From: Pseudomonas sp. J452
GTDB taxonomy: Bacteria; Pseudomonadota; Gammaproteobacteria; Pseudomonadales; Pseudomonadaceae
DNA length: 64,000 nt
Reading direction: 5' to 3'
Assembly: GCF_024666525.1 (NCBI RefSeq)
Contig: NZ_CP088294.1
Coordinates: 3,720,001-3,784,000, forward strand
Below the pieces are notes generated by a model. That model saw only the letters and a list, made by a program, of their open reading frames with translations. It had not been told where the DNA came from and made no database searches. The position numbers and the translations under genes are program-made. Below are positions 1 through 64,000 of the stretch, one piece after another. Each line of letters begins with the position of its first letter. Positions within the stretch are counted from its first letter, which is position 1.

Positions 1-675
1 ATGCGAATCCTTATTGTCGAGGACGAGCCCAAGACTGCCGAGTACTTACACCAAGGATTAAGCGAAAGTGGCTATGTAGTTGATAAGGCTGCCACGGGAG
101 TTGACGGCCTCCATCTTGTTAGGCAACACGCTTATGACTTGGTAGTGCTTGATGTAAACCTTCCGGAAATTGATGGCTGGGGTGTGCTTGAGCATATACG
201 CAGCAACAGCAGTACTCGCGTAATAATGCTGACCGCACGCGGCCGCTTAGTGGATAAAATTAAAGGCTTGGATTTGGGCGCGGATGATTATTTAGTCAAA
301 CCGTTTGAGTTCCCTGAATTACTTGCGCGAATTCGTACGTTGCTACGGCGAAGCGAACAAATTCCTGTACCGGAAGTGCTGCGGGTAGCCGACCTAGAAC
401 TTGATCCGGCTAGGCACCGCGCGTTCCGTGGCGAACAGCGCATCGACCTGACTACCAAAGAGTTTGCGTTGCTGCACCTACTGATGCGCCGCTCTGGGGA
501 AGTGCTATCGCGCACCCAGATCATTTCACTTGTCTGGGATATGAATTTTGACTGCGATACCAACGTCGTCGAAGTCTCCATCCGCAGGCTACGTGCCAAA
601 ATTGATGACCCGTTCGATAACAAGCTGATCCACACCCTCAGGGGCGTCGGTTACGTGCTTGAGGAACGAGCATGA
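1..675 (+). CDS. CopR/CzcR-family heavy-metal response regulator
   Basis: An OmpR-class response regulator of 224 residues. The receiver domain (about 1-115) has the acidic pair E7/D8, the phospho-acceptor D51 in [11 protein letters not shown] and the conserved lysine in YLVKPF. A winged-helix DNA-binding domain fills about 125-224 and ends in the family signature [12 protein letters not shown]. The final ATGA overlaps the next gene, its likely kinase, so the two are cotranslated. The sequence resembles the copper and zinc regulators CopR, CusR and CzcR; which metal it senses cannot be read from the protein. The ATG is base 1 of the window, so its promoter is not visible and a start further upstream cannot be excluded. 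A paralogous pair lies at 19,296-21,352. Confidence 0.9.
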
Positions 676-2075
676 AGCCGGCCAGTCTATCCATGCGCCT
701 TGGCCTGTCGGTCAGCCTAATGGGTGCTGCGTTGGTGGTTCTGCTGGCGGCGCTCGCATATTTCGCGCTTACCCATGAGCTGGATTCCCTGGCGAAGAAG
801 AGCCTTGATGGCAAACTAGAGCAGATTCAGCACAATCTCGCCGATGACATGAGCGCTCATGCAATTGCTCAGCAGCCTCATGCACTGTTGGACCTGGTCA
901 TGGGGCATGACAACCTGCACTTGACGATTTACGGGAAAAAGTCAGGTACCAAGTTGCTCCTTAACCTTGGTAAAAAATCCTTGGAACCCGTTCTTGCCAA
1001 CATACCGGCAGGCGATACCCCTAATTACCGGAGCTGGGCCGATGCTGATGGAAACAACTTCCTGACCGCATCCAAAGTGATGCTACTTAACGATGGCGAC
1101 CACGTCAGAGTCTTGCTCTCAATTGATCGATCTGCCGACGAAGCGCTGCTCAGCGCCTACCTCAAGTCAACACTGATCGCACTCCCTCTTCTGCTCGCGC
1201 TGATTGGCATGGGCGCATGGTGGATCGTGCAGCGAGGCCTTTCTCCGCTCCGGCAATTTCGGCAGGTTGCATCGCTGATCTCCACACAGGATCTGACCCA
1301 CCGAATTTCTGTGGATAAGCTTCCGCAAGAACTCAGCGCGCTGGCCCACGGCATCAACTTCATGCTGCATCGACTTGATGGCGGCGTTCAGCAGCTATCG
1401 CAATTCTCTGATGACTTGGCCCATGAGTTGCGTTCGCCCATCACCAACCTGATGGGCAAAGCCCAGGTAACTCTCTCCAGAGAGCGTCCGCCAGAGGAAT
1501 ACAAAGCCGTACTGGAGTGCTGTACAGAAGAGCTTGAGCGCGTCACCCGGATTGTTTCCGACATGCTGTTTCTCGCTCAAGTCAGCCACCCGGCGTCCCT
1601 GGTTCCCTTCGAGAAGATTGCCCTAGAAGATGAGGCAAGACGCGTTGTGGATCTGTTCAGCATCTCCGCGGAAGAGAAGCAGATCAGTCTGAGCATTGCC
1701 GGAGCAGGCCTAACCTTCGGTGATCGGCTGATGGTGCAGCGCGCGATTTCAAACCTGTTGTCCAATGCGATTCGACATAGCCCCATCGGCGCAAACATTT
1801 CGTTGCTGATCGAAAAGCACAGCGAAACCGTATCGTTCTCGGTGGGAAACCCCGGGATTGGCATTCCCGCACAACACATCCCTCATTTGTTCGAACGCTT
1901 CTACCGCGTCGATACCAGCCGCTCTCGTGCCGAAGGTGGAACAGGGCTTGGCCTGGCAATTGTTCGCTCGATCATGAGCCTGCATCAGGGCACGGTCGAG
2001 GTCAGCAGCCTGCCAGGCAGCTTCACCGTGTTCCGTTTGATCTTCCCCAAAGTCCGCAATGGTTCCTCGACCTAG
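672..2075 (+). CDS. CopS/CusS-family heavy-metal sensor histidine kinase
   Basis: An inner-membrane sensor kinase of 467 residues, cognate to the regulator it overlaps by four bases. There is a transmembrane helix at about 11-33, a periplasmic sensor region, a second helix at about 163-186 and a HAMP linker. The dimerization motif is [10 protein letters not shown], with phospho-acceptor H251. The catalytic domain has an N box ([11 protein letters not shown]), a G1 box (VGNPGIGIP) and a G2 box ([10 protein letters not shown]). Length and layout fit the heavy-metal sensor subfamily, which detects periplasmic copper or silver. No metal-binding residues of the sensor domain can be assigned from sequence alone. 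Confidence 0.9.
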
Positions 2076-2204
2076 ACCCTGCAGGCGTACAGGCATAACG
2101 ACCAGCCGAAGATTGGCTGCAGAGGAACCCGCCCCTATTCGGAGAGCACGGCATACAGCGACGGCTCCCCGATATGCCAACCCCCTGAGCATGGAGAAAC
2201 AACA

Positions 2205-3464
2205 ATGAAGAAGACCCTCTTGGCAGTCGCGGTGAGTACTGGGGTACTCAGTCTTAGCCAGCCAGCCTCCGCTGAATTTTTTGCAGACAGCAAAGCCGGT
2301 CTGGAAGCGCGTAACTTCTATTTCAATCGCGACTTCCGCCAAGACTCAGCCAGCCAATCAAAGCAGGAAGAATGGGCCCAGGGCTTCCTGCTGCGCTATG
2401 AATCCGGGTTCACCGACGGGACCGTCGGCGTGGGCTTCGACGCCATCGGCATGCTTGGCCTCAAGCTGGACTCCAGCGCCGACCGCTCAGGATCAGGCCT
2501 GCTCAAGCGCGATAAAGAAGCGCCTCGTGCCGCGCAGGATGAATATGGCGAGATGGGTTTAACCGCGAAGCTACGTGCTTCGAACAGCGTGCTGAAATTG
2601 GGTACGCTGCAACCCAAGCTGCCAACCGTCCAAGCTAATGACTCGCGCCTACAGCCACAGACCTTTCAGGGCGGGCATCTCAACTCGTTGGAGATTGATG
2701 GACTGACCTTCGATGCAGGCCAGCTCAAGCAAGTAAGCCAGCGCGACTCATCCGATAGCGAGGACCTCAGCATTACCAGCGGCTCGGCCCGCGCTATCAG
2801 TGGCGGTGGAACCCAGACGAGCGATGAGTTCAGCTTTGCCGGGGCGACCTACAAATGGAACAGCAACCTGGCCACCGGCTACAACTACGGTAACTTGGAC
2901 GAGTTCTACAAGCAGCATATTTTCACTGTCCTGCATACCTTTCCGCTAGGTGACAAACAGTCGCTAAAAACTGATCTTCGCTACGCCCGCTCCACCGACG
3001 AAGGCAACAGCAACGTCGACAACAAGGCATTCGGAGCAATGTTTACCTACGCCTTTGGTGGCCACGCCCTCGGTATTGGCTACCAGAGCATGAGCGGAGA
3101 CACCGGCTACGCCTACATCAACGGCACTGATCCGTTCCTGGTCAATTATGTGCAGATCGGCGACTTTGCCAACAAAGACGAGACCTCATGGCAGGCCCGC
3201 TATGACTTCAACTTTGCCAGCGTTGGCATCCCTGGTTTGACGTTCATGACCCGTTATCTGACCGGCGACGATATTGATCTAGGCGCAGGCAACGCCAATG
3301 GTAAGGAGTGGGAGCGCAATACTGACATCGCCTATGTCTTCCAGGACGGCGCGCTGAAGAATCTGGGCGTGAAATGGCGCAACGCCACACTGCGCTCTAG
3401 CAATTTCGGCAACGACGTTGATGAGAACCGTCTGATCGTCAGCTACACCCTTCCGCTGCTGTAG
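2205..3464 (+). CDS. OprD-family outer-membrane porin
   Basis: A 419-residue outer-membrane protein with a clear signal peptide (MKKTLLAVAVSTGVLSL, cleavage near PASA-EF). The long, Gly- and aromatic-rich strand pattern and the C-terminal VSYTLPLL fit the OprD superfamily of substrate-specific channels for basic amino acids, small acids and related solutes. GGAG lies eight bases before the ATG. It follows a CopRS-type pair by 130 bases. In P. aeruginosa, metal two-component systems are known to control oprD, so co-regulation is plausible here, but it is inferred from position only. The substrate cannot be told. Confidence 0.88.
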   Translation: MKKTLLAVAVSTGVLSLSQPASAEFFADSKAGLEARNFYFNRDFRQDSASQSKQEEWAQGFLLRYESGFTDGTVGVGFDAIGMLGLKLDSSADRSGSGLLKRDKEAPRAAQDEYGEMGLTAKLRASNSVLKLGTLQPKLPTVQANDSRLQPQTFQGGHLNSLEIDGLTFDAGQLKQVSQRDSSDSEDLSITSGSARAISGGGTQTSDEFSFAGATYKWNSNLATGYNYGNLDEFYKQHIFTVLHTFPLGDKQSLKTDLRYARSTDEGNSNVDNKAFGAMFTYAFGGHALGIGYQSMSGDTGYAYINGTDPFLVNYVQIGDFANKDETSWQARYDFNFASVGIPGLTFMTRYLTGDDIDLGAGNANGKEWERNTDIAYVFQDGALKNLGVKWRNATLRSSNFGNDVDENRLIVSYTLPLL

Positions 3465-3476
3465 TCGTCATGGTCC

Positions 3477-3508
3477 GAGCGCCGCACTGGCTACCCAGTG
3501 CGGCGCTC
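3477..3508. terminator. Strong hairpin between convergent genes
   Basis: GAGCGCCGCACTGG, a three-base loop CTA, then CCAGTGCGGCGCTC form a 14-bp perfect stem. It sits between the oprD-family stop (3464) and the copG stop (3540). No clear U tract follows on either strand, so it may be a bidirectional transcription barrier or an mRNA-stabilizing stem rather than a classic terminator. Confidence 0.6.
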
Positions 3509-3539
3509 GCAGTTTGTGACAATACGGATGAGTGGCTTA

Positions 3540-3983
3540 CTACTTTGCAGGGTACTCAGCGACAACCTGGTCAGCACCTGCTTGAGTCAGTCCGATGACT
3601 TGGTAGGCGTGCTGCACGCCGCCAGTCTCCATTCCCGGAGAGCCAGCCGGCATCCCGGGCACTGCGATTCCGACCAATTCATTGCGCTTGGTGAGCTCGA
3701 CTACCTGGGCTGCCGGCACGTGGCCTTCGACGAATTTCCCGTCAATCACAGCGGTGTGGCAGGACGCCAACCGCGGCACGACGCCCAGCTTATGCTTCAC
3801 CGCGGTCATGTTGCTTTCGACATGATCGACGACCTTGAAGCCATTTTCTTCGAGATGTGAGATCCACTTCTTGCAGCACCCACAATTGGCATCACGATGC
3901 ACATCAATGGTCAGGGCATCCGCTGCTTGAACTGTGGATGCCGCGAAGAGAGCGGCTAACAATGCGAGATTTTTAGCTTTCAT
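3540..3983 (-). CDS. copG: CopG-like DUF411 periplasmic copper protein
   Basis: A 147-residue secreted protein of the DUF411 family. A signal peptide (1-20, ending STVQA) is followed by the metal motif CGCC (C34, C36, C37), plus Cys and His later in LASCHTAVIDGKFVEGHVP. CopG proteins of this family bind a Cys-bridged copper cluster and are thought to interconvert Cu(I) and Cu(II) in the periplasm. The chosen ATG at 3983 begins the signal peptide; the reading frame is open further upstream but lies inside the cytochrome gene. It overlaps that gene by 11 bases and is the last gene of the copA operon. Confidence 0.88.
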   Translation of the reverse strand: MKAKNLALLAALFAASTVQAADALTIDVHRDANCGCCKKWISHLEENGFKVVDHVESNMTAVKHKLGVVPRLASCHTAVIDGKFVEGHVPAAQVVELTKRNELVGIAVPGMPAGSPGMETGGVQHAYQVIGLTQAGADQVVAEYPAK

Positions 3984-4803
3984 GTACGTGCTCTTTGCCA
4001 TCGGCATGGGTGTGGGTCTTGGGCGCGCCATTCGGGGCTTGTTCGGTGTGATGATTTTCGGCGCTACTGCCGTTGGTGGAAGTCTTATCTCCAGCATGGT
4101 GGTCATTGCCACCGGCGTCCGAAGAGTGGTGGCCAGCTTCTGGGGCGGAGCCACCCTCGTCATCCGTAGGTACGGTGTCGTGGTGACCAGGCGCTCCGGC
4201 ATCACCGGAGCCATGATGGTCTTCGCTACCCTCAGTGTTGCCATGTTGTCCCTCATGGTTATGCATTTGGGTCTCACCACCGCCATGCTGGTGACCGCTA
4301 CTGGACGCTACGAGCGCTTGGTATTGCGTGGCATCCATCTTCGGCAATTGATTGAGAAAGGCCACCATGCCCCAGATGTATTCGTCCTCCATGCTCTTGC
4401 CCCAGGCGGGCATACCTGATGCTTTGATGCCGTGCTTGATCACCCAGAATGCAGCAGAGGGACTGCCATCAATACCGATCTTGGCCAGGTTGGGTGGGGC
4501 TGGATAAAGCGATTGGCTCAACTCTGTTTGCGCTACACCCGGTGCCAAATGGCAACCGATACACATGGAGTTGTAGTTGCCTGCCCCGGCACGAATGATG
4601 GCCGGATCATCGAGCTTGGGAACCTCGATATCCCGAGAGCGCACCTCGATGGACCGATCACGGGCCATCGTCAGGAAGGCATGAACAGCTGGAAAGTGGG
4701 GATCATCTGCCCCCACGTTGACCAGCCCAGAATAGGCTCCGGCCAGGACTGCTGCGCTGCCGACAACACCTGCTGCCACTAAGGTTGTAATTGTTCTTTT
4801 CAT
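3973..4803 (-). CDS. c-type cytochrome with histidine-rich tail
   Basis: A 276-residue exported protein. An N-terminal hydrophobic segment (about 7-25) is followed by one haem c site (CIGCH) and a likely axial Met in GMPAWG, as in cytochrome-c-class proteins found in Pseudomonas copper operons. From about residue 165 the chain is low-complexity and very rich in His, Gly, Ser, Asp and Glu (HQHGGGE, DHHGSG, GHHDT, NHHTE), which suggests a metal-buffering tail. It lies ten bases after copB and overlaps copG. The inferred role is electron transfer or copper redox in the periplasm; no substrate can be assigned. Low-complexity GC-rich DNA makes the tail length prone to change. Confidence 0.8.
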   Translation of the reverse strand: MKRTITTLVAAGVVGSAAVLAGAYSGLVNVGADDPHFPAVHAFLTMARDRSIEVRSRDIEVPKLDDPAIIRAGAGNYNSMCIGCHLAPGVAQTELSQSLYPAPPNLAKIGIDGSPSAAFWVIKHGIKASGMPAWGKSMEDEYIWGMVAFLNQLPKMDATQYQALVASSSGHQHGGGETQMHNHEGQHGNTEGSEDHHGSGDAGAPGHHDTVPTDDEGGSAPEAGHHSSDAGGNDHHAGDKTSTNGSSAENHHTEQAPNGAPKTHTHADGKEHVHES

Positions 4804-4812
4804 GTCAGGCTC

Positions 4813-5901
4813 TCAAAACCACATCCGAATACCGGCGACAAAGCGCGCCTCATCTACATCGCCACCTTCGTCACGCGTCATATCAGCGGTGTTGCCGTAG
4901 GAGCGGCTCCACGACACACCGATATAGGGCGCAAACTGGCGAACGATCTCGTAACGCAGGCGCAAGCCGAGCTCGGTATTGGCCAGCCCCGACCCTACGC
5001 CACGCTCAGGATCGTTCTTGGCGTAAAAATTCACCTCGGCAGTCGGCTGGAGAATCAGTCGGTTGGTCAGCAGAATGTCGTAGTCGCCCTCAAGACGGGC
5101 AGCGGTCTGGCCATTCTCGCCGACAAAGGCCGTGGCCTCGGCCTCAAAGGCATAGAGCGCCATGCCCTGGATACCAAAGGCTGCCCAGGTCTGTGGAGAC
5201 TCAGGTTTGAAGTCCTGGCGAACACCAGCGACTACGTCCCACCAAGGGCCGATTGAGCGCCCGTACAACAGCTGCAATTCGGCATCCTCGGTAACCCCAT
5301 TGGTGCGTTCCCCTTCGGAGCGAAACCAGGCCCGGTTGATATCACCACCAACCCAACCTGATGCATCCCAGGCCAGGGTGCTGCCTTCATTTGCGTCCTG
5401 ATATTCGAGCTGATCGAGCAGGAAAAAGCTGTTGATGGCACTGTCATGCACTTTGTGGCCAGGTAGCGGCGGGAAAGCAGCTTGGCGATCAGCGTCAGTC
5501 AGAACAGGTATCGGTGTGCGACTGGTAGTTCTCGGGGCTTCAGCGGAACCATGGTTCATTTTTGAATGATCCATGCCATCCATCTGCCCTTGCATGGCAC
5601 CGTGACCCATCTTTCTGTGGTCCATAACTGGAGCCCTTTCTTGGCTCTGACTGTGACCCATCTGGCTGTGATCCATGTTGGCCGACTCGCCCTGCACGGC
5701 ACCATGGCTCATCTTAGTGTGATCCATGCCCTCCATCGGCTCCTTGGCGGAACCGTGGTTCATCTTGCTAGGGGGCATCGGCATGGAACCGTGACCCATT
5801 GCCGAATGATCCATTTCTTCCGCAGCGAGGGTGAAACCGCTGCTAAGCGCGCTCAGCGACACTGCCAGCGCTACTAGGGACGGACGTAAAATCCTAGTCA
5901 T
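4813..5901 (-). CDS. copB: CopB outer-membrane copper resistance protein
   Basis: A 362-residue CopB. A signal peptide is followed by a Met/His-rich segment (about 28-130) of imperfect repeats of the type MDHSxMGHGxM and MDHSKMNHG, typical of copper-sequestering domains. The C-terminal CopB domain (about 140-362) is a beta-barrel ending in the aromatic RMWF expected of outer-membrane proteins. It overlaps the small upstream gene by eight bases and is followed by the cytochrome gene after ten bases, so it belongs to the copA operon. Known CopB proteins work with CopA in periplasmic and outer-membrane copper tolerance. Confidence 0.93.
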
Positions 5902-6178
5902 GGTTCGAACCTGCTTCGGCTTCAGCGCCGCCCTGCTTATTCATCATGTTCTCGTGGTCCATGCCGTCATGATTCATGGTCCTGTGATCCATCTGCTGAC
6001 CGGCAGCAGCTTTTTCCTTCGTTTGCGGGGCCTGTTTGTCGGTTTCAGCGTCAGACGCTGTGGCTTCAGCGGTCTGGAGCGCCTCAACAGCCAACGACAC
6101 GGGAGCATGCAGGGCAGCCAAAAGGCTCAACATAGCAGCGCTGCCAACCAGGGCATTTCGCTTCATAAAAATGCTCAT
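5894..6178 (-). CDS. Small Met/His-rich periplasmic protein in the copAB operon
   Basis: A 94-residue protein with a signal peptide ([16 protein letters not shown] through HAPVSLA). A linker follows, then a short metal-type cluster ([19 protein letters not shown]) and an acidic tail ending in SNHD. AAGGAG lies eight bases before the chosen ATG; a second Met four codons later is possible. It sits between copA and copB and overlaps copB by eight bases. The MDH repeats match those inside CopA and CopB, so a copper-binding role is likely, but I do not recognise a named family. Confidence 0.72.
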
Positions 6179-6190
6179 CGGATATCTCCT

Positions 6191-7990
6191 TTACTCATCC
6201 ACACGAACTTCACGGAACATGCCCATTTCCATGTGGAGCAGCAGGTGGCAGTGATAAGCCCAGCGACCCAACGCATCGGCCGTCACGCGATAGCTGCGCT
6301 TGGAGCCTGGTGGCATGTCGATGGTGTGCTTGCGCACCAGGAAGTTGCCGTCCGCATCCTCCAGATCACTCCACATGCCATGCAGGTGAATGGGGTGCGT
6401 CATCATGGTGTCGTTGATCAGCGTGATGCGGACGCGCTCGCCGTACTTGAGACGCAGAGGCTCGGCATCAGAGAACTTGATGCCGTCGAAGGACCAAGAG
6501 AACTTCTCCATATGCCCGGTGAGGTGCAGTTCGATGGTGCGGCTTGGCTCGCGCCCATCAGGATCGGGGAAGACGCTGCGCAAGTCAGAGTAGGTTAGGA
6601 CGCGACGGCCGTTGTCCCGCAAGCCGATACCTGGATCGTCCAACTTGTGCGTCGGCGTCATCGTCTGCATATCGACCAGCGGGTTGCCGGTCTCGGATGC
6701 CGGGTGCGCTTGCATGGCACCTGCCATGTCGGCCATACCTGCCATGCTCGAATGATCCATTCCGGCCATCTGGCTGTGATCCATACCAGACATATCAGCC
6801 ATGCCACCCGACATGCTGCCTTGACCCATACCGGCCATGTTCCCATGGTCCATACCACCCATGCTGCCGTGATCCATGCCCATATCGCCCATGGCAATCA
6901 GCGGGCGCGGGTCCGGAGTCGGCACCGGTGCGCTCAACCCCTCCCGCACAGCAAGGGTGCCGCGCGCATAGCCGGTGCGATCCATGGATTGAGTGAAGAT
7001 AGTGTAGGCCTGCTCGTTGTCTGGCTCGACTATCACGTCGTAGGTCTCGGCCACAGCGATACGGAACTCATCAACGCTGACCGGTTTAACGTGCTGGCCG
7101 TCGGCCGCGACCACCGTCATCTTCAGGCCCGGGATGCGCACATCGAAATACGTCATAGCCGAGGCATTGATAAAGCGCAGACGAATCTTCTCGCCTGGTT
7201 TGAAGATGCCGGTCCAATTGCCATCGGGTGCCTGGCCATTCATCAGGTAGGTGTAGGTGTAGCCACTGACGTCGGCGAGGTCGGTCGGGCTCATCTTCAT
7301 CTCGGCCCACATCTTCCGATCAGCTACGGCGGCGGACCAGCCCATTTCGCCGACATCGTTGATGAAGTCACCAACCGTGCGTTTGTGCTGGTTGTAGTAA
7401 TCCGACTGCTTCTTCAGCTTGGCCAATACCCGTGTAGGGTTTTCGTCGGTCCAGTCGCTCAGCAGCACGACGTAGTCACGGTCATAGCTGAACGGCTCGG
7501 GCTCTTTGGCATCGATGACCAATGCGCCGTATACGCCGACCTGCTCCTGCAGCCCAGAGTGGCTGTGATACCAGTAGGTGCCGTTCTGGTTGACCTTAAA
7601 CTTGTACTCATACATGCCGTCAGGGGCGATGCCATGGAAGCTCAGGCCCGGAACACCATCCATGTTCGCCGGCAGGATGATGCCGTGCCAATGAATGGAG
7701 GTGTCTTCCTGCAGGCGGTTACGCACCCGTAAAGTAACGGTGTCGCCCTCGCGCCAACGCAGAATCGGCCCAGGTAGCAAGCCGTTGATGGTCTTGGCAG
7801 TACGCGCTGCACCGGTAATGTTTACTGGGGTCTCGCCGATAAACAGGTCGAAATCGTTACCAGTTAGCACGTTGGGCTGACTAGGGCTGGTCACCGCCCA
7901 AACCGGCGTGCGCCACAGGCCAAGGCCACCGAGAATACCGGTGGCGGCCAGGCCTTTGACGAAAGTGCGCCTTGTGGTTTTGCTTTGCAT
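6191..7990 (-). CDS. copA: CopA periplasmic multicopper oxidase
   Basis: A 599-residue multicopper oxidase with a Tat signal (RRTFVKG, residues 7-13). Three cupredoxin domains carry the copper ligands: HWHG and WYHSHSG near the N-terminus, and HPIHLHGMW plus the His-Cys-His segment HCHLLLHMEMGM near the C-terminus. Between about 370 and 430 is a Met-rich insert built from MDHGSM, MDHGNM, MDHSQM and MDHSSM repeats, as in plasmid and chromosomal CopA. It oxidizes or sequesters Cu(I) in the periplasm. It is the first gene of a leftward operon (copA, small protein, copB, cytochrome, copG). A CopR-type box lies 170 bases upstream at 8160-8173. Confidence 0.96.
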   Translation of the reverse strand: MQSKTTRRTFVKGLAATGILGGLGLWRTPVWAVTSPSQPNVLTGNDFDLFIGETPVNITGAARTAKTINGLLPGPILRWREGDTVTLRVRNRLQEDTSIHWHGIILPANMDGVPGLSFHGIAPDGMYEYKFKVNQNGTYWYHSHSGLQEQVGVYGALVIDAKEPEPFSYDRDYVVLLSDWTDENPTRVLAKLKKQSDYYNQHKRTVGDFINDVGEMGWSAAVADRKMWAEMKMSPTDLADVSGYTYTYLMNGQAPDGNWTGIFKPGEKIRLRFINASAMTYFDVRIPGLKMTVVAADGQHVKPVSVDEFRIAVAETYDVIVEPDNEQAYTIFTQSMDRTGYARGTLAVREGLSAPVPTPDPRPLIAMGDMGMDHGSMGGMDHGNMAGMGQGSMSGGMADMSGMDHSQMAGMDHSSMAGMADMAGAMQAHPASETGNPLVDMQTMTPTHKLDDPGIGLRDNGRRVLTYSDLRSVFPDPDGREPSRTIELHLTGHMEKFSWSFDGIKFSDAEPLRLKYGERVRITLINDTMMTHPIHLHGMWSDLEDADGNFLVRKHTIDMPPGSKRSYRVTADALGRWAYHCHLLLHMEMGMFREVRVDE

Positions 7991-8159
7991 GCCGTTATGT
8001 CCAATCAGTCAGATGAGCCGGTGATGTGCATCCGGTCTCGGGTTCATTGGCTGCTTAAATATCGGGGTTAAATCCTCAAGCCTTGCACGCCGACGGAAGT
8101 ACGCAAGCCGCACCGACAACGAGCAATATGAAACTGCCATATCTCAACCATCCGGGCGA

Positions 8160-8173
8160 TTACATTTCTGTAA
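8160..8173. promoter_or_regulatory. CopR-type box upstream of copA
   Basis: TTACATTTCTGTAA is a near-perfect dyad that resembles the cop boxes bound by CopR in Pseudomonas. It lies 170 bases before the copA start and just past the ptrA-like stop. The second conserved block found at the other boxes is not present at the same offset here, so the promoter layout may differ. Confidence 0.65.
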
Positions 8174-8184
8174 GGTAGAGACCC

Positions 8185-8391
8185 TCAGCAGTTAGCGTGT
8201 TCAGCTTGCTTGGCTTGATCGCCGGCAATGGGTGCGTCGACCTTCTGCTGCTTGGCCACCTGGTAAGCTTCCAGTGACGCCTGACGGGCCTGCTCCATAC
8301 GTGCGAAGGTTCGGTCCGCACCACCTTCGGCCATTGCCAGGCTGGAAACACTCAGTGCAGCAACTACAAACAGGGCTTTGATCGATTTCAT
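8185..8391 (-). CDS. ptrA: PtrA-like small periplasmic copper-tolerance protein
   Basis: A 68-residue protein. The signal peptide MKSIKALFVVAALSVSSLAMA is followed by EGGADRTFARMEQAR, the signature of PtrA, a copper-induced periplasmic protein of P. aeruginosa (first described as a type III secretion repressor). It ends in HANC. The chosen ATG at 8391 starts the signal peptide and follows GAGGA. It lies upstream of copA on the same strand, and a CopR-type promoter module at 8475-8512 sits 84 bases before the start. A longer protein with the same N-terminal signature is at 18,728-19,087. The symbol rests on motif resemblance only. Confidence 0.75.
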   Translation of the reverse strand: MKSIKALFVVAALSVSSLAMAEGGADRTFARMEQARQASLEAYQVAKQQKVDAPIAGDQAKQAEHANC

Positions 8392-8474
8392 TTGGGGAAT
8401 CCTCGTAAGTTCAATAAGGCCCTTGTAACCACAGGGGCCGAGCTTCAGGCTTGATGTCACGTTAACTACGACGC

Positions 8475-8512
8475 CCTGTCAGAAACCTGAGCTGAACATT
8501 ACAGTTCTGTCA
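8475..8512. promoter_or_regulatory. CopR-type promoter module between ptrA and the bufferin operon
   Basis: The box TTACAGTTCTGTCA (8499-8512) is preceded by CCTGTCAG at 8475 and ACCTGA at 8485. The same two blocks occur with identical spacing at 19,194-19,231 before the second copRS pair. The module lies between ptrA (minus strand) and bufA (plus strand, start 8687) and could serve both. Read on the minus strand, CTGACAGG follows the box by 16 bases, a possible -35 region for ptrA. Confidence 0.65.
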
Positions 8513-8686
8513 GGTTGCTATTTCTTGCTTGTCGCCCCTCCAGAAGGCTCGGTACTGTCTTTCATGCGCCCCCACAGGAGTCTGGCGGATTTCGTGGGAG
8601 GGCATGCCCGGCAGCGATGCCTAAACAACTGTTGGTCATTCGCACATGCGGACTCGACCACCACACGATTAAGAGAGATAGCCACT

Positions 8687-8947
8687 ATGTCGACCAAATC
8701 AAATGCTGCTACCGGGGCCGCTCTGGCTCTTGTGGCCGCCAGTCTGTTTGCCACCCTGCCGGCACAAGCCGCTCAGGACACAAAAACAGCGGAAGTGAAG
8801 TGCTTCGGCGTCAACGGTTGCAAGGGTCAGAATGACTGCATGACCGCCAAAAATGCTTGCAAAGGCCAAGGCGAGTGCAAAGGCCAGGGCTTCCAATTGA
8901 TGACCCAGGCCAAGTGTGACGAAGCCGGTGGCAAGACCAGCGAATGA
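8687..8947 (+). CDS. bufA: BufA2-type bufferin metallophore precursor
   Basis: An 86-residue precursor peptide. The signal peptide (about 1-29, ending LPAQAA) is followed by a Cys-rich core with six cysteines (C39, C45, C51, C58, C64, C77) in KCFGVNGCKGQ, NACKGQ and ECKGQGF motifs. This is the pattern of BufA2-type bufferins, periplasmic copper-binding RiPPs whose cysteines are modified by an MNIO (DUF692) enzyme. The next gene is that enzyme, overlapping or adjacent. The start was chosen because ATG 8687 begins the signal peptide; the frame is open upstream but that part looks non-coding. The CopR-type module at 8475-8512 suggests copper induction. Confidence 0.85.
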   Translation: MSTKSNAATGAALALVAASLFATLPAQAAQDTKTAEVKCFGVNGCKGQNDCMTAKNACKGQGECKGQGFQLMTQAKCDEAGGKTSE

Positions 8948-8991
8948 TGCCGCCCAGGGGAGTGCATGCCACTCCCCTGCTGGAGTCCCGA

Positions 8992-9828
8992 ATGAGCAAG
9001 CGCACAACGCTGGGTTTCGGTCTTGGTCTACGCAGCGAGTATTACCAGCAGATTCTGGAACAGCGGCCTGCAGTCGACTGGTTCGAGATCATTTCCGAGA
9101 ACTACATGGTGGACGGCGGCAAGGCCCTCTACTTTCTCGACGCGATCAACGAACAGTACCCCTTGGTCATGCATGGGGTATCTCTGTCGATTGGCGGCCC
9201 TCATGTCATAGACATTGATTATTTACGGCAGCTCAAGAGCCTGGCAGACCGCGTCCAGCCCCACTGGATTTCCGATCATTTGTGCTGGAGCCGCGGCAAC
9301 GCCCATCAACTGCACGATCTGCTGCCACTGCCATTTACCCAGGAAAGCCTGCTGCATGTCGCGGCGCGGGTCCGTCTGGTGCAGGATATTTTGGAGCGTC
9401 CACTGGTATTGGAAAACGTCTCCGCCTACATCCAGTGGGAGACCTCGTGCATGAGTGAATCGCAGTTTCTCGCGGAACTGAGTTACCTGACCGGTTGCGA
9501 GTTGCTCCTGGACGTAAACAACGTCTACGTCAGCGCGCGAAACCAGGATTTCGACCCCTGGCAGTTCATCATGGAACTGCCACATGATCGGATTCGCCAA
9601 ATTCACCTGGCAGGCCACAGCAATTATGGGCATTACCTCATCGACACCCATGATCAGCCCATCGCTGATCCGGTTTGGTCGCTCTACAGCAAAGCGCTGA
9701 GCTACCTGGGCCCGACATCGACCTTGATCGAGCGGGACGATCACTTTCCGTCTTTCGAGGAGCTGCTATCCGAGCTGACACATGCGCGTGCTATTGCCCA
9801 TGGCGTGATATCGGGGGCCACCCCTTGA
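8992..9828 (+). CDS. bufB: BufB, MNIO (DUF692) bufferin-modifying enzyme
   Basis: A 278-residue protein of the DUF692 multinuclear non-haem iron oxidase family, a TIM-barrel enzyme that oxidatively modifies cysteines of the precursor in the cytoplasm before export. The family start GLGLRSEYY and the metal-ligand motifs are all visible: MHGVSLSIGG, SDHLCW, ENVS, DVNNVYVS, HLAGH, DTHDQP and IERDD. The start at 8992 follows GGAG and places the family N-terminus correctly. An in-frame ATG at 8944 overlaps the bufA stop and would add 16 unlikely residues. The 3' end overlaps bufC. Confidence 0.92.
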   Translation: MSKRTTLGFGLGLRSEYYQQILEQRPAVDWFEIISENYMVDGGKALYFLDAINEQYPLVMHGVSLSIGGPHVIDIDYLRQLKSLADRVQPHWISDHLCWSRGNAHQLHDLLPLPFTQESLLHVAARVRLVQDILERPLVLENVSAYIQWETSCMSESQFLAELSYLTGCELLLDVNNVYVSARNQDFDPWQFIMELPHDRIRQIHLAGHSNYGHYLIDTHDQPIADPVWSLYSKALSYLGPTSTLIERDDHFPSFEELLSELTHARAIAHGVISGATP

Positions 9829-10619
9829 GCCTGATCACTCAACAGGCTGCATTGGAAGCCTATCTGACGGATGAAGGTGCCCTCCCCTCGGACGCGCTTC
9901 TGGGGCAGATCCGAAGCAGCACAGCGCTGAGTGCCCTAGAAGGCCTGAAGATCTACCACAACGCCTACCGTGCTCGACTGCTGACAGTCCTGCGAGAGGA
10001 CTTCCCGGCTCTACATCAGTGGATGGGCGAAGAATCATTCGAGCAACTCGCAATGGCCTATATCGCAGCCTGGCCTCCACGGCATTTCAGTATTCGCTGG
10101 TTGGGCGAGAGGCTGCCCGAGTTTATTGGCTGTTATGTCGCGGAGCCCCAGCTATCGCCGATGCGCGAGCTCGCAGAACTGGAGTGGGCCTTCACCCTGG
10201 CATTCGACGCACAGGATGCCGAAGCGCTCTCGTTGGAAACCATGAGTAGTTTCTCGGCTGAAGACTGGATCTCGCTCAGGGTTGCCCTGACTCCATCTGC
10301 CAGGTGGCTGCAGTTGCAGTACAACACTCTGGAGTTGTGGAAGGCTGCCAAGTCTGGAGATCTGCCTCCCGCAATCACCCCGCTACCCGCGAATCAAGAC
10401 TGTCTCGTCTGGCGCTATGACCTCGTATGCCAGTACCGGAGCCTGGAGCCAGAAGAGGCGTCAGCATTGAAATTTTTCGTTGAGCGTGGCTCGTTCGCTG
10501 AGCTCTGCGAGTTATTGGGCGCAACACATGGAGAGCAAGCCCCCCTGCAAGCCGCAACTTGGTTGAAATTGTGGGTCGACGAAGGTTTGCTAAAGCGTAA
10601 GGCAACTATTCACGAATGA
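9825..10619 (+). CDS. bufC: BufC, DUF2063 partner of the MNIO enzyme
   Basis: A 264-residue protein whose N-terminal part (about 1-95, including GLKIYHNAYRARLLTVLREDFPAL) is the DUF2063 domain. That domain accompanies DUF692 enzymes and is thought to bind or present the precursor peptide. The start is a TTG at 9825 inside the bufB stop (TTGA), which gives MSLITQQAALEAYL; no ATG lies nearby in frame except one deep inside bufB. The C-terminal half (about 100-264) is typical of the family. Position and coupling argue for one bufABC transcript. Confidence 0.85.
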   Translation: MSLITQQAALEAYLTDEGALPSDALLGQIRSSTALSALEGLKIYHNAYRARLLTVLREDFPALHQWMGEESFEQLAMAYIAAWPPRHFSIRWLGERLPEFIGCYVAEPQLSPMRELAELEWAFTLAFDAQDAEALSLETMSSFSAEDWISLRVALTPSARWLQLQYNTLELWKAAKSGDLPPAITPLPANQDCLVWRYDLVCQYRSLEPEEASALKFFVERGSFAELCELLGATHGEQAPLQAATWLKLWVDEGLLKRKATIHE

Positions 10620-10670
10620 CCCGGAACCTTTAGGCTAGCGACTTCTCTTTGGCCACTCCCGAGCGCGTCT

Positions 10671-10985
10671 ATGACACACCGCATCATTCACTTCAAACAG
10701 CAAGCCTTGCTGGACCCAGAGACCTACCAGGCGATGCTGGCTGACGGCGTCGGCCATTGGGAGGCACTTGTAGGAAAATCCGTCGGAATAGAAGACGAAA
10801 AAGGCCATGAATTCGCCGCATTGAAAAGCTTGTTCAAGCGGAAGCGCTACTCCTATGACGCGCTGGAAATGCGCGAGCCAGGCGATCACTCAAGCTGGCT
10901 TCGCGGCCGAGATGGCGAAGAAGGTATTACTAACGAGGTCACCAGTATCCACGGGCTGAAAGAGCTCTCAGAACTGGAGATTTAG
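10671..10985 (+). CDS. Hypothetical protein downstream of bufABC
   Basis: A 104-residue soluble protein with no signal peptide, membrane helix or recognised domain. It is charged, with a basic centre (LFKRKRYSYD) and an acidic C-terminus (LKELSELEI). It lies 51 bases after bufC on the same strand and may belong to that transcript; no ribosome site stands out. It may be unrelated to copper. The gene ends 20 bases before the convergent HMA gene. Confidence 0.5.
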   Translation: MTHRIIHFKQQALLDPETYQAMLADGVGHWEALVGKSVGIEDEKGHEFAALKSLFKRKRYSYDALEMREPGDHSSWLRGRDGEEGITNEVTSIHGLKELSELEI

Positions 10986-11004
10986 TCGGTCGGCAGGCCA
11001 GCGC

Positions 11005-11205
11005 TCAAGCGCTGACCTGGGCCGCATAACCAAGCTCCTGGATCAGCTCGCGGATCAATTCGGCACTTTCTGTGCTCTCTACCGTGACCTTGCCGGCCAC
11101 CCGATCCACCTCTACGCGTGCGTCCTGATCCAGCGTCTGGATGGCCTTCGTGATTTTGCTGACATAACTGCCACAACCCATCCCCGAAACATTCAGGCTG
11201 AACAT
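11005..11205 (-). CDS. CopZ-like HMA-domain protein with Cys-to-Tyr change
   Basis: A 66-residue single heavy-metal-associated domain. The fold signature MFSLNVSGMGCGSYVSKITKA and the later GKVTVES and LGY motifs match Pseudomonas copper chaperones. The metal site normally reads GMxCxxC; here it is GMGCGSY, so the second cysteine (residue 14) is tyrosine. The codon is TAT, one base from TGT. With one thiolate left, high-affinity Cu(I) binding would be impaired. The start at 11,205 gives the family-length protein, and a CueR-type promoter lies 45-75 bases upstream. Confidence 0.8.
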   Translation of the reverse strand: MFSLNVSGMGCGSYVSKITKAIQTLDQDARVEVDRVAGKVTVESTESAELIRELIQELGYAAQVSA

Positions 11206-11249
11206 CTTTCTCACCTCATTTCGTCCGCGGCTCAAGTTACCGCACAGAC

Positions 11250-11280
11250 AGCATCGACCTTGACACGATGGCAAGGTCAA
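11250..11280 (-). promoter_or_regulatory. CueR-type promoter/operator
   Basis: On the minus strand, TTGACC (-35, plus positions 11275-11280) and GATGCT (-10, 11250-11255) are 19 bases apart. The long spacing is typical of MerR-family activators. The spacer holds the dyad ACCTTG-N9-CAAGGT (11257-11277), the form of CueR sites in front of copper chaperone and copper ATPase genes. It drives the HMA gene. It starts 24 bases beyond the gajB stop, so that gene and the operator are tightly packed. Confidence 0.75.
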
Positions 11281-11303
11281 GTGCGCAAACGCAACAATAA
11301 GGC

Positions 11304-12731
11304 TCAGCCGTTGTTCACAGGCATGAGAATGGGGGTCGATGAACACACCACGACGTGTCTTGCGCCCCTTGTCAGGGCGACATACAGATTCTGAGCGGTC
11401 ATAAGCTCAGGATGCAGAACAACCGAGACATCCGCTTCCAACCCCTTGAGGAGTAATGTGCTGCCTACCGAGCGCCTTCCAATCGGCCTGGCGAGGTGTC
11501 GATTGCGCTCACGCGCTTGAATGGCGGCGCTTAGAAAGTCGGCTGTACCTCCCGCCACAGCTTGCATAGCGGACCGGCAGCAGTGCAGAACTTCCGGTCG
11601 GTACACACGTGCCCCCGGCTGTTCAGCGAGCGCATTGATCACGCGGAGCGCCCGCTCCGGCGTTGGCGCTGCTACGAATGCAATCGCCTCAGCCTCGGCC
11701 TCGGTCGGAGGCGTTCGGGCCCGTCCTGTGCGCAGAGACTCCACACGCGTTCGCAGGTTCGCTGCACCTACCCCTGTCATCACGCTTGAAGCAAACTCAA
11801 TAAGTTGTGCCAGAGCATTGGCACCCTGCAGGTCAAAGTTTCTGGCGAAGCTCACGAGGTCTCTTAGGTCGACGGCTTCGACGGCCATGGCGCCGGGTGT
11901 CTGGCTCGTGAGCTGATGGCGACCTTGCACGTTGATGGAGTCCCCGATGATGAGGACGCCGCCCTGAGCGTTGGGTGCCTCGGTTCTCGCGGCCACTAGC
12001 CGCTGCTGGACTTCGGTACCGGCGTTTAGCTGAACCCAGCGCACTTCCGCCGGAGCCGTGCGCAGATCCACCGGCTGGCCAGCTTGAAGTTGTTGCCGTA
12101 TGGCGAGCAGCCACTGCCCGAGGTTCTCAGCGCCGGCCAGTCGCCAGCGCCACGGAGTCCCCAGTTCTCCCGCTGCCGGGAATTGGGGTAGTACCTCGTT
12201 CGTCCAATGCACCAGTCGGTTGCCACGGAAGCCGAAGATGGCTTGCATTGGATCACCGAGCACGCAGGTCGGAAGCACCTGGGCTAAACCTGAAACGATA
12301 GCGTGCTGGACCACATTGCAGTCTTGGTACTCGTCGACAAGCAACCGCGCGTAGGTGGCACGGAGAGACTGAGCAAGGTGGCCAGCGTGCAGTAACTGCC
12401 TGGCGGCCTCTCGAATTGCAGGGTAGTCAGTGTTGGGCTGGTGGAGCTCCAAGATTTGCGGGTTATGGCCGCTTCGCGCCGGGAACTTGGCGATGAGGCG
12501 CATCGAGAATCCGTCGATGGTGGATACTCGATAGGCGGAGCTAGGGACACCGGCGCGTCTCAGGCGTGCCCGTAAGGCCGCAACGCCTGCGTTCGTATGC
12601 GTTAGTACGAGGATGGGTTTGCTCTGTCTATGCGCGATGAGCGTCTCGGCAATCAATTGCGTTTTTCCACAACCTGCGGGGGCTGTTATGGAGCCACGCT
12701 CGATAGCAAAAAGATCGATCTCAAGGGGCAC
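11304..12731 (-). CDS. gajB: GajB-like UvrD-family helicase (Gabija)
   Basis: A 475-residue superfamily 1 helicase. Walker A is APAGCGKTQ (residues 17-25), motif Ia is LTHTNAGVAALRARL, motif II is LLVDEYQD (131-137) and motif III is GDPMQAIFGFRG. The C-terminal motif VALTRGA (motif VI) is also present. I chose GTG at 12,731, which overlaps the gajA stop by 11 bases; a longer in-frame start would overlap gajA by 95 bases. In Gabija, GajB works with GajA against phage, apparently by sensing nucleotide depletion and DNA ends. The assignment rests on the OLD-nuclease neighbour plus the size of both proteins. Confidence 0.82.
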   Translation of the reverse strand: MPLEIDLFAIERGSITAPAGCGKTQLIAETLIAHRQSKPILVLTHTNAGVAALRARLRRAGVPSSAYRVSTIDGFSMRLIAKFPARSGHNPQILELHQPNTDYPAIREAARQLLHAGHLAQSLRATYARLLVDEYQDCNVVQHAIVSGLAQVLPTCVLGDPMQAIFGFRGNRLVHWTNEVLPQFPAAGELGTPWRWRLAGAENLGQWLLAIRQQLQAGQPVDLRTAPAEVRWVQLNAGTEVQQRLVAARTEAPNAQGGVLIIGDSINVQGRHQLTSQTPGAMAVEAVDLRDLVSFARNFDLQGANALAQLIEFASSVMTGVGAANLRTRVESLRTGRARTPPTEAEAEAIAFVAAPTPERALRVINALAEQPGARVYRPEVLHCCRSAMQAVAGGTADFLSAAIQARERNRHLARPIGRRSVGSTLLLKGLEADVSVVLHPELMTAQNLYVALTRGARHVVVCSSTPILMPVNNG

Positions 12732-14448
12732 TTGTAAACGTCCAGAGCTGATTCGTGACTGCCATGAAGCCCGGGTCGGCGTTCTGTAGAGACGGGCCGA
12801 CGATGTCCCTTGCAACCTCCTGATAGGTTGTCAACGACTTGAACCACCCGCTGTTGCGGATACGAGATGCAGCTCCCAACAGCTCTCGCGTCGCGTGCGA
12901 GTAGCCCTGAATAAGTCTTTCAGCTTTGATGTCATGTAGTGTCACACGTCCTTGGGACTTCGACTGGATGTGTGCGTTCATCAGCTCTGCACCCACTATT
13001 GCTTCGGCTTTCGCCAGAAGTGCATCGAGTGCTTGGTCACTGAGATGGCGGAAGATCTCGTCCTCCAAAGTTAGGCCTGGTCGCCATGTAAGAATTTGTC
13101 CGCCTGCGGCCAAGAATGCTTCAGGGAGCCCCGCGGTCGAAGGCTTGTCGGCGTCTACAAAAACCATCACGCGATAGCCTAGGTTCTGAAGTGCTGTTCC
13201 ACGGATAAGACTGTTATCGGGACTTCCTCCGCCGGCGTCCACATAAGCGCCGCCATGAGCCAGGAATGAGGTAGCGCCAAGACTGACCCACCATTGATCA
13301 AGGCCTCGCGCGAAGCCAACCTCGCTGGCACCCTCGCAAACGATGATGGATTTGGCGAGGAATGCCTCTGGGTCCTTCCGAAGGGTACTTTGTACTTCGT
13401 TGGCCTCCCCAGCGGCCATAACGCTGTGGCGTTGATGCCCAGACCGAACAACGAATAACTGGCTGCCGGACAATTCGCGCAGTGCAACCGGTGAGTGCGT
13501 CGTCATGAAGACCTGCAGCGGAGCGGCAGCGTCCTTTGCGCCCAGGGAGTCCAGGAATCGCATGAGCCGATGAGGTTCAAGCCCATATTCCACCTCATCG
13601 ACAAGAGCTATTGGCGCGGCGCTAGCCGCAGCTCTTTGCAACCCTGCCACTAGTAATCGCGACGAGCCCGTGCCAAGGGAGCGAAGGGGAATGCCTGTTT
13701 CGCTGTGCAGCGCGATGGCCCCCTCGCCAATCGACACAGAGTGTGCGTCAAGTAGTGCCTGCGGCATCGCCCCGACCGAAACGCCGAGCTGTTGTGCTGT
13801 CTGCTGCACGACCTCAAGCGTTTGGGTTAGATGCGTGGCCGCTTGATTTCCAAAGTTCGCTCTTGCCTGCCTGGCTGCGCGCGCGAGTTCGGCACCCAGC
13901 TCCGCGCGTTCATCAGTGAGTCGATTGAGCACCGAGCCACGACTCCACGACAGGTTCGAGCTCGCAAAGCTACCGATGCGGGCGGGTGCTAACGCCGCTC
14001 GCTCTTTCCAGGGAAGGGTGCGCTCAAGCTGCTGCTGTTCCGAGCGCTCAGAGAAAAGCGTCCAAGAGGGCTCCAAATCAGCACCAACTTGCAGAAGCAG
14101 CGTGATGACGGTCTCAAGGCCTGCCCGTGGTTCGTCTTCGATCGCCCCCGTTTCGGGATTGAATCCACGCAAGAACTCGCCGTAGACATCGATGTCCATC
14201 AGAGATGCAGGAAGATCGCCCAGTGTCACGCTGATGGTGATGGGCACTTCGACGTTCAGAGCGAAGAAGTCCATGTCGCCGAACGTGATGCTTCGGCGGG
14301 CACCGAGGCAGAGGTCAATCGCGTCGAGAATGCTGGATTTTCCACTGTCACCCGGACCAATGAGGCAGTTAATTCCGGGGGGCGGCACCCAGTCGAGCGC
14401 CTGGATAGACCGGAAGTTGCTGATTTTCAGTCGGCGAATGCGGGCCAC
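12721..14448 (-). CDS. gajA: GajA-like OLD-family ATPase/TOPRIM nuclease (Gabija)
   Basis: A 575-residue class 2 OLD protein. The ABC-type ATPase half has Walker A GPGDSGKSS (K37), a signature SLGTGSSRLLVAGL near 257-270, Walker B ALVDEVEYGL (281-290) and the H loop TTHSPVAL. The TOPRIM half starts with VCEGASEVGF (E372) and has FVDADKP (D432, D434). Length and layout match GajA, the DNA-cleaving part of Gabija. The start is a GTG with GAGG eight bases upstream. It is followed by the overlapping helicase gene. The pair sits inside the copper cluster, between the HMA gene and the ATPase operon, on the same strand as both. Confidence 0.85.
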   Translation of the reverse strand: MARIRRLKISNFRSIQALDWVPPPGINCLIGPGDSGKSSILDAIDLCLGARRSITFGDMDFFALNVEVPITISVTLGDLPASLMDIDVYGEFLRGFNPETGAIEDEPRAGLETVITLLLQVGADLEPSWTLFSERSEQQQLERTLPWKERAALAPARIGSFASSNLSWSRGSVLNRLTDERAELGAELARAARQARANFGNQAATHLTQTLEVVQQTAQQLGVSVGAMPQALLDAHSVSIGEGAIALHSETGIPLRSLGTGSSRLLVAGLQRAAASAAPIALVDEVEYGLEPHRLMRFLDSLGAKDAAAPLQVFMTTHSPVALRELSGSQLFVVRSGHQRHSVMAAGEANEVQSTLRKDPEAFLAKSIIVCEGASEVGFARGLDQWWVSLGATSFLAHGGAYVDAGGGSPDNSLIRGTALQNLGYRVMVFVDADKPSTAGLPEAFLAAGGQILTWRPGLTLEDEIFRHLSDQALDALLAKAEAIVGAELMNAHIQSKSQGRVTLHDIKAERLIQGYSHATRELLGAASRIRNSGWFKSLTTYQEVARDIVGPSLQNADPGFMAVTNQLWTFTSAP

Positions 14449-14618
14449 GGAGTGTCCTCATGGGTTAACAACGGTCAGTCTCCTACCCGCAGCGGCAACA
14501 GTCCATAGAACCTCAGCGACAGATAGATCAAGTTGGAAACTACCGTACGGCATTTTCCGCTCAGATGCGCTTCGGAATAATCGCCTTGCCGGTGGTATGC
14601 ACCTCGTCCTGTCGGAGC

Positions 14619-16982
14619 CTAGCCGATGTCCGTGGTTTTCAACCTCAGAGCATTGAAAACCACTGAAGCCGAACTGACACTCATAGCCAACGCAGCGATC
14701 AAGGGCGACAGAAGATGCCCTGTCAGTGGGTACAGCAGCCCAGCAGCTAGCGGGATTCCCATAGCGTTGTAGAGGAACGCAAAAGCAAGGTTCTGCCTCA
14801 TGTTCTTCACGGTGGCAACTGACAAGGTGCGTGCTCGCAGGATGCCCATCAGGTCTCCCTTAACCAGCGTCACTTGGGCGCTGTTCATCGCCACGTCGGT
14901 GCCCGTACCCATGGCGATTCCGACGTCGGCCCTGGCCAGAGCCGGTGCATCGTTGATGCCGTCCCCAGCCATGGCCACTCGGCGACCGTCACCTTGCAGA
15001 TCAGCAACTAACTTCTCCTTGTCCTGTGGCTTCACCTCACCATGCACTTCCTCGATTCCTAACTCCTTCGCTACGGCTCTTGCTGTGGTCAGGCCATCAC
15101 CAGTAGCCATGATGACCTTTACGCCCTCGCTTTGAAGTTTAGAGACGGCCTGTAGCGAAGTTGGCTTAATCGGATCGGAAACGGCCAGGAGACCAGCTAG
15201 GCGAGCGTCAACTGCCAGATAGATGATGCTAATGCCTTCCAGGCGCAGTTGCTCGGCACGATCACGCAGCGAGGCAATATCGACGCCCGCCTCCTCCATC
15301 AGCGCTGTATTACCGAGCTGCAGTTGATGGCCATCGACTTGTCCGCGAACACCGATGCCCGAGCCAGACTCGAAGGTGTCCGGCTTCACCAAGGCAAGAC
15401 CTTGGCCACGTGCGTGATCGACAATGGCATGAGCCAGTGGGTGCTCGCTGCCCTGGTCGAGGCTAGCAGCCAAGCGCAGTACCTCGATCGAGTCGAACGA
15501 CCCGACTCCTTCTGCACTATGAAAAACCGGCCGGCCCTCGGTCAGGGTTCCAGTCTTGTCGACGATCAAGGTGTCGATCTTGCACAGGTTTTCGATGGCA
15601 CTGGCATCACGGAATAACACGCCGCTGCTGGCGGCCTTACCAGTCGCGACCATGACCGACATTGGCGTCGCCAAACCCAAGGCGCAGGGGCAAGCAATGA
15701 TCAATACGGCCACGGCATTGATCAGGCCGAAAACCCAGCCTGATTCCGGCCCGAATAGCCCCCAGCCGAAGAACGTCAGGATGGCGATCAGGATCACCCC
15801 AACGACAAAATATCCCGCCACCGCATCTGCCATGCGCTGCATCGGTGCCTTGGAACGCTGAGCTCTCGCCACCATCTGGACAATCTGCGACAGCATGGTT
15901 TCTGCACCGACCTTTTGTGCCTCCATCACCAGGCTCCCATGGGTGTTCATAGTGGCGCCGATAAGGGCATCCCCTGCCCGTTTGGTCACGGGTAGTGGTT
16001 CTCCGGTAAGCATCGATTCGTCGACGGCGCTCTCCCCCTCTAGAACCGTACCGTCCACCGGAACTTTCTCTCCCGGCCGGACACGTAGGTGGTCGCCCTG
16101 ATGGACATGTGTCAGCGGAATATCTTCTTCCTGGCCATCGGGCTTGATGCGCCGCGCAGTCTTGGGTGCCAACCTCAGCAGTGACTTGATGGCTGCCGAA
16201 GTCTGCGAGCGGGCCTTGAGTTCCAGCATTTGGCCCAACAGCGTGAGTGAGATGATCACCGCGGCTGCTTCAAAATAGACGCCGATGCGTCCGTCCTGGA
16301 CAAAGGCCGCCGGAAACCACTGCGGAACCAAGGTAGCGGCCACGCTGTAGAGGTAGGCAGCTGCAGTTCCCAATCCGATGAGCGTCCACATGTTGGGACT
16401 GCGGTGCCGGATGGAGTCAATGCCGCGGGTGAAGAATACCCAGCCACCCCAAAGCGTCACTGGCGTCGCCAGAACCAGCTCAACCCAGTTCTGGGTCGTG
16501 CCATGAAACAGTTGCAAGGAATGGCCAGCCATCGCCAGTACGGTCACGATGACGGTCAACGGTAAGGTCCACCAGAACCGCCGCGAGAAGTCCTTCAGCT
16601 CTGGGTTTTCATCCTCTTCCAGCTCCGGGATGACAGGTTCCAGTGTCATCCCGCAGATCGGGCAGTTTCCGGGAGCCGGTTGACGAATCTCTGGATGCAT
16701 CGGACAGGTGTATTCAGCACTTACGGGTGTCGATGTGGGTGCTGGAGTCACGTGCTGGTGATGCCCACCATGCGACTGATGGCTCATGTACTGATGAGGA
16801 TCTGCTTGGAATTTCTCCAGGCACTTCGCACTGCAGAAACGATAGGCCTTCCCTTCAACGCTCTCGTGGTAAGGGCTATCAGGTTTGACCTCCATGCCAC
16901 ACACCGGGTCGCGCTGGCTCTCGGAGTGAGCGAGCGAGTTATGTGCATGATCCTGGTCATGATGGCAGGAGGTCTTATGCAT
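14619..16982 (-). CDS. copF: Copper-exporting P1B-type ATPase with YHS and HMBD domains
   Basis: A 787-residue heavy-metal P-type ATPase. The His-rich N-terminus is followed by a YHS-like domain ([10 protein letters not shown] ... [10 protein letters not shown]) and a heavy-metal-binding CPMHPEI ... CPICGM motif. The core has the membrane metal site [10 protein letters not shown], the phosphorylation motif DKTGTLTEG, the TGEP loop and the hinge [11 protein letters not shown]. There is no classic HMA domain. It pumps Cu(I), perhaps Ag(I), out of the cytoplasm. The start at 16,982 follows AAGGA; a longer in-frame extension reads into the DUF2933 gene and is unlikely. Five bases separate it from that gene. 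The symbol follows common use for this architecture. Confidence 0.92.
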
Positions 16983-16987
16983 GCGAT

Positions 16988-17236
16988 TTATTTCCTTTCT
17001 TCGTCCTTGGAAACAGCGGTGCTGCTGGAGTGGGAATGCCCGCCGTGATTGTGGCCAAACAGATGCATCAGCGGGCACAGCAGCAGGATGAGGTACGGCA
17101 GGACCTGCGAAAGATGACCGTAATGCTCACGCGCCACATAGAAGATGCCGATTACGGCCAGCATGATTAGCGAAATACCGATCTTGCTCTTCCAGAAAGG
17201 CGGTTCAGTCGTGCTGGAGTGATGAGTGTGGTCCAT
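16988..17236 (-). CDS. DUF2933 small membrane protein
   Basis: An 82-residue protein of the DUF2933 type. A His-rich N-terminus (MDHTHHSS) is followed by two hydrophobic stretches ([18 protein letters not shown] and [17 protein letters not shown]) and a His-rich tail ([11 protein letters not shown]). The [11 protein letters not shown] segment is the family hallmark. It lies directly before the copper ATPase gene and is surely cotranscribed. The function is unknown; a role in handing copper to or from the ATPase is a guess from context. Confidence 0.8.
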
Positions 17237-17295
17237 GACAATAGCCTCAATTCAATGGCTGTTGGATCAGCATAGGCGGCTCAAGTAAAGCGGAG

Positions 17296-17309
17296 TTGAC
17301 ACGTATCAA
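17296..17309. promoter_or_regulatory. Palindrome upstream of the DUF2933-ATPase operon
   Basis: TTGACACGTATCAA is a 14-base dyad with one mismatched pair. It lies 60 bases before the DUF2933 start and just past the cupredoxin stop at 17,316. It does not match the CopR boxes. It could be an operator for the ATPase operon, which lacks an evident CopR box. Confidence 0.35.
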
Positions 17310-17315
17310 TAGAGT

Positions 17316-17849
17316 TCAGCGTACGGTCACCTTACCGACCATTCCCGATTGATAATGTCCAGGAACATTACAGGCGAATTCCAGATCAGTGGTCTCGGAG
17401 AAGGTCCAAACCAGCTCTTCGCGTGCGCCAGGTCCTACCAGAACACTGTTGGGATCGTCGTGCTCCATGCCGACCATCTTCATGCCGCCCATGGCATGGT
17501 CCATATTGCTCATGACATGCGCTGCAGTCGGGGACAACGTGCCGTTCTGAAACATCGCGGCCATCTCTTTCTGATGCGCGGCATGGGAAGCGGCTTTGCC
17601 AAGGTTGAATTCGTGCAGCAGAGCCCCCTCGTTTTGCAGTACGAAGCGAACAGTCTCGCCCGCCTTGATTTCCATTACCTTGGGTTCAAAAAAGATGTCC
17701 CCCATCCGTACTTCGATGGTGCGGTCTACTGCCTGGCTGTCTCCCGGTTGCCCGATGCTGTCTTTGTTGTGTCCCGGGCTGGCCAGAGCGTTCGCAGTGC
17801 TGACCAGCAAGCCAACGGTGGTGACAATGGATACTGATATGAGCTTCAT
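17316..17849 (-). CDS. Periplasmic cupredoxin-like copper protein
   Basis: A 177-residue exported cupredoxin-domain protein: signal peptide (about 1-24, ending TANALA), then a beta-sandwich. The core has AGETVRFVLQNEGALLHEFNLG (ligand His in LHEFN) and the C-terminal loop FACNVPGHYQSGM with Cys, His and Met in type 1 copper order. An insert (about 95-130) has HAMGGMKMVGMEH, a Met/His cluster. The ATG at 17,849 follows AGGTG; a GTG three codons upstream is possible. It is paralogous to the next gene on the same strand. A CopR-type module may lie at 17,903-17,940. Confidence 0.85.
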   Translation of the reverse strand: MKLISVSIVTTVGLLVSTANALASPGHNKDSIGQPGDSQAVDRTIEVRMGDIFFEPKVMEIKAGETVRFVLQNEGALLHEFNLGKAASHAAHQKEMAAMFQNGTLSPTAAHVMSNMDHAMGGMKMVGMEHDDPNSVLVGPGAREELVWTFSETTDLEFACNVPGHYQSGMVGKVTVR

Positions 17850-17902
17850 GGTGAGCACCTGTGGTAATGAGGAAGGAAACGCCCTGATGCTAAACAGGTG
17901 AA

Positions 17903-17940
17903 GCTGCCGGCACGCTGACGCGAAAAATACATCACAGTAA
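17903..17940. promoter_or_regulatory. Candidate CopR-type module before the first cupredoxin gene
   Basis: ATACATCACAGTAA (17927-17940) matches the copA box at 10 of 14 positions, and GCTGCCGG at 17903 lies exactly 24 bases before it, matching CCTGCCAG at 6 of 8. The offset is the same as in the three stronger modules. It lies 54 bases before the cupredoxin start, close to the 49 bases seen for its paralogue. Confidence 0.45.
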
Positions 17941-18002
17941 GGTTCGTTAGATTGGTGCTACCCAGAACCGTGGCTAACGGGTAGCACCGCTCCGCCGTCG
18001 AT

Positions 18003-18560
18003 CTAACGCAGGGCGAATTCACCCACCATTCCCGCCTGATAATGTCCAGGTAGCGTGCAGGCAAAGCCCAAGCTCCCAGCCTTGGGGAAGGTCCACACGA
18101 ACTCTTTGGTTGTGCCGGGCTCAACGAGAATCGCGTTCGGATCGTCATGCTTGGCTTTGATGACTTCCGGATACCCAGGCGGGTTGGCATCACCAGTGCC
18201 ATAACGCTCATGCCAGACAATGCTTTCGGCCATGCCTGTCGGCGTCAACGTGCCGTCCTTGAACAAGACCGCCATCTTGCGCTGGTGTTCCAGTTGGGAC
18301 GCTGCCTGCCCGATGTTGAACTCGTGCATCAATGCACCTTCGTTCTTCAGAACGAAACGCACGGTTTCACCTGGCTTTACATCGATCGTCTTCTGGCTGT
18401 AGTTGATGTCTTCCATCTTCACGAAGACGGTACGAGTCGCCGGCGTCGCCTGGGCCTGCTGCCCAATGCCATTGCTACTGTCGCTGGTCTCGGCAAATGC
18501 CGGAAAAGTGGTGCTGATGAACAGTGTGCTGATCAGCAGCTTAAGAGGGATGCGTTTCAT
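18003..18560 (-). CDS. Periplasmic cupredoxin-like copper protein (paralogue)
   Basis: A 185-residue exported cupredoxin: signal peptide (1-23, ending FPAFA), the strand KPGETVRFVLKNEGALMHEFN with the His ligand, and the ligand loop FACTLPGHYQAGM. It aligns along its length with the gene at 17,316-17,849, but the insert differs (GYGTGDANPPGYPE in place of the Met cluster), so the two may have diverged in copper handling. The CopR-type module at 18,609-18,646 lies 49 bases upstream. Confidence 0.85.
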   Translation of the reverse strand: MKRIPLKLLISTLFISTTFPAFAETSDSSNGIGQQAQATPATRTVFVKMEDINYSQKTIDVKPGETVRFVLKNEGALMHEFNIGQAASQLEHQRKMAVLFKDGTLTPTGMAESIVWHERYGTGDANPPGYPEVIKAKHDDPNAILVEPGTTKEFVWTFPKAGSLGFACTLPGHYQAGMVGEFALR

Positions 18561-18608
18561 GGTGAGACCTCGCTAGGTAGGCTGGAAATCTCATGCTATT
18601 CCCCGCTT

Positions 18609-18646
18609 CCTGCCAGGCCGCTGACCCCAAAACTACAATTGCGTCA
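18609..18646. promoter_or_regulatory. CopR-type promoter module before the second cupredoxin gene
   Basis: CTACAATTGCGTCA (18633-18646) is a diverged cop box. CCTGCCAG begins at 18609, exactly 24 bases before it. On the minus strand this reads box, 16 bases, CTGGCAGG, then 48 bases to the ATG. The module starts past the terminator of the PtrA-family gene. Confidence 0.6.
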
Positions 18647-18650
18647 GCTT

Positions 18651-18682
18651 GAAAAAAGCACGGCGCCATTGAGGCGCCGCTA
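18651..18682 (-). terminator. Terminator of the PtrA-family gene
   Basis: On the minus strand GCGGCGCC, loop TCAAT and GGCGCCGTGC are followed by TTTTTT. This is a rho-independent terminator 46 bases after the stop at 18,728. It insulates the gene from the cupredoxin promoter just downstream. Confidence 0.75.
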
Positions 18683-18727
18683 GGCCAAAGGAGCAATCAC
18701 GGAAGGCCTGGAAGATGGGGGAAGCTC

Positions 18728-19087
18728 TTACTTATGGCACTCTTTGTCGGCCATCATCAGCTTGTGCTCGCGAATCATTTGACCCAGCACGTCGTCTACT
18801 AACTTGTCGTGTTTTTCCATCCAGGCCAAATGATCTTCGGCAGTCATGCCTGGAGCAGGATGTTCATTGTGCAGCTGACTCATGAGGTCTTCGAGCATGT
18901 TCATGTGCTCCTTCATATGCACATGCCGCTCGCCGACTGGGGCCTTCTCTGCCTGGATCAGCACGGCTTCCGCTTTGTCGCGCATCTGCTGCATGCGCTC
19001 AAAGGTACGATCACTCCCCCCTTCGGCCCAGACCATAGAAGAAAGCAGCAGCGAACCAACCAGAAGTAAAGGTTTCAGCGAATTCAT
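18728..19087 (-). CDS. PtrA N-terminal-domain protein, long form
   Basis: A 119-residue exported protein. The signal peptide (MNSLKPLLLVGSLLLSSMVWA) is followed by EGGSDRTFERMQQMR, the same signature as the short PtrA-like protein at 8185-8391. It then continues for about 80 helical residues rich in Met and His (HVHMKEHMNMLEDLM, HKLMMADKECHK), which look metal-binding. The start at 19,087 gives the signal peptide. It is divergent from the second copRS pair, with a CopR-type module between them, so copper control is likely. Probably a periplasmic copper buffer. Confidence 0.78.
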   Translation of the reverse strand: MNSLKPLLLVGSLLLSSMVWAEGGSDRTFERMQQMRDKAEAVLIQAEKAPVGERHVHMKEHMNMLEDLMSQLHNEHPAPGMTAEDHLAWMEKHDKLVDDVLGQMIREHKLMMADKECHK

Positions 19088-19193
19088 AGGGGCAGTCTCC
19101 ATCAGGGAAAGCTGTAATCGGCACTCTGCTTTAGGTCTTAACGAGAGCCGTGAGCACAACCCAGTGCTCATGCTTGCACCTTAGACAAAGCCC

Positions 19194-19231
19194 CCTGTCA
19201 GTGACCTGAAGCCAGGATTACATTTTCGTAA
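19194..19231. promoter_or_regulatory. CopR-type module in the divergent ptrA-like/copRS region
   Basis: TTACATTTTCGTAA (19218-19231) is the box. CCTGTCAG at 19194 and ACCTGA at 19204 precede it with exactly the spacing seen at 8475-8512. It lies between the minus-strand PtrA-family gene (start 19,087) and copR (start 19,296), 65 bases before the latter, so it may also mediate autoregulation. Confidence 0.7.
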
Positions 19232-19295
19232 GCTTCTGGTTGGTGGTGCCGTTTGCCTGCAAACTCAGGCCACCCGACTTTTGGAATCTGCTCGC

Positions 19296-19973
19296 ATGAA
19301 ACTACTTGTAGCTGAAGATGAACCCAAAACCGGTGCGTACCTACAGCAAGGTCTTACCGAGGCCGGATTCAATGTCGACCGGGTTATGACAGGTACAGAT
19401 GCCCTTCAGCACGCTCTGAGCGAGTCCTATGACCTTTTGATCCTGGATGTGATGATGCCTGGATTGGACGGGTGGGAAGTGCTGCGCATGGTGCGAGCGG
19501 CAGGAAAAGATGTCCCTGTGCTGTTCTTGACCGCACGCGATGGTGTGGAAGACCGCGTTAAAGGTCTGGAGCTTGGCGCGGACGACTACCTGATCAAGCC
19601 ATTTGCTTTCTCAGAGCTTTTGGCCAGGGTCAGAACGCTGTTGCGCAGAGGCAATGGCTCTCCTACGCAGACCACTATGAGAATTGCTGATCTGGAAGTC
19701 GACCTGATGAAGCGGCGTGCGATCCGTGGCGGGAAAAGAATTGACCTGACGGCCAAGGAGTTTTCCCTCCTGGAATTGTTACTGCGCCGGCGCGGCGAGG
19801 TCCTCCCGAAATCCCTGATTGCCTCTCAGGTTTGGGATATGAACTTCGACAGCGACACCAACGTCATCGAGGTTGCTGTACGCCGGCTACGCGCAAAGAT
19901 CGATGATGATTTCGATCTCAAGCTGATCCATACCGCCCGCGGCATGGGGTACATGATGGATGCGCCGGAGTGA
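19296..19973 (+). CDS. copR: CopR copper response regulator
   Basis: An OmpR-class regulator of 225 residues. It has the acidic pair E7/D8, phospho-acceptor D51 in [20 protein letters not shown] and the lysine motif YLIKPF, then a winged helix ending [11 protein letters not shown]. The chosen ATG at 19,296 gives the family start [13 protein letters not shown]; a TTG five codons upstream is in frame but less likely. Its last bases (GTGA) overlap a possible start of the kinase. It is closely similar in layout to the regulator at 1-675. The neighbouring cop box and PtrA-family gene make copper the likely signal. Confidence 0.9.
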
Positions 19974-19975
19974 AT

Positions 19976-21352
19976 ATGAAGCACCTTTCGCTGACAGCAC
20001 GCATGAGTCTGATGTTCATGTCTGCGGTAATTGCAGTTCTGACGGTAGCAGGACTGAGTTTCAATATGCTCAGTCAGCACCACTTCAGAATGCTGGATCG
20101 GCAGGCCCTGGTTGAGAAGCTCGAATCAGCCAAGCATATCCTCAATAATGCCCGCGGCGGAGCAAGCCTTTCCGAAGAGTTACCGCAATTGCGAGCCTTG
20201 CTGGGAGCGCATCAGGACCTGGCGGCAACCATCCTTTCTAGCGACGGCGCGGTTCTCTTTTCCGATCCCAGAGCAGTCGAGATTCCTGAAAGCTTCAGGC
20301 GTGCTAACGAGCAGAGCATGTGGGAGTGGCAGAACGGACAGCACATGTACCGCGGTATGACGGCACAAATTTCGGTAGCCGACCAACCTGAACCACTTAC
20401 AGCCCTGCTGATTCTCGACGTCACCAATCACACACACTTTTTCGACACGCTGCAGCGATGGTTCTGGGTTGGATTGATCATCAGTGCTCTGGTTAGTGCC
20501 GCGTTAGGCTGGGTGGTTGCTCGAAGCGGCCTCAAGCCTCTGCGGCAAGTTACGCGTGTGGCCACCGCAATGTCCGCTCGGTCGTTGCAGGAACGAATCC
20601 CTCTAGAGCCGGTGCCGCTAGAACTTCAACAACTGGTTGCATCCTTCAACGCGATGTTGGCTCGACTTGAAGAGGCCTTCATTCGCCTATCCAATTTTTC
20701 GGCTGACATCGCTCACGAACTACGAACGCCCGTTAGCAACCTCATGACCCATACTGAGGTGATCTTGAGCCATAAGCGCGACATCACCGCTTACGAGGAG
20801 AATCTCTACTCCAACTTGGAAGAATTTAAGCGCATGTCACGAATGATTGATGACATGCTGTTCTTGGCCAAGGCTGATAATGGCTTAATCATCCCAGAGC
20901 AAGCCAGGATCGAGCTGGCTGACGTAGTCTTCAAACTGTTTGACTACTACCATCTACTGGCCGAAGAGCACGGAATTGGACTATCGCTCATTGGCACAGG
21001 CCAAGTACTGGGAGATCGGCTGATGCTTGATCGTGCGCTATCCAACTTGTTGTCCAATGCGCTGCGCTACACGCCGGCGGGAAAGACAATTTCGGTTCTG
21101 ATCCGCCAGGCAGCGGACTCCACCACCTTCAGTATCGAGAACCCAGGGGACACAATTAGCTCAGAGCATTTAGAGAAGCTCTTCGACCGCTTTTACCGGG
21201 TCGACCCCGCTCGGCGGGAGGGAAGCCCGAGCAACGCCGGGCTCGGACTTGCCATCACCCGATCCATCATTGAGGCTCACAAAGGCCGCATCTGGTGCAC
21301 CTCAGCCGCCGGCCTCACGGGCTTTCACATCGAATTGCCCCATTCCAGATGA
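19976..21352 (+). CDS. copS: CopS copper sensor histidine kinase
   Basis: A heavy-metal sensor kinase of 458 residues. There are transmembrane helices at about 10-32 and 160-182, with a periplasmic sensor between them, then HAMP and the phospho-acceptor motif SADIAHELRTPVSNLM. The catalytic motifs are NLLSNALRYTP, ENPGDTIS (a degenerate G1) and NAGLGLAITRSI. The ATG at 19,976 has GGAG five bases upstream; a GTG at 19,970 overlapping the copR stop is equally in frame. It is paired with copR in one transcript and is paralogous to the kinase at 672-2075. Confidence 0.9.
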   Translation: MKHLSLTARMSLMFMSAVIAVLTVAGLSFNMLSQHHFRMLDRQALVEKLESAKHILNNARGGASLSEELPQLRALLGAHQDLAATILSSDGAVLFSDPRAVEIPESFRRANEQSMWEWQNGQHMYRGMTAQISVADQPEPLTALLILDVTNHTHFFDTLQRWFWVGLIISALVSAALGWVVARSGLKPLRQVTRVATAMSARSLQERIPLEPVPLELQQLVASFNAMLARLEEAFIRLSNFSADIAHELRTPVSNLMTHTEVILSHKRDITAYEENLYSNLEEFKRMSRMIDDMLFLAKADNGLIIPEQARIELADVVFKLFDYYHLLAEEHGIGLSLIGTGQVLGDRLMLDRALSNLLSNALRYTPAGKTISVLIRQAADSTTFSIENPGDTISSEHLEKLFDRFYRVDPARREGSPSNAGLGLAITRSIIEAHKGRIWCTSAAGLTGFHIELPHSR

Positions 21353-21388
21353 TGCCGATCTGGCGGTAAGTAGGCTACAGCTAAACCG

Positions 21389-22003
21389 CTAGCCCAACTT
21401 GACAGGGTGGGTGCAACTCGACTGAGCGCAGATTGCATTCGCCATCCAGATAGGTAACGAGCGGTGAGCTGACACCAGATCACCCCATTCGCTCTCGGGT
21501 AGTAGTTTATGAAGTTTGAAAACGGCATACCCCACGCTTGCCTCGCCAATCCAATCCAATGCTCGAATGGCTTCCCCCGCTCCAGTAGCGCCTAGAGCCA
21601 TCAACCATCGAGGCGCATACCGAATCGACACGGTGGTCTTGCCTACCTGAAGCTCCCTAGAGCGTCCGTCGGTTAGAAAGACATAGCGAACTGGAACCTG
21701 TGTGCTCAGCCCTAATTTATTCGCGGCACGAGCCCCGTGGTCGACCAGCACTTCACCCAGCGCATTAGCCAGCGAGTGGACAACCTTCTCCGGTGCCGGC
21801 GGGCGCACGCCGAACCGAGTTTCGACTGCGGCAACATAAATGCCCCGAGCAACGCGAAACAGCTTTCCACCTTCGACCAGGCGAGAGAGTCCTCGCTGCA
21901 CAGCATGGCGAGAACCATGATGCAGGAATCTGCTAGGTGTCAGAACCTCACCTTCTGGAAGCTGTTGAATGATGTCCAGGATTTTTTCGGGAAGAGCCTT
22001 CAT
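21389..22003 (-). CDS. DUF6088 / AbiEi-like antitoxin-type protein
   Basis: A 204-residue protein. The N-terminal winged helix (LTPSRFLHHGSRHAVQRGLSRLVEGGKLFRVARGIYV) and the downstream LANALGEVLVDHGARAANKLGLSTQVPV segment match DUF6088 proteins, which resemble AbiEi antitoxins. The chosen ATG at 22,003 gives MKALPEKILDII; eleven more in-frame codons exist upstream. The usual AbiEii nucleotidyltransferase toxin is absent: the neighbour at 22,061-22,498 does not look like one. It may be an orphan regulator or the remnant of an abortive-infection pair. Confidence 0.7.
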   Translation of the reverse strand: MKALPEKILDIIQQLPEGEVLTPSRFLHHGSRHAVQRGLSRLVEGGKLFRVARGIYVAAVETRFGVRPPAPEKVVHSLANALGEVLVDHGARAANKLGLSTQVPVRYVFLTDGRSRELQVGKTTVSIRYAPRWLMALGATGAGEAIRALDWIGEASVGYAVFKLHKLLPESEWGDLVSAHRSLPIWMANAICAQSSCTHPVKLG

Positions 22004-22060
22004 TGTCCTGTCAAACCTCGTGAGTGGCCCTGCCAAGAACCACCAGAGGTGGCGACCATC

Positions 22061-22498
22061 TCATGCGGGACACATCATCGAACAATAGACCTGGTGCTTG
22101 GCTCCGTCCTGTGAGTACAGGCAATCCCTGTGCGAGTAGGTCTGGCCTGATGCCGTTTTGAAGTCGTAGCCCAAGACTCGTTCGTCCCGGTCATAGACCC
22201 TTATCAGCTCGGTCAGCTTCTCCATCGTCCAGTCATTGGATCCATTCAGCCTCGCGGGCAGTACAACCTGGACTGCCTCGACCAGCGTTCCCTCAGCGCG
22301 TCTTTGTAGCATGTGCTCCAGCTCTTCCTCGGTCGGAATCAGAAGCATCGTCCGCCAGGCGGTGGTCTTCCGGCGGCGATTGATCACCACGTAGAACCAA
22401 GGGCGATGTTCCTCGAGCTCGACGAAACGCCACATTTGAAAGTCATCTCCAAACAACGGCGGATACGCAATTTCAGCGCGCTTGTACGTGAGAAACAT
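22061..22498 (-). CDS. Hypothetical protein next to the AbiEi-like gene
   Basis: A 145-residue protein with no signal peptide or membrane segment and no family I recognise. It has a basic strip (VVINRRRKTTAWRT), a charged helical middle (TEEELEHMLQRRAE) and a C-terminus with several Cys (DCLYSQDG, VYCSMMCPA). It is divergent from the XRE gene at 22,581 and lies 57 bases upstream of the AbiEi-like gene on the same strand, so the two may form an operon. It does not carry the GSxxxDxD motif expected of an AbiEii toxin. Confidence 0.55.
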   Translation of the reverse strand: MFLTYKRAEIAYPPLFGDDFQMWRFVELEEHRPWFYVVINRRRKTTAWRTMLLIPTEEELEHMLQRRAEGTLVEAVQVVLPARLNGSNDWTMEKLTELIRVYDRDERVLGYDFKTASGQTYSHRDCLYSQDGAKHQVYCSMMCPA

Positions 22499-22580
22499 CA
22501 GTACACCCTCTTTTAAGCTATATATAGCATAGCCCCAAGGGCGCTAAAAAGGCTTCATCGTTCCTTTTGCGAGACAGCAA

Positions 22581-22871
22581 ATGGAACTCAATGAAGCGCT
22601 TGGTCTGGTGATCAAGAATCTGAGAAATTTGAAGGAGCTGCCCCAGGAAGGGCTCGGGCCTAGCCAGAGTTACATCAGTGCGATCGAGCGCGGAAAATGG
22701 AAGCCATCGATTGAAAAAGTTGAGCAAATTGCCGAGGTTGTGGGCATCCATCCTTTGACACTGCTGGTCCTGGCTTACCAAAAGCAGACGCCTGGACTGA
22801 AGCCAGATGAGCTTCTGAAAAAGATCCAACGAGAAATCACGAACCTGAAGGACAGCCTTTCACCTGAGTAG
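22581..22871 (+). CDS. XRE-family transcriptional regulator
   Basis: A 96-residue DNA-binding protein with an N-terminal helix-turn-helix (about 5-65): LGLVIKNLRNLKELPQEG, SQSYISAIERGKWKPSIEKVEQIA, typical of the Cro/C1 fold. The C-terminal 30 residues are a charged helix. It is divergent from the hypothetical gene at 22,498, with CTATATATAG (22,516-22,525) between them as a possible -10 region or operator. It probably represses one or both of these short transcripts. Confidence 0.75.
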   Translation: MELNEALGLVIKNLRNLKELPQEGLGPSQSYISAIERGKWKPSIEKVEQIAEVVGIHPLTLLVLAYQKQTPGLKPDELLKKIQREITNLKDSLSPE

Positions 22872-23064
22872 GCATGTACAGGTGAGATCGATGCAGGTAA
22901 CTGCCGTTCATGCAAGTTATTGCGGCATCACCTTGCATCACGACCACTGTTGCGCAACACTGGGCGCATCGGAGTGACTGACCAGATGAGACCGAGCACT
23001 CTCCAGCGGCGAAAGCCGTAGTCGCGCAAGGCGGCTCGCAAGTGGTGTCTGGATCGCAATATTC

Positions 23065-23091
23065 AAAAAAGGTGCCTATGGTGCCTTTTTT
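23065..23091. terminator. Hairpin after the XRE gene
   Basis: AAAAAAGG pairs with CCTTTTTT, and CC with GG around a TAT loop, with one TG/TG internal mismatch. Runs of A and T at both sides would make it work on either strand. Confidence 0.5.
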
Positions 23092-23408
23092 CGTTTCTGG
23101 CTACCGTTTGGTCGAAACTGGCTCCCCCGCATACACCTTTGAACACAGCAGACCAAACGCCATTCGGCCCGACAGCTGAGGCGCAGACATGCTCGGATCC
23201 TGCGGATAGGCGCTCTCAACCACTAGGTGCAGATCCTGTAGGCAGAGACTCCTGATCGGATAGATGCGCTTGTAAGCGCTTGGGATAGCGACGCTCCGAA
23301 GCCCCCAGCGAATTAACCTGTTCTCGCGCCTCGCCTGCCGCTACACTGGGCGCGCAGCCCAAGAGCTTCCTCTCCCGGGCGCTGTACCGGTGATGAAACT
23401 TGGTTCGA

Positions 23409-23430
23409 GGCGGCCCCTGAGGCCGCCTTT
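23409..23430 (+). terminator. Plus-strand rho-independent terminator without an obvious gene
   Basis: GGCGGCC, loop CCTGA, GGCCGCC, then TTTATC. There is no U tract in the minus direction, so it seems to end a rightward transcript that starts in the region before it. Confidence 0.5.
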
Positions 23431-23457
23431 ATCATTTCTGCCCAGCCGAAAGCGGCC

Positions 23458-23688
23458 CTAGCCTGTAATCGAGGAACTGAAGACGGGCCCCATAGCTCCC
23501 AGCGGCAAGGTCTCCGACTGCTCTTCTATTCGCCCCGCCAGGATCACATCGTCCTGTGTCGGGAAATGCCGCAAAAGGAACTTGGCATCTCGCCGCACCT
23601 TTTCAGGCAGGCTGCTATCTCGGGACAGTTCAACGAGAAAATCTCGAGTCTGCACCACAGCGCGAGAGCGCTCATTCGGCATTGTCAT
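23458..23688 (-). CDS. BPSL0761-family hypothetical protein
   Basis: A 76-residue protein with the family opening MTMPNERSRAVVQTRDFL, followed by a helical region (KVRRDAKFLLRHFPTQDDV) and a short tail. These small proteins are frequent in beta- and gammaproteobacteria and have no known function. The chosen start at 23,688 matches the family; the frame is open for 46 codons upstream, including another Met at 23,700. It lies downstream of the broken antitoxin on the same strand. Confidence 0.7.
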   Translation of the reverse strand: MTMPNERSRAVVQTRDFLVELSRDSSLPEKVRRDAKFLLRHFPTQDDVILAGRIEEQSETLPLGAMGPVFSSSITG

Positions 23689-23822
23689 TCCCATCTCCAT
23701 CAAAACCACGACTCCTCTGGCAGCATACGCCTGGATTCCTGATAAGTGGCTGATGCTGACGCAGTTGGACGCTGAGCCAAACACCCAAGACCTTTTGGCC
23801 GAGAGTAAGAGCAGCAACTTAG

Positions 23823-24249
23823 TCAAGCCGGCAGCCCGTACTCAATAGCGAGCAACACCTGGCGTACAGCTCGGCCACCGACCTCGGTGCTCAGCAGGGA
23901 AACGGGTTGCACGTTTCCTAACGCAATATTGGGCCGCGTGAGCCAGCGAGACGCCGCGACTTGATCTGACTCCAAGGCGTTCATCAGCACGTCGACAAGG
24001 TTAGCCAGTCGACAAAACGCATCGCCCTCAGCTGGCGTCATGAGGGAAGCCCTCTGGAGTAATACCGATCCAGCTTGCCACGACGCAGGGCTCAATCCCC
24101 AGCTCCTCCGCCAAGCGAGTGGTTAGCTCGACTTGGAGTCTTGCCATGGTCGCCTGATGCAGGCTCTTTTGGCTTTGGGGCAGCCCGAGTCGTTCAAGAC
24201 TTTTCATCATGGCAACCACTGGTTGTGATGTTGGCACCAGCCCCGACAC
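23823..24249 (-). pseudogene. Frameshifted Xre/MbcA/ParS-type antitoxin
   Basis: Two overlapping frames together make one antitoxin of about 140 residues. The first (24,249 to 24,028) starts MSGLVPTSQPVVAMMKSL and ends after VVASWIGITPEGF, a typical N-terminal helix-turn-helix part. The second (from about 24,041 to 23,823) carries MTPAEGDAFCRLANLVD, ASRWLTRPNIALGN and TEVGGRAVRQVLLAIEYG, the toxin-binding ParS (DUF2384) half. Removing one base from GGG or CCC near 24,045-24,055 joins them as WIGITPE(x)LMTPAEGD. Such antitoxins pair with RES-domain toxins, but none follows, so this is probably an orphan relic or a sequencing error in a solitary gene. Confidence 0.6.
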
Positions 24250-24453
24250 TGGTGCTGGTTAATTCATGGGCCGCCCTAGCGCTGCAGATGGAGGTTCATT
24301 TGTGCGCTGAAACTGCTCGCAGACCGCGGGTCTTATGCGAAGCAGCCTTATTTGAGCTGCTTCGCTTCACGCCCCTTGAATTCTGGCTTGATGGCCTCAT
24401 TTGATCTTAAAGAGCCAGTACGTATCTGCGATCCAGATGCCCAAGGAGGGCAA

Positions 24454-25629
24454 GTGGAAAAACAAGAAAAGTCTAAGCCTGCCAACGGGCGGTACGATAC
24501 CGATAATGAGACGAAGCGCATCGTCTGGATCCAATCAGCTGGTCATTGCGAGCTCTGTGGCACGGACCTCACGTACGATTATCGTGCAGGAAAGCCCATG
24601 AAATGGGGCGAGGTAGCCCACATCCTGCCAGCCAGCCCGAAGGGGCCAAGGGGGCGAGATGATCATGATGAGGCCAAGGCCGAGTCGCTCACCAACGATA
24701 CCGCTAACCTCATGCTGCTCTGCCCTGGCTGCCATGAAAAAATCGATCGCGATGCTGATGGCTACCCAGAAAGCGATCTGAGCGGCCTGCACCAGGCATA
24801 TTTGGAGCGAATCCGGTTGGCCGCAACCACGCCTGACGGCGGCAGAGCCATTCCGGTGATAGTGCAAAGTCAGCATTTCGCGACGATCAACGACATCCCT
24901 GTTCGTGATCTGTTGGGGGCAATGTCCGCAGAGGGACTAACTGCATTCGATCATGCCATCAAGATCACTTTCCCTGCCCCGAGTCATCGTGGCAGGGATG
25001 CCCACTACTGGCAGAGCATCCAGGACAGCGTTCAGCACGAGTTAGAGCAGCAGCTAAAGCGTCGTGGAGGAGCCTATGGCGATGCCCCTACCTTGGCCGT
25101 GGTGGGATTGGCAGACATCCCTGCGCTGATGATGCTGGGACAATCCTTGGGCGATCGATCCAAGCGTCTGCTCTTCTCGTTCAACCGCGAGCATCAGCTA
25201 CGTTGGCCTAACCAGTCAGCTGAACCGCCGGAGTTTGTGTTTACCCCACCAGCGGATGGAGATGGTCCGCTTGCACTGGTGCTGTCTATTTCCGCTCAGG
25301 TCCCGCTTCGCGACGTCGAAGTGGCATTACCTGGCGCACGTATCGCAGAGTTAAGCATCCCAGAACCGAGTTACGCGATGGTTCAGAACCGTCGCGTGAT
25401 TCACGCTTTTCGCGACGCCCTACAAATGCACTTGAGCCGACTTGAGGCCGCGACGGCAGACACAATTCATGTGTTTGCGGCCATTCCAGCTGCGTTGGCG
25501 ATTGAGTTTGGTGCCTTGCTGACCACGCAACATCGGCATCCTTACCTGATTTTCGATCGAGACAAAGACAACCAAAACAGGTTCACGCCAACACTACAGT
25601 TGGGCCACCAGGCCCAGGAGGTCCGCTGA
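24454..25629 (+). CDS. cap5: CBASS effector Cap5 (HNH-SAVED nuclease)
   Basis: A 391-residue effector. The N-terminal HNH nuclease (about 1-115) has the zinc cysteines CELC, the catalytic EVAHILPAS and LLCPGCHEKID. The rest (about 145-391) is a SAVED domain, which binds the cyclic oligonucleotide made by the CD-NTase and then switches on DNA degradation. The start is a GTG at 24,454 behind AAGGAGGG; an ATG at 24,391 is in frame but has no such site. Its stop overlaps the CD-NTase start (TGATG). The family acts by killing the infected cell through chromosome degradation. Confidence 0.88.
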   Translation: MEKQEKSKPANGRYDTDNETKRIVWIQSAGHCELCGTDLTYDYRAGKPMKWGEVAHILPASPKGPRGRDDHDEAKAESLTNDTANLMLLCPGCHEKIDRDADGYPESDLSGLHQAYLERIRLAATTPDGGRAIPVIVQSQHFATINDIPVRDLLGAMSAEGLTAFDHAIKITFPAPSHRGRDAHYWQSIQDSVQHELEQQLKRRGGAYGDAPTLAVVGLADIPALMMLGQSLGDRSKRLLFSFNREHQLRWPNQSAEPPEFVFTPPADGDGPLALVLSISAQVPLRDVEVALPGARIAELSIPEPSYAMVQNRRVIHAFRDALQMHLSRLEAATADTIHVFAAIPAALAIEFGALLTTQHRHPYLIFDRDKDNQNRFTPTLQLGHQAQEVR

Positions 25630-26882
25630 TGTCCATGAGCAATGAGCAGAGCAAGCGCGGGAGCTGGGAACATTTTCTGCTCCGTGCAGCACGGGAGGTC
25701 TCACTGTCGGAAGCACAGTACGAGAAGATCAACGATCGATACTCCCAGCTGCAGAAAATCCTTAATGCATCCGACAATCCGCTACTGGCGGAGGCGCATA
25801 TTTTTGTTCAGGGCTCCATGCGCCTGAAGACGACGATCAAACCCGTTTCTGGTGCTCCCGAAGATTTGGATACCATCGATGCGGACGCCATTATTTGGCT
25901 TCCCCATGCCCAGGGGGCTGGCGCTCAAGAAGTTCTGGATGCTATCGAAGAGCGATTCAGGACAGGCAGCCGCGTCCAAGAAGAAATCAAGCCGCTGCGT
26001 CGCGGCATCCGGATCGTCTATGCCGACGAAAACCCCGGATTCCATATCGATGTCACGCCAGCGCGTGCCATCAATGGGAACTCTCAAGGCAATGGCGAAG
26101 GTAAGCTGGAAGTGCCAGACCGGGAGACAGGATGGAAGGCGAGCAGCCCTATCCCCTACTCTAACTGGCTGCAGGTCGCTTCTACGCAGACGATCTCCTT
26201 CGAGGAGCATCTGGCTGTCGCGAAAAGTCAGCGTGCCTTTGATGCCGCCACTCAGGATCCGCTGCCTCAATATGAGGAGTACCTCGATCAAGACCCACTT
26301 AGGGCGACGATCAAGCTGCTGAAGCGGCATCGGGATGAGTGGGCCATTCGGACAAAGAATGAGAGCTTCCGACCTATTTCAGCAGTCATCACAACACTCG
26401 CCACTCATGCCTACCTGGACGTGGCGAAAGAGTCTCAGTCGAAACCGCTAAGGCCGCTGGACGCGATCCTCGAAATCGTACGGAGGATGCCGGATCACGT
26501 CAAACACCGGGGGAACGAATGCTTGGTCTGCAACCCCGCCGACAGCGGTGAAAACTTCGCGGAGAAATGGAATAGACCGAGCGAGGGGCATCGCTACCGC
26601 CGGGCGTTCCAAGACTGGCACTCGAATGCCAGCGCATCCGTATCACTGGGGCTTGAGAGCTTCGAGTCCGCAGAGGCCTTTGCCAAGGCGGTCAAGGAAA
26701 ACTTTGGCATGGGGCCTGCCTTCATTTCTGCAGTAAATGGCGAGATTCCGTCCAACTGGACGATGCCAGGCCGCCCGGACGGAACCACCCGAAACTCCAC
26801 GTCGATGGGCGCACTGTTTGGCGGTGTCAGCGGAACAGCGAACTCACAAGAGGATGTGAAGCCAGTTGGGCGTCTTGGTTGA
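25629..26882 (+). CDS. CBASS cyclic-oligonucleotide synthase (CD-NTase)
   Basis: A 417-residue CD-NTase. The active site is the GS motif QGSMRLKTTIKP (62-72) and the acidic pair in DLDTIDADAII (D84, D86), with a third Asp in FHIDVTPA near 139. The AGGAGG ribosome site sits within the cap5 end. It makes a cyclic di- or trinucleotide that activates Cap5; the exact product and clade cannot be told by eye. The chain ends in VGRLG. In type II CBASS the C-terminal glycine of the CD-NTase is the residue activated and conjugated by Cap2, so this end fits the operon. Confidence 0.9.
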   Translation: MSMSNEQSKRGSWEHFLLRAAREVSLSEAQYEKINDRYSQLQKILNASDNPLLAEAHIFVQGSMRLKTTIKPVSGAPEDLDTIDADAIIWLPHAQGAGAQEVLDAIEERFRTGSRVQEEIKPLRRGIRIVYADENPGFHIDVTPARAINGNSQGNGEGKLEVPDRETGWKASSPIPYSNWLQVASTQTISFEEHLAVAKSQRAFDAATQDPLPQYEEYLDQDPLRATIKLLKRHRDEWAIRTKNESFRPISAVITTLATHAYLDVAKESQSKPLRPLDAILEIVRRMPDHVKHRGNECLVCNPADSGENFAEKWNRPSEGHRYRRAFQDWHSNASASVSLGLESFESAEAFAKAVKENFGMGPAFISAVNGEIPSNWTMPGRPDGTTRNSTSMGALFGGVSGTANSQEDVKPVGRLG

Positions 26883-26886
26883 TCAG

Positions 26887-28650
26887 ATGGAGACACCTCT
26901 GCAGCGGGGCATAGCCGCGCTGCGAGGCGCTCTTGGCGAAGATGCCGCACTTGCACTGCTTCAGCCTGTGACCACACGGTCTGACGAAGCCGCAAGTTAT
27001 TACTTTCCTTTGCCCGTTGACTATACGGGCACGGAGCGGCGGCTACGTATCAGCTTTCCGAGGAATTTCCCCCGCGGCGGATTAAGGCTTACTGTCGAAC
27101 CTTCGCCATGGCTTATATGGCCCCACGCCATGGAAGTCGGGCTCTGCCTGCATGGCTTCCAGGAGCGCCCAGTGATGGGCACCCCTGAATACGTGGTGTC
27201 GGATAGCCTGGCTCGGTTACGCAAGATCGTAAGCTTGTCCCAAATGGGGTCATGCGCGGCGGCGCGGGATGCCGAATTTCGGCGCGAAATCACATCCTAC
27301 TGGTCGAGGCAGCAGGGACTGTCTCTACAGAACCTTATTCTTCTGGATCGCCCCCAAGCTGCCTCGCAGCTGTTTGCCCTAAGCGATCCTCGCCAAGCGT
27401 TGCCGTCCGGCCAGGAAACAGTCTGGCTCGCAACAGATCTGTCATCACTGAAAAGGCACTGCAAGCGCACGATTGGCCGATCCCCCAGGATGCGTGCTCC
27501 CGAGACCCCAGGCTTCTACGCAAAGCTTCAGAGTTATCCGGATCTGCGCATTCCGGCCCCTGAGTTACTGCTCACATGGCTCATTCCGCACCTTACTCCC
27601 GGCGACCGCACGCAGCTGTTGGCTTGGTTCAATGAGCGTGGCTCGCTACCTAACCGCTGGATCGCTTTGGAGCTTCCGGGAGATACCGGTGCTCCGATCT
27701 ACTGCCTTAACGTTCGCGCTTACGGCCCACAGTTGGATCGAGGATCAAAGTTTTACCTACGTTCAGCGCGGCGCCGGCCAGCAGTCGCGGTAAGCCACCC
27801 CCCAGTTCTGATCCGAGCAACGACCCTGGATGTACTGGATCGGACAGAGATTTTGTCCCGTGACCTCAGCGGTGTGGCGCAGAACCTGGAAGCGGCTCGC
27901 GTAGTTTGTGTTGGGGTCGGCTCGTTGGGTAGTACGGTTGCCATACAGTTGGCGCGCTCGGGTGTTGGGCATCTGACACTCATTGACCCGGATCACTTGG
28001 TGTCGGCGAATCTCGGCAGGCATGTGCTCGGGGCCGATGACCTAGGCCTGGCCAAGGCCGAAGCGCTGCAGGAGCGAATTCGCAAAGACCTGCCTACCAC
28101 GGAGGTCGCTGCGTTCGCAGACTTCGCTGAAGTGGTGATGTACCAGAATTCCGAGGTATTTGATAAAGCGGATCTGGTCGTAGTTACCACTGCGGATTGG
28201 CAGTCAGAGGTGGCTCTGTGGAGCGCCAAGTCGAATGGCACATCCTGGGGTCTACTCCAGGCCTGGAGCGAACCTCATACGCAGGTGGGGCATGTGCTCC
28301 TTGCACCATCGGGTGCATTTGATGCTCGAGGCCTATTCACAGAAAACGGTGAATTTAGGCACAAGTTCACCGAGTGGCCGGAAGGTGGTGTCGTCGCCCT
28401 TCCCGCCTGCGGAGAGAGTTTCATCCCAGGAGGTTCTCTGGGAATGGTGAACATTGCTTCAATGGTCTCTCAGGCCGCATTACGAGCATTGAGCGGCGGC
28501 ACCGGAACCCCGATCTGGGTGAGCAGCATCAATAGCCCTCACGACGTGGCGACGCTGGGAGGGCAGTATCTGGGTCCTGAACTACCTACCGGCATGCAGC
28601 ACGCTCAGGTGGAGCGCGATTGGCCGGAGCAATTGGAGACAGCTCGATGA
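26887..28650 (+). CDS. cap2: CBASS Cap2 (E2-E1 fusion ligase)
   Basis: A 587-residue fusion. The N-terminal E2-like part has the catalytic Cys in GLCLHG (C87). After a linker, a ThiF-type E1 adenylation domain starts at GVGSLGSTVAIQLARSG (nucleotide loop, about 340) and carries the metal and ATP contacts in LIDPDHLVSANLGRH. The E1 active Cys is in LPACGESF (about 508). Cap2 activates the C-terminus of the CD-NTase and conjugates it to a target, which primes the synthase. I chose ATG 26,887, just after the CD-NTase stop; TTG codons upstream are possible. It overlaps cap3 by ATGA. Confidence 0.88.
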   Translation: METPLQRGIAALRGALGEDAALALLQPVTTRSDEAASYYFPLPVDYTGTERRLRISFPRNFPRGGLRLTVEPSPWLIWPHAMEVGLCLHGFQERPVMGTPEYVVSDSLARLRKIVSLSQMGSCAAARDAEFRREITSYWSRQQGLSLQNLILLDRPQAASQLFALSDPRQALPSGQETVWLATDLSSLKRHCKRTIGRSPRMRAPETPGFYAKLQSYPDLRIPAPELLLTWLIPHLTPGDRTQLLAWFNERGSLPNRWIALELPGDTGAPIYCLNVRAYGPQLDRGSKFYLRSARRRPAVAVSHPPVLIRATTLDVLDRTEILSRDLSGVAQNLEAARVVCVGVGSLGSTVAIQLARSGVGHLTLIDPDHLVSANLGRHVLGADDLGLAKAEALQERIRKDLPTTEVAAFADFAEVVMYQNSEVFDKADLVVVTTADWQSEVALWSAKSNGTSWGLLQAWSEPHTQVGHVLLAPSGAFDARGLFTENGEFRHKFTEWPEGGVVALPACGESFIPGGSLGMVNIASMVSQAALRALSGGTGTPIWVSSINSPHDVATLGGQYLGPELPTGMQHAQVERDWPEQLETAR

Positions 28651-29139
28651 CGGCCATCGCCTGGCAATGGAGCTGGCCCGGGGTGGACACTCATCTGTTG
28701 GTATCGCAGGACGTTGCGAGCCTGTTGGAGCGCTATCGGCAGAGGCACTTCGATGTGGAGCGTGGGGGACAGCTATTCGTCGACCCCGCAAGCGCTGCCG
28801 GACTGGTACTTGCCTTAGCGACGCCCCCCCCATCGAGATGACCGGGCTGGAAGAACTTGGCTGGAGTTGAATGCTCACCGCTGCCGAGACGAAATTGAAC
28901 GAGCCAATGCTGCCGGGCTCCGACTGGTGGGGTACTGGCATACTCACCCGCAAAGCATTCCTATGATCTCCCCCACTGATGTCGGGAGTTTTTCCAGGTT
29001 TGCCGCGCGCTACACACAAGATCTGCCGCGGCCGCTGGCAATCATCGTGGGCAACTCCAGCAGCCCTGAAGGCATAAAGGCTTGGTCCTTCAGGGAGGGG
29101 CGTTATGTTGAAGCTGCATGGGGTAGCTGGCCAGGTTAG
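28647..29139 (+). pseudogene. cap3: CBASS Cap3 JAB/JAMM peptidase, frameshifted
   Basis: The gene should encode about 163 residues that trim Cap2-made conjugates. From ATG 28,647 the frame reads MTAIAWQWSWPG to VERGGQLFVDP (catalytic Glu) and then breaks at a run of eight C (28,824-28,831), ending in ATPPPSR. With seven C the reading becomes ATPPHRDDRAGRTWLELN and runs into GYWHTHPQSIPMISPTD, the complete JAMM motif HxHPx7SxxD, with the stop at 29,139. Loss of Cap3 would be expected to leave the CD-NTase conjugates untrimmed. A homopolymer sequencing error is an equal explanation. Confidence 0.85.
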
Positions 29140-29684
29140 CGGTTACACCCGCCTGCCAGCATTAGCGCGAAAAGCTCCGCCTGAAATCGTGCATCGTCCA
29201 ACGCATTATGGTTGGGTGAGCTTTGGGGTTTGAGCCGAGCGGTCATTTGGGAGGATTTGGTTTCCTTCCAGCGGCAGCCGGTAGCCCCCATGTAATACGC
29301 CTTCATATCAATTGCGGTGAACCCAAAGGGGTTTGCCCCAGCATACTTGTGGAAGTAGTAATTGATGAAGGACCAGTCAAATGGAGTATTAAGCCCCACG
29401 AAAACGACTTTCTGATCTGCCGGGCATACCTGGGTCAGCCATTGCTCCAACTTGAGCATCGCGACCTGCGGAGCAAGCCCCTCGCTTTCTAGCCTTGTTA
29501 GATCAAGGCCAGTTACGGCCACTGCTTCCGGATCGTGCTGTATACCGTCAGGCTGAAGCTCAAGATAAATAGAGCTGGCAGGCTCACTCACGAGGCAGGC
29601 CCCAATGGAAAGCAAGCTATAGATGCCCGGCACCGGCCCGGAAGTTTCTACGTCGACGGAAACATAAAGCTCATCGCTCACCAT
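29136..29684 (-). CDS. DEDDh-type 3'-5' exonuclease
   Basis: A 182-residue exonuclease of the DnaQ-like fold. The motifs are in order: ExoI SVDVETSG (D, E), ExoII LNTPFDWSF (D) and ExoIII HNALDDA (H, D), the DEDDh set. It is probably a DNA or RNA 3'-5' exonuclease; the substrate is unknown. It is convergent with the cap3 reading frame and their stops overlap by four bases. It lies at the edge of the CBASS operon and could be part of the defence island, but does not look like a standard CBASS component. Confidence 0.82.
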   Translation of the reverse strand: MVSDELYVSVDVETSGPVPGIYSLLSIGACLVSEPASSIYLELQPDGIQHDPEAVAVTGLDLTRLESEGLAPQVAMLKLEQWLTQVCPADQKVVFVGLNTPFDWSFINYYFHKYAGANPFGFTAIDMKAYYMGATGCRWKETKSSQMTARLKPQSSPNHNALDDARFQAELFALMLAGGCNR

Positions 29685-29772
29685 TTTACCCCTTTATTTA
29701 GTCCGATCCATTCGGACAGTATGCGGTGAGTTGTATAAGCCGAACACCCACCCCCATGGAGACGTCAGCGTC

Positions 29773-30669
29773 ATGGACAACGCTCGTGATCGTATTACAC
29801 AGGAAATTGTTGAGGCCGAGGACCTTAAACTGCTGGTGGCAGTGGATACCTATGGCTACCAATGCCCTGGTTGCAAAACTCAGGCCTTCCCGCGCGCCTA
29901 CCGCCAGGAGAACTTGGTTCGGGCTCACTTTCAACTTCGCGACCCTCACGTCTCAGGTTGTGAGGTGGAGGGCGAAACTAAGGTTATAGCGCAGGGCAAG
30001 CGCGGCAGTGTTCAGCAGGAATTAGAGACCTCGCCAGGTTTATCACCCGCCCGGCTGCAGCTGGTTGAAGACCGTACCATCGTCGATCCTGCGCTACCTC
30101 ACACCGAGTGTCAGACACAGAGCGTCAGACGGTTGGATGGAGCTACTGGCCTGGTGCGACGAGAGGGACGACGCGCTGCGAACAGTATTCGTCCTATCTG
30201 CCGTGCTTTTTTGCGTTTCCCCTTCGATAGGCATCTTTCTTTAGCTATCCCGGGTATTGCCCCAACGACCTATCAAACCGCCTTCAAGAAACTTCGGGCG
30301 AAAGGGTTGGAGCCATGTCCGAATGCACGCATTTTCTATGGAGAACTGGCCTGGACGCCAGCCGCTGAATCGCCCGAACACATAACCATTTCACTCAACG
30401 CGGGCGAATGGGAGGAGAAAAAACTAACGCCTTACCAGGTGGTCGTCCTCTGGAGCGAGTGGTCAGCAGTTGCCTGCGGGCGGCTGAAAAACGAGCTGGA
30501 AATAGCCCGTCAAGAGAACATGAAAGCCAAAAAAGATAAGCAGGCATCCCGCAGTTACCTCTTCTTTGTGGGCGCCCAGGATGCTAAGAACCCTGCAATT
30601 TTCCATGTGCTGGACCATCGACTCATTTGCACCGCACATGACGAACTGGTGTTCCCAGTGCGCAGCTAG
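29773..30669 (+). CDS. Hypothetical protein with CoiA-like zinc motif
   Basis: A 298-residue protein. The N-terminal part has YQCPGCKTQAF and a downstream HFQLRDPHVSGC pattern, reminiscent of the small zinc-binding N-terminus of CoiA-like proteins. The centre and C-terminus (for example KLTPYQVVVLWSEWSAVA and LFFVGAQDAKNPAIFHVLDH) show no family I can name. The ATG at 29,773 was preferred over a TTG at 29,731. A CoiA-like protein lies nearby at 33,404-34,543, so the two could be functionally linked. Confidence 0.5.
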   Translation: MDNARDRITQEIVEAEDLKLLVAVDTYGYQCPGCKTQAFPRAYRQENLVRAHFQLRDPHVSGCEVEGETKVIAQGKRGSVQQELETSPGLSPARLQLVEDRTIVDPALPHTECQTQSVRRLDGATGLVRREGRRAANSIRPICRAFLRFPFDRHLSLAIPGIAPTTYQTAFKKLRAKGLEPCPNARIFYGELAWTPAAESPEHITISLNAGEWEEKKLTPYQVVVLWSEWSAVACGRLKNELEIARQENMKAKKDKQASRSYLFFVGAQDAKNPAIFHVLDHRLICTAHDELVFPVRS

Positions 30670-30697
30670 GGGCGGATCGGGGCCGCGGAAGGCGGTC

Positions 30698-31657
30698 TTA
30701 TGGCAGTCCCTCGGGCCAGTTTGAGATGTGTTGTAGCGCACTCAGCTGCCCAGGGAACACCCCTGTGCTCTCGACATAGCGCAATGCCGATTGCCCATCG
30801 CTCCAGCCTACGTACTGCATCAGCGCTTTGAGATCCCAGCCGCTGCGGGTGGCCCAGGTGGCAAACCCGCGGCGCAGCGAGTGGCTACTGTACAGCTCCG
30901 AAGGCAGCCCTGCCGCCTGCAGTACGGCGCGCATGAGTGGGACAACGCTATTTGGGTGCAAGCCCTGCTCACCTAAGTGCCCCCAGCGATCAATTCCACG
31001 GAATACCGGCCCTCGAGCTATGCCCGCCACGCTGATCCAGTCGACGTAGGCTTGTACTGGGCACAGCCTGGCCAGCGCCGGGGCGTTGAAGGTCTGGCCT
31101 TGGTTGTCGCGATCACCTTTGCTCCAGGGCAGGAACAGTTGCATGCCCTCCCCGGTCCGCACCTGGATGTGTTCGACCTGCAGGCGGCACAGCTCATCGC
31201 TGCGAAACGCCCGCCAGAAGCCAATCAGCATCAACGCACGATCGCGACAACAGCGCAGCAACCGCGGCCAGTCGTCCTCCGCTCGTGCTCTCCCCTCGGC
31301 CTGCTCCAGCCACAGCACGCACTGCTCGAGTTGGCGTAATTGCAGCGGTTCAGCCTGCTTCTCCTGACGCGGATGCAGGGTACGGATGCCCTTGAGAATC
31401 TGACGAACCAATGGGGTCTTGGTCGGATCGGGGAAGCCTTGGCTGACGTGCCACTGCGCCAGTGCCGCCAGGCGCAGCTTGAGGGTGTTACTGGACAGCG
31501 TGGCGGCGTGATCGACCAGGTAGCGCACGATGGCATCGCTGGTCGCCGGCAGAAAGCCGCCCCAGGTGACTTCGAAGTGTTCGAGCGCCTGCTGGTAGCT
31601 GCGCCGGGTGTTAGCTCGGGTACCGGCCTGTAGGTACCGCTCGATGTCCTGGCTCAT
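30698..31657 (-). CDS. Tyrosine recombinase (site-specific integrase)
   Basis: A 319-residue tyrosine recombinase with a core-binding domain (about 1-100) and a catalytic domain. The expected residues are present: R152 in AFRSDELCRL, K180 in WSKGD, H259 and R262 in SSHSLRRGFAT, W285 in YVGWSDG and nucleophile Y294 in LRYVESTG. GGGAG precedes the ATG. It is divergent from the KfrA-like gene. It could act in island integration or resolution; no attachment site was recognised nearby. Confidence 0.9.
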   Translation of the reverse strand: MSQDIERYLQAGTRANTRRSYQQALEHFEVTWGGFLPATSDAIVRYLVDHAATLSSNTLKLRLAALAQWHVSQGFPDPTKTPLVRQILKGIRTLHPRQEKQAEPLQLRQLEQCVLWLEQAEGRARAEDDWPRLLRCCRDRALMLIGFWRAFRSDELCRLQVEHIQVRTGEGMQLFLPWSKGDRDNQGQTFNAPALARLCPVQAYVDWISVAGIARGPVFRGIDRWGHLGEQGLHPNSVVPLMRAVLQAAGLPSELYSSHSLRRGFATWATRSGWDLKALMQYVGWSDGQSALRYVESTGVFPGQLSALQHISNWPEGLP

Positions 31658-31795
31658 CTGAGCGCATCTCCCTGGTGTACCGGTGAGCGACTGCCAAACG
31701 ACGAAAATGCCGCTTCACCTTGGATAATTCGTGATTACCCAATTCTAGATTATTGGCAGAAAAGAAGGGAAATTCTTGATAAAGTGCTATGTATC

Positions 31796-31808
31796 TACAT
31801 GGTATGTA
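31796..31808. repeat. Inverted repeat before the KfrA-like gene
   Basis: TACAT-GGT-ATGTA sits 31 bases before the KfrA-like start and within the region shared with the divergent integrase. KfrA proteins bind their own promoters, so this is a candidate operator. TTGATA lies about 20 bases upstream as a possible -35. Confidence 0.35.
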
Positions 31809-31839
31809 CTACAGAACGAAATCGTTAGGAGTCCTCGTT

Positions 31840-32841
31840 ATGGCCCGTGGTGGAATCAACAAAGCTGTCGTGAAGAAAGCGCGGAATGACCTCCTCGCCC
31901 GCGGCGTCCACCCCAGTATTGATGCGGTGCGTATCGAGCTGGGCAACACGGGCTCCAAGAGCACTATCCACCGGTACCTGAAGGAGCTGGAGGCCGAGAG
32001 CGAGCCGGCCTCGCCGGGAGATGCGTTGAGCGGACCGCTGACGAACCTAGTCGGCCATCTGCTGGATCAATTGAGGCAAGAAGCGCAGCAGTCCGTGGCC
32101 CAGACCCACGAAGCGTTGCTGCGCGAGCGCACGGCAGTACAGCAGCAATCGGCCGTACTCGAGCCTCGGATGCGAAACCTCGAATCACAGTGCTCGGGCC
32201 TGGCTCTACAGCTGCAAGCGGCCCAGGAGTTGGTTCTCCAGGAGCAGCAACAGCGGCAAACGGTCGAAATCGACAACGCTCGAATGGTTCAATCCCTGCG
32301 GGATCTGGAGGTACGCGTCAAGGAGCGCGAAGAGCGCATTCAATCGCTTGAAGACATGCATCAGCACGCTCGTGACGGCATGGAGCATTACCGCCAGGCC
32401 AGCAAGGAACAGCGAGAACAAGAGCAGCGCCGTCATGAAACCCAGGCCAGCCAGCTTCAGGCCGAGATACGCCAACTGCAACAAACGCTGATGATCAAGC
32501 ATGACGAGCTGACACAGCTGAACCGTGACAACGCACGACTACTCACCGAGGCGCGACAACAGCAGAAAGATCAGCGTGCGCTGGAGCAGCTTCTCGCGCA
32601 GAGGAGTCAGGCGCTGGAAAACGCTCAGAGCACACTGGCTAGCATGGGGCGTACGAATGAAACACTCGAACAGCAACGCCAGGCCCTGCAGGGAGAAGTG
32701 ACTCGGTTGGATGAAGCCCGCACAGCGCAAACAGAGCAAGTGCAGAGCCTGCAGCGACGGCTAGCCGAAACTACTGATCAATTGAAGGCACTCGGACATG
32801 TGTCGCCGCCAGCCCATGTGCCGATGCCTTCAAAGAGTTAG
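31840..32841 (+). CDS. KfrA-like DNA-binding coiled-coil protein
   Basis: A 333-residue protein. Its N-terminal 75 residues (NKAVVKKARNDLLARGVHPSIDAVRIELG, STIHRYLKELE) match the KfrA N-terminal DNA-binding domain of plasmid-stability proteins. The rest is a long coiled coil of Gln- and Glu-rich heptads (about 80-310). AGGAG sits nine bases before ATG 31,840; a longer frame upstream is not used. Proteins of this kind bind DNA and polymerize. The inferred role is control of the adjacent integrase or of island stability. Confidence 0.75.
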   Translation: MARGGINKAVVKKARNDLLARGVHPSIDAVRIELGNTGSKSTIHRYLKELEAESEPASPGDALSGPLTNLVGHLLDQLRQEAQQSVAQTHEALLRERTAVQQQSAVLEPRMRNLESQCSGLALQLQAAQELVLQEQQQRQTVEIDNARMVQSLRDLEVRVKEREERIQSLEDMHQHARDGMEHYRQASKEQREQEQRRHETQASQLQAEIRQLQQTLMIKHDELTQLNRDNARLLTEARQQQKDQRALEQLLAQRSQALENAQSTLASMGRTNETLEQQRQALQGEVTRLDEARTAQTEQVQSLQRRLAETTDQLKALGHVSPPAHVPMPSKS

Positions 32842-32909
32842 TACAGGCGACTGCCCTGATCAGTCCCTGCCCAAGTGACAACGATTATTGGCCCGCAACA
32901 GGAACATCA

Positions 32910-33113
32910 ATGCCGACGAAAGACGAATTGCGAGAGATCCTCGCGCGCCAGGCAGGGGAATTTCAGCACGCCGGCGGTGAGGTTGTTCTCTATGCCGCCA
33001 AGAGCGAGCCCACCAAGAAGCCCTGGAAGAAGAGACCGAGCCTGCTCGATGAAGCCTTTCGCCGTGAGCTGGAGAAGTCGGAAAAGGAGCTTCGGGACAA
33101 AGAGTGCCCATGA
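32910..33113 (+). CDS. Small charged hypothetical protein
   Basis: A 67-residue protein rich in Lys and Glu (KKPWKKRPSLLDEAF, LEKSEKELRDKE). No domain is recognised. It overlaps the next gene by four bases (ATGA), which suggests a two-gene unit downstream of the KfrA-like gene. Confidence 0.5.
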   Translation: MPTKDELREILARQAGEFQHAGGEVVLYAAKSEPTKKPWKKRPSLLDEAFRRELEKSEKELRDKECP

Positions 33114-33364
33114 GCCCGGAGCCCCACTCCTGCATCGCCGCCGGCCTGCACATCATCGTGGAGGCTATCGCCGTGTCAACCAGGTGGTTCACTGCAGATA
33201 ACAAGCCCTGTGCAGTTGTCCAGGTCATAAGCAACAAAGGTGGGCCAATGGGCCATCAGATCCAGTCGCAGCCCTGCCCTGTCTTCGAGCTTGACGCCGA
33301 AATGGAGGCCTTCCGCGAGTTAGCTGTGTTCTTCGGCAGCCCCCAGCACGCCGGCCGGCGGTAA
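33110..33364 (+). CDS. Small hypothetical protein coupled to the previous gene
   Basis: An 84-residue protein (MSPEPHSCIAAGLHIIVEA ... FFGSPQHAGRR) with no recognised family. The start overlaps the upstream stop as ATGA, which argues that both are real genes. No signal peptide is evident. The function is unknown. Confidence 0.45.
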   Translation: MSPEPHSCIAAGLHIIVEAIAVSTRWFTADNKPCAVVQVISNKGGPMGHQIQSQPCPVFELDAEMEAFRELAVFFGSPQHAGRR

Positions 33365-33403
33365 GTTCAGGGCCGATCTCAAGCCTGTGACAAGCTCGGG
33401 GCG

Positions 33404-34543
33404 CTACGTAGTGCATCTGCTCGAAGTGCCTGAGGTCCGCACCCCGGCCGAGCTATCCCCGCCCGCCCGATCCTCATAGGTATGCTCCGCGTCCAGTAAG
33501 TCATGATCGAGTCGCCATTGCTGCAAGCTGTGGCTTATGCCCCACCAGTTGGCGGCTTTCACCAAGCTTGCACTGGCCTGGATAGAGCAACTGCCAACTT
33601 TTCTTTCCGCATAGGCGGCCCGCTTGACGTTCTCCCCTGGAACCTTAGCCTCGCAGTGTGGGCACACATCACTCGGCATCATCGAGACCGGCATCCCGCA
33701 AGCTAGTAATTCAGTGCGAAGTGCCGCTGAGGCTAAGAGTGTTTTGTGGTGAAGCCAAAACGGCTCCCGGCTTGCTTCACCATTAATGATTAGCAGGGAC
33801 GTGGCCTCATGGTCCCGCCTGCAGTAAAAGCAGTGCGCCGGCGAAGCGTACTGGTCGATCACCGCTTGCTCGCCTACCTGCATACTGCCAAACCAAAAAC
33901 GCCGATTGAGTAATGCTCGTATGAACTGGGCTATGGGAATCCCACGCAAGCGGAAAATGGGGTTTGGTGGTGAGTCATCAGCTTTGTGATGGATCATCAT
34001 CTGCTTGGCATAAACCTCATAAGTGCCGTCAGAGTGCACTCCGACTCTCACTGCGGGGATTTGCTCTCGCACCAGAAACTGCTCCTGGCGATGAAGCCAG
34101 AGGGCTTTTACACCAGCGGATTTGTATCTGGCATGCCGCTCAACAGTGACCTTGTCGCTTTGCCGGCTCCACTGAACCTCGATCGCAAACCTTGCCCGGC
34201 CGCGGGAAGCCATAACGTCGGCCACCCACAATTCGCCTTCGCGAGATTCACCCCGCACCTCCGTTTCAGCGTCCCATCCGCTCTCAATAAGCGCCTCGCA
34301 CACCTGCAGCTTAATCTCCAAGTGCTCGGCAGACTCCGATGCCGAAGTGCAGGTACCTTTGACTTTGTGCGCGAAGAACCGGGTTCCGCGTTCGCTCTTC
34401 TTTAAGACTACGCCGCGGCCGCAGCAGGGCATGCTCAGGTGCCGAAATTGGGCATTGGACTGCCGCAGCGCCTCCCACTCCCACTCGCTCATCTTGAATG
34501 AATGGATGCTCTTCCTATCCGCGTCGACGCAACGTAGAGGCAT
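33404..34543 (-). CDS. CoiA-like competence/nuclease-family protein
   Basis: A 379-residue protein. The N-terminal CCGRGVVLKKSERGTRFFAHK is the small zinc-binding front of CoiA-like proteins. A PD-(D/E)xK-like nuclease core follows: HLEIKLQVCEAL, the Glu-rich WDAETEVRGE, VADVMASRGR, then FAIEVQWSRQS. The C-terminal half has zinc-type pairs (CFYCRRDH, CPHCEAK). CoiA proteins aid DNA uptake and recombination. In an island they may process incoming or element DNA. Confidence 0.7.
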   Translation of the reverse strand: MPLRCVDADRKSIHSFKMSEWEWEALRQSNAQFRHLSMPCCGRGVVLKKSERGTRFFAHKVKGTCTSASESAEHLEIKLQVCEALIESGWDAETEVRGESREGELWVADVMASRGRARFAIEVQWSRQSDKVTVERHARYKSAGVKALWLHRQEQFLVREQIPAVRVGVHSDGTYEVYAKQMMIHHKADDSPPNPIFRLRGIPIAQFIRALLNRRFWFGSMQVGEQAVIDQYASPAHCFYCRRDHEATSLLIINGEASREPFWLHHKTLLASAALRTELLACGMPVSMMPSDVCPHCEAKVPGENVKRAAYAERKVGSCSIQASASLVKAANWWGISHSLQQWRLDHDLLDAEHTYEDRAGGDSSAGVRTSGTSSRCTT

Positions 34544-34748
34544 AGCAACTCAACAGCCAGTAGGAGTGGGACGATCTGCCAGACCGGTAGCGATAAATGG
34601 AGGCGCATACCGGTTGTACTCTGGCGTTGGGCCATGGGCCAAGTGCAGACGAGCATCGCACCTACAACCGACACAATCATAGCTAAGCTCAAATACGAGC
34701 ATGCGCACACCGCGAGGCCATGCCGTTTTCACAACAAGCGATCCTATA

Positions 34749-35852
34749 ATGAACCAACCAGATGAAGACATACCCAGAGCAAGCGAGGCGGAACATTTCG
34801 CTTTGGACTTTCCTTATCGGAAGTCGGTAAGAATCCGACGCGATCTGAAGCACTTTGATCTCTGGTTACAAGCAACCTACGAAATCACGATCGATAGGCC
34901 AATCCCTTTAGCCTATATCTACAAAGACTTCTTTCTCAGCCACGTCGCGCTCTATCCAAGCTCGGCGATGCCAGGTCGCCTACTGTCGGCAGACTTGGAG
35001 AATGAATTGCTTGGGTCAGGGTTACTAGATGCTGATGAGCTCAGTTGCCAGCAAGTAGCCTCGATGGTTTTGTCCGTCCTTCGCTGGCAGCACCATCGAT
35101 ACAAGGCAATAGATGCTCAGAAACTGTTGCGCGAGTTGCTTCCTTTTTATCGGCAGGTCCAATGGATAACGCGCAACAAAGAACTCACCTATCAATCGGC
35201 ACTAAAGTCTGCAAGAGTTCTAAATGTGTTCCGTCGCCATCAGGTAACAAGCCCTCAACCTGAGCGCGACCTAGCCATGATCTTGCTGACCTGGGAATAC
35301 GACTTTAGTCCATCAGAACTGATTCAGTTGAGCTTTGATAGCATTCGAATAAACCGCAGACCTCTAGAGTGGATATACCTCCGCTCTGAACTTCCAGTAA
35401 AGCTGGATCATATGACAGCTGTAACCATCTTTACCCTCCTTTGCGAGAATGTTGACTTGATGGACCTCAAGTCCCACGGGTTTATGAACCGCCAGGATGG
35501 CGGGGCCTGGCGTGCCCTGACCGTAAGTGAGGTCGAGGTGATCCTGGAGCGCCATTACCGATATGCGGGTACCCTATATGGATTTGATCATTACTATGTC
35601 CCTGCCGGACCACCAACACCTGACCTCTTGCCGCAGGAGGAAGCGGCATTTACCAAAGCGTTAAAAAGGTTCACCAAGGATCTGTATGCTGGTCAGGGTT
35701 CGACTGAAGGGGAGCACGAGGACGATGACTGGGATGCAGCTGTCCGAAAAATGTCGCTACAGCGAACTTCAGCAGAGGCGGAATCCCGCATGAATGAAGA
35801 GCAAGTTGATTGGGATGCGGTCATCAAGAATATAGGCTCAAGCGTTAATTAG
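34749..35852 (+). CDS. Unknown protein with a weak recombinase-like core
   Basis: A 367-residue protein that I cannot place in a family. The segment AMILLTWEYDFSPSELIQLS has the look of the tyrosine-recombinase helix that normally carries the first catalytic Arg, but the Arg is absent, and no HxxR or Tyr motif is clear. The last 70 residues are acidic (GEHEDDDWDAAV, VDWDAVI). The ATG at 34,749 was chosen; the upstream extension looks non-coding. Its 3' end overlaps the convergent TniQ region by 15 bases, so it may be a factor of the transposition module. Confidence 0.5.
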   Translation: MNQPDEDIPRASEAEHFALDFPYRKSVRIRRDLKHFDLWLQATYEITIDRPIPLAYIYKDFFLSHVALYPSSAMPGRLLSADLENELLGSGLLDADELSCQQVASMVLSVLRWQHHRYKAIDAQKLLRELLPFYRQVQWITRNKELTYQSALKSARVLNVFRRHQVTSPQPERDLAMILLTWEYDFSPSELIQLSFDSIRINRRPLEWIYLRSELPVKLDHMTAVTIFTLLCENVDLMDLKSHGFMNRQDGGAWRALTVSEVEVILERHYRYAGTLYGFDHYYVPAGPPTPDLLPQEEAAFTKALKRFTKDLYAGQGSTEGEHEDDDWDAAVRKMSLQRTSAEAESRMNEEQVDWDAVIKNIGSSVN

Positions 35853-36344
35853 GCGGATAACCTTAAGCCAACTCTGACCATGAGGAGGACTTTCCTCGTC
35901 AGGTGGCAATTCCAAGGGACTTGGCTCGCGGCCCGTTTTCCATGAGTGAGCCGATATAAATGTCATGCTTGGTGGGCTCACGCTCCGCTCAGTGAGAACT
36001 ACAGCCCAACATACGGGATGTAAAAGTCGCCGATATGGAATATCAGCATACTCCGGCGTGTCCACCCCCTTGGCCAGCGCCTCCCTCTGCTCCATCTGCC
36101 GCTTGAGCAGCGTAACAACTTCACAGCCAAGCATTTGTCGAAGCAACCAACGCTCGGCTGCAGGCGTTACCTGCCGGAACAGGCCATGCCCTTTCTTCTC
36201 CGCTATCCATGCGGCCACCTTCACCTTGCTGCCGTGCGTCGAATGCAGTAGTTCACGCGGCACTTTAGCCTGGCGCCAATAGCATAACCAATCAATGTAG
36301 ACGAGCACGCTATAATAATTAGCGGGCAGCAAGGCCCCCCTCAA
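35838..36344 (-). CDS. C-terminal part of a TnsD/TniQ-like protein (separate frame)
   Basis: A 168-residue frame (first start codon TTG at 36,344) that overlaps the end of tniQ by 26 bases. It has the sequence of a natural continuation: if one G is removed from the six-G run (plus strand C 36,336-36,341), tniQ reads RDIEGALLPANYYSVLVYIDW and continues to LLRQMLGCEVVTLL and beyond, giving about 490 residues. Tn7 TnsD has 508. On its own the frame has no recognised domain. It is either a genuine separate gene or a piece of a frameshifted TnsD. Confidence 0.55.
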   Translation of the reverse strand: MRGALLPANYYSVLVYIDWLCYWRQAKVPRELLHSTHGSKVKVAAWIAEKKGHGLFRQVTPAAERWLLRQMLGCEVVTLLKRQMEQREALAKGVDTPEYADIPYRRLLHPVCWAVVLTERSVSPPSMTFISAHSWKTGREPSPLELPPDEESPPHGQSWLKVIRLINA

Positions 36345-37296
36345 TGTCGCGCCAAAACATTTCTAGCGAATTACTAGTTAAACAAATTTTCGAAATATAG
36401 TTTTTTTTGAAATTCCTAAAAATCGACTTCGAAATACTCACCAACTCATTGACTAAAATCTCACTGTCGGTGCCTGCCTCCTCTTGTTTAATTTTATCGG
36501 AGTGTAAAAATGTGGGGTATTGGCGCAGCGAAGATTGGAATGAAGGCGCACAAGCCATTGCTTGCAGGTCACGAAATAAATCTGCCTCTACTCGAGCAAA
36601 CTGCTGAACGGAATGCGACAGTTGTAATACATTATCGCAATGCAGATCTGCGGGGCCGACAATATCGAACACAATGTGCTCGTTCTCTCCCCCCAGCATT
36701 CTATGGACCTGTCGCAAGCGCGACATACCCGGAGCGCTGATAAAACGCAACGATTGAGGGTCGCGCCCACTTCCAAGTTGGCGACCGCAGTGCCAACAGC
36801 CATAGAGATATTTAAATAAGGTAGCATTAAAATCGTAACTCATGGTTGCAGCGCAGTGCTGGCAATGATTAAGCAAGTCGATCGCATGTACTGGACATGT
36901 TTCAATGAGTTCATATTGAAATAGCGTATAATGCCGACCTTGCGACAAACAAATCGGACAATATCTAAGCTCAGAAGCCACGTGTCGGTCAGAGCCAATA
37001 TAAGCAGGTGTAAGAAATAAGAATTTAGCCTGCTGCGAACTCAAGCCGAACAAATCTTGCAAACCAGCCATTCCCACAGACTCAATATGAGCTAGATTTT
37101 TGAAGTGTCTAGCCCTGGAGTGTTGAGAGCCGCAATGTTGTTTGATGATCTTAACTAGTGATCCACCCTTGACGACATTGAACAATCCAAATCTACAAAT
37201 AACTGAGTAAATCGATTCATATGGAATATATCTTGGTCTTAGCCCACAGTATCTTTGGTTAGGACGTAGCAACTCTTCGCGCAGGGTGATAATCAT
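36319..37296 (-). CDS. tniQ: TniQ-family target-selection protein, N-terminal part
   Basis: A 325-residue TniQ-domain protein. The N-terminal TniQ region is followed by zinc-binding pairs: RYCPICLSQG, the CPVH-x(n)-CQHC set (ETCPVHAIDLLNHCQHCAATM) and GCWHCGRQL. TniQ proteins such as TnsD choose the target site and recruit TnsC. The frame ends DIEGGLAAR at 36,319, and its downstream half appears to lie in the next frame. It is two bases past tnsC in the leftward tns operon. Confidence 0.85.
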   Translation of the reverse strand: MIITLREELLRPNQRYCGLRPRYIPYESIYSVICRFGLFNVVKGGSLVKIIKQHCGSQHSRARHFKNLAHIESVGMAGLQDLFGLSSQQAKFLFLTPAYIGSDRHVASELRYCPICLSQGRHYTLFQYELIETCPVHAIDLLNHCQHCAATMSYDFNATLFKYLYGCWHCGRQLGSGRDPQSLRFISAPGMSRLRQVHRMLGGENEHIVFDIVGPADLHCDNVLQLSHSVQQFARVEADLFRDLQAMACAPSFQSSLRQYPTFLHSDKIKQEEAGTDSEILVNELVSISKSIFRNFKKNYISKICLTSNSLEMFWRDIEGGLAAR

Positions 37297-37298
37297 AT

Positions 37299-38285
37299 CT
37301 AGGCTAACGTGTTCGCCACTTTAGAGTTGCGAGCGGCAACCGCGAACCAGGACTCTTCGATGAGCGACATGCAGATCGCCGGGGACAGTGAGAAGCTCGC
37401 ACTATCATTATCGCAGTATTCAGTTAGGAGGATTTCAATGGTTTTCGTAAAGTACTTCATCGGAATCTCCATATCAGCCTTTATTCCTAGCCCTTTGTAG
37501 GACTCTTTGAACGCATCCCAGAGCATATCTCCATAGTCTTGCAGCCGAAGTCCAGCCGCAAACGCATCAGGAAAGAAAAAACGCGTATATGTCCAATTAC
37601 TTCCTTCCGGAAAAACGGCGCTATCATAATAACCAAGGCAATCTACGAAATCCTCTTTGCTGCGGATACCACGAAATGAGTGCTCATAAAGCAGAAAACG
37701 ATTAACTATGGCTTCCCCTTCCTCACCAGATTTTAGCAAAGTTTCTTTATGGCCTAGCAACTGATTCTGCCCAACCAAGATAGGCAGCAACGTGACACTT
37801 TTCTCCATCAAAGCATTGTATATATCTTTGATCCAGTCATAGTGAATCGGAAGTAATCTTGATGCTTCATCAATGAACAAAATAAAAATTCTGCGCGGAT
37901 CATTCAGCGCTGCGTCAATAATAAAGTTCTTTAACCTCGATTTTTTGATACTGATGCTGCAATAATCTTCCCATTTAGCATGACCAACGACTTCCAGTAG
38001 AGAGGTATAGAAGCCGCCCTTGCTGGGCGATATATCGCGTTCAGCAAAGAATATTGCCACTGGGATATTTGGGAAATCAATACTTAAACACTGCCTGCAG
38101 TAAAGCATAGCTCGCGTTTTGCCGTAGCGGACGCGTCCATAAATAACTAGCCCTGAGTCGAGTCGTTTGATTGCCTTCAACACCATGGCATAAGTTTCGC
38201 CAATAGAATACGTAGGCATCAAATAAGCTTTACTGCTAACAGGATGTTCTTCGATACGGATAGGCCGCATATCCTTGATATCCAT
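37299..38285 (-). CDS. tnsC: TnsC-like AAA+ ATPase
   Basis: A 328-residue AAA+ regulator of transposition. Walker A is YGRVRYGKTRA (K56) and Walker B is RRIFILFIDEAS (D139, E140); the last strand region has LPILVGQNQL. Like TnsC and TniB it should bridge the target-bound TniQ and the TnsB transposase. The DNA here is clearly AT-rich compared with the flanking genes. Confidence 0.88.
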   Translation of the reverse strand: MDIKDMRPIRIEEHPVSSKAYLMPTYSIGETYAMVLKAIKRLDSGLVIYGRVRYGKTRAMLYCRQCLSIDFPNIPVAIFFAERDISPSKGGFYTSLLEVVGHAKWEDYCSISIKKSRLKNFIIDAALNDPRRIFILFIDEASRLLPIHYDWIKDIYNALMEKSVTLLPILVGQNQLLGHKETLLKSGEEGEAIVNRFLLYEHSFRGIRSKEDFVDCLGYYDSAVFPEGSNWTYTRFFFPDAFAAGLRLQDYGDMLWDAFKESYKGLGIKADMEIPMKYFTKTIEILLTEYCDNDSASFSLSPAICMSLIEESWFAVAARNSKVANTLA

Positions 38286-38296
38286 ATGCTATCCTC

Positions 38297-40183
38297 TCAG
38301 AGTGTAAAAACCTTGGTAAGTTTAATGCGCTCTGCATTAGTTCTCTCTGGCGCATCAGTGCCGCCAGTATTGCTTTGAGATGGCTCATCACTGACGCGCC
38401 CAGTCTCCTTATATAAGGTGGTAGCAACTCTTCGCGAAATCTCACCAGTAGACGATTTTAAACGCCGGAATGCCTCGACGGGAGCTTCGTCACGAGAAAA
38501 TTGGAATTGGCCTTTCTTCGTTGCCTTCCACAATTCGCTTCGCACTTTAAGACTGTGCGGCTGTTGGTACCAAGGGTGAGGAGCTCTTAGAACTCCAACA
38601 AAAGCGCCATCCTCATCTAAGAGTCTGAGAAATGAAATATCGTCACGTGAATACTCTACGAACATATTTCTTCCAGCGGAGTCGCTTCTAAGGACATCGG
38701 GATTCTTGTACTTCAGATATGCAAAATTAACGTAAGCCCCGCCATATTTTGAAGAAGTTCGCACGACCACCGACTCCCGAGCCATTGCAAATAGAGTCGG
38801 ATCCCTGAGAGCGTCAGGCAATGTGTTGGGTGGAAGAGAGTTCTGATCACCTCTCAGACAGAAAATCCCCAGCGGTGAATGCGCTTGCAACGATGAGTGA
38901 GGGCGACCATTGTAGTCAGAGATCAAGATATCAATGGTGCTTTTCAGCTCTTCTAGTGTCATTAGCAGTTTCAGAGGATTCTTTGACTTGGGAGATAAGC
39001 GTTCAATAATTTTATCTCGACTATCACTGCCGGTTGTGCCAATTATCCGGTGTGAATAATGTTGTACGACAAACAGGAAGAATCGCTCGATAATGGCTCG
39101 GTCATTAGGCGTATGGGGGCGCCCAAACTCAGTAACACACCCTACTCGATCGTGAAGAACCCGGACAACATTCGTGGCTTGGTGAGCCCAAGCATTATCA
39201 AGTTTGAGAGTTGACCATGTTTCCCAGGCATATCCGTGCTCACTTGGAAACCCGCCAGCGGTAGAGTAATGAATATCTGGAGTAACTTGGGACGGTCGTT
39301 GATGCGGTGTTAAGCTGTTAAATATAGCCTTTAAAAGGTCAATCTGGTCGTACGTATGGCCTAGAGCAATGGAGTATCCCAGCACACAGCGCGAAAAAAC
39401 ATCAATTAGCAAAATTAGCCAAACCCTTAAAATTTCGTATCTGATTGGCTGTCCAAAACTGTCTAATTCTTCAATGACTAATCGGATGTCGAGCATGTGG
39501 CCGTCAGTCTCCACCTGCTGCAGAATATCGGTAGGAGGAACATTGTCATTTATATCAGAGGCATTCCTATCTTTCTCATCTAACGCCTTTAATTCTTTGC
39601 TCTTCGACTTCAGATATTCTCTCAAGGCCGATCGGGCAAGTGTCTTTCGATTAAATGGATAATGATCTTTGCTGATCGACAATGATGTGCATTGCGCTAA
39701 AAAATTATTATGTACAACATCAAAGCTATCACCACCTTGGCTCCTTGGCTTATAACTTCGGGCAGTCTTATCTAACCATGATTGTATTTTTGGGTGTTCA
39801 GCTATTAGCTTGCTAAATGCCCCAGCATCTCCCTGAGCTGCTCCATCATTGGAGTCGCCTAGATCTTTCTCGCGATTATATTTTTTATCACCATTGCGTC
39901 TATATGGAATGGCTCCTTTGAAGCCAATAACCACTCCATCCGCATCCAATGCAAGACATCTATTAATAGATCTATACAGTGTTGATCGCGGTAGACCATA
40001 CGTATCTTCTATCTCGCGCAGGGTTGCACCATTTTTCAGATAAGCTCTAATTGCTTTGATTCTATTGTCTGTCGCCCCTCTTATATTCTCGGCAACAAGC
40101 TCAATATCTATACCCCTCCACGCATCACATGAATACCCAGCGGCAAGGAATTCATTACGAGAAAAGCGAGTTGAGTCACTCAT
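38297..40183 (-). CDS. tnsB: TnsB-like DDE transposase
   Basis: A 628-residue transposase of the Mu/TnsB retroviral-integrase type. It has a helix-turn-helix (ATLREIEDTYGLPRSTLYRS, 53-72), a second DNA-binding region, and the catalytic triad D227 (ETDGH), D329 (LKLDNAW) and E366 (PNDRAIIERFF). The C-terminal region contacts TnsC in Tn7. It cuts the 3' ends of the element and joins them to target DNA. Its start overlaps the end of the tnsA-like gene by eight bases. Confidence 0.92.
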   Translation of the reverse strand: MSDSTRFSRNEFLAAGYSCDAWRGIDIELVAENIRGATDNRIKAIRAYLKNGATLREIEDTYGLPRSTLYRSINRCLALDADGVVIGFKGAIPYRRNGDKKYNREKDLGDSNDGAAQGDAGAFSKLIAEHPKIQSWLDKTARSYKPRSQGGDSFDVVHNNFLAQCTSLSISKDHYPFNRKTLARSALREYLKSKSKELKALDEKDRNASDINDNVPPTDILQQVETDGHMLDIRLVIEELDSFGQPIRYEILRVWLILLIDVFSRCVLGYSIALGHTYDQIDLLKAIFNSLTPHQRPSQVTPDIHYSTAGGFPSEHGYAWETWSTLKLDNAWAHQATNVVRVLHDRVGCVTEFGRPHTPNDRAIIERFFLFVVQHYSHRIIGTTGSDSRDKIIERLSPKSKNPLKLLMTLEELKSTIDILISDYNGRPHSSLQAHSPLGIFCLRGDQNSLPPNTLPDALRDPTLFAMARESVVVRTSSKYGGAYVNFAYLKYKNPDVLRSDSAGRNMFVEYSRDDISFLRLLDEDGAFVGVLRAPHPWYQQPHSLKVRSELWKATKKGQFQFSRDEAPVEAFRRLKSSTGEISRRVATTLYKETGRVSDEPSQSNTGGTDAPERTNAERIKLTKVFTL

Positions 40184-40808
40184 GCCTCACCCGAATTACA
40201 CCTAGCTGAGTTAATCCGCTGATCCTTTTGTATCGAACATCAAATAGTTCTACCCTACCCCGCCTGACAAGCTCAAACAGTAGCGCCGCTGCGCCACCAC
40301 CATATCCAGACTGCAAGTCACTTACTGAGTCGCTTATTGTTCCCTTGCTTCGATCAATCGAATGAAATGCAAATTCAAGGTTCTTCTCAGTAAATATCTC
40401 TCTATATTTGTTAATGTATGACAGCATGCAAAGCAGATTTTCTGCATACATCTGCTCTTCACTCAGGCATTTAGCCCCTAAGAACTCAGCTTTGATACCG
40501 TTGCTTTCGCAATACTCGACTATCTCAGCTTTAACATTTCCGGTGATTTCGCGGCTAGAAAAGACAAAATGTAAAACGCCATGCATTTCGCACTGAAGTG
40601 CAACTGATACTTTTTTGCGTTCCAGATTTAAAGTAGCCTGATTTACAAGTACATCTGTGGCATAGGGGTTAAACTCGAGCCCAGCCCAGCGCCAGAAGCT
40701 CGGTCGACAGTAAAGCCTTACCTGAGTATTCTTTTTAGGGCTGTATGCCAAAAACTCAGGCGCGCCCGCCGGCCTACCCTTTGCATCCAATGTAATAAAG
40801 GCTGCCAT
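40176..40808 (-). CDS. tnsA: TnsA-like protein lacking the nuclease motif
   Basis: A 210-residue protein at the tnsA position. The C-terminal half (KAEIVEYCESNGIKAEFLG, YAENLLCMLSYINKYR) fits the winged-helix part of TnsA. The N-terminal half should hold an E...PD...ExK nuclease core, but the corresponding segment reads QCEMHGVLHFVFSSRE, with no Lys at the expected strand end. Tn7 TnsA (273 residues) uses E63, D114 and K132 to cut the 5' strands. This protein therefore looks inactive as a nuclease, which I infer from sequence only. It overlaps tnsB by eight bases and is the most proximal gene to the right end. Confidence 0.6.
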   Translation of the reverse strand: MAAFITLDAKGRPAGAPEFLAYSPKKNTQVRLYCRPSFWRWAGLEFNPYATDVLVNQATLNLERKKVSVALQCEMHGVLHFVFSSREITGNVKAEIVEYCESNGIKAEFLGAKCLSEEQMYAENLLCMLSYINKYREIFTEKNLEFAFHSIDRSKGTISDSVSDLQSGYGGGAAALLFELVRRGRVELFDVRYKRISGLTQLGVIRVRHE

Positions 40809-40861
40809 TCGTATGGCCTCTCAGCTTTTGCACTATAATTCCCTGGAAAATTAGCAATTTA

Positions 40862-41074
40862 CGAAAGTTTCATATTTGCAGGGCAAGCGCGAAAGTTTCA
40901 AATTCCCAAGAATTATGGTGGCAATTTCTGCGCAACTCAGAATTTTTGGAGATAAGGAGGGGGTTGGTAATAATTAATTGAATTGAAAATCACCAAAAAC
41001 TATCCAGTGAAAGGCGTTTTTAGCGACTAGGTGAAAGTTTCAAATTAAGTTGGTTGCACTATTACGGAGTCACA
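40862..41074. repeat. Candidate transposon right end with three TnsB-type repeats
   Basis: Three direct copies of (c/t)GAAAGTTTCA(A/T)ATT lie at 40,862-40,876, 40,890-40,904 and 41,032-41,046, with a weaker TGAAAGGCG copy near 41,008. The likely element end is TGTGACTCCGTAATAG, read inward on the minus strand from 41,074. A possible five-base target duplication AGATG follows at 41,075-41,079. Repeats of this kind are TnsB binding sites in Tn7 relatives. Confidence 0.6.
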
Positions 41075-41108
41075 AGATGTCTTTGCATGCCGCCCCCCCC
41101 CCCTCTGA

Positions 41109-41765
41109 TCAACCCTGCGCTTTGTCGCTCGGCAAATCGGCGCTGCCGTCCTCTACCTCTTCTGCATCGGTGTTATCCCAGATCAATCGCGGATCGAACG
41201 TCACTGCCGCGATCATGGTCAGGATCACCACGCAGCAAAACGCGATCGCACCGGGAGCCGCCTGGATGCTGGCGATGTTGCCGAAATTGACCAGTGCAAC
41301 CAGGATTGCGATGACAAAGATATCGAGCATGGACCAGCGTCCAATCCACTCGATAAAACGGTACATCAGGATGCGCTGCTGGGCTGACATCGGCTGATGG
41401 CGTTGTACCGAGTACAGCAGCAAGGCGATACCCACCAGCTTGAAGGTCGGCACCAGGATGCTGGCGATGAACACCACCGCCGCGATTGGCAGCATATCGG
41501 CATGGATCAGTTCCAGTACGCCGCCCATGATGGTCGACGGCGCGCCGTTGCCAAAGAAGTTGATGGTCATGATCGGCAGCAAGTTGGCCGGAATGTAGAG
41601 AACCGCCGCGGTGATCAGCAAGGCCCAGGTCCGGGTGATACTGTCCGGGCGGCGCATATGCAGCCTGGAGCCGCAACGCGCACAGTGCTGTACTTGGTCT
41701 TCGATCAAGTATTCCAGCTGATGGCATTCGCCGCAGACCAGAATTCCGGCATCAAGTGCGCGCAT
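41109..41765 (-). CDS. pqiA: Paraquat-inducible protein A family, second half-protein
   Basis: A 218-residue inner-membrane protein of the PqiA/YebS family. A zinc-ribbon-like N-terminus (LVCGECHQLEY, CARCGSRL) precedes four transmembrane segments with PIMTINFFG and the family's LIHADMLPIA. PqiA in E. coli joins two such halves in one protein; here each half is a gene. GAGGAAG precedes ATG 41,765, which overlaps the upstream gene by 14 bases. The gene ends 29 bases before the candidate transposon target site. PqiA/YebS partners move lipids together with MCE proteins. Confidence 0.88.
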   Translation of the reverse strand: MRALDAGILVCGECHQLEYLIEDQVQHCARCGSRLHMRRPDSITRTWALLITAAVLYIPANLLPIMTINFFGNGAPSTIMGGVLELIHADMLPIAAVVFIASILVPTFKLVGIALLLYSVQRHQPMSAQQRILMYRFIEWIGRWSMLDIFVIAILVALVNFGNIASIQAAPGAIAFCCVVILTMIAAVTFDPRLIWDNTDAEEVEDGSADLPSDKAQG

Positions 41766-42423
41766 GGTTATCTTCCTCTTCACTGAGTGCATCCCACACC
41801 TGATGCGGAGACATGGTCACCTCGAGCCACACCTGAGCCAGCATCAAGGCGATGAAACAGGCCATGCCAACGCCCAGATGCAGGTCGGCAAGACCGACCA
41901 GTTTGACGATCGAGACGATAATGCCGAACAAGTAGATTTCCAGCATGCCCCATTCACGCAGGTGGTGGTACGCCCGGTACAACTGTATGCCGAGGGGGCG
42001 CCAGCTTGGGAATGGCAAACTCAGCAGGACCAGAAGCTGGCACAGCAGCTTGAGCAGCGGGATCAGCATGCTGCAGAGAAAGACCACCGCGGCCACGGCT
42101 TTCATGTCGGACTGGTACAGCCCCACTACCCCGCTCCACACCGTGTCGACGGCGTTCTGGCCCAGCAGGTTGAGACTCATGATCGGCAGGAAGTTGGCCG
42201 GGATGAACAGCAGCAATGCCGTCAGCACCAGGGCCAGGGCGCGGCGCTGCATCTGCGCACGGTGCACCACCAGTTCGTAGCCACAGCGCGGGCAGCTGGC
42301 TTTCTGCTCCTCACCAACATGCGGGTGATGCATGAGCAGGTCGCACTCATGGCAGGCAATCAGATCTTTCAGCGGCGGTAGCGCTTGCCGGGTATCCACG
42401 GGTTGCCCCGAATCCTGAATCAT
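41752..42423 (-). CDS. pqiA: Paraquat-inducible protein A family, first half-protein
   Basis: A 223-residue PqiA-family membrane protein with an N-terminal zinc ribbon (ACHECDLLMHHP, SCPRCGYEL). Transmembrane helices follow, including LVLTALLLFIPANFLPIM and the MLIPLLKLLCQLLVLLS stretch. It overlaps the next gene by 14 bases, so both halves are made from one transcript. The usual MCE partner pqiB is not to the right; if present it would lie beyond the island on the left. Confidence 0.88.
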   Translation of the reverse strand: MIQDSGQPVDTRQALPPLKDLIACHECDLLMHHPHVGEEQKASCPRCGYELVVHRAQMQRRALALVLTALLLFIPANFLPIMSLNLLGQNAVDTVWSGVVGLYQSDMKAVAAVVFLCSMLIPLLKLLCQLLVLLSLPFPSWRPLGIQLYRAYHHLREWGMLEIYLFGIIVSIVKLVGLADLHLGVGMACFIALMLAQVWLEVTMSPHQVWDALSEEEDNHART

Positions 42424-42609
42424 CGTATTGCTCCGTACTCATCACAGGCCGGCTTGGCGGGTGCCATCATGCAGATATTACCTGCACAGGTGCAGGTTTA
42501 GCCCGCCTGGGGTTTAGCTTTCTGAATAATCTGTGCCGCTTTGCCACAGCCAGTGGGTGCTGGCTTCATGCTAGGGTTGGCCAATCGATAACCTGGAGAC
42601 TTTTCCACG

Positions 42610-43074
42610 ATGCGTCTGAAACCTGCCGCCCTTGCCTTGCTGGCACTGTTGGGCAACTGCGCACTGGCTCATGAGTTCACTGTAGGCGATCTGCACATCG
42701 AACACCCCTGGTCACGCGCCCTGCCCCCCAATGCCCCCAACGGCGGTGCCTATTTCGTCGTGCACAACCAGGCGCAAAGTGCTGATCGCCTGCTTGCCGT
42801 CAGCACGCCGCGAGCGGCCAAAGCCGAACTGCATACCCATCTGATGCTGGGTGAGGTGATGAAAATGCAGAAGGTCGACTCGGTCAGCATCCCCGCAGGT
42901 GGCGAAGTACGCTTCGCCCCAGGCGGAAATCACGTGATGCTGTTTGGCCTGACCCAACCACTGGTGGCCGGCGAGCGCTTTGCGCTGACGCTGGAGTTCG
43001 AGAAGGCTGGCAAGGTGGACGTTGAGGTGGCTATCGAAGCCGAAGCGCCTGTCGATGCACACGCCCACCATTGA
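42610..43074 (+). CDS. PCu(A)C-type periplasmic copper chaperone
   Basis: A 154-residue secreted protein of the PCu(A)C (DUF461) family. A signal peptide (to about 20) is followed by the copper-ligand set: H-x-M in THLMLGEVMKM, then Met and His-x-Met in GGNHVML. A His-rich C-terminus (AHAHH) follows. PCu(A)C delivers Cu(I) to the CuA site of cytochrome oxidase. It belongs to the chromosome, not the island. Confidence 0.88.
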   Translation: MRLKPAALALLALLGNCALAHEFTVGDLHIEHPWSRALPPNAPNGGAYFVVHNQAQSADRLLAVSTPRAAKAELHTHLMLGEVMKMQKVDSVSIPAGGEVRFAPGGNHVMLFGLTQPLVAGERFALTLEFEKAGKVDVEVAIEAEAPVDAHAHH

Positions 43075-43092
43075 GTGAAGTCGGCGCCTGGC

Positions 43093-43716
43093 TCAGTCGC
43101 GATCCAGCAAATGGAACTGCGGCAGGCCCAGGTGCCACTGGATGGCCGCCAGGCGCACACCGAGCACGGTCAGCATGGCTACCCCGGTATCCAGCCAGTG
43201 CGGTGTCTGCAGTTCACGCAGGCCAATGAACACCAGCGAGCCGAGAATGCAGGCGGTAGCGTAGATCTCTTTCTTGAAGATCAGCGGAATCTCGTTGCAG
43301 ATAACATCGCGCATCACACCACCGGCCACGCCGGTCATCACGCCCATGATCACCGCAGTGCTGTAGGGCACGTTGTGCTGCAGGGCGACTTCTGTGCCGA
43401 TCACGGTAAACACAGCCAGACCAAAAGCGTCCGCAATCAGCAGGCCGCGCTCGTGGATCGGACGGGTCAGGCGCACCCAGAGCACAGTGCCGATGGCTGC
43501 CAGCGAGGCAACCAGGATATAGGTGTCATTGCGAATCCAGCTGACCGGGTGGTTATCCAGGATCACATCACGCAGGGTCCCTCCCCCTAGCGCGGTGACG
43601 ATGGCGATCACCAGCACACCGAACAGATCCATGGACTTGCGCCCGGCCATCAGGGCGCCGGTGATGGCGAATACGGCGACCCCGAACAGGTCGGCCAGGT
43701 AGAAAAGCTGTTGCAT
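43093..43716 (-). CDS. TRIC/UPF0126 family membrane channel
   Basis: A 207-residue membrane protein of the trimeric intracellular cation channel (UPF0126, YicG-like) family. It is an internal repeat of two similar halves. Each half carries the family turn GGGTLRDVILDN or GGVMRDVICNE between helices. Function in bacteria is uncertain; cation or proton passage is suggested. It lies six bases downstream of gor on the same strand. Confidence 0.85.
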   Translation of the reverse strand: MQQLFYLADLFGVAVFAITGALMAGRKSMDLFGVLVIAIVTALGGGTLRDVILDNHPVSWIRNDTYILVASLAAIGTVLWVRLTRPIHERGLLIADAFGLAVFTVIGTEVALQHNVPYSTAVIMGVMTGVAGGVMRDVICNEIPLIFKKEIYATACILGSLVFIGLRELQTPHWLDTGVAMLTVLGVRLAAIQWHLGLPQFHLLDRD

Positions 43717-43722
43717 GGGAAC

Positions 43723-45081
43723 TCAGGCGCTTACAGGGGTGCGCATGGTAACAAACTCCTCGGCGGCCGTTGGATGGATGCCCAGGGTCTCGTCGAAGAT
43801 CTGCTTGGTCGCGCCAGCCTTGAGTGCCACGGCCAAGCCCTGGATGATCTCGCCCGACTCCGGGCCGACCATGTGGCAGCCCAGTACGCGATCGTTCTCG
43901 GCATCCACCACCAACTTCATCAGGGTTCGCTCCTGGCATTCGGTGAGGCTCAGCTGCATCGGCCGGAAACGACTCTCGAAAACTTTGACCACATGCCCAG
44001 CCGCCCTCGCCTGCTCTTCGCTCAGGCCTACGGTGGCGATATTCGGCAGGCTGAACACGGCGGTCGGGATCAGGTTGTAATCCACCTTGCGGTACTCCTG
44101 CGGGCGGAACAGCCGACGGGCCACGGCCATGCCTTCGGCCAGGGCCACCGGGGTCAGCTGTACGCGACCGATCACATCACCGAGGGCGAGGATCGACGGT
44201 TCGCTGCTCACGTAGTTTTCGTCGACCTTGATGAAGCCGCGCTCATCCAGCTCGACGGCGGTATTTTCCAGGCCGAGATTGTCCAGCATCGGCCGGCGCC
44301 CAGTGGCATAGAACACGCAATCGGTCGGCAACTGGCGACCATCCTGCAGCGTGGCCAGCAGGCTGCCGTCGGGCTGGCGGTCAATCCTGGCGATATCACT
44401 GTTGAATTGTAGGTCCAGCCCCTTGCGGGTCAGCTCGTCTTTCAGGTGCTGGCGCACCGCACCATCGAAGCCGCGCAGGAACAATTCGCGGCGGTACAGC
44501 AGTGATGTCTGTGCACCGAGGCCATGGAAGATCGAGGCGAACTCGACGGCGATATAGCCGCCCCCGACCACCAGCACGCGCTTGGGCAGCTCCTTGAGAA
44601 AGAACGCCTCGTTGGAGGTGATTGCCAGCTCCTTGCCGGGAATATCCGGCACTTGCGGCCAGCCGCCGATGGCGATGAGGATATTGGCTGCGCTGTAACG
44701 CTGGCCGTTGACCTCGACGCTGTGCTTGTCGAGCAGGCGGGCGTGCCCTTCCAGCAGCTCTACCCCGCTATTGAGCAACAGATTGCGGTAGATGCCATTG
44801 AGACGCTGGATCTCGCGGTTCTTGTTAGCGATCAGGGTGGGCCAGTCGAAGCTGGCTTGCTCACTGCTCCAGCCGAATCCCTGCGCCTGCTCGAAGGTCT
44901 CGGCCAAATGGGCGCCGTAGACCAGCAGCTTCTTCGGCACACAGCCAACATTGACGCAGGTGCCGCCTAGATAACGGCTTTCCGCTACCGCCACCTTGGC
45001 GCCGTAGCCAGCAGCGAAACGTGCGGCACGTACACCGCCGGAACCGGCGCCGATGACGAAAAGGTCGAAGTCGTAGGGCAT
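43723..45081 (-). CDS. gor: Glutathione-disulfide reductase
   Basis: A 452-residue flavoenzyme that uses NADPH to reduce oxidized glutathione. FAD loop [15 protein letters not shown] starts at about residue 8; the redox disulfide is [13 protein letters not shown]. The NADPH loop is [15 protein letters not shown]. The C-terminal HPTAAEE carries the catalytic His and Glu. The start at 45,081 follows AAGGAG; a longer in-frame extension is not used. Confidence 0.95.
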
Positions 45082-45154
45082 GGGTTGTGATCTCCTTAGC
45101 AGGCTGCCAGCATACCCCAACGTCCTCGCCGAACGTTCGCCAGGAGTGCCTGAG

Positions 45155-45577
45155 ATGCGCCCTAGCCTGACCCATATCGCCCTGCATGTGCCCGACTTGC
45201 AGGCCTGTATCGACTTCTATGAGCAATTCTGCGGCATGCGCATCATCCATGAGCGAGCCGGCAAGGGCTCGAAAATCGTGTGGATGGCCGAGCCGGGCAA
45301 GGAGCACCAGTTCATCTTCGTGATCATGCCCGGCGGAAGCGAGCGCCACCTAGCGGCGGACGACTACAGCCATTTCGGCTTCGCCCTGGACAGTCGTCAA
45401 CAGGTCGACACAGTGGCCGAGCAAGCCGAACTGGCAGGCTGCCTGATCTGGGCTCCGCGTGAGGAACCCTACCCTGTCGGCTACTACTGCGGATTGCGCG
45501 ACCCCGCCGGTAACTATGTCGAATTCAGCTATGGCCAGCCACTCGGGCCTGGTTCCGAGCACCTGCCAATCCCCTGA
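45155..45577 (+). CDS. VOC/glyoxalase family protein
   Basis: A 140-residue protein with one vicinal-oxygen-chelate fold: [24 protein letters not shown], then the metal His in HFGFAL and Glu in YVEFSYG. The start at 45,155 has AGGAG nine bases upstream. It is divergent from gor and convergent with galU. Members include glyoxalase I and ring-cleaving dioxygenases; the substrate here is unknown. Confidence 0.8.
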
Positions 45578-45583
45578 AATACA

Positions 45584-45605
45584 AAAGCCACCCGCAGGTG
45601 GCTTT
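45584..45605. terminator. Bidirectional terminator between the VOC gene and galU
   Basis: AAAGCCACC, loop CGCA, GGTGGCTTT, with flanking A or T bases on both sides. It can end both convergent transcripts. Confidence 0.75.
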
Positions 45606-45624
45606 CGCTGGCATGGCGCCTGAA

Positions 45625-46464
45625 TCAGTAGGCCCGGCCGGTCTTGTACAGGTGTTCGAAGCAGAAGTTGGTCGCGTCGATGTAGCCTTCCGCGCCACCG
45701 CAGTCAAAACGCTTGCCCTTGAACTTGTAGGCGATCACGCAACCATCCTGAGCCTGTTTCATCAGCGCATCGGTGATCTGAATCTCGCCACCCTTGCCCG
45801 GCTCGGTCTTCTCGATCAGCTCGAAGATGTCCGGGGTGAGGATATAGCGACCGATGATCGCCAGGTTGGACGGCGCGTCTTCCGGCTTCGGCTTCTCGAC
45901 CATGGTGTTCACCCGGTAGATGTCATCGCGGATCATCTCGCCAGAAATCACGCCATATTTCGAGGTTTCCTCCGGCGGCACTTCCTGGATGGCCACGATG
46001 GAGCAGCGGAACTGGTTGTACAGCTTGACCATCTGCTGCAACACGCCATCACCTTCGAGGTTGAGGCACAGGTCGTCGGCCAGAACCACGGCGAATGGTT
46101 CGTCACCAATCAGCGGGCGGCCGCTGAGGATGGCGTGACCCAGGCCCTTCATTTCGACCTGACGGGTATAGGCAAAGCTGCACTCATCGATCAGGCGACG
46201 GATACCGACCAGGTATTTTTCCTTGTCGGTGCCCTGGATCTGGTGCTCCAGCTCGTAGCTGATGTCGAAATGGTCTTCCAGGGCACGCTTGCCGCGGCCG
46301 GTGACCATGGCAATTTCAGTCAGGCCTGCTTCCAAGGCCTCCTCAACGCCGTACTGGATCAGTGGCTTGTTGACCACTGGCAGCATTTCCTTGGGCATGG
46401 CCTTGGTTGCGGGGAGAAAGCGGGTGCCATAGCCGGCAGCCGGGAAGAGACATTTCTTGATCAT
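45625..46464 (-). CDS. galU: UTP-glucose-1-phosphate uridylyltransferase
   Basis: A 279-residue nucleotidyltransferase making UDP-glucose for LPS and exopolysaccharides. The N-terminal KCLFPAAGYGTRFLPATKAMPKEMLPVVNKP is the activation signature, with VVLADDLCL as the metal Asp region. The length equals that known for Pseudomonas GalU. It is downstream of oprF but has its own promoter. Confidence 0.95.
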   Translation of the reverse strand: MIKKCLFPAAGYGTRFLPATKAMPKEMLPVVNKPLIQYGVEEALEAGLTEIAMVTGRGKRALEDHFDISYELEHQIQGTDKEKYLVGIRRLIDECSFAYTRQVEMKGLGHAILSGRPLIGDEPFAVVLADDLCLNLEGDGVLQQMVKLYNQFRCSIVAIQEVPPEETSKYGVISGEMIRDDIYRVNTMVEKPKPEDAPSNLAIIGRYILTPDIFELIEKTEPGKGGEIQITDALMKQAQDGCVIAYKFKGKRFDCGGAEGYIDATNFCFEHLYKTGRAY

Positions 46465-46583
46465 GGGAGTCCTGGATACAACTATGAATAAACTGTCGCG
46501 CAGTCTAATCAGGCGGCGCGGGCCTTACAATGGCACGGATAAGGACACTATCGATGCCAGGTAAATAAGATTATCTCGGGTAC

Positions 46584-46607
46584 AAAAAACCCGGCCGAGG
46601 CCGGGTT
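46584..46607 (-). terminator. oprF terminator
   Basis: On the minus strand AACCCGGC, loop CTCG, GCCGGGTT are followed by TTTTTT. It lies 23 bases past the oprF stop at 46,630. Confidence 0.8.
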
Positions 46608-46629
46608 CTTTGTGAGGCTACAGGGGCAA

Positions 46630-47661
46630 TTACTTGGCCTGAGCTTCTACTTCAGCTTCTACGCGACGGTTAACAGCGCGGCCAGCTTCGCTAGCGTTGT
46701 CTGCAACCGGGCGGGACTCGCCGTAACCGACCGAGTTAACGCGCTCGGCGCCAACGCTGTACTGGTTGACCAGAACATCACGAACTGCGTTGGCACGACG
46801 CTCGGACAGTTTCTGGTTGTAGGCGTCGGTACCCACGGAGTCGGTGTGACCTTCCACGGTGGTAGCGGTTTGCGGGTACTGGTTCATGAAGTCAGCCAGG
46901 TTCTTGATATCACCGTAGCTTTCTTCTTTGACCTGGGCCTTGTCGAAGTCGAACTTCACGTCCAGTTCAACACGAACCACTTCAGCAACAGCCGGGCAGC
47001 CATCGGCGTCAACGGTGGTGTTGGCCGGGGTGTCCGGGCACTTGTCGACGTTGTCGCAAACGCCGTCGTTGTCGCTGTCGCTGCACACGTCAGCTACTGG
47101 CTCAACGGCCGGAGCCGGCTTGGAGCCGCCACCGAAGTTCAGGCCGATACCAACGCTCGGGGCCCACTCGGTGTCGCCCTGGTCGATGTTGTACTGAGCT
47201 TCAACACCAGCACGGGCGTAGAAATTCTCGGTGAAGTACATCTTGGCACCGCCGCCCAGGTTGGCGAAGGTGGAGCCGTTACGGCCGCTGTTGCCGTTCT
47301 GGCCGATGCTCTGATCAGAGAAACCAGCGGATACGTACGGGCGCAGGGTGTCGCCCGGAGCGTTGAAATGGTACAGGGCATCCAGAGCGGTGTTGGAGCC
47401 TTTGATGTTACGGCCGTCGTCGCTACGGGCGTTGTGTACTTCGTCGTAGCCCAGACGCAGTTCAACGGCATCGGTCAGGAAGTAGCCAACGGAGGCGCCG
47501 AACAGGTTGCCGTTGTTGTCGAAGTCGCGGGCGCTATCGAAGAACTCTTTCTTGGCAAAGCCTTCGATTTCTACAGCGCCTTGGCCTTGTGCCAGTACAT
47601 TCAGCGAAGAAGCAGCGATCAGCGAGCCGATGACTACGCCCAAGGTATTTTTCAGTTTCAT
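46630..47661 (-). CDS. oprF: Major outer-membrane porin OprF
   Basis: A 343-residue OprF/OmpA-family protein. The signal peptide (to about 24, LNVLAQ) is followed by an N-terminal beta-barrel. A linker with thrombospondin type 3 repeats DSDNDGVCDNVDKCPDTPAN follows, then an OmpA-like peptidoglycan-binding domain (VEGHTDSVGTDAYN, LSERRANAVRDVLV). OprF anchors the outer membrane and is a slow porin. Start 47,661 begins the signal peptide. It lies downstream of sigX, as in P. aeruginosa. Confidence 0.97.
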   Translation of the reverse strand: MKLKNTLGVVIGSLIAASSLNVLAQGQGAVEIEGFAKKEFFDSARDFDNNGNLFGASVGYFLTDAVELRLGYDEVHNARSDDGRNIKGSNTALDALYHFNAPGDTLRPYVSAGFSDQSIGQNGNSGRNGSTFANLGGGAKMYFTENFYARAGVEAQYNIDQGDTEWAPSVGIGLNFGGGSKPAPAVEPVADVCSDSDNDGVCDNVDKCPDTPANTTVDADGCPAVAEVVRVELDVKFDFDKAQVKEESYGDIKNLADFMNQYPQTATTVEGHTDSVGTDAYNQKLSERRANAVRDVLVNQYSVGAERVNSVGYGESRPVADNASEAGRAVNRRVEAEVEAQAK

Positions 47662-47776
47662 CCGTAAATCCCCATCATGATATTGCAGTGAGTTGCCCCT
47701 ACGGTCATGCGGAGCAACTTGGCGGCGGAGTCTAGCAGAATGACCGGGCAGCGTGCTTGAGATAATTTGCCGCAGA

Positions 47777-48343
47777 CTAAGTTTCGTCGACGCCAGCAAA
47801 TTTCTCGCGCAGACGATCAAGTGCGCGCTTGTAGCGCATTTTGGTTGCGCTGAGGCCCATATGCATGATGTCGGCAATTTCCTGGAACTCCAGTTCGGCG
47901 ACAAAACGCAAAACCAGGATCTCCCGGTCTATTGGATTGACATGCACCAGCCAGCGATCGAGACCACCACGCTCTTCGGCTTTGGGGGTCTTCTCTTCGG
48001 AGGCCTCTTCCAGCGGATCGAGACTTAGCGCATCAAGCAAACGGCGCTTGCGGCGCTCTTTGCGATATTGGGTAATGCATTCGTTATAAGTGATGCTATA
48101 TAGCCATGTCTTGAACTTGGACTTGCCTTCGAAGTTCTTCAGGCCATACAGAACCTTGAGCATGACTTCCTGACAAACATCATCCGCATCACGCTCATTA
48201 CCCAAATAGCGGGCACACACATTGAACAGGGTGCGCTGGTAGCGCCGCATGAGTTCTTCGTATGCGCGAGTGACGTGAAACAGCTCGACATGCGCCCGCT
48301 GCACCAACTCCTCATCCGAGAGTTCGCGCGGGTCGTAACGCAT
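47777..48343 (-). CDS. sigX: ECF sigma factor SigX
   Basis: A 188-residue extracytoplasmic-function sigma factor. The sigma-2 domain (about 25-95) has LFNVCARYLGNERDADDVCQEVML, and sigma-4 (about 135-185) has LVLRFVAELEFQEIADIMHMG. It controls membrane fluidity and oprF expression in pseudomonads. The start at 48,343 gives MRYDPRELSDEEL; the frame is open further upstream but does not look coding. It is followed by oprF. Confidence 0.93.
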   Translation of the reverse strand: MRYDPRELSDEELVQRAHVELFHVTRAYEELMRRYQRTLFNVCARYLGNERDADDVCQEVMLKVLYGLKNFEGKSKFKTWLYSITYNECITQYRKERRKRRLLDALSLDPLEEASEEKTPKAEERGGLDRWLVHVNPIDREILVLRFVAELEFQEIADIMHMGLSATKMRYKRALDRLREKFAGVDET

Positions 48344-48452
48344 TGATAGCGATTGGCCTGTATTCAAAACGGGTCGTGCCGACAAAGAGGTCAGGTGGCA
48401 GCCAGCGCCCACAGAATGGGCACTGGCGGCATACATTAGCAGGGATTGACGG

Positions 48453-49277
48453 TCAGCGACTGCTGACGTGCTGCTCGAGCAGGGTGCGGTTAGCCAGCGA
48501 GACCAGCTCCCCGTCCTCGGTCAGGAGTACGGTTTTTACCGTACCAATCTCCTCGATCTGCCCTTCGACCTCACCCACCTTCACTTGTTGCCCGACTTCA
48601 TAGAGTTCGCGCACATAAATGCCGGCGAGGATCTGCCCGGCGATATCGCGACTGCCCAGTCCCAAAGCCAGGGCGATAGCCAAGCCAATGGAGATCAACA
48701 CGATGGCGATCACGTTGTTGAGCAGTTCGGTTTTCACTTCCAGCTGACCGATGGCCACCGAGATGCTGATAATGATCACCAGCCCCTGGGCAACGCGCCC
48801 CAGGCCGGCGGCGTAGTCCAGACCAACGCCTTCCGCGGCGCCGCGGACAATGCCACTGAGCAGCTGAGCCAACAGCACACCGGCCAGCATGATGGCTGCC
48901 GCGCCGAGAACTTTCGGCAGGTACAGGGCGAGTACGTCGAGGGTGGCGGATACGCGGTCCAGCCCGAGGGACTCGGCGGCGGAAACCAGGAAGATCAGCA
49001 GGACGAACCAGTAGACGATTTTGCCGATCAGGGTCGAAACCGGCACCTGAATGCCCACACGGGAGAGCATTTTGGTCAGCCCGGTACCCGACATCAGGCG
49101 ATCCAGGCCAACCTTGGCCAGAAGCTTGGAGAGCAAGGTATCGAGCAGCTTCGCCACCACGAAACCGAGCAGCACCACCACCAGCGCACCGAACAGGCGC
49201 GGGATGAAGCCGGCGATAGGAGCCCACACCGAGCTCATGGCGTTAACGAGACTTTGAGTCCAGGGGTCGAATTCCAT
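48453..49277 (-). CDS. cmpX: CmpX, MscS-like membrane protein
   Basis: A 274-residue membrane protein with several helices and a C-terminal MscS-type domain (VGEVEGQIEEIGTVKTVLLTEDGELVSLANR). It is known as CmpX in Pseudomonas and linked to membrane homeostasis. The ATG at 49,277 gives MEFDPWTQ, two codons inside the first start codon of the frame (TTG). It belongs to the cmaX-crfX-cmpX-sigX cluster. Confidence 0.9.
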   Translation of the reverse strand: MEFDPWTQSLVNAMSSVWAPIAGFIPRLFGALVVVLLGFVVAKLLDTLLSKLLAKVGLDRLMSGTGLTKMLSRVGIQVPVSTLIGKIVYWFVLLIFLVSAAESLGLDRVSATLDVLALYLPKVLGAAAIMLAGVLLAQLLSGIVRGAAEGVGLDYAAGLGRVAQGLVIIISISVAIGQLEVKTELLNNVIAIVLISIGLAIALALGLGSRDIAGQILAGIYVRELYEVGQQVKVGEVEGQIEEIGTVKTVLLTEDGELVSLANRTLLEQHVSSR

Positions 49278-49279
49278 AT

Positions 49280-49522
49280 TCAATCAGCCTTGTCTGCGGA
49301 GCGCGGGGATGAGGTGCGGGAAACCGGGGTTACATGGGCCGAGCCGTTGTTCAGCGCAATCATCAGGGCCTCGATACAGTGCCCCATGAGACTAAACAGA
49401 TCGCCCACGCCAACCTGGCGGTTGGCCGTTTTCAGGACGCGACCGAGTGTGGCGTCGTCGTCATGGGTGGTCGTGTGCGACTTGAGCAAGTCGCGCAAGG
49501 ATTCTTCGAACGGATCGTGCAT
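49280..49522 (-). CDS. crfX: CrfX small conserved protein
   Basis: An 80-residue cytoplasmic protein (MHDPFEESLRDLLKSHTTT ... TSSPRSADKAD) whose position between cmaX and cmpX identifies CrfX. GAGG precedes the ATG at 49,522; a GTG two codons upstream is possible. The function is unknown; it is SigX- or AlgU-linked in other pseudomonads. Confidence 0.85.
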   Translation of the reverse strand: MHDPFEESLRDLLKSHTTTHDDDATLGRVLKTANRQVGVGDLFSLMGHCIEALMIALNNGSAHVTPVSRTSSPRSADKAD

Positions 49523-49577
49523 GCGCACCTCGCGTGGATATGTTGCCTAGACGTGCCCCTGTCCGGCGGGGTCACAT

Positions 49578-50573
49578 CTACAGCCAGCGTAATCGGCGGA
49601 ACAGCCACCATTGGAATGTGGCAACAGCGCCGATCAATACACAGGCAATCAGGAAGCCATACGTACTGTCCGCACCAGGGATGCCGCCGACATTGATCCC
49701 GAGCAGGCCAGTGATGCAGCTGATCGGCAGGAAGAAACCGGTAATGATGCCGAGCCAGTACATGGTGCGTCCCATGTGCTCGCTCATGCGCCGGTGTTCG
49801 GACTCCAGCACCAGCCCTACTCGCTCACGAACCAACTCCAGCTCTTCCAGATAGCGAGTCAGGCGATTGTGCAGCTCGTTCCAGTAGCTGGTGTCGCTGG
49901 CAGCAAACCAGCTGAAACCATTGCGCAGCAACTGCGCATAGATATCGCGCTGCGGTGCGAGAAAGCGTCGTAACCCGGCGGCGCGCCGGCGAATCTGCAG
50001 CATCAGGCTGTGATCCGGTAGATAGCGCTCATTGCTGTCCAGACGCTCTTCTTGCTCGTCAAGCTGCTCGGACAGTTCGCTGACCAGGGTGTCGACACGA
50101 TCCGTGAGGTTTTCCGCGAGGAACAGGATCAGCTCGGCCGGGCTCTTCGGGCCCAGGCCTTTCGCCAATTGTGCGATCAGCTCTTCGGTTGCGCGCAGGG
50201 GGCGCAAACGCAGGGAGATCACTCGCCGTGCATCAGCAAAGATGCGCACGGAGACCATGTCTTCCGGCTCTGCACCGGGGTTCAGGTTGATCCCGCGCAG
50301 AAACAGCAACAACTCATCGGCAGGCAGTGCCAGCACTCGTGGCCGGGTGTTTTCTTCCAGCAGCAGGTTGCAACTGAACTCGTCGAGCCCACTCTGGCTT
50401 CGCAGCCAGGCCTGCGCCTGCGGATGACTGCGATCCCAGTGTAGCCACAGGCTTTCCTCAGCCTTGAGCTGCAAGCCATCCAGCTCTGCACGGGTAATGC
50501 CACGCGCACCGCCCCGCCCATCGAGGACGAAGGCGTGTACCAGGCCCCACTGCAGGTTGTCCTGCTCAATCAT
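49578..50573 (-). CDS. cmaX: CmaX, CorA/ZntB-family metal transporter
   Basis: A 331-residue CorA-superfamily transporter with a large cytoplasmic helical domain. Two C-terminal helices (TMYWLGIITGFFLPISCITGLLG and FLIACVLIGAVATFQWW) flank the pore-entry loop GINVGG, the GxN motif with Ile in the middle position as in ZntB. It likely moves Zn2+, Mg2+ or other divalent ions. CmaX is the name in P. aeruginosa for the gene next to crfX. Confidence 0.9.
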   Translation of the reverse strand: MIEQDNLQWGLVHAFVLDGRGGARGITRAELDGLQLKAEESLWLHWDRSHPQAQAWLRSQSGLDEFSCNLLLEENTRPRVLALPADELLLFLRGINLNPGAEPEDMVSVRIFADARRVISLRLRPLRATEELIAQLAKGLGPKSPAELILFLAENLTDRVDTLVSELSEQLDEQEERLDSNERYLPDHSLMLQIRRRAAGLRRFLAPQRDIYAQLLRNGFSWFAASDTSYWNELHNRLTRYLEELELVRERVGLVLESEHRRMSEHMGRTMYWLGIITGFFLPISCITGLLGINVGGIPGADSTYGFLIACVLIGAVATFQWWLFRRLRWL

Positions 50574-50630
50574 CCGTAATCACTCTGTCTGGTGGCGAGC
50601 AAGCCCGCAGCCGGCCGGGCTTGGCACCTT

Positions 50631-51119
50631 TTATTCAGGCATCTTCAGGGCTTGCGGTGAAACGATGATGCCGTTGTTGTCGGCATACACGAACTCGCCC
50701 GGACGGAAAGTCACGCCGCCGAAAGTGACAACCACATTGAGATCACCGATGCCGCGCTTGTCGGTCTTCATCGGGTGGCTGGCCAGGGCCTGCACACCGA
50801 GATCGGTTTGCGCCAGGACATCGACATCGCGCACGCAACCGTAGATAACCATGCCTTCCCAGCCGTTCTTCGCGGCTTTCTCGGCGATCATGTCACCCAG
50901 CAGGGCGCGGCGCAGCGAGCCGCCGCCATCGACCACCAGGACTTTGCCCGCACCAGGCAGGTCGGCCTGGGACTTGACCAGGGAGTTGTCTTCGAAGCAC
51001 TTCACCGTGACGATCTCGCCACCGAAGGAATCGCGCCCGCCGAAGTTGGCGAACATAGGCTCAACCACTTGCACCAGTTCCGGGTAGGCGTCGCACAGGT
51101 CGGGAGTGATGTATTGCAT
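50631..51119 (-). CDS. rraA: RraA-family protein
   Basis: A 162-residue RraA-like protein. The characteristic [25 protein letters not shown] and [25 protein letters not shown] stretches match RraA, which inhibits RNase E in E. coli. Other members are HMG/CHA aldolases, so enzymatic function cannot be excluded. Confidence 0.88.
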
Positions 51120-51148
51120 GGGAAAGCTCCTTTTAGTGAAGAACAGCG

Positions 51149-51478
51149 TCAGACGTCGATGCCTATGCGATCCCCCGCATAGGCCAGTTTCAGTTGCTTC
51201 AGGCCAGCACAGGTGGCATTTAGCGGCTGCCCGCTGAGCAGATCGAACTCGACCCCGTGACGCGCGCAGCGCAGCACCGTACCGACCAGCGTAGCGTTGT
51301 GCAAGGGTGCGCCCTGGTGTGGGCAGCGGTTCTCCAGCAGTACCGGCTGACGATCAATCACCAGCAACAACAGGCTGCGCCCGCTGACCTGAAAGGTCTG
51401 CCGATAACCATCATCAAGATTGATCAGGCGCTCAAGCGCTACAAACATGGCGGCACCATGCGGAGAATTGGCCGGCAT
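51149..51478 (-). CDS. Rieske [2Fe-2S] protein
   Basis: A 109-residue Rieske ferredoxin-like protein. The cluster ligands are in [13 protein letters not shown] and [11 protein letters not shown] (Cys-x-His, then Cys-x2-His). No membrane helix is visible. It lies downstream of the hydrolase gene and may form a small unit with it. The start at 51,478 is one of two Met choices (the other at 51,448), with no strong ribosome site. Confidence 0.75.
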
Positions 51479-51523
51479 TGCCCTTGCCTGCCATCTTAGC
51501 CGCAAGCTTGAGCGCTTGGCACC

Positions 51524-52493
51524 TCAGTCGTGAGCCAGCCCGGCCGGCAATTGCCCTTCGCGCAACCAGCGCTCAACCAGCGGCCAGACTTCCTGTTGCG
51601 CGTCCTTGCTGACCAGCATTTCAACGTGACCATAGTCGCTGTTGAAACCCTTGCTCTTGGCCAACTCGAGGAACGCCCGAGGGGCTGCGATGAATTGCTC
51701 ATAGAGTTTGCGGCACGCCCAGGTCGGGTCCTGCATATCACCGGCGGCGCTCACCGCCAGCAATGGCATGCGCACCTCGGCCATGCCGGCCCACCAGTCG
51801 CGCTGCTTGTCGCCAAAGCGACCGAACAAGCGGTGCCAGCGCAGGCTCTCGCGCACCAGACCAATCGGCTCGTCTTCCGGGCCGCGTTTCAGGCGCGAAC
51901 CGGAGACATGGCGAAAGCCCTTGAGTAGCAGACGACTGCCCCACTCCACCGGCGGCACCTTGAGCGGCCAGTAGATGCGACTGATCTGACTGCCAAACAG
52001 CGCCGCGGAAGCGACATCCTCCTCGCCCAGATAATGCCCGCCCAAGGCCGCCGCCAGGGTAATGCCACCCAGCGAGTGGCCAACCCAGTGGGGGGGCCTG
52101 GCCATTCTGCTCACGGACAAAGGCGGCAATGGCCGGCAGGTCGTAGCGGGCATAGTCGGCCACGGTGTTGCGACTGTAAGCCTGGTTACGTGGCGACAGG
52201 CCGTGACCACGCATTTCTGCGATCCACACATCGAAACCGGCACGCGCCAGATAAGGGCCCAGGCCGATGCATTTGGGCGAATACCAGAAACGTCGATTGG
52301 AGAAGCTACCGTGCAGCAGGATCACCGGCACGCCGCGATTTTCCTGGTTGGCATGACCGAGCCGGGTCAGCGCCAGTTCGACGGAATAGTCGGGGCTGTT
52401 ACCCGGTTTGAGACGGTAGACATCCTCACTCAGATCGCCGCGTAATTCGGCGCTGATCAGGGCGACGGGGAATAACTCGCTACTGCTTTGCAT
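51524..52493 (-). pseudogene. Alpha/beta hydrolase, frameshifted at a poly-G tract
   Basis: Two frames make one protein of about 322 residues. The first, from ATG 52,493, has ILLHGSFSNRRFWY and AEMRGHGLS, and breaks after EQNGQAPPLGW. The second continues HWVGHSLGGI (nucleophile Ser elbow), TLAAALGGHYL, and ends DYGHVEMLVSKD (catalytic His). The break is at seven G (plus strand 52,090-52,096); with six, EQNGQAPHWVGHSLGG reads through. This is a putative esterase of the kind found next to ppsA in P. aeruginosa. The shift may be a base-calling error. Confidence 0.8.
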
Positions 52494-52585
52494 AGTCGTT
52501 CTTGCACAAAAAAGTTGCCGGGAGCAATTGCTGGCGTTGCCCGCAGGGCCGGCCCAGAGGGTTTCTGCCACGGATGGCAGGACAC

Positions 52586-52613
52586 AAAAAAGGGCGGAAT
52601 TGCTCCCGCCCTT
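52586..52613 (-). terminator. ppsA terminator
   Basis: On the minus strand AAGGGCGG, loop GAGCAATT, CCGCCCTT are followed by a run of T. It ends ppsA, whose stop is at 52,633. Confidence 0.75.
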
Positions 52614-52632
52614 CAGTGCTGGTGGCGTTAAC

Positions 52633-55005
52633 TCAGGCTGGCTGGCTTTCCGCGAGGAAGAACCAGGTATCCAGCACCGAGTCAGGGTTCAGCGACACGC
52701 TCTCGATGCCCTGTTCCATCAGCCACTTGGCCAGATCCGGATGATCCGAAGGGCCCTGGCCGCAGATGCCGATGTACTTGCCGGCCTTGTTGCAGGCCTG
52801 GATGGCATTGGCCAGCAGCTTTTTCACTGCCGGATTACGCTCGTCGAACAGGTGCGCGACGATGCCGGAGTCCCGATCCAGGCCCAGGGTCAGCTGGGTC
52901 AGGTCGTTGGAACCGATGGAGAAGCCGTCGAAGAACTCGAGGAACTCCTCGGCCAGGATGGCGTTGGACGGCAGCTCGCACATCATGATGACCTTCAGGC
53001 CATTCTGCCCGCGGGCCAGGCCATTGGCGGCCAGCAGATCGACCACCTGGCTGGCTTCGCCGAGGGTGCGCACGAACGGCACCATGATCTCGACGTTGGT
53101 CAGGCCCATCTCGTTGCGCACTTTCTTCAGCGCGCGGCATTCCAGCTCGAAGCAGTCGCGGAACGACTCGCTGATGTAACGCGAGGCGCCACGGAAGCCG
53201 AGCATCGGGTTCTCTTCTTCCGGCTCGTAGAGCTTGCCGCCGATCAGGTTGGCGTATTCGTTGGACTTGAAGTCCGACAGACGCACAATGACCTTTTTCG
53301 GCCAGAACGCTGCGGCCAGGGTGCTGATGCCCTCGACCAGCTTCTCGACGTAGAAGCCGACCGGGTCGTTGTAGCCGGCGATGCGCTTCTCCACGCTGTC
53401 CTTGATCTCCGCCGGCAGGCTGGCGAAGTTCAACAAGGCTTTCGGGTGCACGCCGATCATGCGGTTGATGATGAACTCCAGACGGGCCAGGCCCACCCCT
53501 TCGTTCGGCAACTGGGCGAAGTCGAAGGCGCGGTCCGGGTTGCCGACGTTCATCATGATCTTGAACGGCAGATCCGGCATGGCGTCCACGGAGTTCTTGC
53601 GGATATCGAAGCCCAGTTCGCCTTCGAAGATGAAGCCGGTGTCTCCTTCGGCGCAGGATACGGTAACGCCCATGCCGTCTTGCAGGACCTGGGTGGCGTT
53701 GCCGCAGCCGACTACCGCCGGAATGCCCAGCTCACGGGCGATGATCGCTGCGTGGCAGGTACGCCCGCCGCGGTTGGTGACGATGGCGCTGGCACGCTTC
53801 ATCACCGGCTCCCAGTCCGGGTCGGTCATGTCGGAGACCAGGACGTCGCCCGGCTGCACCTTGTCCATCTCGGAAACGTCGTGGATTACCTTGACCTTGC
53901 CGGCGCCGATGCGCTGGCCGATGGCGCGGCCTTCGACCAAGACGGTGCCCTTCTCTTTCAGCAGGTAACGTTCCATGACGTTGGCGCTGCTGCGGCTCTT
54001 CACGGTTTCCGGACGGGCCTGAACGATATACAGCTGCTGGTCGTCGCCGTCTTTGGCCCATTCGATGTCCATCGGCCGGCCGTAGTGCTTCTCGATGATC
54101 AGCGCCTGCTTGGCCAGCTCGGTAACTTCGGCATCGCTAAGGGCGAAACGGGCGCGCTCGGCACGGTCGACTTCGACGGTTTTCACCGACTTGCCGGCCT
54201 TGGCTTCCTCGCCGTAAACCATCTTGATTGCTTTGCTGCCCAGGTTGCGGCGCAGGATCGCAGGGCGACCGGCCTCCAGGGTCGGCTTGTGCACGTAGAA
54301 CTCGTCAGGGTTCACCGCGCCCTGCACCACGGTCTCGCCGAGGCCGTAGGCGCCGGTGATGAAGACCACGTCGCGGAAGCCGGATTCGGTGTCCAGGGTG
54401 AACATCACCCCGGCAGTACCGGTTTCCGAACGGACCATGCGCTGCACGCCGGCGGACAGGGCGACCAGTTTGTGGTCGAAGCCCTGGTGCACGCGGTAGG
54501 CAATGGCGCGATCGTTGAACAGGGAGGCGAACACTTCCTTGGCTGCGCGGATCACGTTGTCCACGCCACGGATGTTGAGGAAGGTTTCTTGCTGGCCGGC
54601 GAAGGAGGCATCCGGCAAGTCTTCGGCGGTTGCCGAGGAGCGCACGGCAACCGCCATATTGGCGTTGTCACCGGCCATGGCGGCGAAGGCGGTACGGATT
54701 TCGCTGTCGAGGCGCTCGGGGAACGGCGCGTCCATCACCCACTGGCGAATCTGCGCGCCAGTCTTGGCCAGGGCGTTGACGTCGTCCACGTCCAGCGCGT
54801 CGAGGGCGGCATGGATACGCTCGTTCAGACCGCTTTGATCGAGGAAGTCACGGTAGGCCTGGGCGGTGGTGGCAAAGCCGCCGGGCACCGAGACACCAGC
54901 ACCGGCCAGGTTGCTGATCATTTCGCCCAGGGATGCGTTTTTGCCCCCTACGTGCTCCACATCGTGGACGCCGAGCTTATCGAGGGAAACTACGTACTCA
55001 ACCAA
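52633..55005 (-). CDS. ppsA: Phosphoenolpyruvate synthase
   Basis: A 790-residue PEP synthase converting pyruvate plus ATP to PEP, AMP and phosphate in gluconeogenesis. An ATP-grasp domain ([16 protein letters not shown] to [18 protein letters not shown]) comes first. The swiveling His domain has [15 protein letters not shown], and the C-terminal TIM barrel has [17 protein letters not shown] and [12 protein letters not shown]. The start is a TTG at 55,005, giving [13 protein letters not shown], with GGAG upstream. It is divergent from ppsR. Confidence 0.95.
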
Positions 55006-55159
55006 GGTGAACTCTCCACTGTGTTCGGCCCAGCCGTGCAGCCATGCTGCGTCCTGGCTTTGCCTCAAGGAAATAAGTCACAATGCCGGCCAGTACGGGC
55101 CCGACAAAGGGGGCCTATGATAGCCAAGAATCGCTCCTGACTTAAGGCCTTTGGCGCAA

Positions 55160-55978
55160 ATGAAACGAACCGCTTTCTTTATCTCCGACGGCACCGGCAT
55201 CACTGCCGAAACCCTGGGCCAGAGCTTGCTGGCGCAGTTCGAAACCATCAGTTTCACCAAGCTCACGCGCCCGTATATCGACAGCGTGGACAAAGCGCGA
55301 GCGATGGTACAGCAAATCAATAATGCTGCCGAGAAAGACGGCGCCCGGCCGATCATCTTCGACACCGTGGTCAACCAGGATATTCGCGACATCCTGGCCC
55401 AGTCCAACGGCTTCATGATCGACATCTTCTCCACCTTTCTCTCCCCGCTCGAGCAGGAGCTGACGTCACACTCCTCCTACTCGGTCGGCAAGTCGCATTC
55501 CATCGCCAGCAGCAGCAACTACATGGAGCGCATCGAGGCGGTCAACTTCGCCCTCGACAACGACGACGGCGCCCGCACCCACTACTACGACAAGGCTGAC
55601 CTGATCCTGGTCGGCGTATCGCGCTGCGGCAAGACCCCGACCTGCCTGTACATGGCCATGCAGTTCGGCATCCGCGCGGCCAACTACCCGCTGACCGAAG
55701 AAGACATGGAACGCCTGCAACTGCCGGCAGCCCTCAAGCCCTACAAGCACAAACTGTTCGGCCTGACCATCGACCCGGACCGGCTCACCGCCATCCGCCA
55801 TGAGCGCAAGCCCAACAGCCGCTACGCCAGCTTCGCCCAGTGCGAATTCGAAGTCCGCGAGGTGGAAAACCTGTTCCGCCGCGAGAACATCCCGTACATC
55901 AACTCCACGCACTTCTCGGTGGAAGAGATTTCCGCCAAGATCCTGGTGGAGAAAGGCGTGGAACGCCGGCTCAAGTAA
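55160..55978 (+). CDS. ppsR: PEP synthase regulatory kinase/phosphorylase
   Basis: A 272-residue bifunctional regulator (DUF299) that phosphorylates and dephosphorylates PEP synthase using ADP and Pi. The P-loop-like [10 protein letters not shown] and the [14 protein letters not shown]-terminus are characteristic. The start at 55,160 is the family ATG; a TTG three codons upstream is in frame. It is divergent from ppsA. Confidence 0.95.
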
Positions 55979-55998
55979 CGCAGGCGCTACCGTTCAGC

Positions 55999-56026
55999 AA
56001 AAGCCCGGCCCAGTGCCGGGCTTTTT
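55999..56026. terminator. Terminator between ppsR and prpF
   Basis: AAAAGCCCGGC, loop CCAGT, GCCGGGCTTTTT. It fits a rho-independent terminator in both directions, ending the convergent ppsR and prpF transcripts. Confidence 0.8.
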
Positions 56027-56032
56027 CATGCT

Positions 56033-57220
56033 TCAGAACGTGTCGCCTGGAACCCGCACCCAGCCTTCCATGAGGATGCGCGCACTGCGGCTCATGATGG
56101 CCTTCTTCACGACCCACTCGCCGCCAACTTGACTGGCTTCGGCACCGACCCGCAAGGTGCCGGAGGGATGACCGAAGCGCACCGCCTCGCGCTCGCCGCC
56201 ACCGGCCGCCAGATTGACCAGGGTGCCCGGAACCGCCGCCGCCGTACCGATAGCCACCGCGCAGGTGCCCATCATGGCGTGGTGCAGCTTGCCCATGGAC
56301 AGTGCGCGCACCAGCAGATCGACCTCGCCGGCCTCGACCGTCTTGCCGCTGGAAGCCTTGTAGCTCTTCGGCTGGCTGACGAAGGCGATCTTCGGCGTGT
56401 GTTGGCGGGTCGCCGCCTCCTCGGCCGTCTTGATCAGGCCCATGCGCAGAGCGCCGGCCACACGGATCTGCTCGAAACGCGCCAGTTGCGCTGGATCGCC
56501 ATTGATCGCTTCACGCAACTCGGTGCCCTGGTAGCCGATGTCCTCGGCATTGACGAACACCGTGGGAATCCCGGCGCTGATCATGGTTGCCTTGAAGGTG
56601 CCAACACCCGGCACTTCCAGGTCATCGACCAGGTTGCCGGTGGGGAACATCGAGCCGCCCTCCTCGCCGTCGTCGGACGGATCGAGGAACTCCAGTACGA
56701 TCTCGGCTGCCGGGAAGGTCACCCCGTCCAGCTCGAAGTCACCGGTTTCCTGGACCTGGCCATTGCTGACCGGCACATGGGCGATGATGGTTTTCTGGAT
56801 ATTGGCCTGCCAGATGCGCACCACGCACACACCGTTCTGCGGAATGCGCGCCGGATCGACCAGTCCGGCCTGCAGGGCGAAGGCGCCAGCGGCGGTGGAC
56901 AGGTTGCCGCAGTTGCCGCTCCAGTCGACGAAGGCCTTGTCGATGGAAACCTGGCCATAGAGGTAATCGACGTCGTGATCGGGCTGGCTGCTTTTCGCCA
57001 GGATCACGCACTTGGAGGTCGAAGAGGTCGCGCCGCCCATGCCATCAATATGGGCAGAATAAGGATCGGGGCTGCCGATTACGCGCATGAACAGCTTGTC
57101 GCGCGCTGCGCCCGGCACCTGGCAGCGCTCGGGCAGGTCCTGCAGGCGGAAGAACACGCCCTTGCTGGTACCGCCACGCATGTAGGTAGCGGGGATCTTG
57201 ATCTGGGGTTGCTGAGCCAT
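56033..57220 (-). CDS. prpF: PrpF, AcnD-accessory protein
   Basis: A 395-residue PrpF protein of the diaminopimelate-epimerase fold, with MRGGTSKGVFF at the N-terminus and CLLP-like features absent. It isomerizes or assists the product of AcnD in the 2-methylcitrate cycle. It is the last gene of the prp cluster, 129 bases after acnD. Confidence 0.92.
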   Translation of the reverse strand: MAQQPQIKIPATYMRGGTSKGVFFRLQDLPERCQVPGAARDKLFMRVIGSPDPYSAHIDGMGGATSSTSKCVILAKSSQPDHDVDYLYGQVSIDKAFVDWSGNCGNLSTAAGAFALQAGLVDPARIPQNGVCVVRIWQANIQKTIIAHVPVSNGQVQETGDFELDGVTFPAAEIVLEFLDPSDDGEEGGSMFPTGNLVDDLEVPGVGTFKATMISAGIPTVFVNAEDIGYQGTELREAINGDPAQLARFEQIRVAGALRMGLIKTAEEAATRQHTPKIAFVSQPKSYKASSGKTVEAGEVDLLVRALSMGKLHHAMMGTCAVAIGTAAAVPGTLVNLAAGGGEREAVRFGHPSGTLRVGAEASQVGGEWVVKKAIMSRSARILMEGWVRVPGDTF

Positions 57221-57243
57221 GCTTCAGTCCTGGCTTGGTGAAG

Positions 57244-57305
57244 GTAGCCCGGATGCAATCCGGGATGGGGTGCTGCTCGCCACACCCGGATTGCATCCGG
57301 GCTAC
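57244..57305. repeat. REP-type inverted pair
   Basis: GTAGCCCGGATGCAATCCGG begins at 57,244, and its inverted copy CCGGATTGCATCCGGGCTAC ends at 57,305, with a 20-base spacer. It is a REP/BIME-like element of Pseudomonas and lies between acnD and prpF. It can stabilize mRNA or act as a transcription-attenuation site. Confidence 0.75.
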
Positions 57306-57349
57306 AGACTGACGACCCTCCCCCGTGAGAGAGGGTGTCAGCGCCGGCA

Positions 57350-59971
57350 TCAGCCCTGGGAAGACTCGAGGAAGTCCTGGGCGAAGCGCTGCAGCACACC
57401 GCCAGCGTTGTAGACGTTGACTTCGGCGGCAGTGTCCAGACGGCAGGTCACCGGCACCTTGACCACTTCACCATTGCGACGATTGACCACCAGAGTCAGA
57501 TCGCTACGCGGCGACACATCGCCCTGGATGTCATAGGTTTCAGTGCCGTCCAGGCCAAGGGTCAAGCGGGTGGTGCCCGGCTTGAACTCGACCGGCAGCA
57601 CGCCCATACCGACCAGGTTGGTACGGTGGATGCGCTCGAAGCCTTCGGCGACTATCACTTCCACGCCAGCCAGACGTACGCCCTTGGCAGCCCAGTCACG
57701 CGACGAGCCCTGACCGTAGTCAGCACCGGCAACGATGATCAGGTTCTGCTTGCGGTTCATGTAGGTTTCGATCGCTTCCCACATGCGCATGACCTTGCCT
57801 TCCGGCTCGACGCGTGCCAGCGAACCCTTCTTCACTACGCCGTCAACAACGGCCATTTCATTGACCAGTTCCTTGTTGGCGAACGTAGCGCGCTGCGCCG
57901 TCAGGTGGTCGCCGCGGTGGGTGGCGTAGGAGTTGAAGTCCTCCTCCGGCAGGCCCATCTTGTGCAGGTATTCACCGGCAGCCGAGTTCATCTGGATCGC
58001 GTTGGACGGCGACAGGTGATCGGTGGTGATGTTGTCCGGCAGGATTGCCAGCGGCAGCATGCCCTTGAGGGTACGCTCGCCCGCCAGCGCGCCTTCCCAG
58101 TATGGCGGACGGCGGATGTAGGTGGACATCGGGCGCCAGTCGTACAGCGGGCTTTCCGCTTCCTCAATGGTGCCCAGATCGAACATCGGGATGTAGATCT
58201 GCTTGAATTGCTCCGGCCTCACCGAGGCGGCAACGATGGCGTCGATTTCCTCGTCACTCGGCCACAGGTCCTTCAGGGTGATCGGGTTGCCCGCCTTATC
58301 GGTACCCAGCACGTCCTGCTCGATATCAAAGCGCACGGTACCGGCGATGGCGTAGGCCACCACCAGCGGCGGCGAAGCCAGGAAGGCCTGCTTGGCGTAC
58401 GGATGGATACGCCCGTCGAAGTTGCGGTTGCCGGACAGTACGGCGGTGGCGTACAGGTCGCGATCGATGATTTCCTGCTGGATCAGCGGGTCCAATGCGC
58501 CGGACATGCCGTTGCACGTGGTGCAGGCGTAGCCGACGATGCCGAAGCCGAGCTGCTCCAGCTCGGTCAGCAGACCGGCTTCTTCCAGATACAGCTTGGC
58601 GACCTTGGAGCCCGGGGCGAAGGAAGTCTTGACCCACGGCTTGCGCAGCAGACCCAGCTCGTTGGCCTTCTTCGCCAGCAGACCGGCAGCCACCACGTTG
58701 CGTGGGTTGGAGGTGTTAGTGCAGCTGGTGATGGCGGCGATGATCACCGCGCCATCGGGCAGCAGACCTTTGGCCTCCTCGACCTTGCCGGCCGCCAGCT
58801 TGGCTTCGTCGGCGATGCCGCGCTCATGCAGCGCCGAAGTCGGCAGGCGCTTGTGCGGGTTGGACGGGCCGGCCATGTTGCGCACCACGGTGGACAGATC
58901 GAATTCGAGCACGCGCTCGTACTCGGCGCTGACCAGCGCATCGGCCCACAGACCGGTCAGCTTGGCGTAGCTCTCGACCAGGGCCACCTGCTCCGGCTCG
59001 CGGCCGGTGAGCTTGAGGTAGTCGATGGTCTGCTGGTCGATATAGAACATCGAGGCAGTGGCGCCGTATTCCGGGCACATATTGGAGATGGTCGCGCGGT
59101 CGCCGATGGTCAGGCTGTCGGCACCCTCGCCGAAGAACTCGACCCAGGCGCCGACCACGCGCTCCTTGCGCAGGAACTCGGTGATGGCCAGCACGATGTC
59201 GGTGGCGGTAATGCCAGGCTGACGCTTGCCGGTCAGCTTGACCCCGACTATGTCGGGCAGGCGCATCATCGACGGCAGGCCGAGCATCACGGTTTCCGCT
59301 TCCAGACCGCCGACGCCGATGGCAATCACGCCGAGGGCATCGACGTGCGGAGTGTGCGAGTCGGTACCCACGCAGGTGTCCGGGAAGGCCACGCCGCCGC
59401 GCGCCTGGATCACCGGGCTCATTTTCTCCAGGTTGATCTGGTGCATGATGCCGTTGCCGGCCGGGATCACGTCGACGTTCTTGAACGCGGTCTTGGTCCA
59501 CTCGATGAAGTGGAAGCGATCCTCGTTGCGACGGTCTTCGATGGCGCGGTTCTTGGCGAAAGCGTCCGGATCGAAGCCCGGAGCCTCCACAGCCAGGGAG
59601 TGGTCGACGATCAGTTGGGTCGGCACCACCGGGTTGACCTTGGACGGATCACCACCCTTCTCGGCGATGGCATCACGCAGGCCGGCCAGGTCGACCAGCG
59701 CAGTCTGACCGAGGATGTCGTGGCAGACCACGCGGGCCGGATACCAGGGGAAGTCCAAGTCGCGCTTGCGCTCGATCAGCTGCTTGAGCGAATCGGTCAG
59801 CGCCTCGGGCTCGCAGCGACGCACCAGCTGCTCGGCCAACACGCGGGATACGTAGGGCAGCTTGGCGTAGGCGCCCGGCGCGATGGCCTCAATCGCCTCG
59901 CGGGTATCGAAGTAGTCCAGCGCGGTGCCGGGCAGGTGCTTGCGGTACTGAGTGTTCAGCGGGCTGTTCAT
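57350..59971 (-). CDS. acnD: AcnD, Fe/S-dependent 2-methylisocitrate dehydratase
   Basis: An 873-residue aconitase-like dehydratase of the methylcitrate cycle. The [4Fe-4S] Cys ligands are in ITSCTNTSNP and ACTTCNGMSG. Further conserved stretches are CVGTDSHTPHVDALG and GAGADYGQGSSRDWAAKG-like (VAGADYGQGSSRDWAAKG). The start at 59,971 gives MNSPLNTQYR; the frame continues upstream inside prpC. It ends 129 bases before prpF. Confidence 0.95.
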   Translation of the reverse strand: MNSPLNTQYRKHLPGTALDYFDTREAIEAIAPGAYAKLPYVSRVLAEQLVRRCEPEALTDSLKQLIERKRDLDFPWYPARVVCHDILGQTALVDLAGLRDAIAEKGGDPSKVNPVVPTQLIVDHSLAVEAPGFDPDAFAKNRAIEDRRNEDRFHFIEWTKTAFKNVDVIPAGNGIMHQINLEKMSPVIQARGGVAFPDTCVGTDSHTPHVDALGVIAIGVGGLEAETVMLGLPSMMRLPDIVGVKLTGKRQPGITATDIVLAITEFLRKERVVGAWVEFFGEGADSLTIGDRATISNMCPEYGATASMFYIDQQTIDYLKLTGREPEQVALVESYAKLTGLWADALVSAEYERVLEFDLSTVVRNMAGPSNPHKRLPTSALHERGIADEAKLAAGKVEEAKGLLPDGAVIIAAITSCTNTSNPRNVVAAGLLAKKANELGLLRKPWVKTSFAPGSKVAKLYLEEAGLLTELEQLGFGIVGYACTTCNGMSGALDPLIQQEIIDRDLYATAVLSGNRNFDGRIHPYAKQAFLASPPLVVAYAIAGTVRFDIEQDVLGTDKAGNPITLKDLWPSDEEIDAIVAASVRPEQFKQIYIPMFDLGTIEEAESPLYDWRPMSTYIRRPPYWEGALAGERTLKGMLPLAILPDNITTDHLSPSNAIQMNSAAGEYLHKMGLPEEDFNSYATHRGDHLTAQRATFANKELVNEMAVVDGVVKKGSLARVEPEGKVMRMWEAIETYMNRKQNLIIVAGADYGQGSSRDWAAKGVRLAGVEVIVAEGFERIHRTNLVGMGVLPVEFKPGTTRLTLGLDGTETYDIQGDVSPRSDLTLVVNRRNGEVVKVPVTCRLDTAAEVNVYNAGGVLQRFAQDFLESSQG

Positions 59972-59973
59972 GA

Positions 59974-61134
59974 TTATTTGCGATCCTTGAGCGGCACGAA
60001 CTTGAGGTCCTCGGGACCTGTGTAGTTGGCGCTCGGGCGAATGATCTTGCCGTCGATGCGCTGCTCGATCACATGGCTCGACCAGCCAGAGGTTCGCGCG
60101 ATGACGAACAGCGGAGTGAACATGGCGGTCGGCACACCCATCATGTGGTAGCTCACGGCGCTGAACCAGTCGAGGTTGGGGAACATCTTCTTGATTTCCC
60201 ACATGGTGCTTTCCAGGCGCTCGGCGATGTCGAACATCTTGCTGTTGCTCTGCTCGGCAGACAGCTCGCGCGCTACCTCCTTGATCACCTTGTTGCGCGG
60301 GTCGGCCACGGTGTAGACCGGGTGACCGAAGCCGATCACCACTTCCTTCTTCTCGACGCGGGCGCGGATGTCGGCCTCGGCCTCGTCCGGGTTGTCGTAG
60401 CGCTTCTGGATCTCGAAGGCCACCTCGTTGGCACCACCGTGCTTCGGCCCGCGCAGGGCGCCAATAGCACCGGCGATGCAGGAATACATGTCGGATCCGG
60501 TGCCGGCGATCACCCGCGAGGTAAAGGTGGAGGCGTTGAATTCGTGCTCGGCATACAGGTTGAGCGAGGTGTGCATGGCACGTACCCAGGACTCGCGCGG
60601 CTTTTCGCCATGCAGCAGATGGAGGAAGTGACCGCCGATGGAGTCGTCGTCGGTCTCCACGTCGATGCGCTTGCCGTTGTGGCTGAAGTGGTACCAGTAC
60701 AGCAGCGCCGAACCCAGCGAGGCCATCAGCTTGTCGGCGATATCGCGAGCGCCCGGGTGGTTGTGGTCTTCCTTCTCCGGCGATACGCAGCCCAGCACGG
60801 ACACGGCAGTGCGCATCACGTCCATCGGGTGGGCCGACGGCGGCAGCTGTTCGAGGGACGCCTTGAGCGCCGCCGGAATACCACGCAGGGCCTTGAGCTT
60901 GGCTTTGTAGCCGGCCAACTCAGCAACGTTGGGCAGCTTGCCATGCACCAGCAGGTGAGCGATTTCCTCGAACTCACTGCGGTTGGCGAAGTCGAGCACG
61001 TCATAGCCACGGTAGTGCAGGTCGTTACCGGTACGGCCGACGGTGCACAGTGCCGTGTTGCCCGCAGTGGTGCCGCTCAGGGCTACGGACTTCTTCGGCT
61101 TGAAGCCGGTGGTGGTTTCGGGAGTGGCGCTCAT
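59974..61134 (-). CDS. prpC: 2-methylcitrate synthase
   Basis: A 386-residue citrate-synthase-family enzyme condensing propionyl-CoA with oxaloacetate. It has the catalytic His in [12 protein letters not shown] and GFGHPVY, and the Asp in the region [11 protein letters not shown]. It lies two bases before acnD and 82 bases after prpB. Confidence 0.95.
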
Positions 61135-61216
61135 AACGAATAGGTCCTCATCTAATCCGGTTGTTTCTTGTTGTGCGCCGGCCTGCCGGCTCGAAAGCGG
61201 GCGGCCGGCGTACCGG

Positions 61217-62101
61217 TCACTTCTTGGCGGCGAACAGCGCGTCGAGGTGCTGTTCGAAGGCGTGGTAGTTGATGCGCTCGTACAGCTCCATGCGCGTTTG
61301 CATGGTGTCGATCACGTTCTTCTGCGTGCCGTCGCGGCGCAGCGCGGTGTAGACGTTCTCGGCGGCCTTGTTCATGGCGCGGAAGGCCGACAGCGGGTAG
61401 AGCACCAGGGATACGTCGACGCCGGCCAGCTCTTCGGTGGTGTACAGCGGTGTGGCGCCGAACTCGGTGATGTTGGCCAGGATCGGCGCCTTGATGCGGT
61501 CGGCGAAGGTCTTGTACATCGCCAGTTCGGTGATCGCCTCCGGGAAGATCATGTCGGCGCCGGCCTCGATGCACGCGGCGGCGCGGTCCAGCGCCGAGTT
61601 CAGGCCTTCGACGGCCAGGGCGTCGGTGCGCGCCATGATCACGAAGCTGGGATCGGTGCGCGCATCGACGGCTGCCTTGATGCGGTCGACCATCTCCTGC
61701 TGGGTGACGATTTCCTTGTTCGGCCGGTGGCCGCAGCGCTTGGCGCCGACCTGGTCTTCGATATGGATGGCGGCGGCGCCGAACTTGATCATCGACTTGA
61801 CGGTACGCGCCACGTTGAAGGCCGAGCTGCCGAAGCCGGTGTCGACATCCACTAACAAGGGCAGATCGCACACGTCGGTAATGCGGCGCACGTCGGTGAG
61901 CACGTCATCCAGGCCGGTGATACCCAGGTCCGGCAGACCCAGGGAGCCGGCGGCGACTCCGCCACCGGACAGGTAGATGGCCTTGAAGCCGGCGCGCTTG
62001 GCCAGCAGGGCATGGTTGGCGTTGATCGTGCCGACCACTTGCAGGGGATGTTCGCTGGCGACTGCGTCGCGGAAGCGCTGACCGGGAGTGCTCGAACTCA
62101 T
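61217..62101 (-). CDS. prpB: 2-methylisocitrate lyase
   Basis: A 294-residue lyase that splits methylisocitrate into pyruvate and succinate. It has the family motif [12 protein letters not shown] with the catalytic Cys, and the metal-binding VDVDTGFG. Its ATG overlaps the end of the GntR gene (ATGA). Confidence 0.95.
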
Positions 62102-62829
62102 GATTCACCTCGTGCGGTTGAAGGAGCTGCGCCCTGCCCCGCTTGCGCGGTGTAGTGGCGTTCGATATTGCGTTTGGAAGCGGCGATATGGCGGCGCATC
62201 AGTAGCTCGGCCAACTCGCCATCGCGATCGGAAATCGCATCGAGGATGCGATGGTGTTCATTGAAGGCGTGACGTGGGCGATTGGGCGTAGCGGAAAACT
62301 GCAAGCGGTACATGCGCACCAGTTGGTACAGCTCGCCACAGAGCATCTGCGCCAGGGTCTTGTTGCCGCTGCCCTGGATGATCCGATAGTGGAAGTCGAA
62401 GTCGCCTTCCTGCTGGTAGTAGCCCACGCCAGCCTTGAAGGCTGCATCCTGTTCATGCAGATCGAGCACCCGACGCAGCTCGTCGATCTCGCCCTGGGTC
62501 ATGCGTTCGGCGGCCAGACGACAGGCCATTCCCTCCAGGGATTCACGGATCTCATACAGCTCGATCAATTCGGCGTGACTGAGTGATACCACCCGCGCGC
62601 CCACATGGGGGACTCGCACCAGCAAGCGTTGACCTTCCAGACGGTGGATCGCCTCGCGCAGCGGGCCGCGACTGATGCCATAGGTACGCGCCAGCTCCGG
62701 CTCGGAGATTTTGCTGCCTGGTGCAATCTCGCCCTTGACAATAGCCGCCTGAATGCGCCGGAAGACATGCTCGGAAAGCGTGCCAGAGTCGTCGACAGCG
62801 GTGGCGGTGATATCGGAAGTGCCCAGCAT
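62098..62829 (-). CDS. prpR: GntR/FadR-family regulator of the prp operon
   Basis: A 243-residue GntR regulator. The N-terminal winged helix has [26 protein letters not shown], and the C-terminal FCD-type effector domain is helical ([19 protein letters not shown]). It most likely represses prpB-prpC-acnD-prpF in the absence of a propionate-derived effector. The ATG at 62,829 was chosen; a GTG at 62,841 is also in frame. A palindromic operator lies at 62,901-62,916. The symbol is by position. Confidence 0.85.
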
Positions 62830-62900
62830 TATTGTTGACACCTTTTGTTTCTGGTGCGGAAAAACTACGATCCAGGCGGATTTCTGTCAAACAAAAAACA

Positions 62901-62916
62901 ATATTGTCGACAATAT
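62901..62916. promoter_or_regulatory. GntR-type palindromic operator
   Basis: ATATTGTCGACAATAT is a perfect 16-base palindrome 72 bases before the regulator start. GntR-family sites of the FadR type have this size and symmetry, so it is the likely autoregulatory operator of the prp genes. Confidence 0.7.
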
Positions 62917-63116
62917 CTCGGCGGGTGACGCGCGCATAATCTGTGCACTTCACCTCTAGAAACGCGCGTAAGCGTCTGTCGCAGCTGAAAAAGCCCATGC
63001 TAGAATGCGCCCGCCAGCGCCGTCGCCACGCCTGTAGCGCCTGCTAGACTGCAGGGGCCGGCCGCCCCACCCTTGTGCCGATCACTCGAACCGACGAAAC
63101 AAGCATCACAGGATTT

Positions 63117-63650
63117 ATGAGACTCGAGCCCTTAGCCTTCTTTCTTTGCTGCACGATGTTCTCCGGCCTGAGTCTCGCCGCGGAAAAGACGGTCTATGGT
63201 CTGAATGAATACATCCAGCTCTCCGATCTCAAGCTGGAAGTCGCCGCCAAACTGGACACCGGCGCCAAGACCGCTTCGCTGAGTGCGCGTGATATCAAAC
63301 GCTTCAAACGTGACGGCGAGACCTGGGTGCGCTTCTACCTGGCAATCGATGATGCACACGAACACCCCATCGAACGCCCCCTGGCGCGGATCAGCAAGAT
63401 CAAGCGCCGTTCGGGCGACTATGATCCTGAAGAAGGCAAGACCTACACTGCACGTCCCGTCATCGAACTGAACGTATGTATGGGTAAAGCCCAACGCACC
63501 ATCGAAGTGAACCTGACCGACCGTAGCGCCTTCCAGTATCCCTTGCTGATTGGCTCAGAAGCGCTCAAGCGCCTGGATGCCATGGTCGATCCAAGCCTTA
63601 AATATGCTGCCGGCAAGCCCGGCTGCTCCCTTACTACCGCTGCCGAGTAA
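63117..63650 (+). CDS. RimK-associated zinc-protease-like protein
   Basis: A 177-residue exported protein of the ATP-dependent zinc protease/RimK-associated family. A signal peptide (to about 22) is followed by VAAKLDTGAKTASLSA, an aspartic-protease-like DTGA motif, and the PLLIGSEAL strand. The start at 63,117 follows AGGA. The next gene is six bases downstream and is the usual partner in Pseudomonas. Confidence 0.85.
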   Translation: MRLEPLAFFLCCTMFSGLSLAAEKTVYGLNEYIQLSDLKLEVAAKLDTGAKTASLSARDIKRFKRDGETWVRFYLAIDDAHEHPIERPLARISKIKRRSGDYDPEEGKTYTARPVIELNVCMGKAQRTIEVNLTDRSAFQYPLLIGSEALKRLDAMVDPSLKYAAGKPGCSLTTAAE

Positions 63651-63656
63651 TTGCTC

Positions 63657-64000
63657 ATGCGATCCTTGACCCTGCATCTGAAAGTCCTCATCACCCTTCT
63701 GGTGACGGTGGGCATTCTGGTTACGGCCTACCAGATCTTCATTCTCGGCATCCCGGTGACCGAGGACGAGACCGATGACCTGTGGAACATCGACGCCAAA
63801 GTCGAATTCCAGGCCAGCGGCCGCGAGCCGGTGAAGGTGCAGATGTTTGTACCGCCGCTCAACCAGGACTACGTCAGCCTCAATGAGAGCTTCATCTCGA
63901 ACAACTACGGGGTGAGCATCAAACGCGCTGACGGTAACCGCAAGGTGACCTGGTCGGCACGGCGCGCCAGCGGCAACCAGACCCTGTACTACCGCCTGGT
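63657..64000 (+). CDS. Inactive-transglutaminase membrane protein (partial)
   Basis: The first 114 codons of a gene cut by the window end. MRSLTLHLKVLITLLVTVGI and the adjoining helix TAYQIFILGIPV, followed by a periplasmic region, match the inactive transglutaminase fused to membrane helices that pairs with RimK-type zinc-protease-like proteins. The N-terminus is complete, the C-terminus is not seen. Confidence 0.75.
   Translation, partial: MRSLTLHLKVLITLLVTVGILVTAYQIFILGIPVTEDETDDLWNIDAKVEFQASGREPVKVQMFVPPLNQDYVSLNESFISNNYGVSIKRADGNRKVTWSARRASGNQTLYYRL

Follow-up and report, generated by a model that had tools for sequence, protein, structure and literature searches.

The stretch of DNA analysed here, called the window below, comprises 64,000 nucleotides of the genome of Pseudomonas sp. 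J452 (G000, with C1 its contig), and it contains the right-hand portion of a Tn7-like element together with the chromosomal gene that adjoins it. The features on which the following account draws are these:

1..41076: portion of the element inside the window, defined by a left end with inverted end repeats, an ATGTC duplication and an empty site in G118
within 1..21352: copper-resistance cargo (two-component pairs, copB, multicopper oxidase, P-type ATPase)
within 1..21352, minus strand: Gabija cargo (gajA 12721-14448, gajB 11304-12815)
within 24352..30669: CBASS-type operon (SAVED-HNH effector, cyclase, E1-E2)
within 24352..30669: DEDDh-type exonuclease gene, cargo
29731-30669: PD-Lambda-4 B-like gene, cargo
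30698..31657, minus strand: tyrosine recombinase with Phage_integrase domain (PF00589, E 5e-12)
31789..32841, plus strand: KfrA-like gene beside the tyrosine recombinase (PF11740, E 3e-24)
34701..35852, plus strand: orf383, a protein of tyrosine-recombinase fold that lacks the catalytic arginine, a candidate for reading dif or serving as adaptor
35838..36344, minus strand: split tniQ/tnsD, second piece (C-terminal part), aligning to the undivided ORF of relatives from residue 317 or so onward
36319..37296, minus strand: split tniQ/tnsD, first piece (TniQ PF06527, E 1.4e-9, above cut-off)
37299..38285, minus strand: tnsC, AAA ATPase, 328 aa (AAA_22, E 2.9e-4, below the Pfam cut-off)
38297..40183, minus strand: tnsB, DDE transposase, 628 aa (rve_3, E 3.7e-5, below the Pfam cut-off)
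40176..40808, minus strand: tnsA-like gene, 210 aa
40863..40876, plus strand: end repeat GAAAGTTTCATATT, presumed TnsB site, from the repeat search
40891..40904, plus strand: end repeat GAAAGTTTCAAATT, presumed TnsB site, from the repeat search
41033..41046, plus strand: end repeat GAAAGTTTCAAATT, presumed TnsB site, from the repeat search
41066..41076, minus strand: right terminus, inward CTTGTGACTCC, with the duplication directly outside
41077..41081: ATGTC, the right-hand copy of the duplicated 5-bp target
41109..41792, minus strand: pqiA-family gene at the right junction, a neighbour (PF04403, E 9e-57)

The transposition genes lie on the minus strand at 35838-40808 in the order tnsA-tnsB-tnsC-tniQ, as the initial annotation had proposed, although of the matches behind these names only that to TniQ exceeds its cut-off, those to the AAA and DDE domains falling below, and tniQ is split. 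The trio characteristic of Tn7-like elements, a TnsB DDE transposase, a TnsC ATPase and a TniQ/TnsD protein, is present, TnsC being recognised by its weak AAA match. A profile of five TnsB sequences matches PseTnsAB in the PDB (E 9.7e-5); TnsC, for which no PDB match was found, is 57-94% identical across five aligned relatives. A conserved gene does occupy the position nearest the right end, where tnsA had been placed, but its name derives from that position and from conservation upstream of tnsB in relatives, and profile searches with its 210-aa product gave no meaningful match to any Pfam model or PDB chain. The overlapping tniQ frames of 325 and 168 aa correspond to a single ORF of 474-485 aa in 7/7 related loci read, and because tniQ/tnsD is divided in this way the J452 copy may not be mobile at present. 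The predicted structure of the full-length TnsD of G113 was too poor for use (mean pLDDT 56).

Repeats had been noted between tnsA and the right terminus, and three exact copies of GAAAGTTTCAWATT are found there, starting at 40863, 40891 and 41033; with up to two mismatches allowed, the window holds four matches against 0.34 expected. The complete element measures 72.2 kb (G000:C1:3688858-3761076), its left end lying 31.1 kb to the left of window base 1, and its termini read CTTGTGA, a start that in the form CTTG(T/C)GA is common to the right ends of the related elements in G148, G113, G398, G399, G059, G102, G332, G809 and G591. The junctions are ATGTC|CTTGTGATCG on the left and GTCACAAG|ATGTC on the right, the right copy of the duplication being identical to the five bases that precede the left end (G000:C1:3688853-3688857). 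A left end outside the window was thus found as suggested, but two details need correction: CTTGTGACTCC, which ends at 41076, takes the place of TGTGAC at 41,074 as terminus, and the duplication is ATGTC and not AGATG, each having been misplaced by two bases. Several inverted TnsB-type sites (TnsB binding presumed) at both ends, plus a 5-bp duplication, are as in other Tn7-like elements, and the relative G118 has an empty site at the same point, a dif-pqiA interval that carries no element. The identification of a Tn7-like element stands, given a right end defined beside pqiA, a left end that matches it and a target duplication.

The initial annotation further took the 3' end of pqiA to be the probable homing site, much as glmS is for Tn7. 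The gene is real and adjoins the right end, although its stop codon (41109-41111) is 32 and not 29 bases away, and the same junction recurs in G148, where the stop codon is 6 bp from the right end and the duplication is different. The ten other elements have no adjoining pqiA: none was detected by tblastn in ten flanks of 9.2-10.7 kb from G113, G398, G399, G059, G332 and G102, and the right flanks available for G054 (11.4 kb), G591 (2.5 kb) and G809 (0.5 kb) likewise yielded none; in G194 the gene lies 17 kb outside the right end. Against these nine elements without pqiA in the flanks searched and two of 12 that adjoin it, all 12 have dif at the left end, and G118 pairs dif with pqiA in the absence of any element. 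Homing to pqiA is rejected as a general rule and is scarcely credible for any member; pqiA is a bystander that merely happens to lie next to dif in G000, G148 and G118.

The dif site is the site of chromosome-dimer resolution by XerCD. It was sought with the 28-bp query CGCATAATGTATATTATGTTAA, allowing up to three mismatches, and proved to be single in 9/9, 13/13 and 4/4 genomes searched. Both ends were resolved for 12 related elements in 12 genomes, and in each dif lies outside the left end, 31-74 bp away and once 155 bp. The gap between the 28-bp dif and the left end measures 31 bp in G148, 33 in G332, 36 in G000, 39 in both G398 and G809, 43 in G591, 50 in G054, 65 in G113, 68 in both G399 and G102, 74 in G194 and 155 in G059. 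In every case the XerD half (TTATGTTAAAT; TTATGTTAAAC in G332) faces the element, in a single orientation, and sequence comparison shows that insertion leaves dif intact. The 5-bp duplications agree between the two ends of all 12 elements (ATGTC, TCAGC, CAAAG, TGTCT, GATGG, ACTGG, AACTG, GTCAC, TTAAA, GCGTT, AAGCT, TCTCT) and differ from element to element, which indicates separate insertions. On the other side, the elements of G113 and G398 are near-identical (TnsD 100%) and hence two insertions of one element. G749, which by coordinates is the same genome as G398, was left out of the count.

The probability that ten insertions fall by chance within 160 bp of one site is about 10^-42, a figure that excludes G809 and G591 (another genus, variant dif). 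These two were drawn after the dif rule had been stated, the ten others earlier; a draw of 398 genomes from the family served as a test of prediction and yielded them as two further close elements, both at dif. For G102, G332, G194, G054, G809 and G591 the left end was sought beside dif and not by a blind search, so in these six it is the duplication, matched at the far-off right end, that supports the proximity; the duplication also helped to fix the exact ends in G194 and G054, and in G332 and G591 the two ends sit on different contigs. Taken as sequence evidence, these data make it very probable that this is a family of Tn7-like transposons with dif as chromosomal attachment site. The proposal of homing to a preferred site was therefore sound, with dif as the site.

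Islands can reach dif by another route, since IMEX phages and the gonococcal island were integrated there by XerC/XerD. The present island likewise adjoins dif, but such integration would leave a dif-like site at each end, and the genomes searched have one dif apiece (up to three mismatches); the element ends moreover bear arrays of repeats, with 26-150 bp between dif and the 5-bp duplication. XerCD-mediated integration is rejected on the single dif per genome, and we give it practically no credence.

More distant relatives were surveyed as well. The first draw from the genus gave 27 TnsB matches, of which the eight with at least 40% identity were taken further. Among eight more distant relatives, dif lies on the tnsB contig at 52-438 kb in G023, G125, G195, G057, G193 and G190, and on another contig than tnsB in G129 and G180. 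Gene order and orientation in G023 (52 kb) and G195 (123 kb) are those that dif homing would give. G002 and G794, with TnsB about 40% identical, score 530 and 528 bits with the TnsB profile versus at least 588 for the 12; they could not be placed at dif, since tnsB occupies a different contig from dif, and the 1.5 kb on either side of dif showed no array recognisable as end-like. Inspection by eye detected integrase-like coding near dif in G059, G002 and G125. A scan with the TnsB profile returned 16 loci, two of them new (L103 in G398, L106 in G399), three corresponding to G148, G102 and G332 (L104, L105, L107) and the other 11 at about 30% identity. Nothing was found in the named-genome scan with TniQ, and a draw of 293 genomes around G102 gave six matches, none new. 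In the plasmid collection tnsA had no match and tnsB matched 73 records, all below 60% identity, with 26.6-32.1% for the 30 listed; a search of the phage collection with tnsB found nothing.

Some of these observations would fit a model in which dif is not recognised and mobile DNA is just tolerated by, or accumulates in, the terminus region, or in which a TnsE-like preference for terminating replication forks operates: distances are variable, integrase-like coding occurs near dif in the three genomes named, and six far relatives carry tnsB 52-438 kb away. A regional preference would nevertheless scatter insertions over kilobases, whereas none of the 12 elements is more than 155 bp from dif, and all share the same side of it and the same orientation. 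We regard this model as very unlikely.

In the mechanism that we favour, recognition of dif, the TnsA-like protein, TnsB and TnsC would insert the element with a 5-bp duplication, loosely spaced from the XerD half of dif, the insertion point lying 31-74 bp (once 155) from that half, so oriented that the left end is the one nearest dif and the tns genes are remote from it. Tn7 keeps a fixed spacing, and the variation here, 31-155 bp, counts against this reading; for CRISPR-guided elements the spacing is 50-60 bp (PMC8649781). The target would probably be chosen through TniQ/TnsD, a protein present in all 12 members. A second candidate is orf383, of which a counterpart, Xer-like in fold and without the catalytic arginine, is coded beside tnsD in 10 of the 12 elements. 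It has the core-binding and catalytic-domain fold of the tyrosine recombinase superfamily, and it lacks the combination of catalytic Arg I and later residues expected of an active enzyme: the Arg I column holds T, S, A or P in 41/41 rows (S or P in G809 and G591), and no HxLR box is present in the eight rows checked. Neither a PDB sequence profile nor Pfam gave a meaningful match. The protein is absent from G194 and G054, both still at dif, so it is not the sole selector, and that stronger role is weakened accordingly. It could well help targeting in most members, by binding dif or docking on XerCD-bound dif, though we put this at slightly short of an even chance; that a dead Xer-family recombinase has been adopted as selector, recognising dif or the XerCD-FtsK complex and possibly timed to chromosome segregation, is a more tentative proposal. 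The adjacent, active-looking tyrosine recombinase (30698..31657), with homologues in the elements of G113, G148, G398, G194, G054, G102, G399, G332 and G059, is a possible cointegrate resolvase.

Alternatively, the transposition proteins might read dif-bound XerC or XerD directly, as proposed for ISAjo2-type insertion sequences, with neither TnsD nor orf383 as reader. In the IS1202 family, TnsB-related insertion sequences seek out dif unaided by any other protein (PMC10132070), and orf383 is dispensable in G194 and G054. ISAjo2-type elements, however, insert 5 bp from the XerC side; the present elements lie on the XerD side at distances that vary and, unlike them, retain tnsC and tniQ/tnsD; direct reading is accordingly rather unlikely.

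Several known systems are instructive for comparison. Tn7 inserts at glmS through TnsABC+D. The present elements share with it TnsB/TnsC/TniQ-type genes in the same order starting at the right end, repeated end sites, a 5-bp duplication and insertion beside a recognised site; they differ in that the target is a 28-bp recombination site and not a gene end, that the target is faced by the left end in place of the right (beside dif in 12/12, so that they fall outside the glmS subgroup), that spacing is variable, that no TnsE match was obtained among the window proteins scanned, 31 kb of the element lying beyond the window, and that the TnsA-like protein goes unrecognised by models. The Tn5053/Tn402 'res hunters' are likewise TniQ-bearing transposons aimed at a site-specific recombination site, but the sites they seek are res, used by serine resolvases and located on plasmids and transposons, and not chromosomal dif. 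In Tn6022, which targets comM, an inactive tyrosine-recombinase-derived protein, TnsF, is coded beside tniQ (PMC10293859), as orf383 is here; orf383, however, is convergent to the operon and missing from two of 12 members, tniQ/tnsD has about 444-514 codons versus 369, and the target is dif versus comM (PMC10293859), so that neither comM insertion nor a tnsF within an operon with short tniQ is seen. The ISAjo2 group of the IS1202 family, the 'dif site hunters', are 1.5-kb insertion sequences with one protein, lying 5 bp from the XerC side, and resemble the present elements in a TnsB-like DDE transposase, a 5-bp duplication and fixed orientation beside dif (PMC10132070). The latter are instead islands of 50-129 kb that carry tnsABC and tnsD and stand off the XerD side by 31-155 bp, and the 72-kb multi-gene element of J452 does not belong to that family.

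No report of a Tn7-like transposon at dif was found in the papers searched, which suggests that, within that literature, dif is a new landing site for such elements. The targets of TnsABC would thereby gain a recombination site, besides a gene end, a tRNA and a guide-RNA match, and transposon targeting would be linked to chromosome segregation through XerCD and FtsK. It would also be the second case, after TnsF, in which TniQ is accompanied by an inactivated tyrosine recombinase. The location of 50-129-kb islands in pseudomonads is explained, among them the J452 island with its metal-resistance and phage-defence genes, and target recognition becomes testable in laboratory strains. Most bacteria whose chromosomes are circular possess dif in highly conserved form, and the site is for that reason an ideal universal safe harbour; if a dead recombinase is indeed the selector, it would allow landing next to the single site that almost all circular bacterial chromosomes are obliged to retain.

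The window occupies positions 3720001-3784000 of a single 4.86 Mb contig, G000:C1, of the Pseudomonas sp. J452 genome, and the following element genes are recognized in it.

35838-40808, minus strand: TnsA-like gene, tnsB, tnsC and tniQ
cargo: copper resistance, Gabija, a CBASS-type operon, a DEDDh-type exonuclease and a PD-Lambda-4 B-like protein
further cargo: a tyrosine recombinase with a Phage_integrase domain and a KfrA-like gene

The Tn7-like operon described in the initial annotation is present, as are the repeats it placed between tnsA and the right terminus (GAAAGTTTCAWATT at window positions 40863, 40891 and 41033). These repeats are above chance, with 4 matches of at most two mismatches found in the window against 0.34 expected, and they are the only copies in the whole genome with at most one mismatch. 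The TnsA-like protein (window 40176-40808) matched no TnsA model; together with the adjacent tyrosine recombinase, this could reflect cointegrate transposition followed by resolution. The window copy of tniQ/tnsD (35838-37296) consists of two overlapping frames, whereas seven related loci have a single ORF, so that, short of programmed frameshifting, this copy of the element may be unable to move.

G118, a relative lacking the island, carries DNA matching J452 positions 3764651-3761101, then 23 bases, then DNA matching 3688838-3681543. This junction brings the 3761101 and 3688838 sides together at an empty site, and the island is therefore the intervening 72.2 kb. Its left end, outside the window, carries the end repeat three times in inverted orientation, as two copies of AATTTGAAAC and one of AATTTGAGAC; the left terminus is CTTGTGATCG, the right terminus CTTGTGACTCC, and the five bases outside both are ATGTC. 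The defined terminus and 5-base duplication proposed from the right end alone both exist, but the proposed TGTGAC and AGATG were each shifted by two bases.

TnsB searches identified close relatives in G113 (87% identity), G148 (Pseudomonas sp. BMS12, 85%) and G398 (P. composti CCUG 59231, 87%), others at 53-55% in G102 (P. peradeniyensis), G399 (P. putida 31753), G332 (Pseudomonas sp. Irchel 3E13) and G059, and more distant ones in G194 and G054 (43-44%) and G002 (40%). An end pattern, CTTGYGA with TTTGARAC coming in the next 35 bases, matched both ends and nothing else in six genomes, delimiting elements of 72.2 kb (J452), 68.9 kb (G113), 67.5 kb (G148), 49.9 kb (G398), 128.7 kb (G399) and 81.1 kb (G059), all six with identical 5-bp duplications at left and right. 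The P. putida 31753 element (G399:C2:498285-626967) is the largest of these. The pattern found only the right end in G102 and G332 and had no match in G118.

The left flanks of the J452, G148 and G398 elements share GCATAATGTATATTATGTTAA, the dif site, which was single-copy in 9 of 9, 13 of 13 and 4 of 4 genomes searched. Its XerD half, TTATGTTAAAT (so given in PMC10132070), faces the element every time. A left end was located beside dif in G102 and G332, with its outer five bases equalling those of the right end already known (AACTG and GTCAC, respectively), the two ends in G332 being on two contigs. A second end type, CTTTCGCGG at the left and GCACG at the right, occurs in G194 and G054 with duplications TTAAA and GCGTT, which helped to set the exact right boundary. 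The gap between the end of dif and the left end of the element measures 31-74 bp except in G059, where it is 155 bp. By eye, the G059 element (L137, L138) lies inside an apparent tyrosine-recombinase gene adjoining dif, and the region beyond resembles filamentous-phage genes.

A draw of 398 family genomes, made after the dif rule was stated, gave seven matches, four under new handles; G749 is the same genome as G398. The elements of G809 and G591 lie 39 and 43 bp from dif, with duplications AAGCT and TCTCT present at both ends, and G591 belongs to another genus with the dif variant CGCATAATGAAGATTATGTTAA. G794 and G002 belong by their TnsB to a more distant group, scoring 528 and 530 bits where the 12 dif elements score at least 588. 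Neither could be assigned to dif: tnsB sits on a different contig from dif, and no end-like array was seen within 1.5 kb either side of dif, though ends in that group may differ in sequence. All 12 elements of the clade are thus at dif, and neither of the 2 in the outlying group could be located there. It is very well supported, and close to certain in our judgment, that this element family homes to dif.

Several further arrangements relating to dif were noted, the first two by eye. Just inside the true left end in G113 (L149) and G398 (L143) is a stretch like the G194/G054-type left end, which suggests tandem or nested dif-homing elements. On the XerD side of dif, G002 (L159) and G125 (L154) share a different sequence with integrase-like coding, perhaps another dif-associated mobile element. 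G023 (L024/L164) and G195 (L019/L158) have much more distant tnsB genes (about 24% identity), 52 and 123 kb away from dif and arranged and oriented as homing to dif would predict.

The initial annotation had proposed pqiA as the attachment target. The window pqiA (41109-41792, PF04403) stops 32 bases short of the element and is the second of two pqiA-type genes, with no pqiB downstream; among 30 pqiA loci listed, an apparent pqiB, judged by eye, directly follows in 22 but is missing from the other 8, this one among them. Only in J452 and G148 does pqiA adjoin the right end, because in those genomes, as in G118 with its empty site, it is the neighbour of dif. The duplications differ (ATGTC and TCAGC), so these were separate insertions. 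pqiA is absent from ten flanks (9.2-10.7 kb) of six other elements and from the right flanks of G054 (11.4 kb), G591 (2.5 kb) and G809 (0.5 kb), and in G194 it is 17 kb outside the element. With elements at dif lacking pqiA in the flanks searched, and the pqiA-dif neighbourhood existing without an element, pqiA is rejected as the target.

Cargo annotation covers the window part of the element, 31 kb lying further left. The J452 element shares CBASS, recombinase and KfrA-like genes with G194 and G054 at 76-98% identity, and across window 24352-31657 (compared with L082, L089 and L090) identity is 90-98% for the genes of CBASS, the exonuclease, the PD-Lambda-4-like protein and the recombinase, whereas TnsB is only 43-44% identical. 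Judged from these sequences, dif-homing elements swap cargo among themselves.

A literature search, confined largely to the main text of openly available journal papers, found no report linking Tn7-like elements with pqiA and, in the papers searched, no Tn7-like element at dif; none turned up either among papers on tnsB with dif-site islands or on P. aeruginosa dif-site islands. The word 'dif' is absent from the main text of surveys and a review (PMC10293859, PMC8649781, PMC11406308). Among the papers searched, the closest parallel comes from the IS1202 family, whose ISAjo2 group comprises one-gene insertion sequences 5 bp from the XerC side of dif (PMC10132070), whereas the elements here present the XerD half to their left end.

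As to what reads dif, TniQ/TnsD is common to 12 of 12 elements. The neighbouring orf383 (window 34701-35852), a tyrosine-recombinase-fold protein without the catalytic arginine, is an attractive candidate partner, though not universal, and it is possible that the transposition proteins recognize XerCD directly. Relatives of orf383 (P0001, standing for 178 contigs, and P0031) occur in Pseudomonas aeruginosa, and dif-homing elements may therefore be common in that species.
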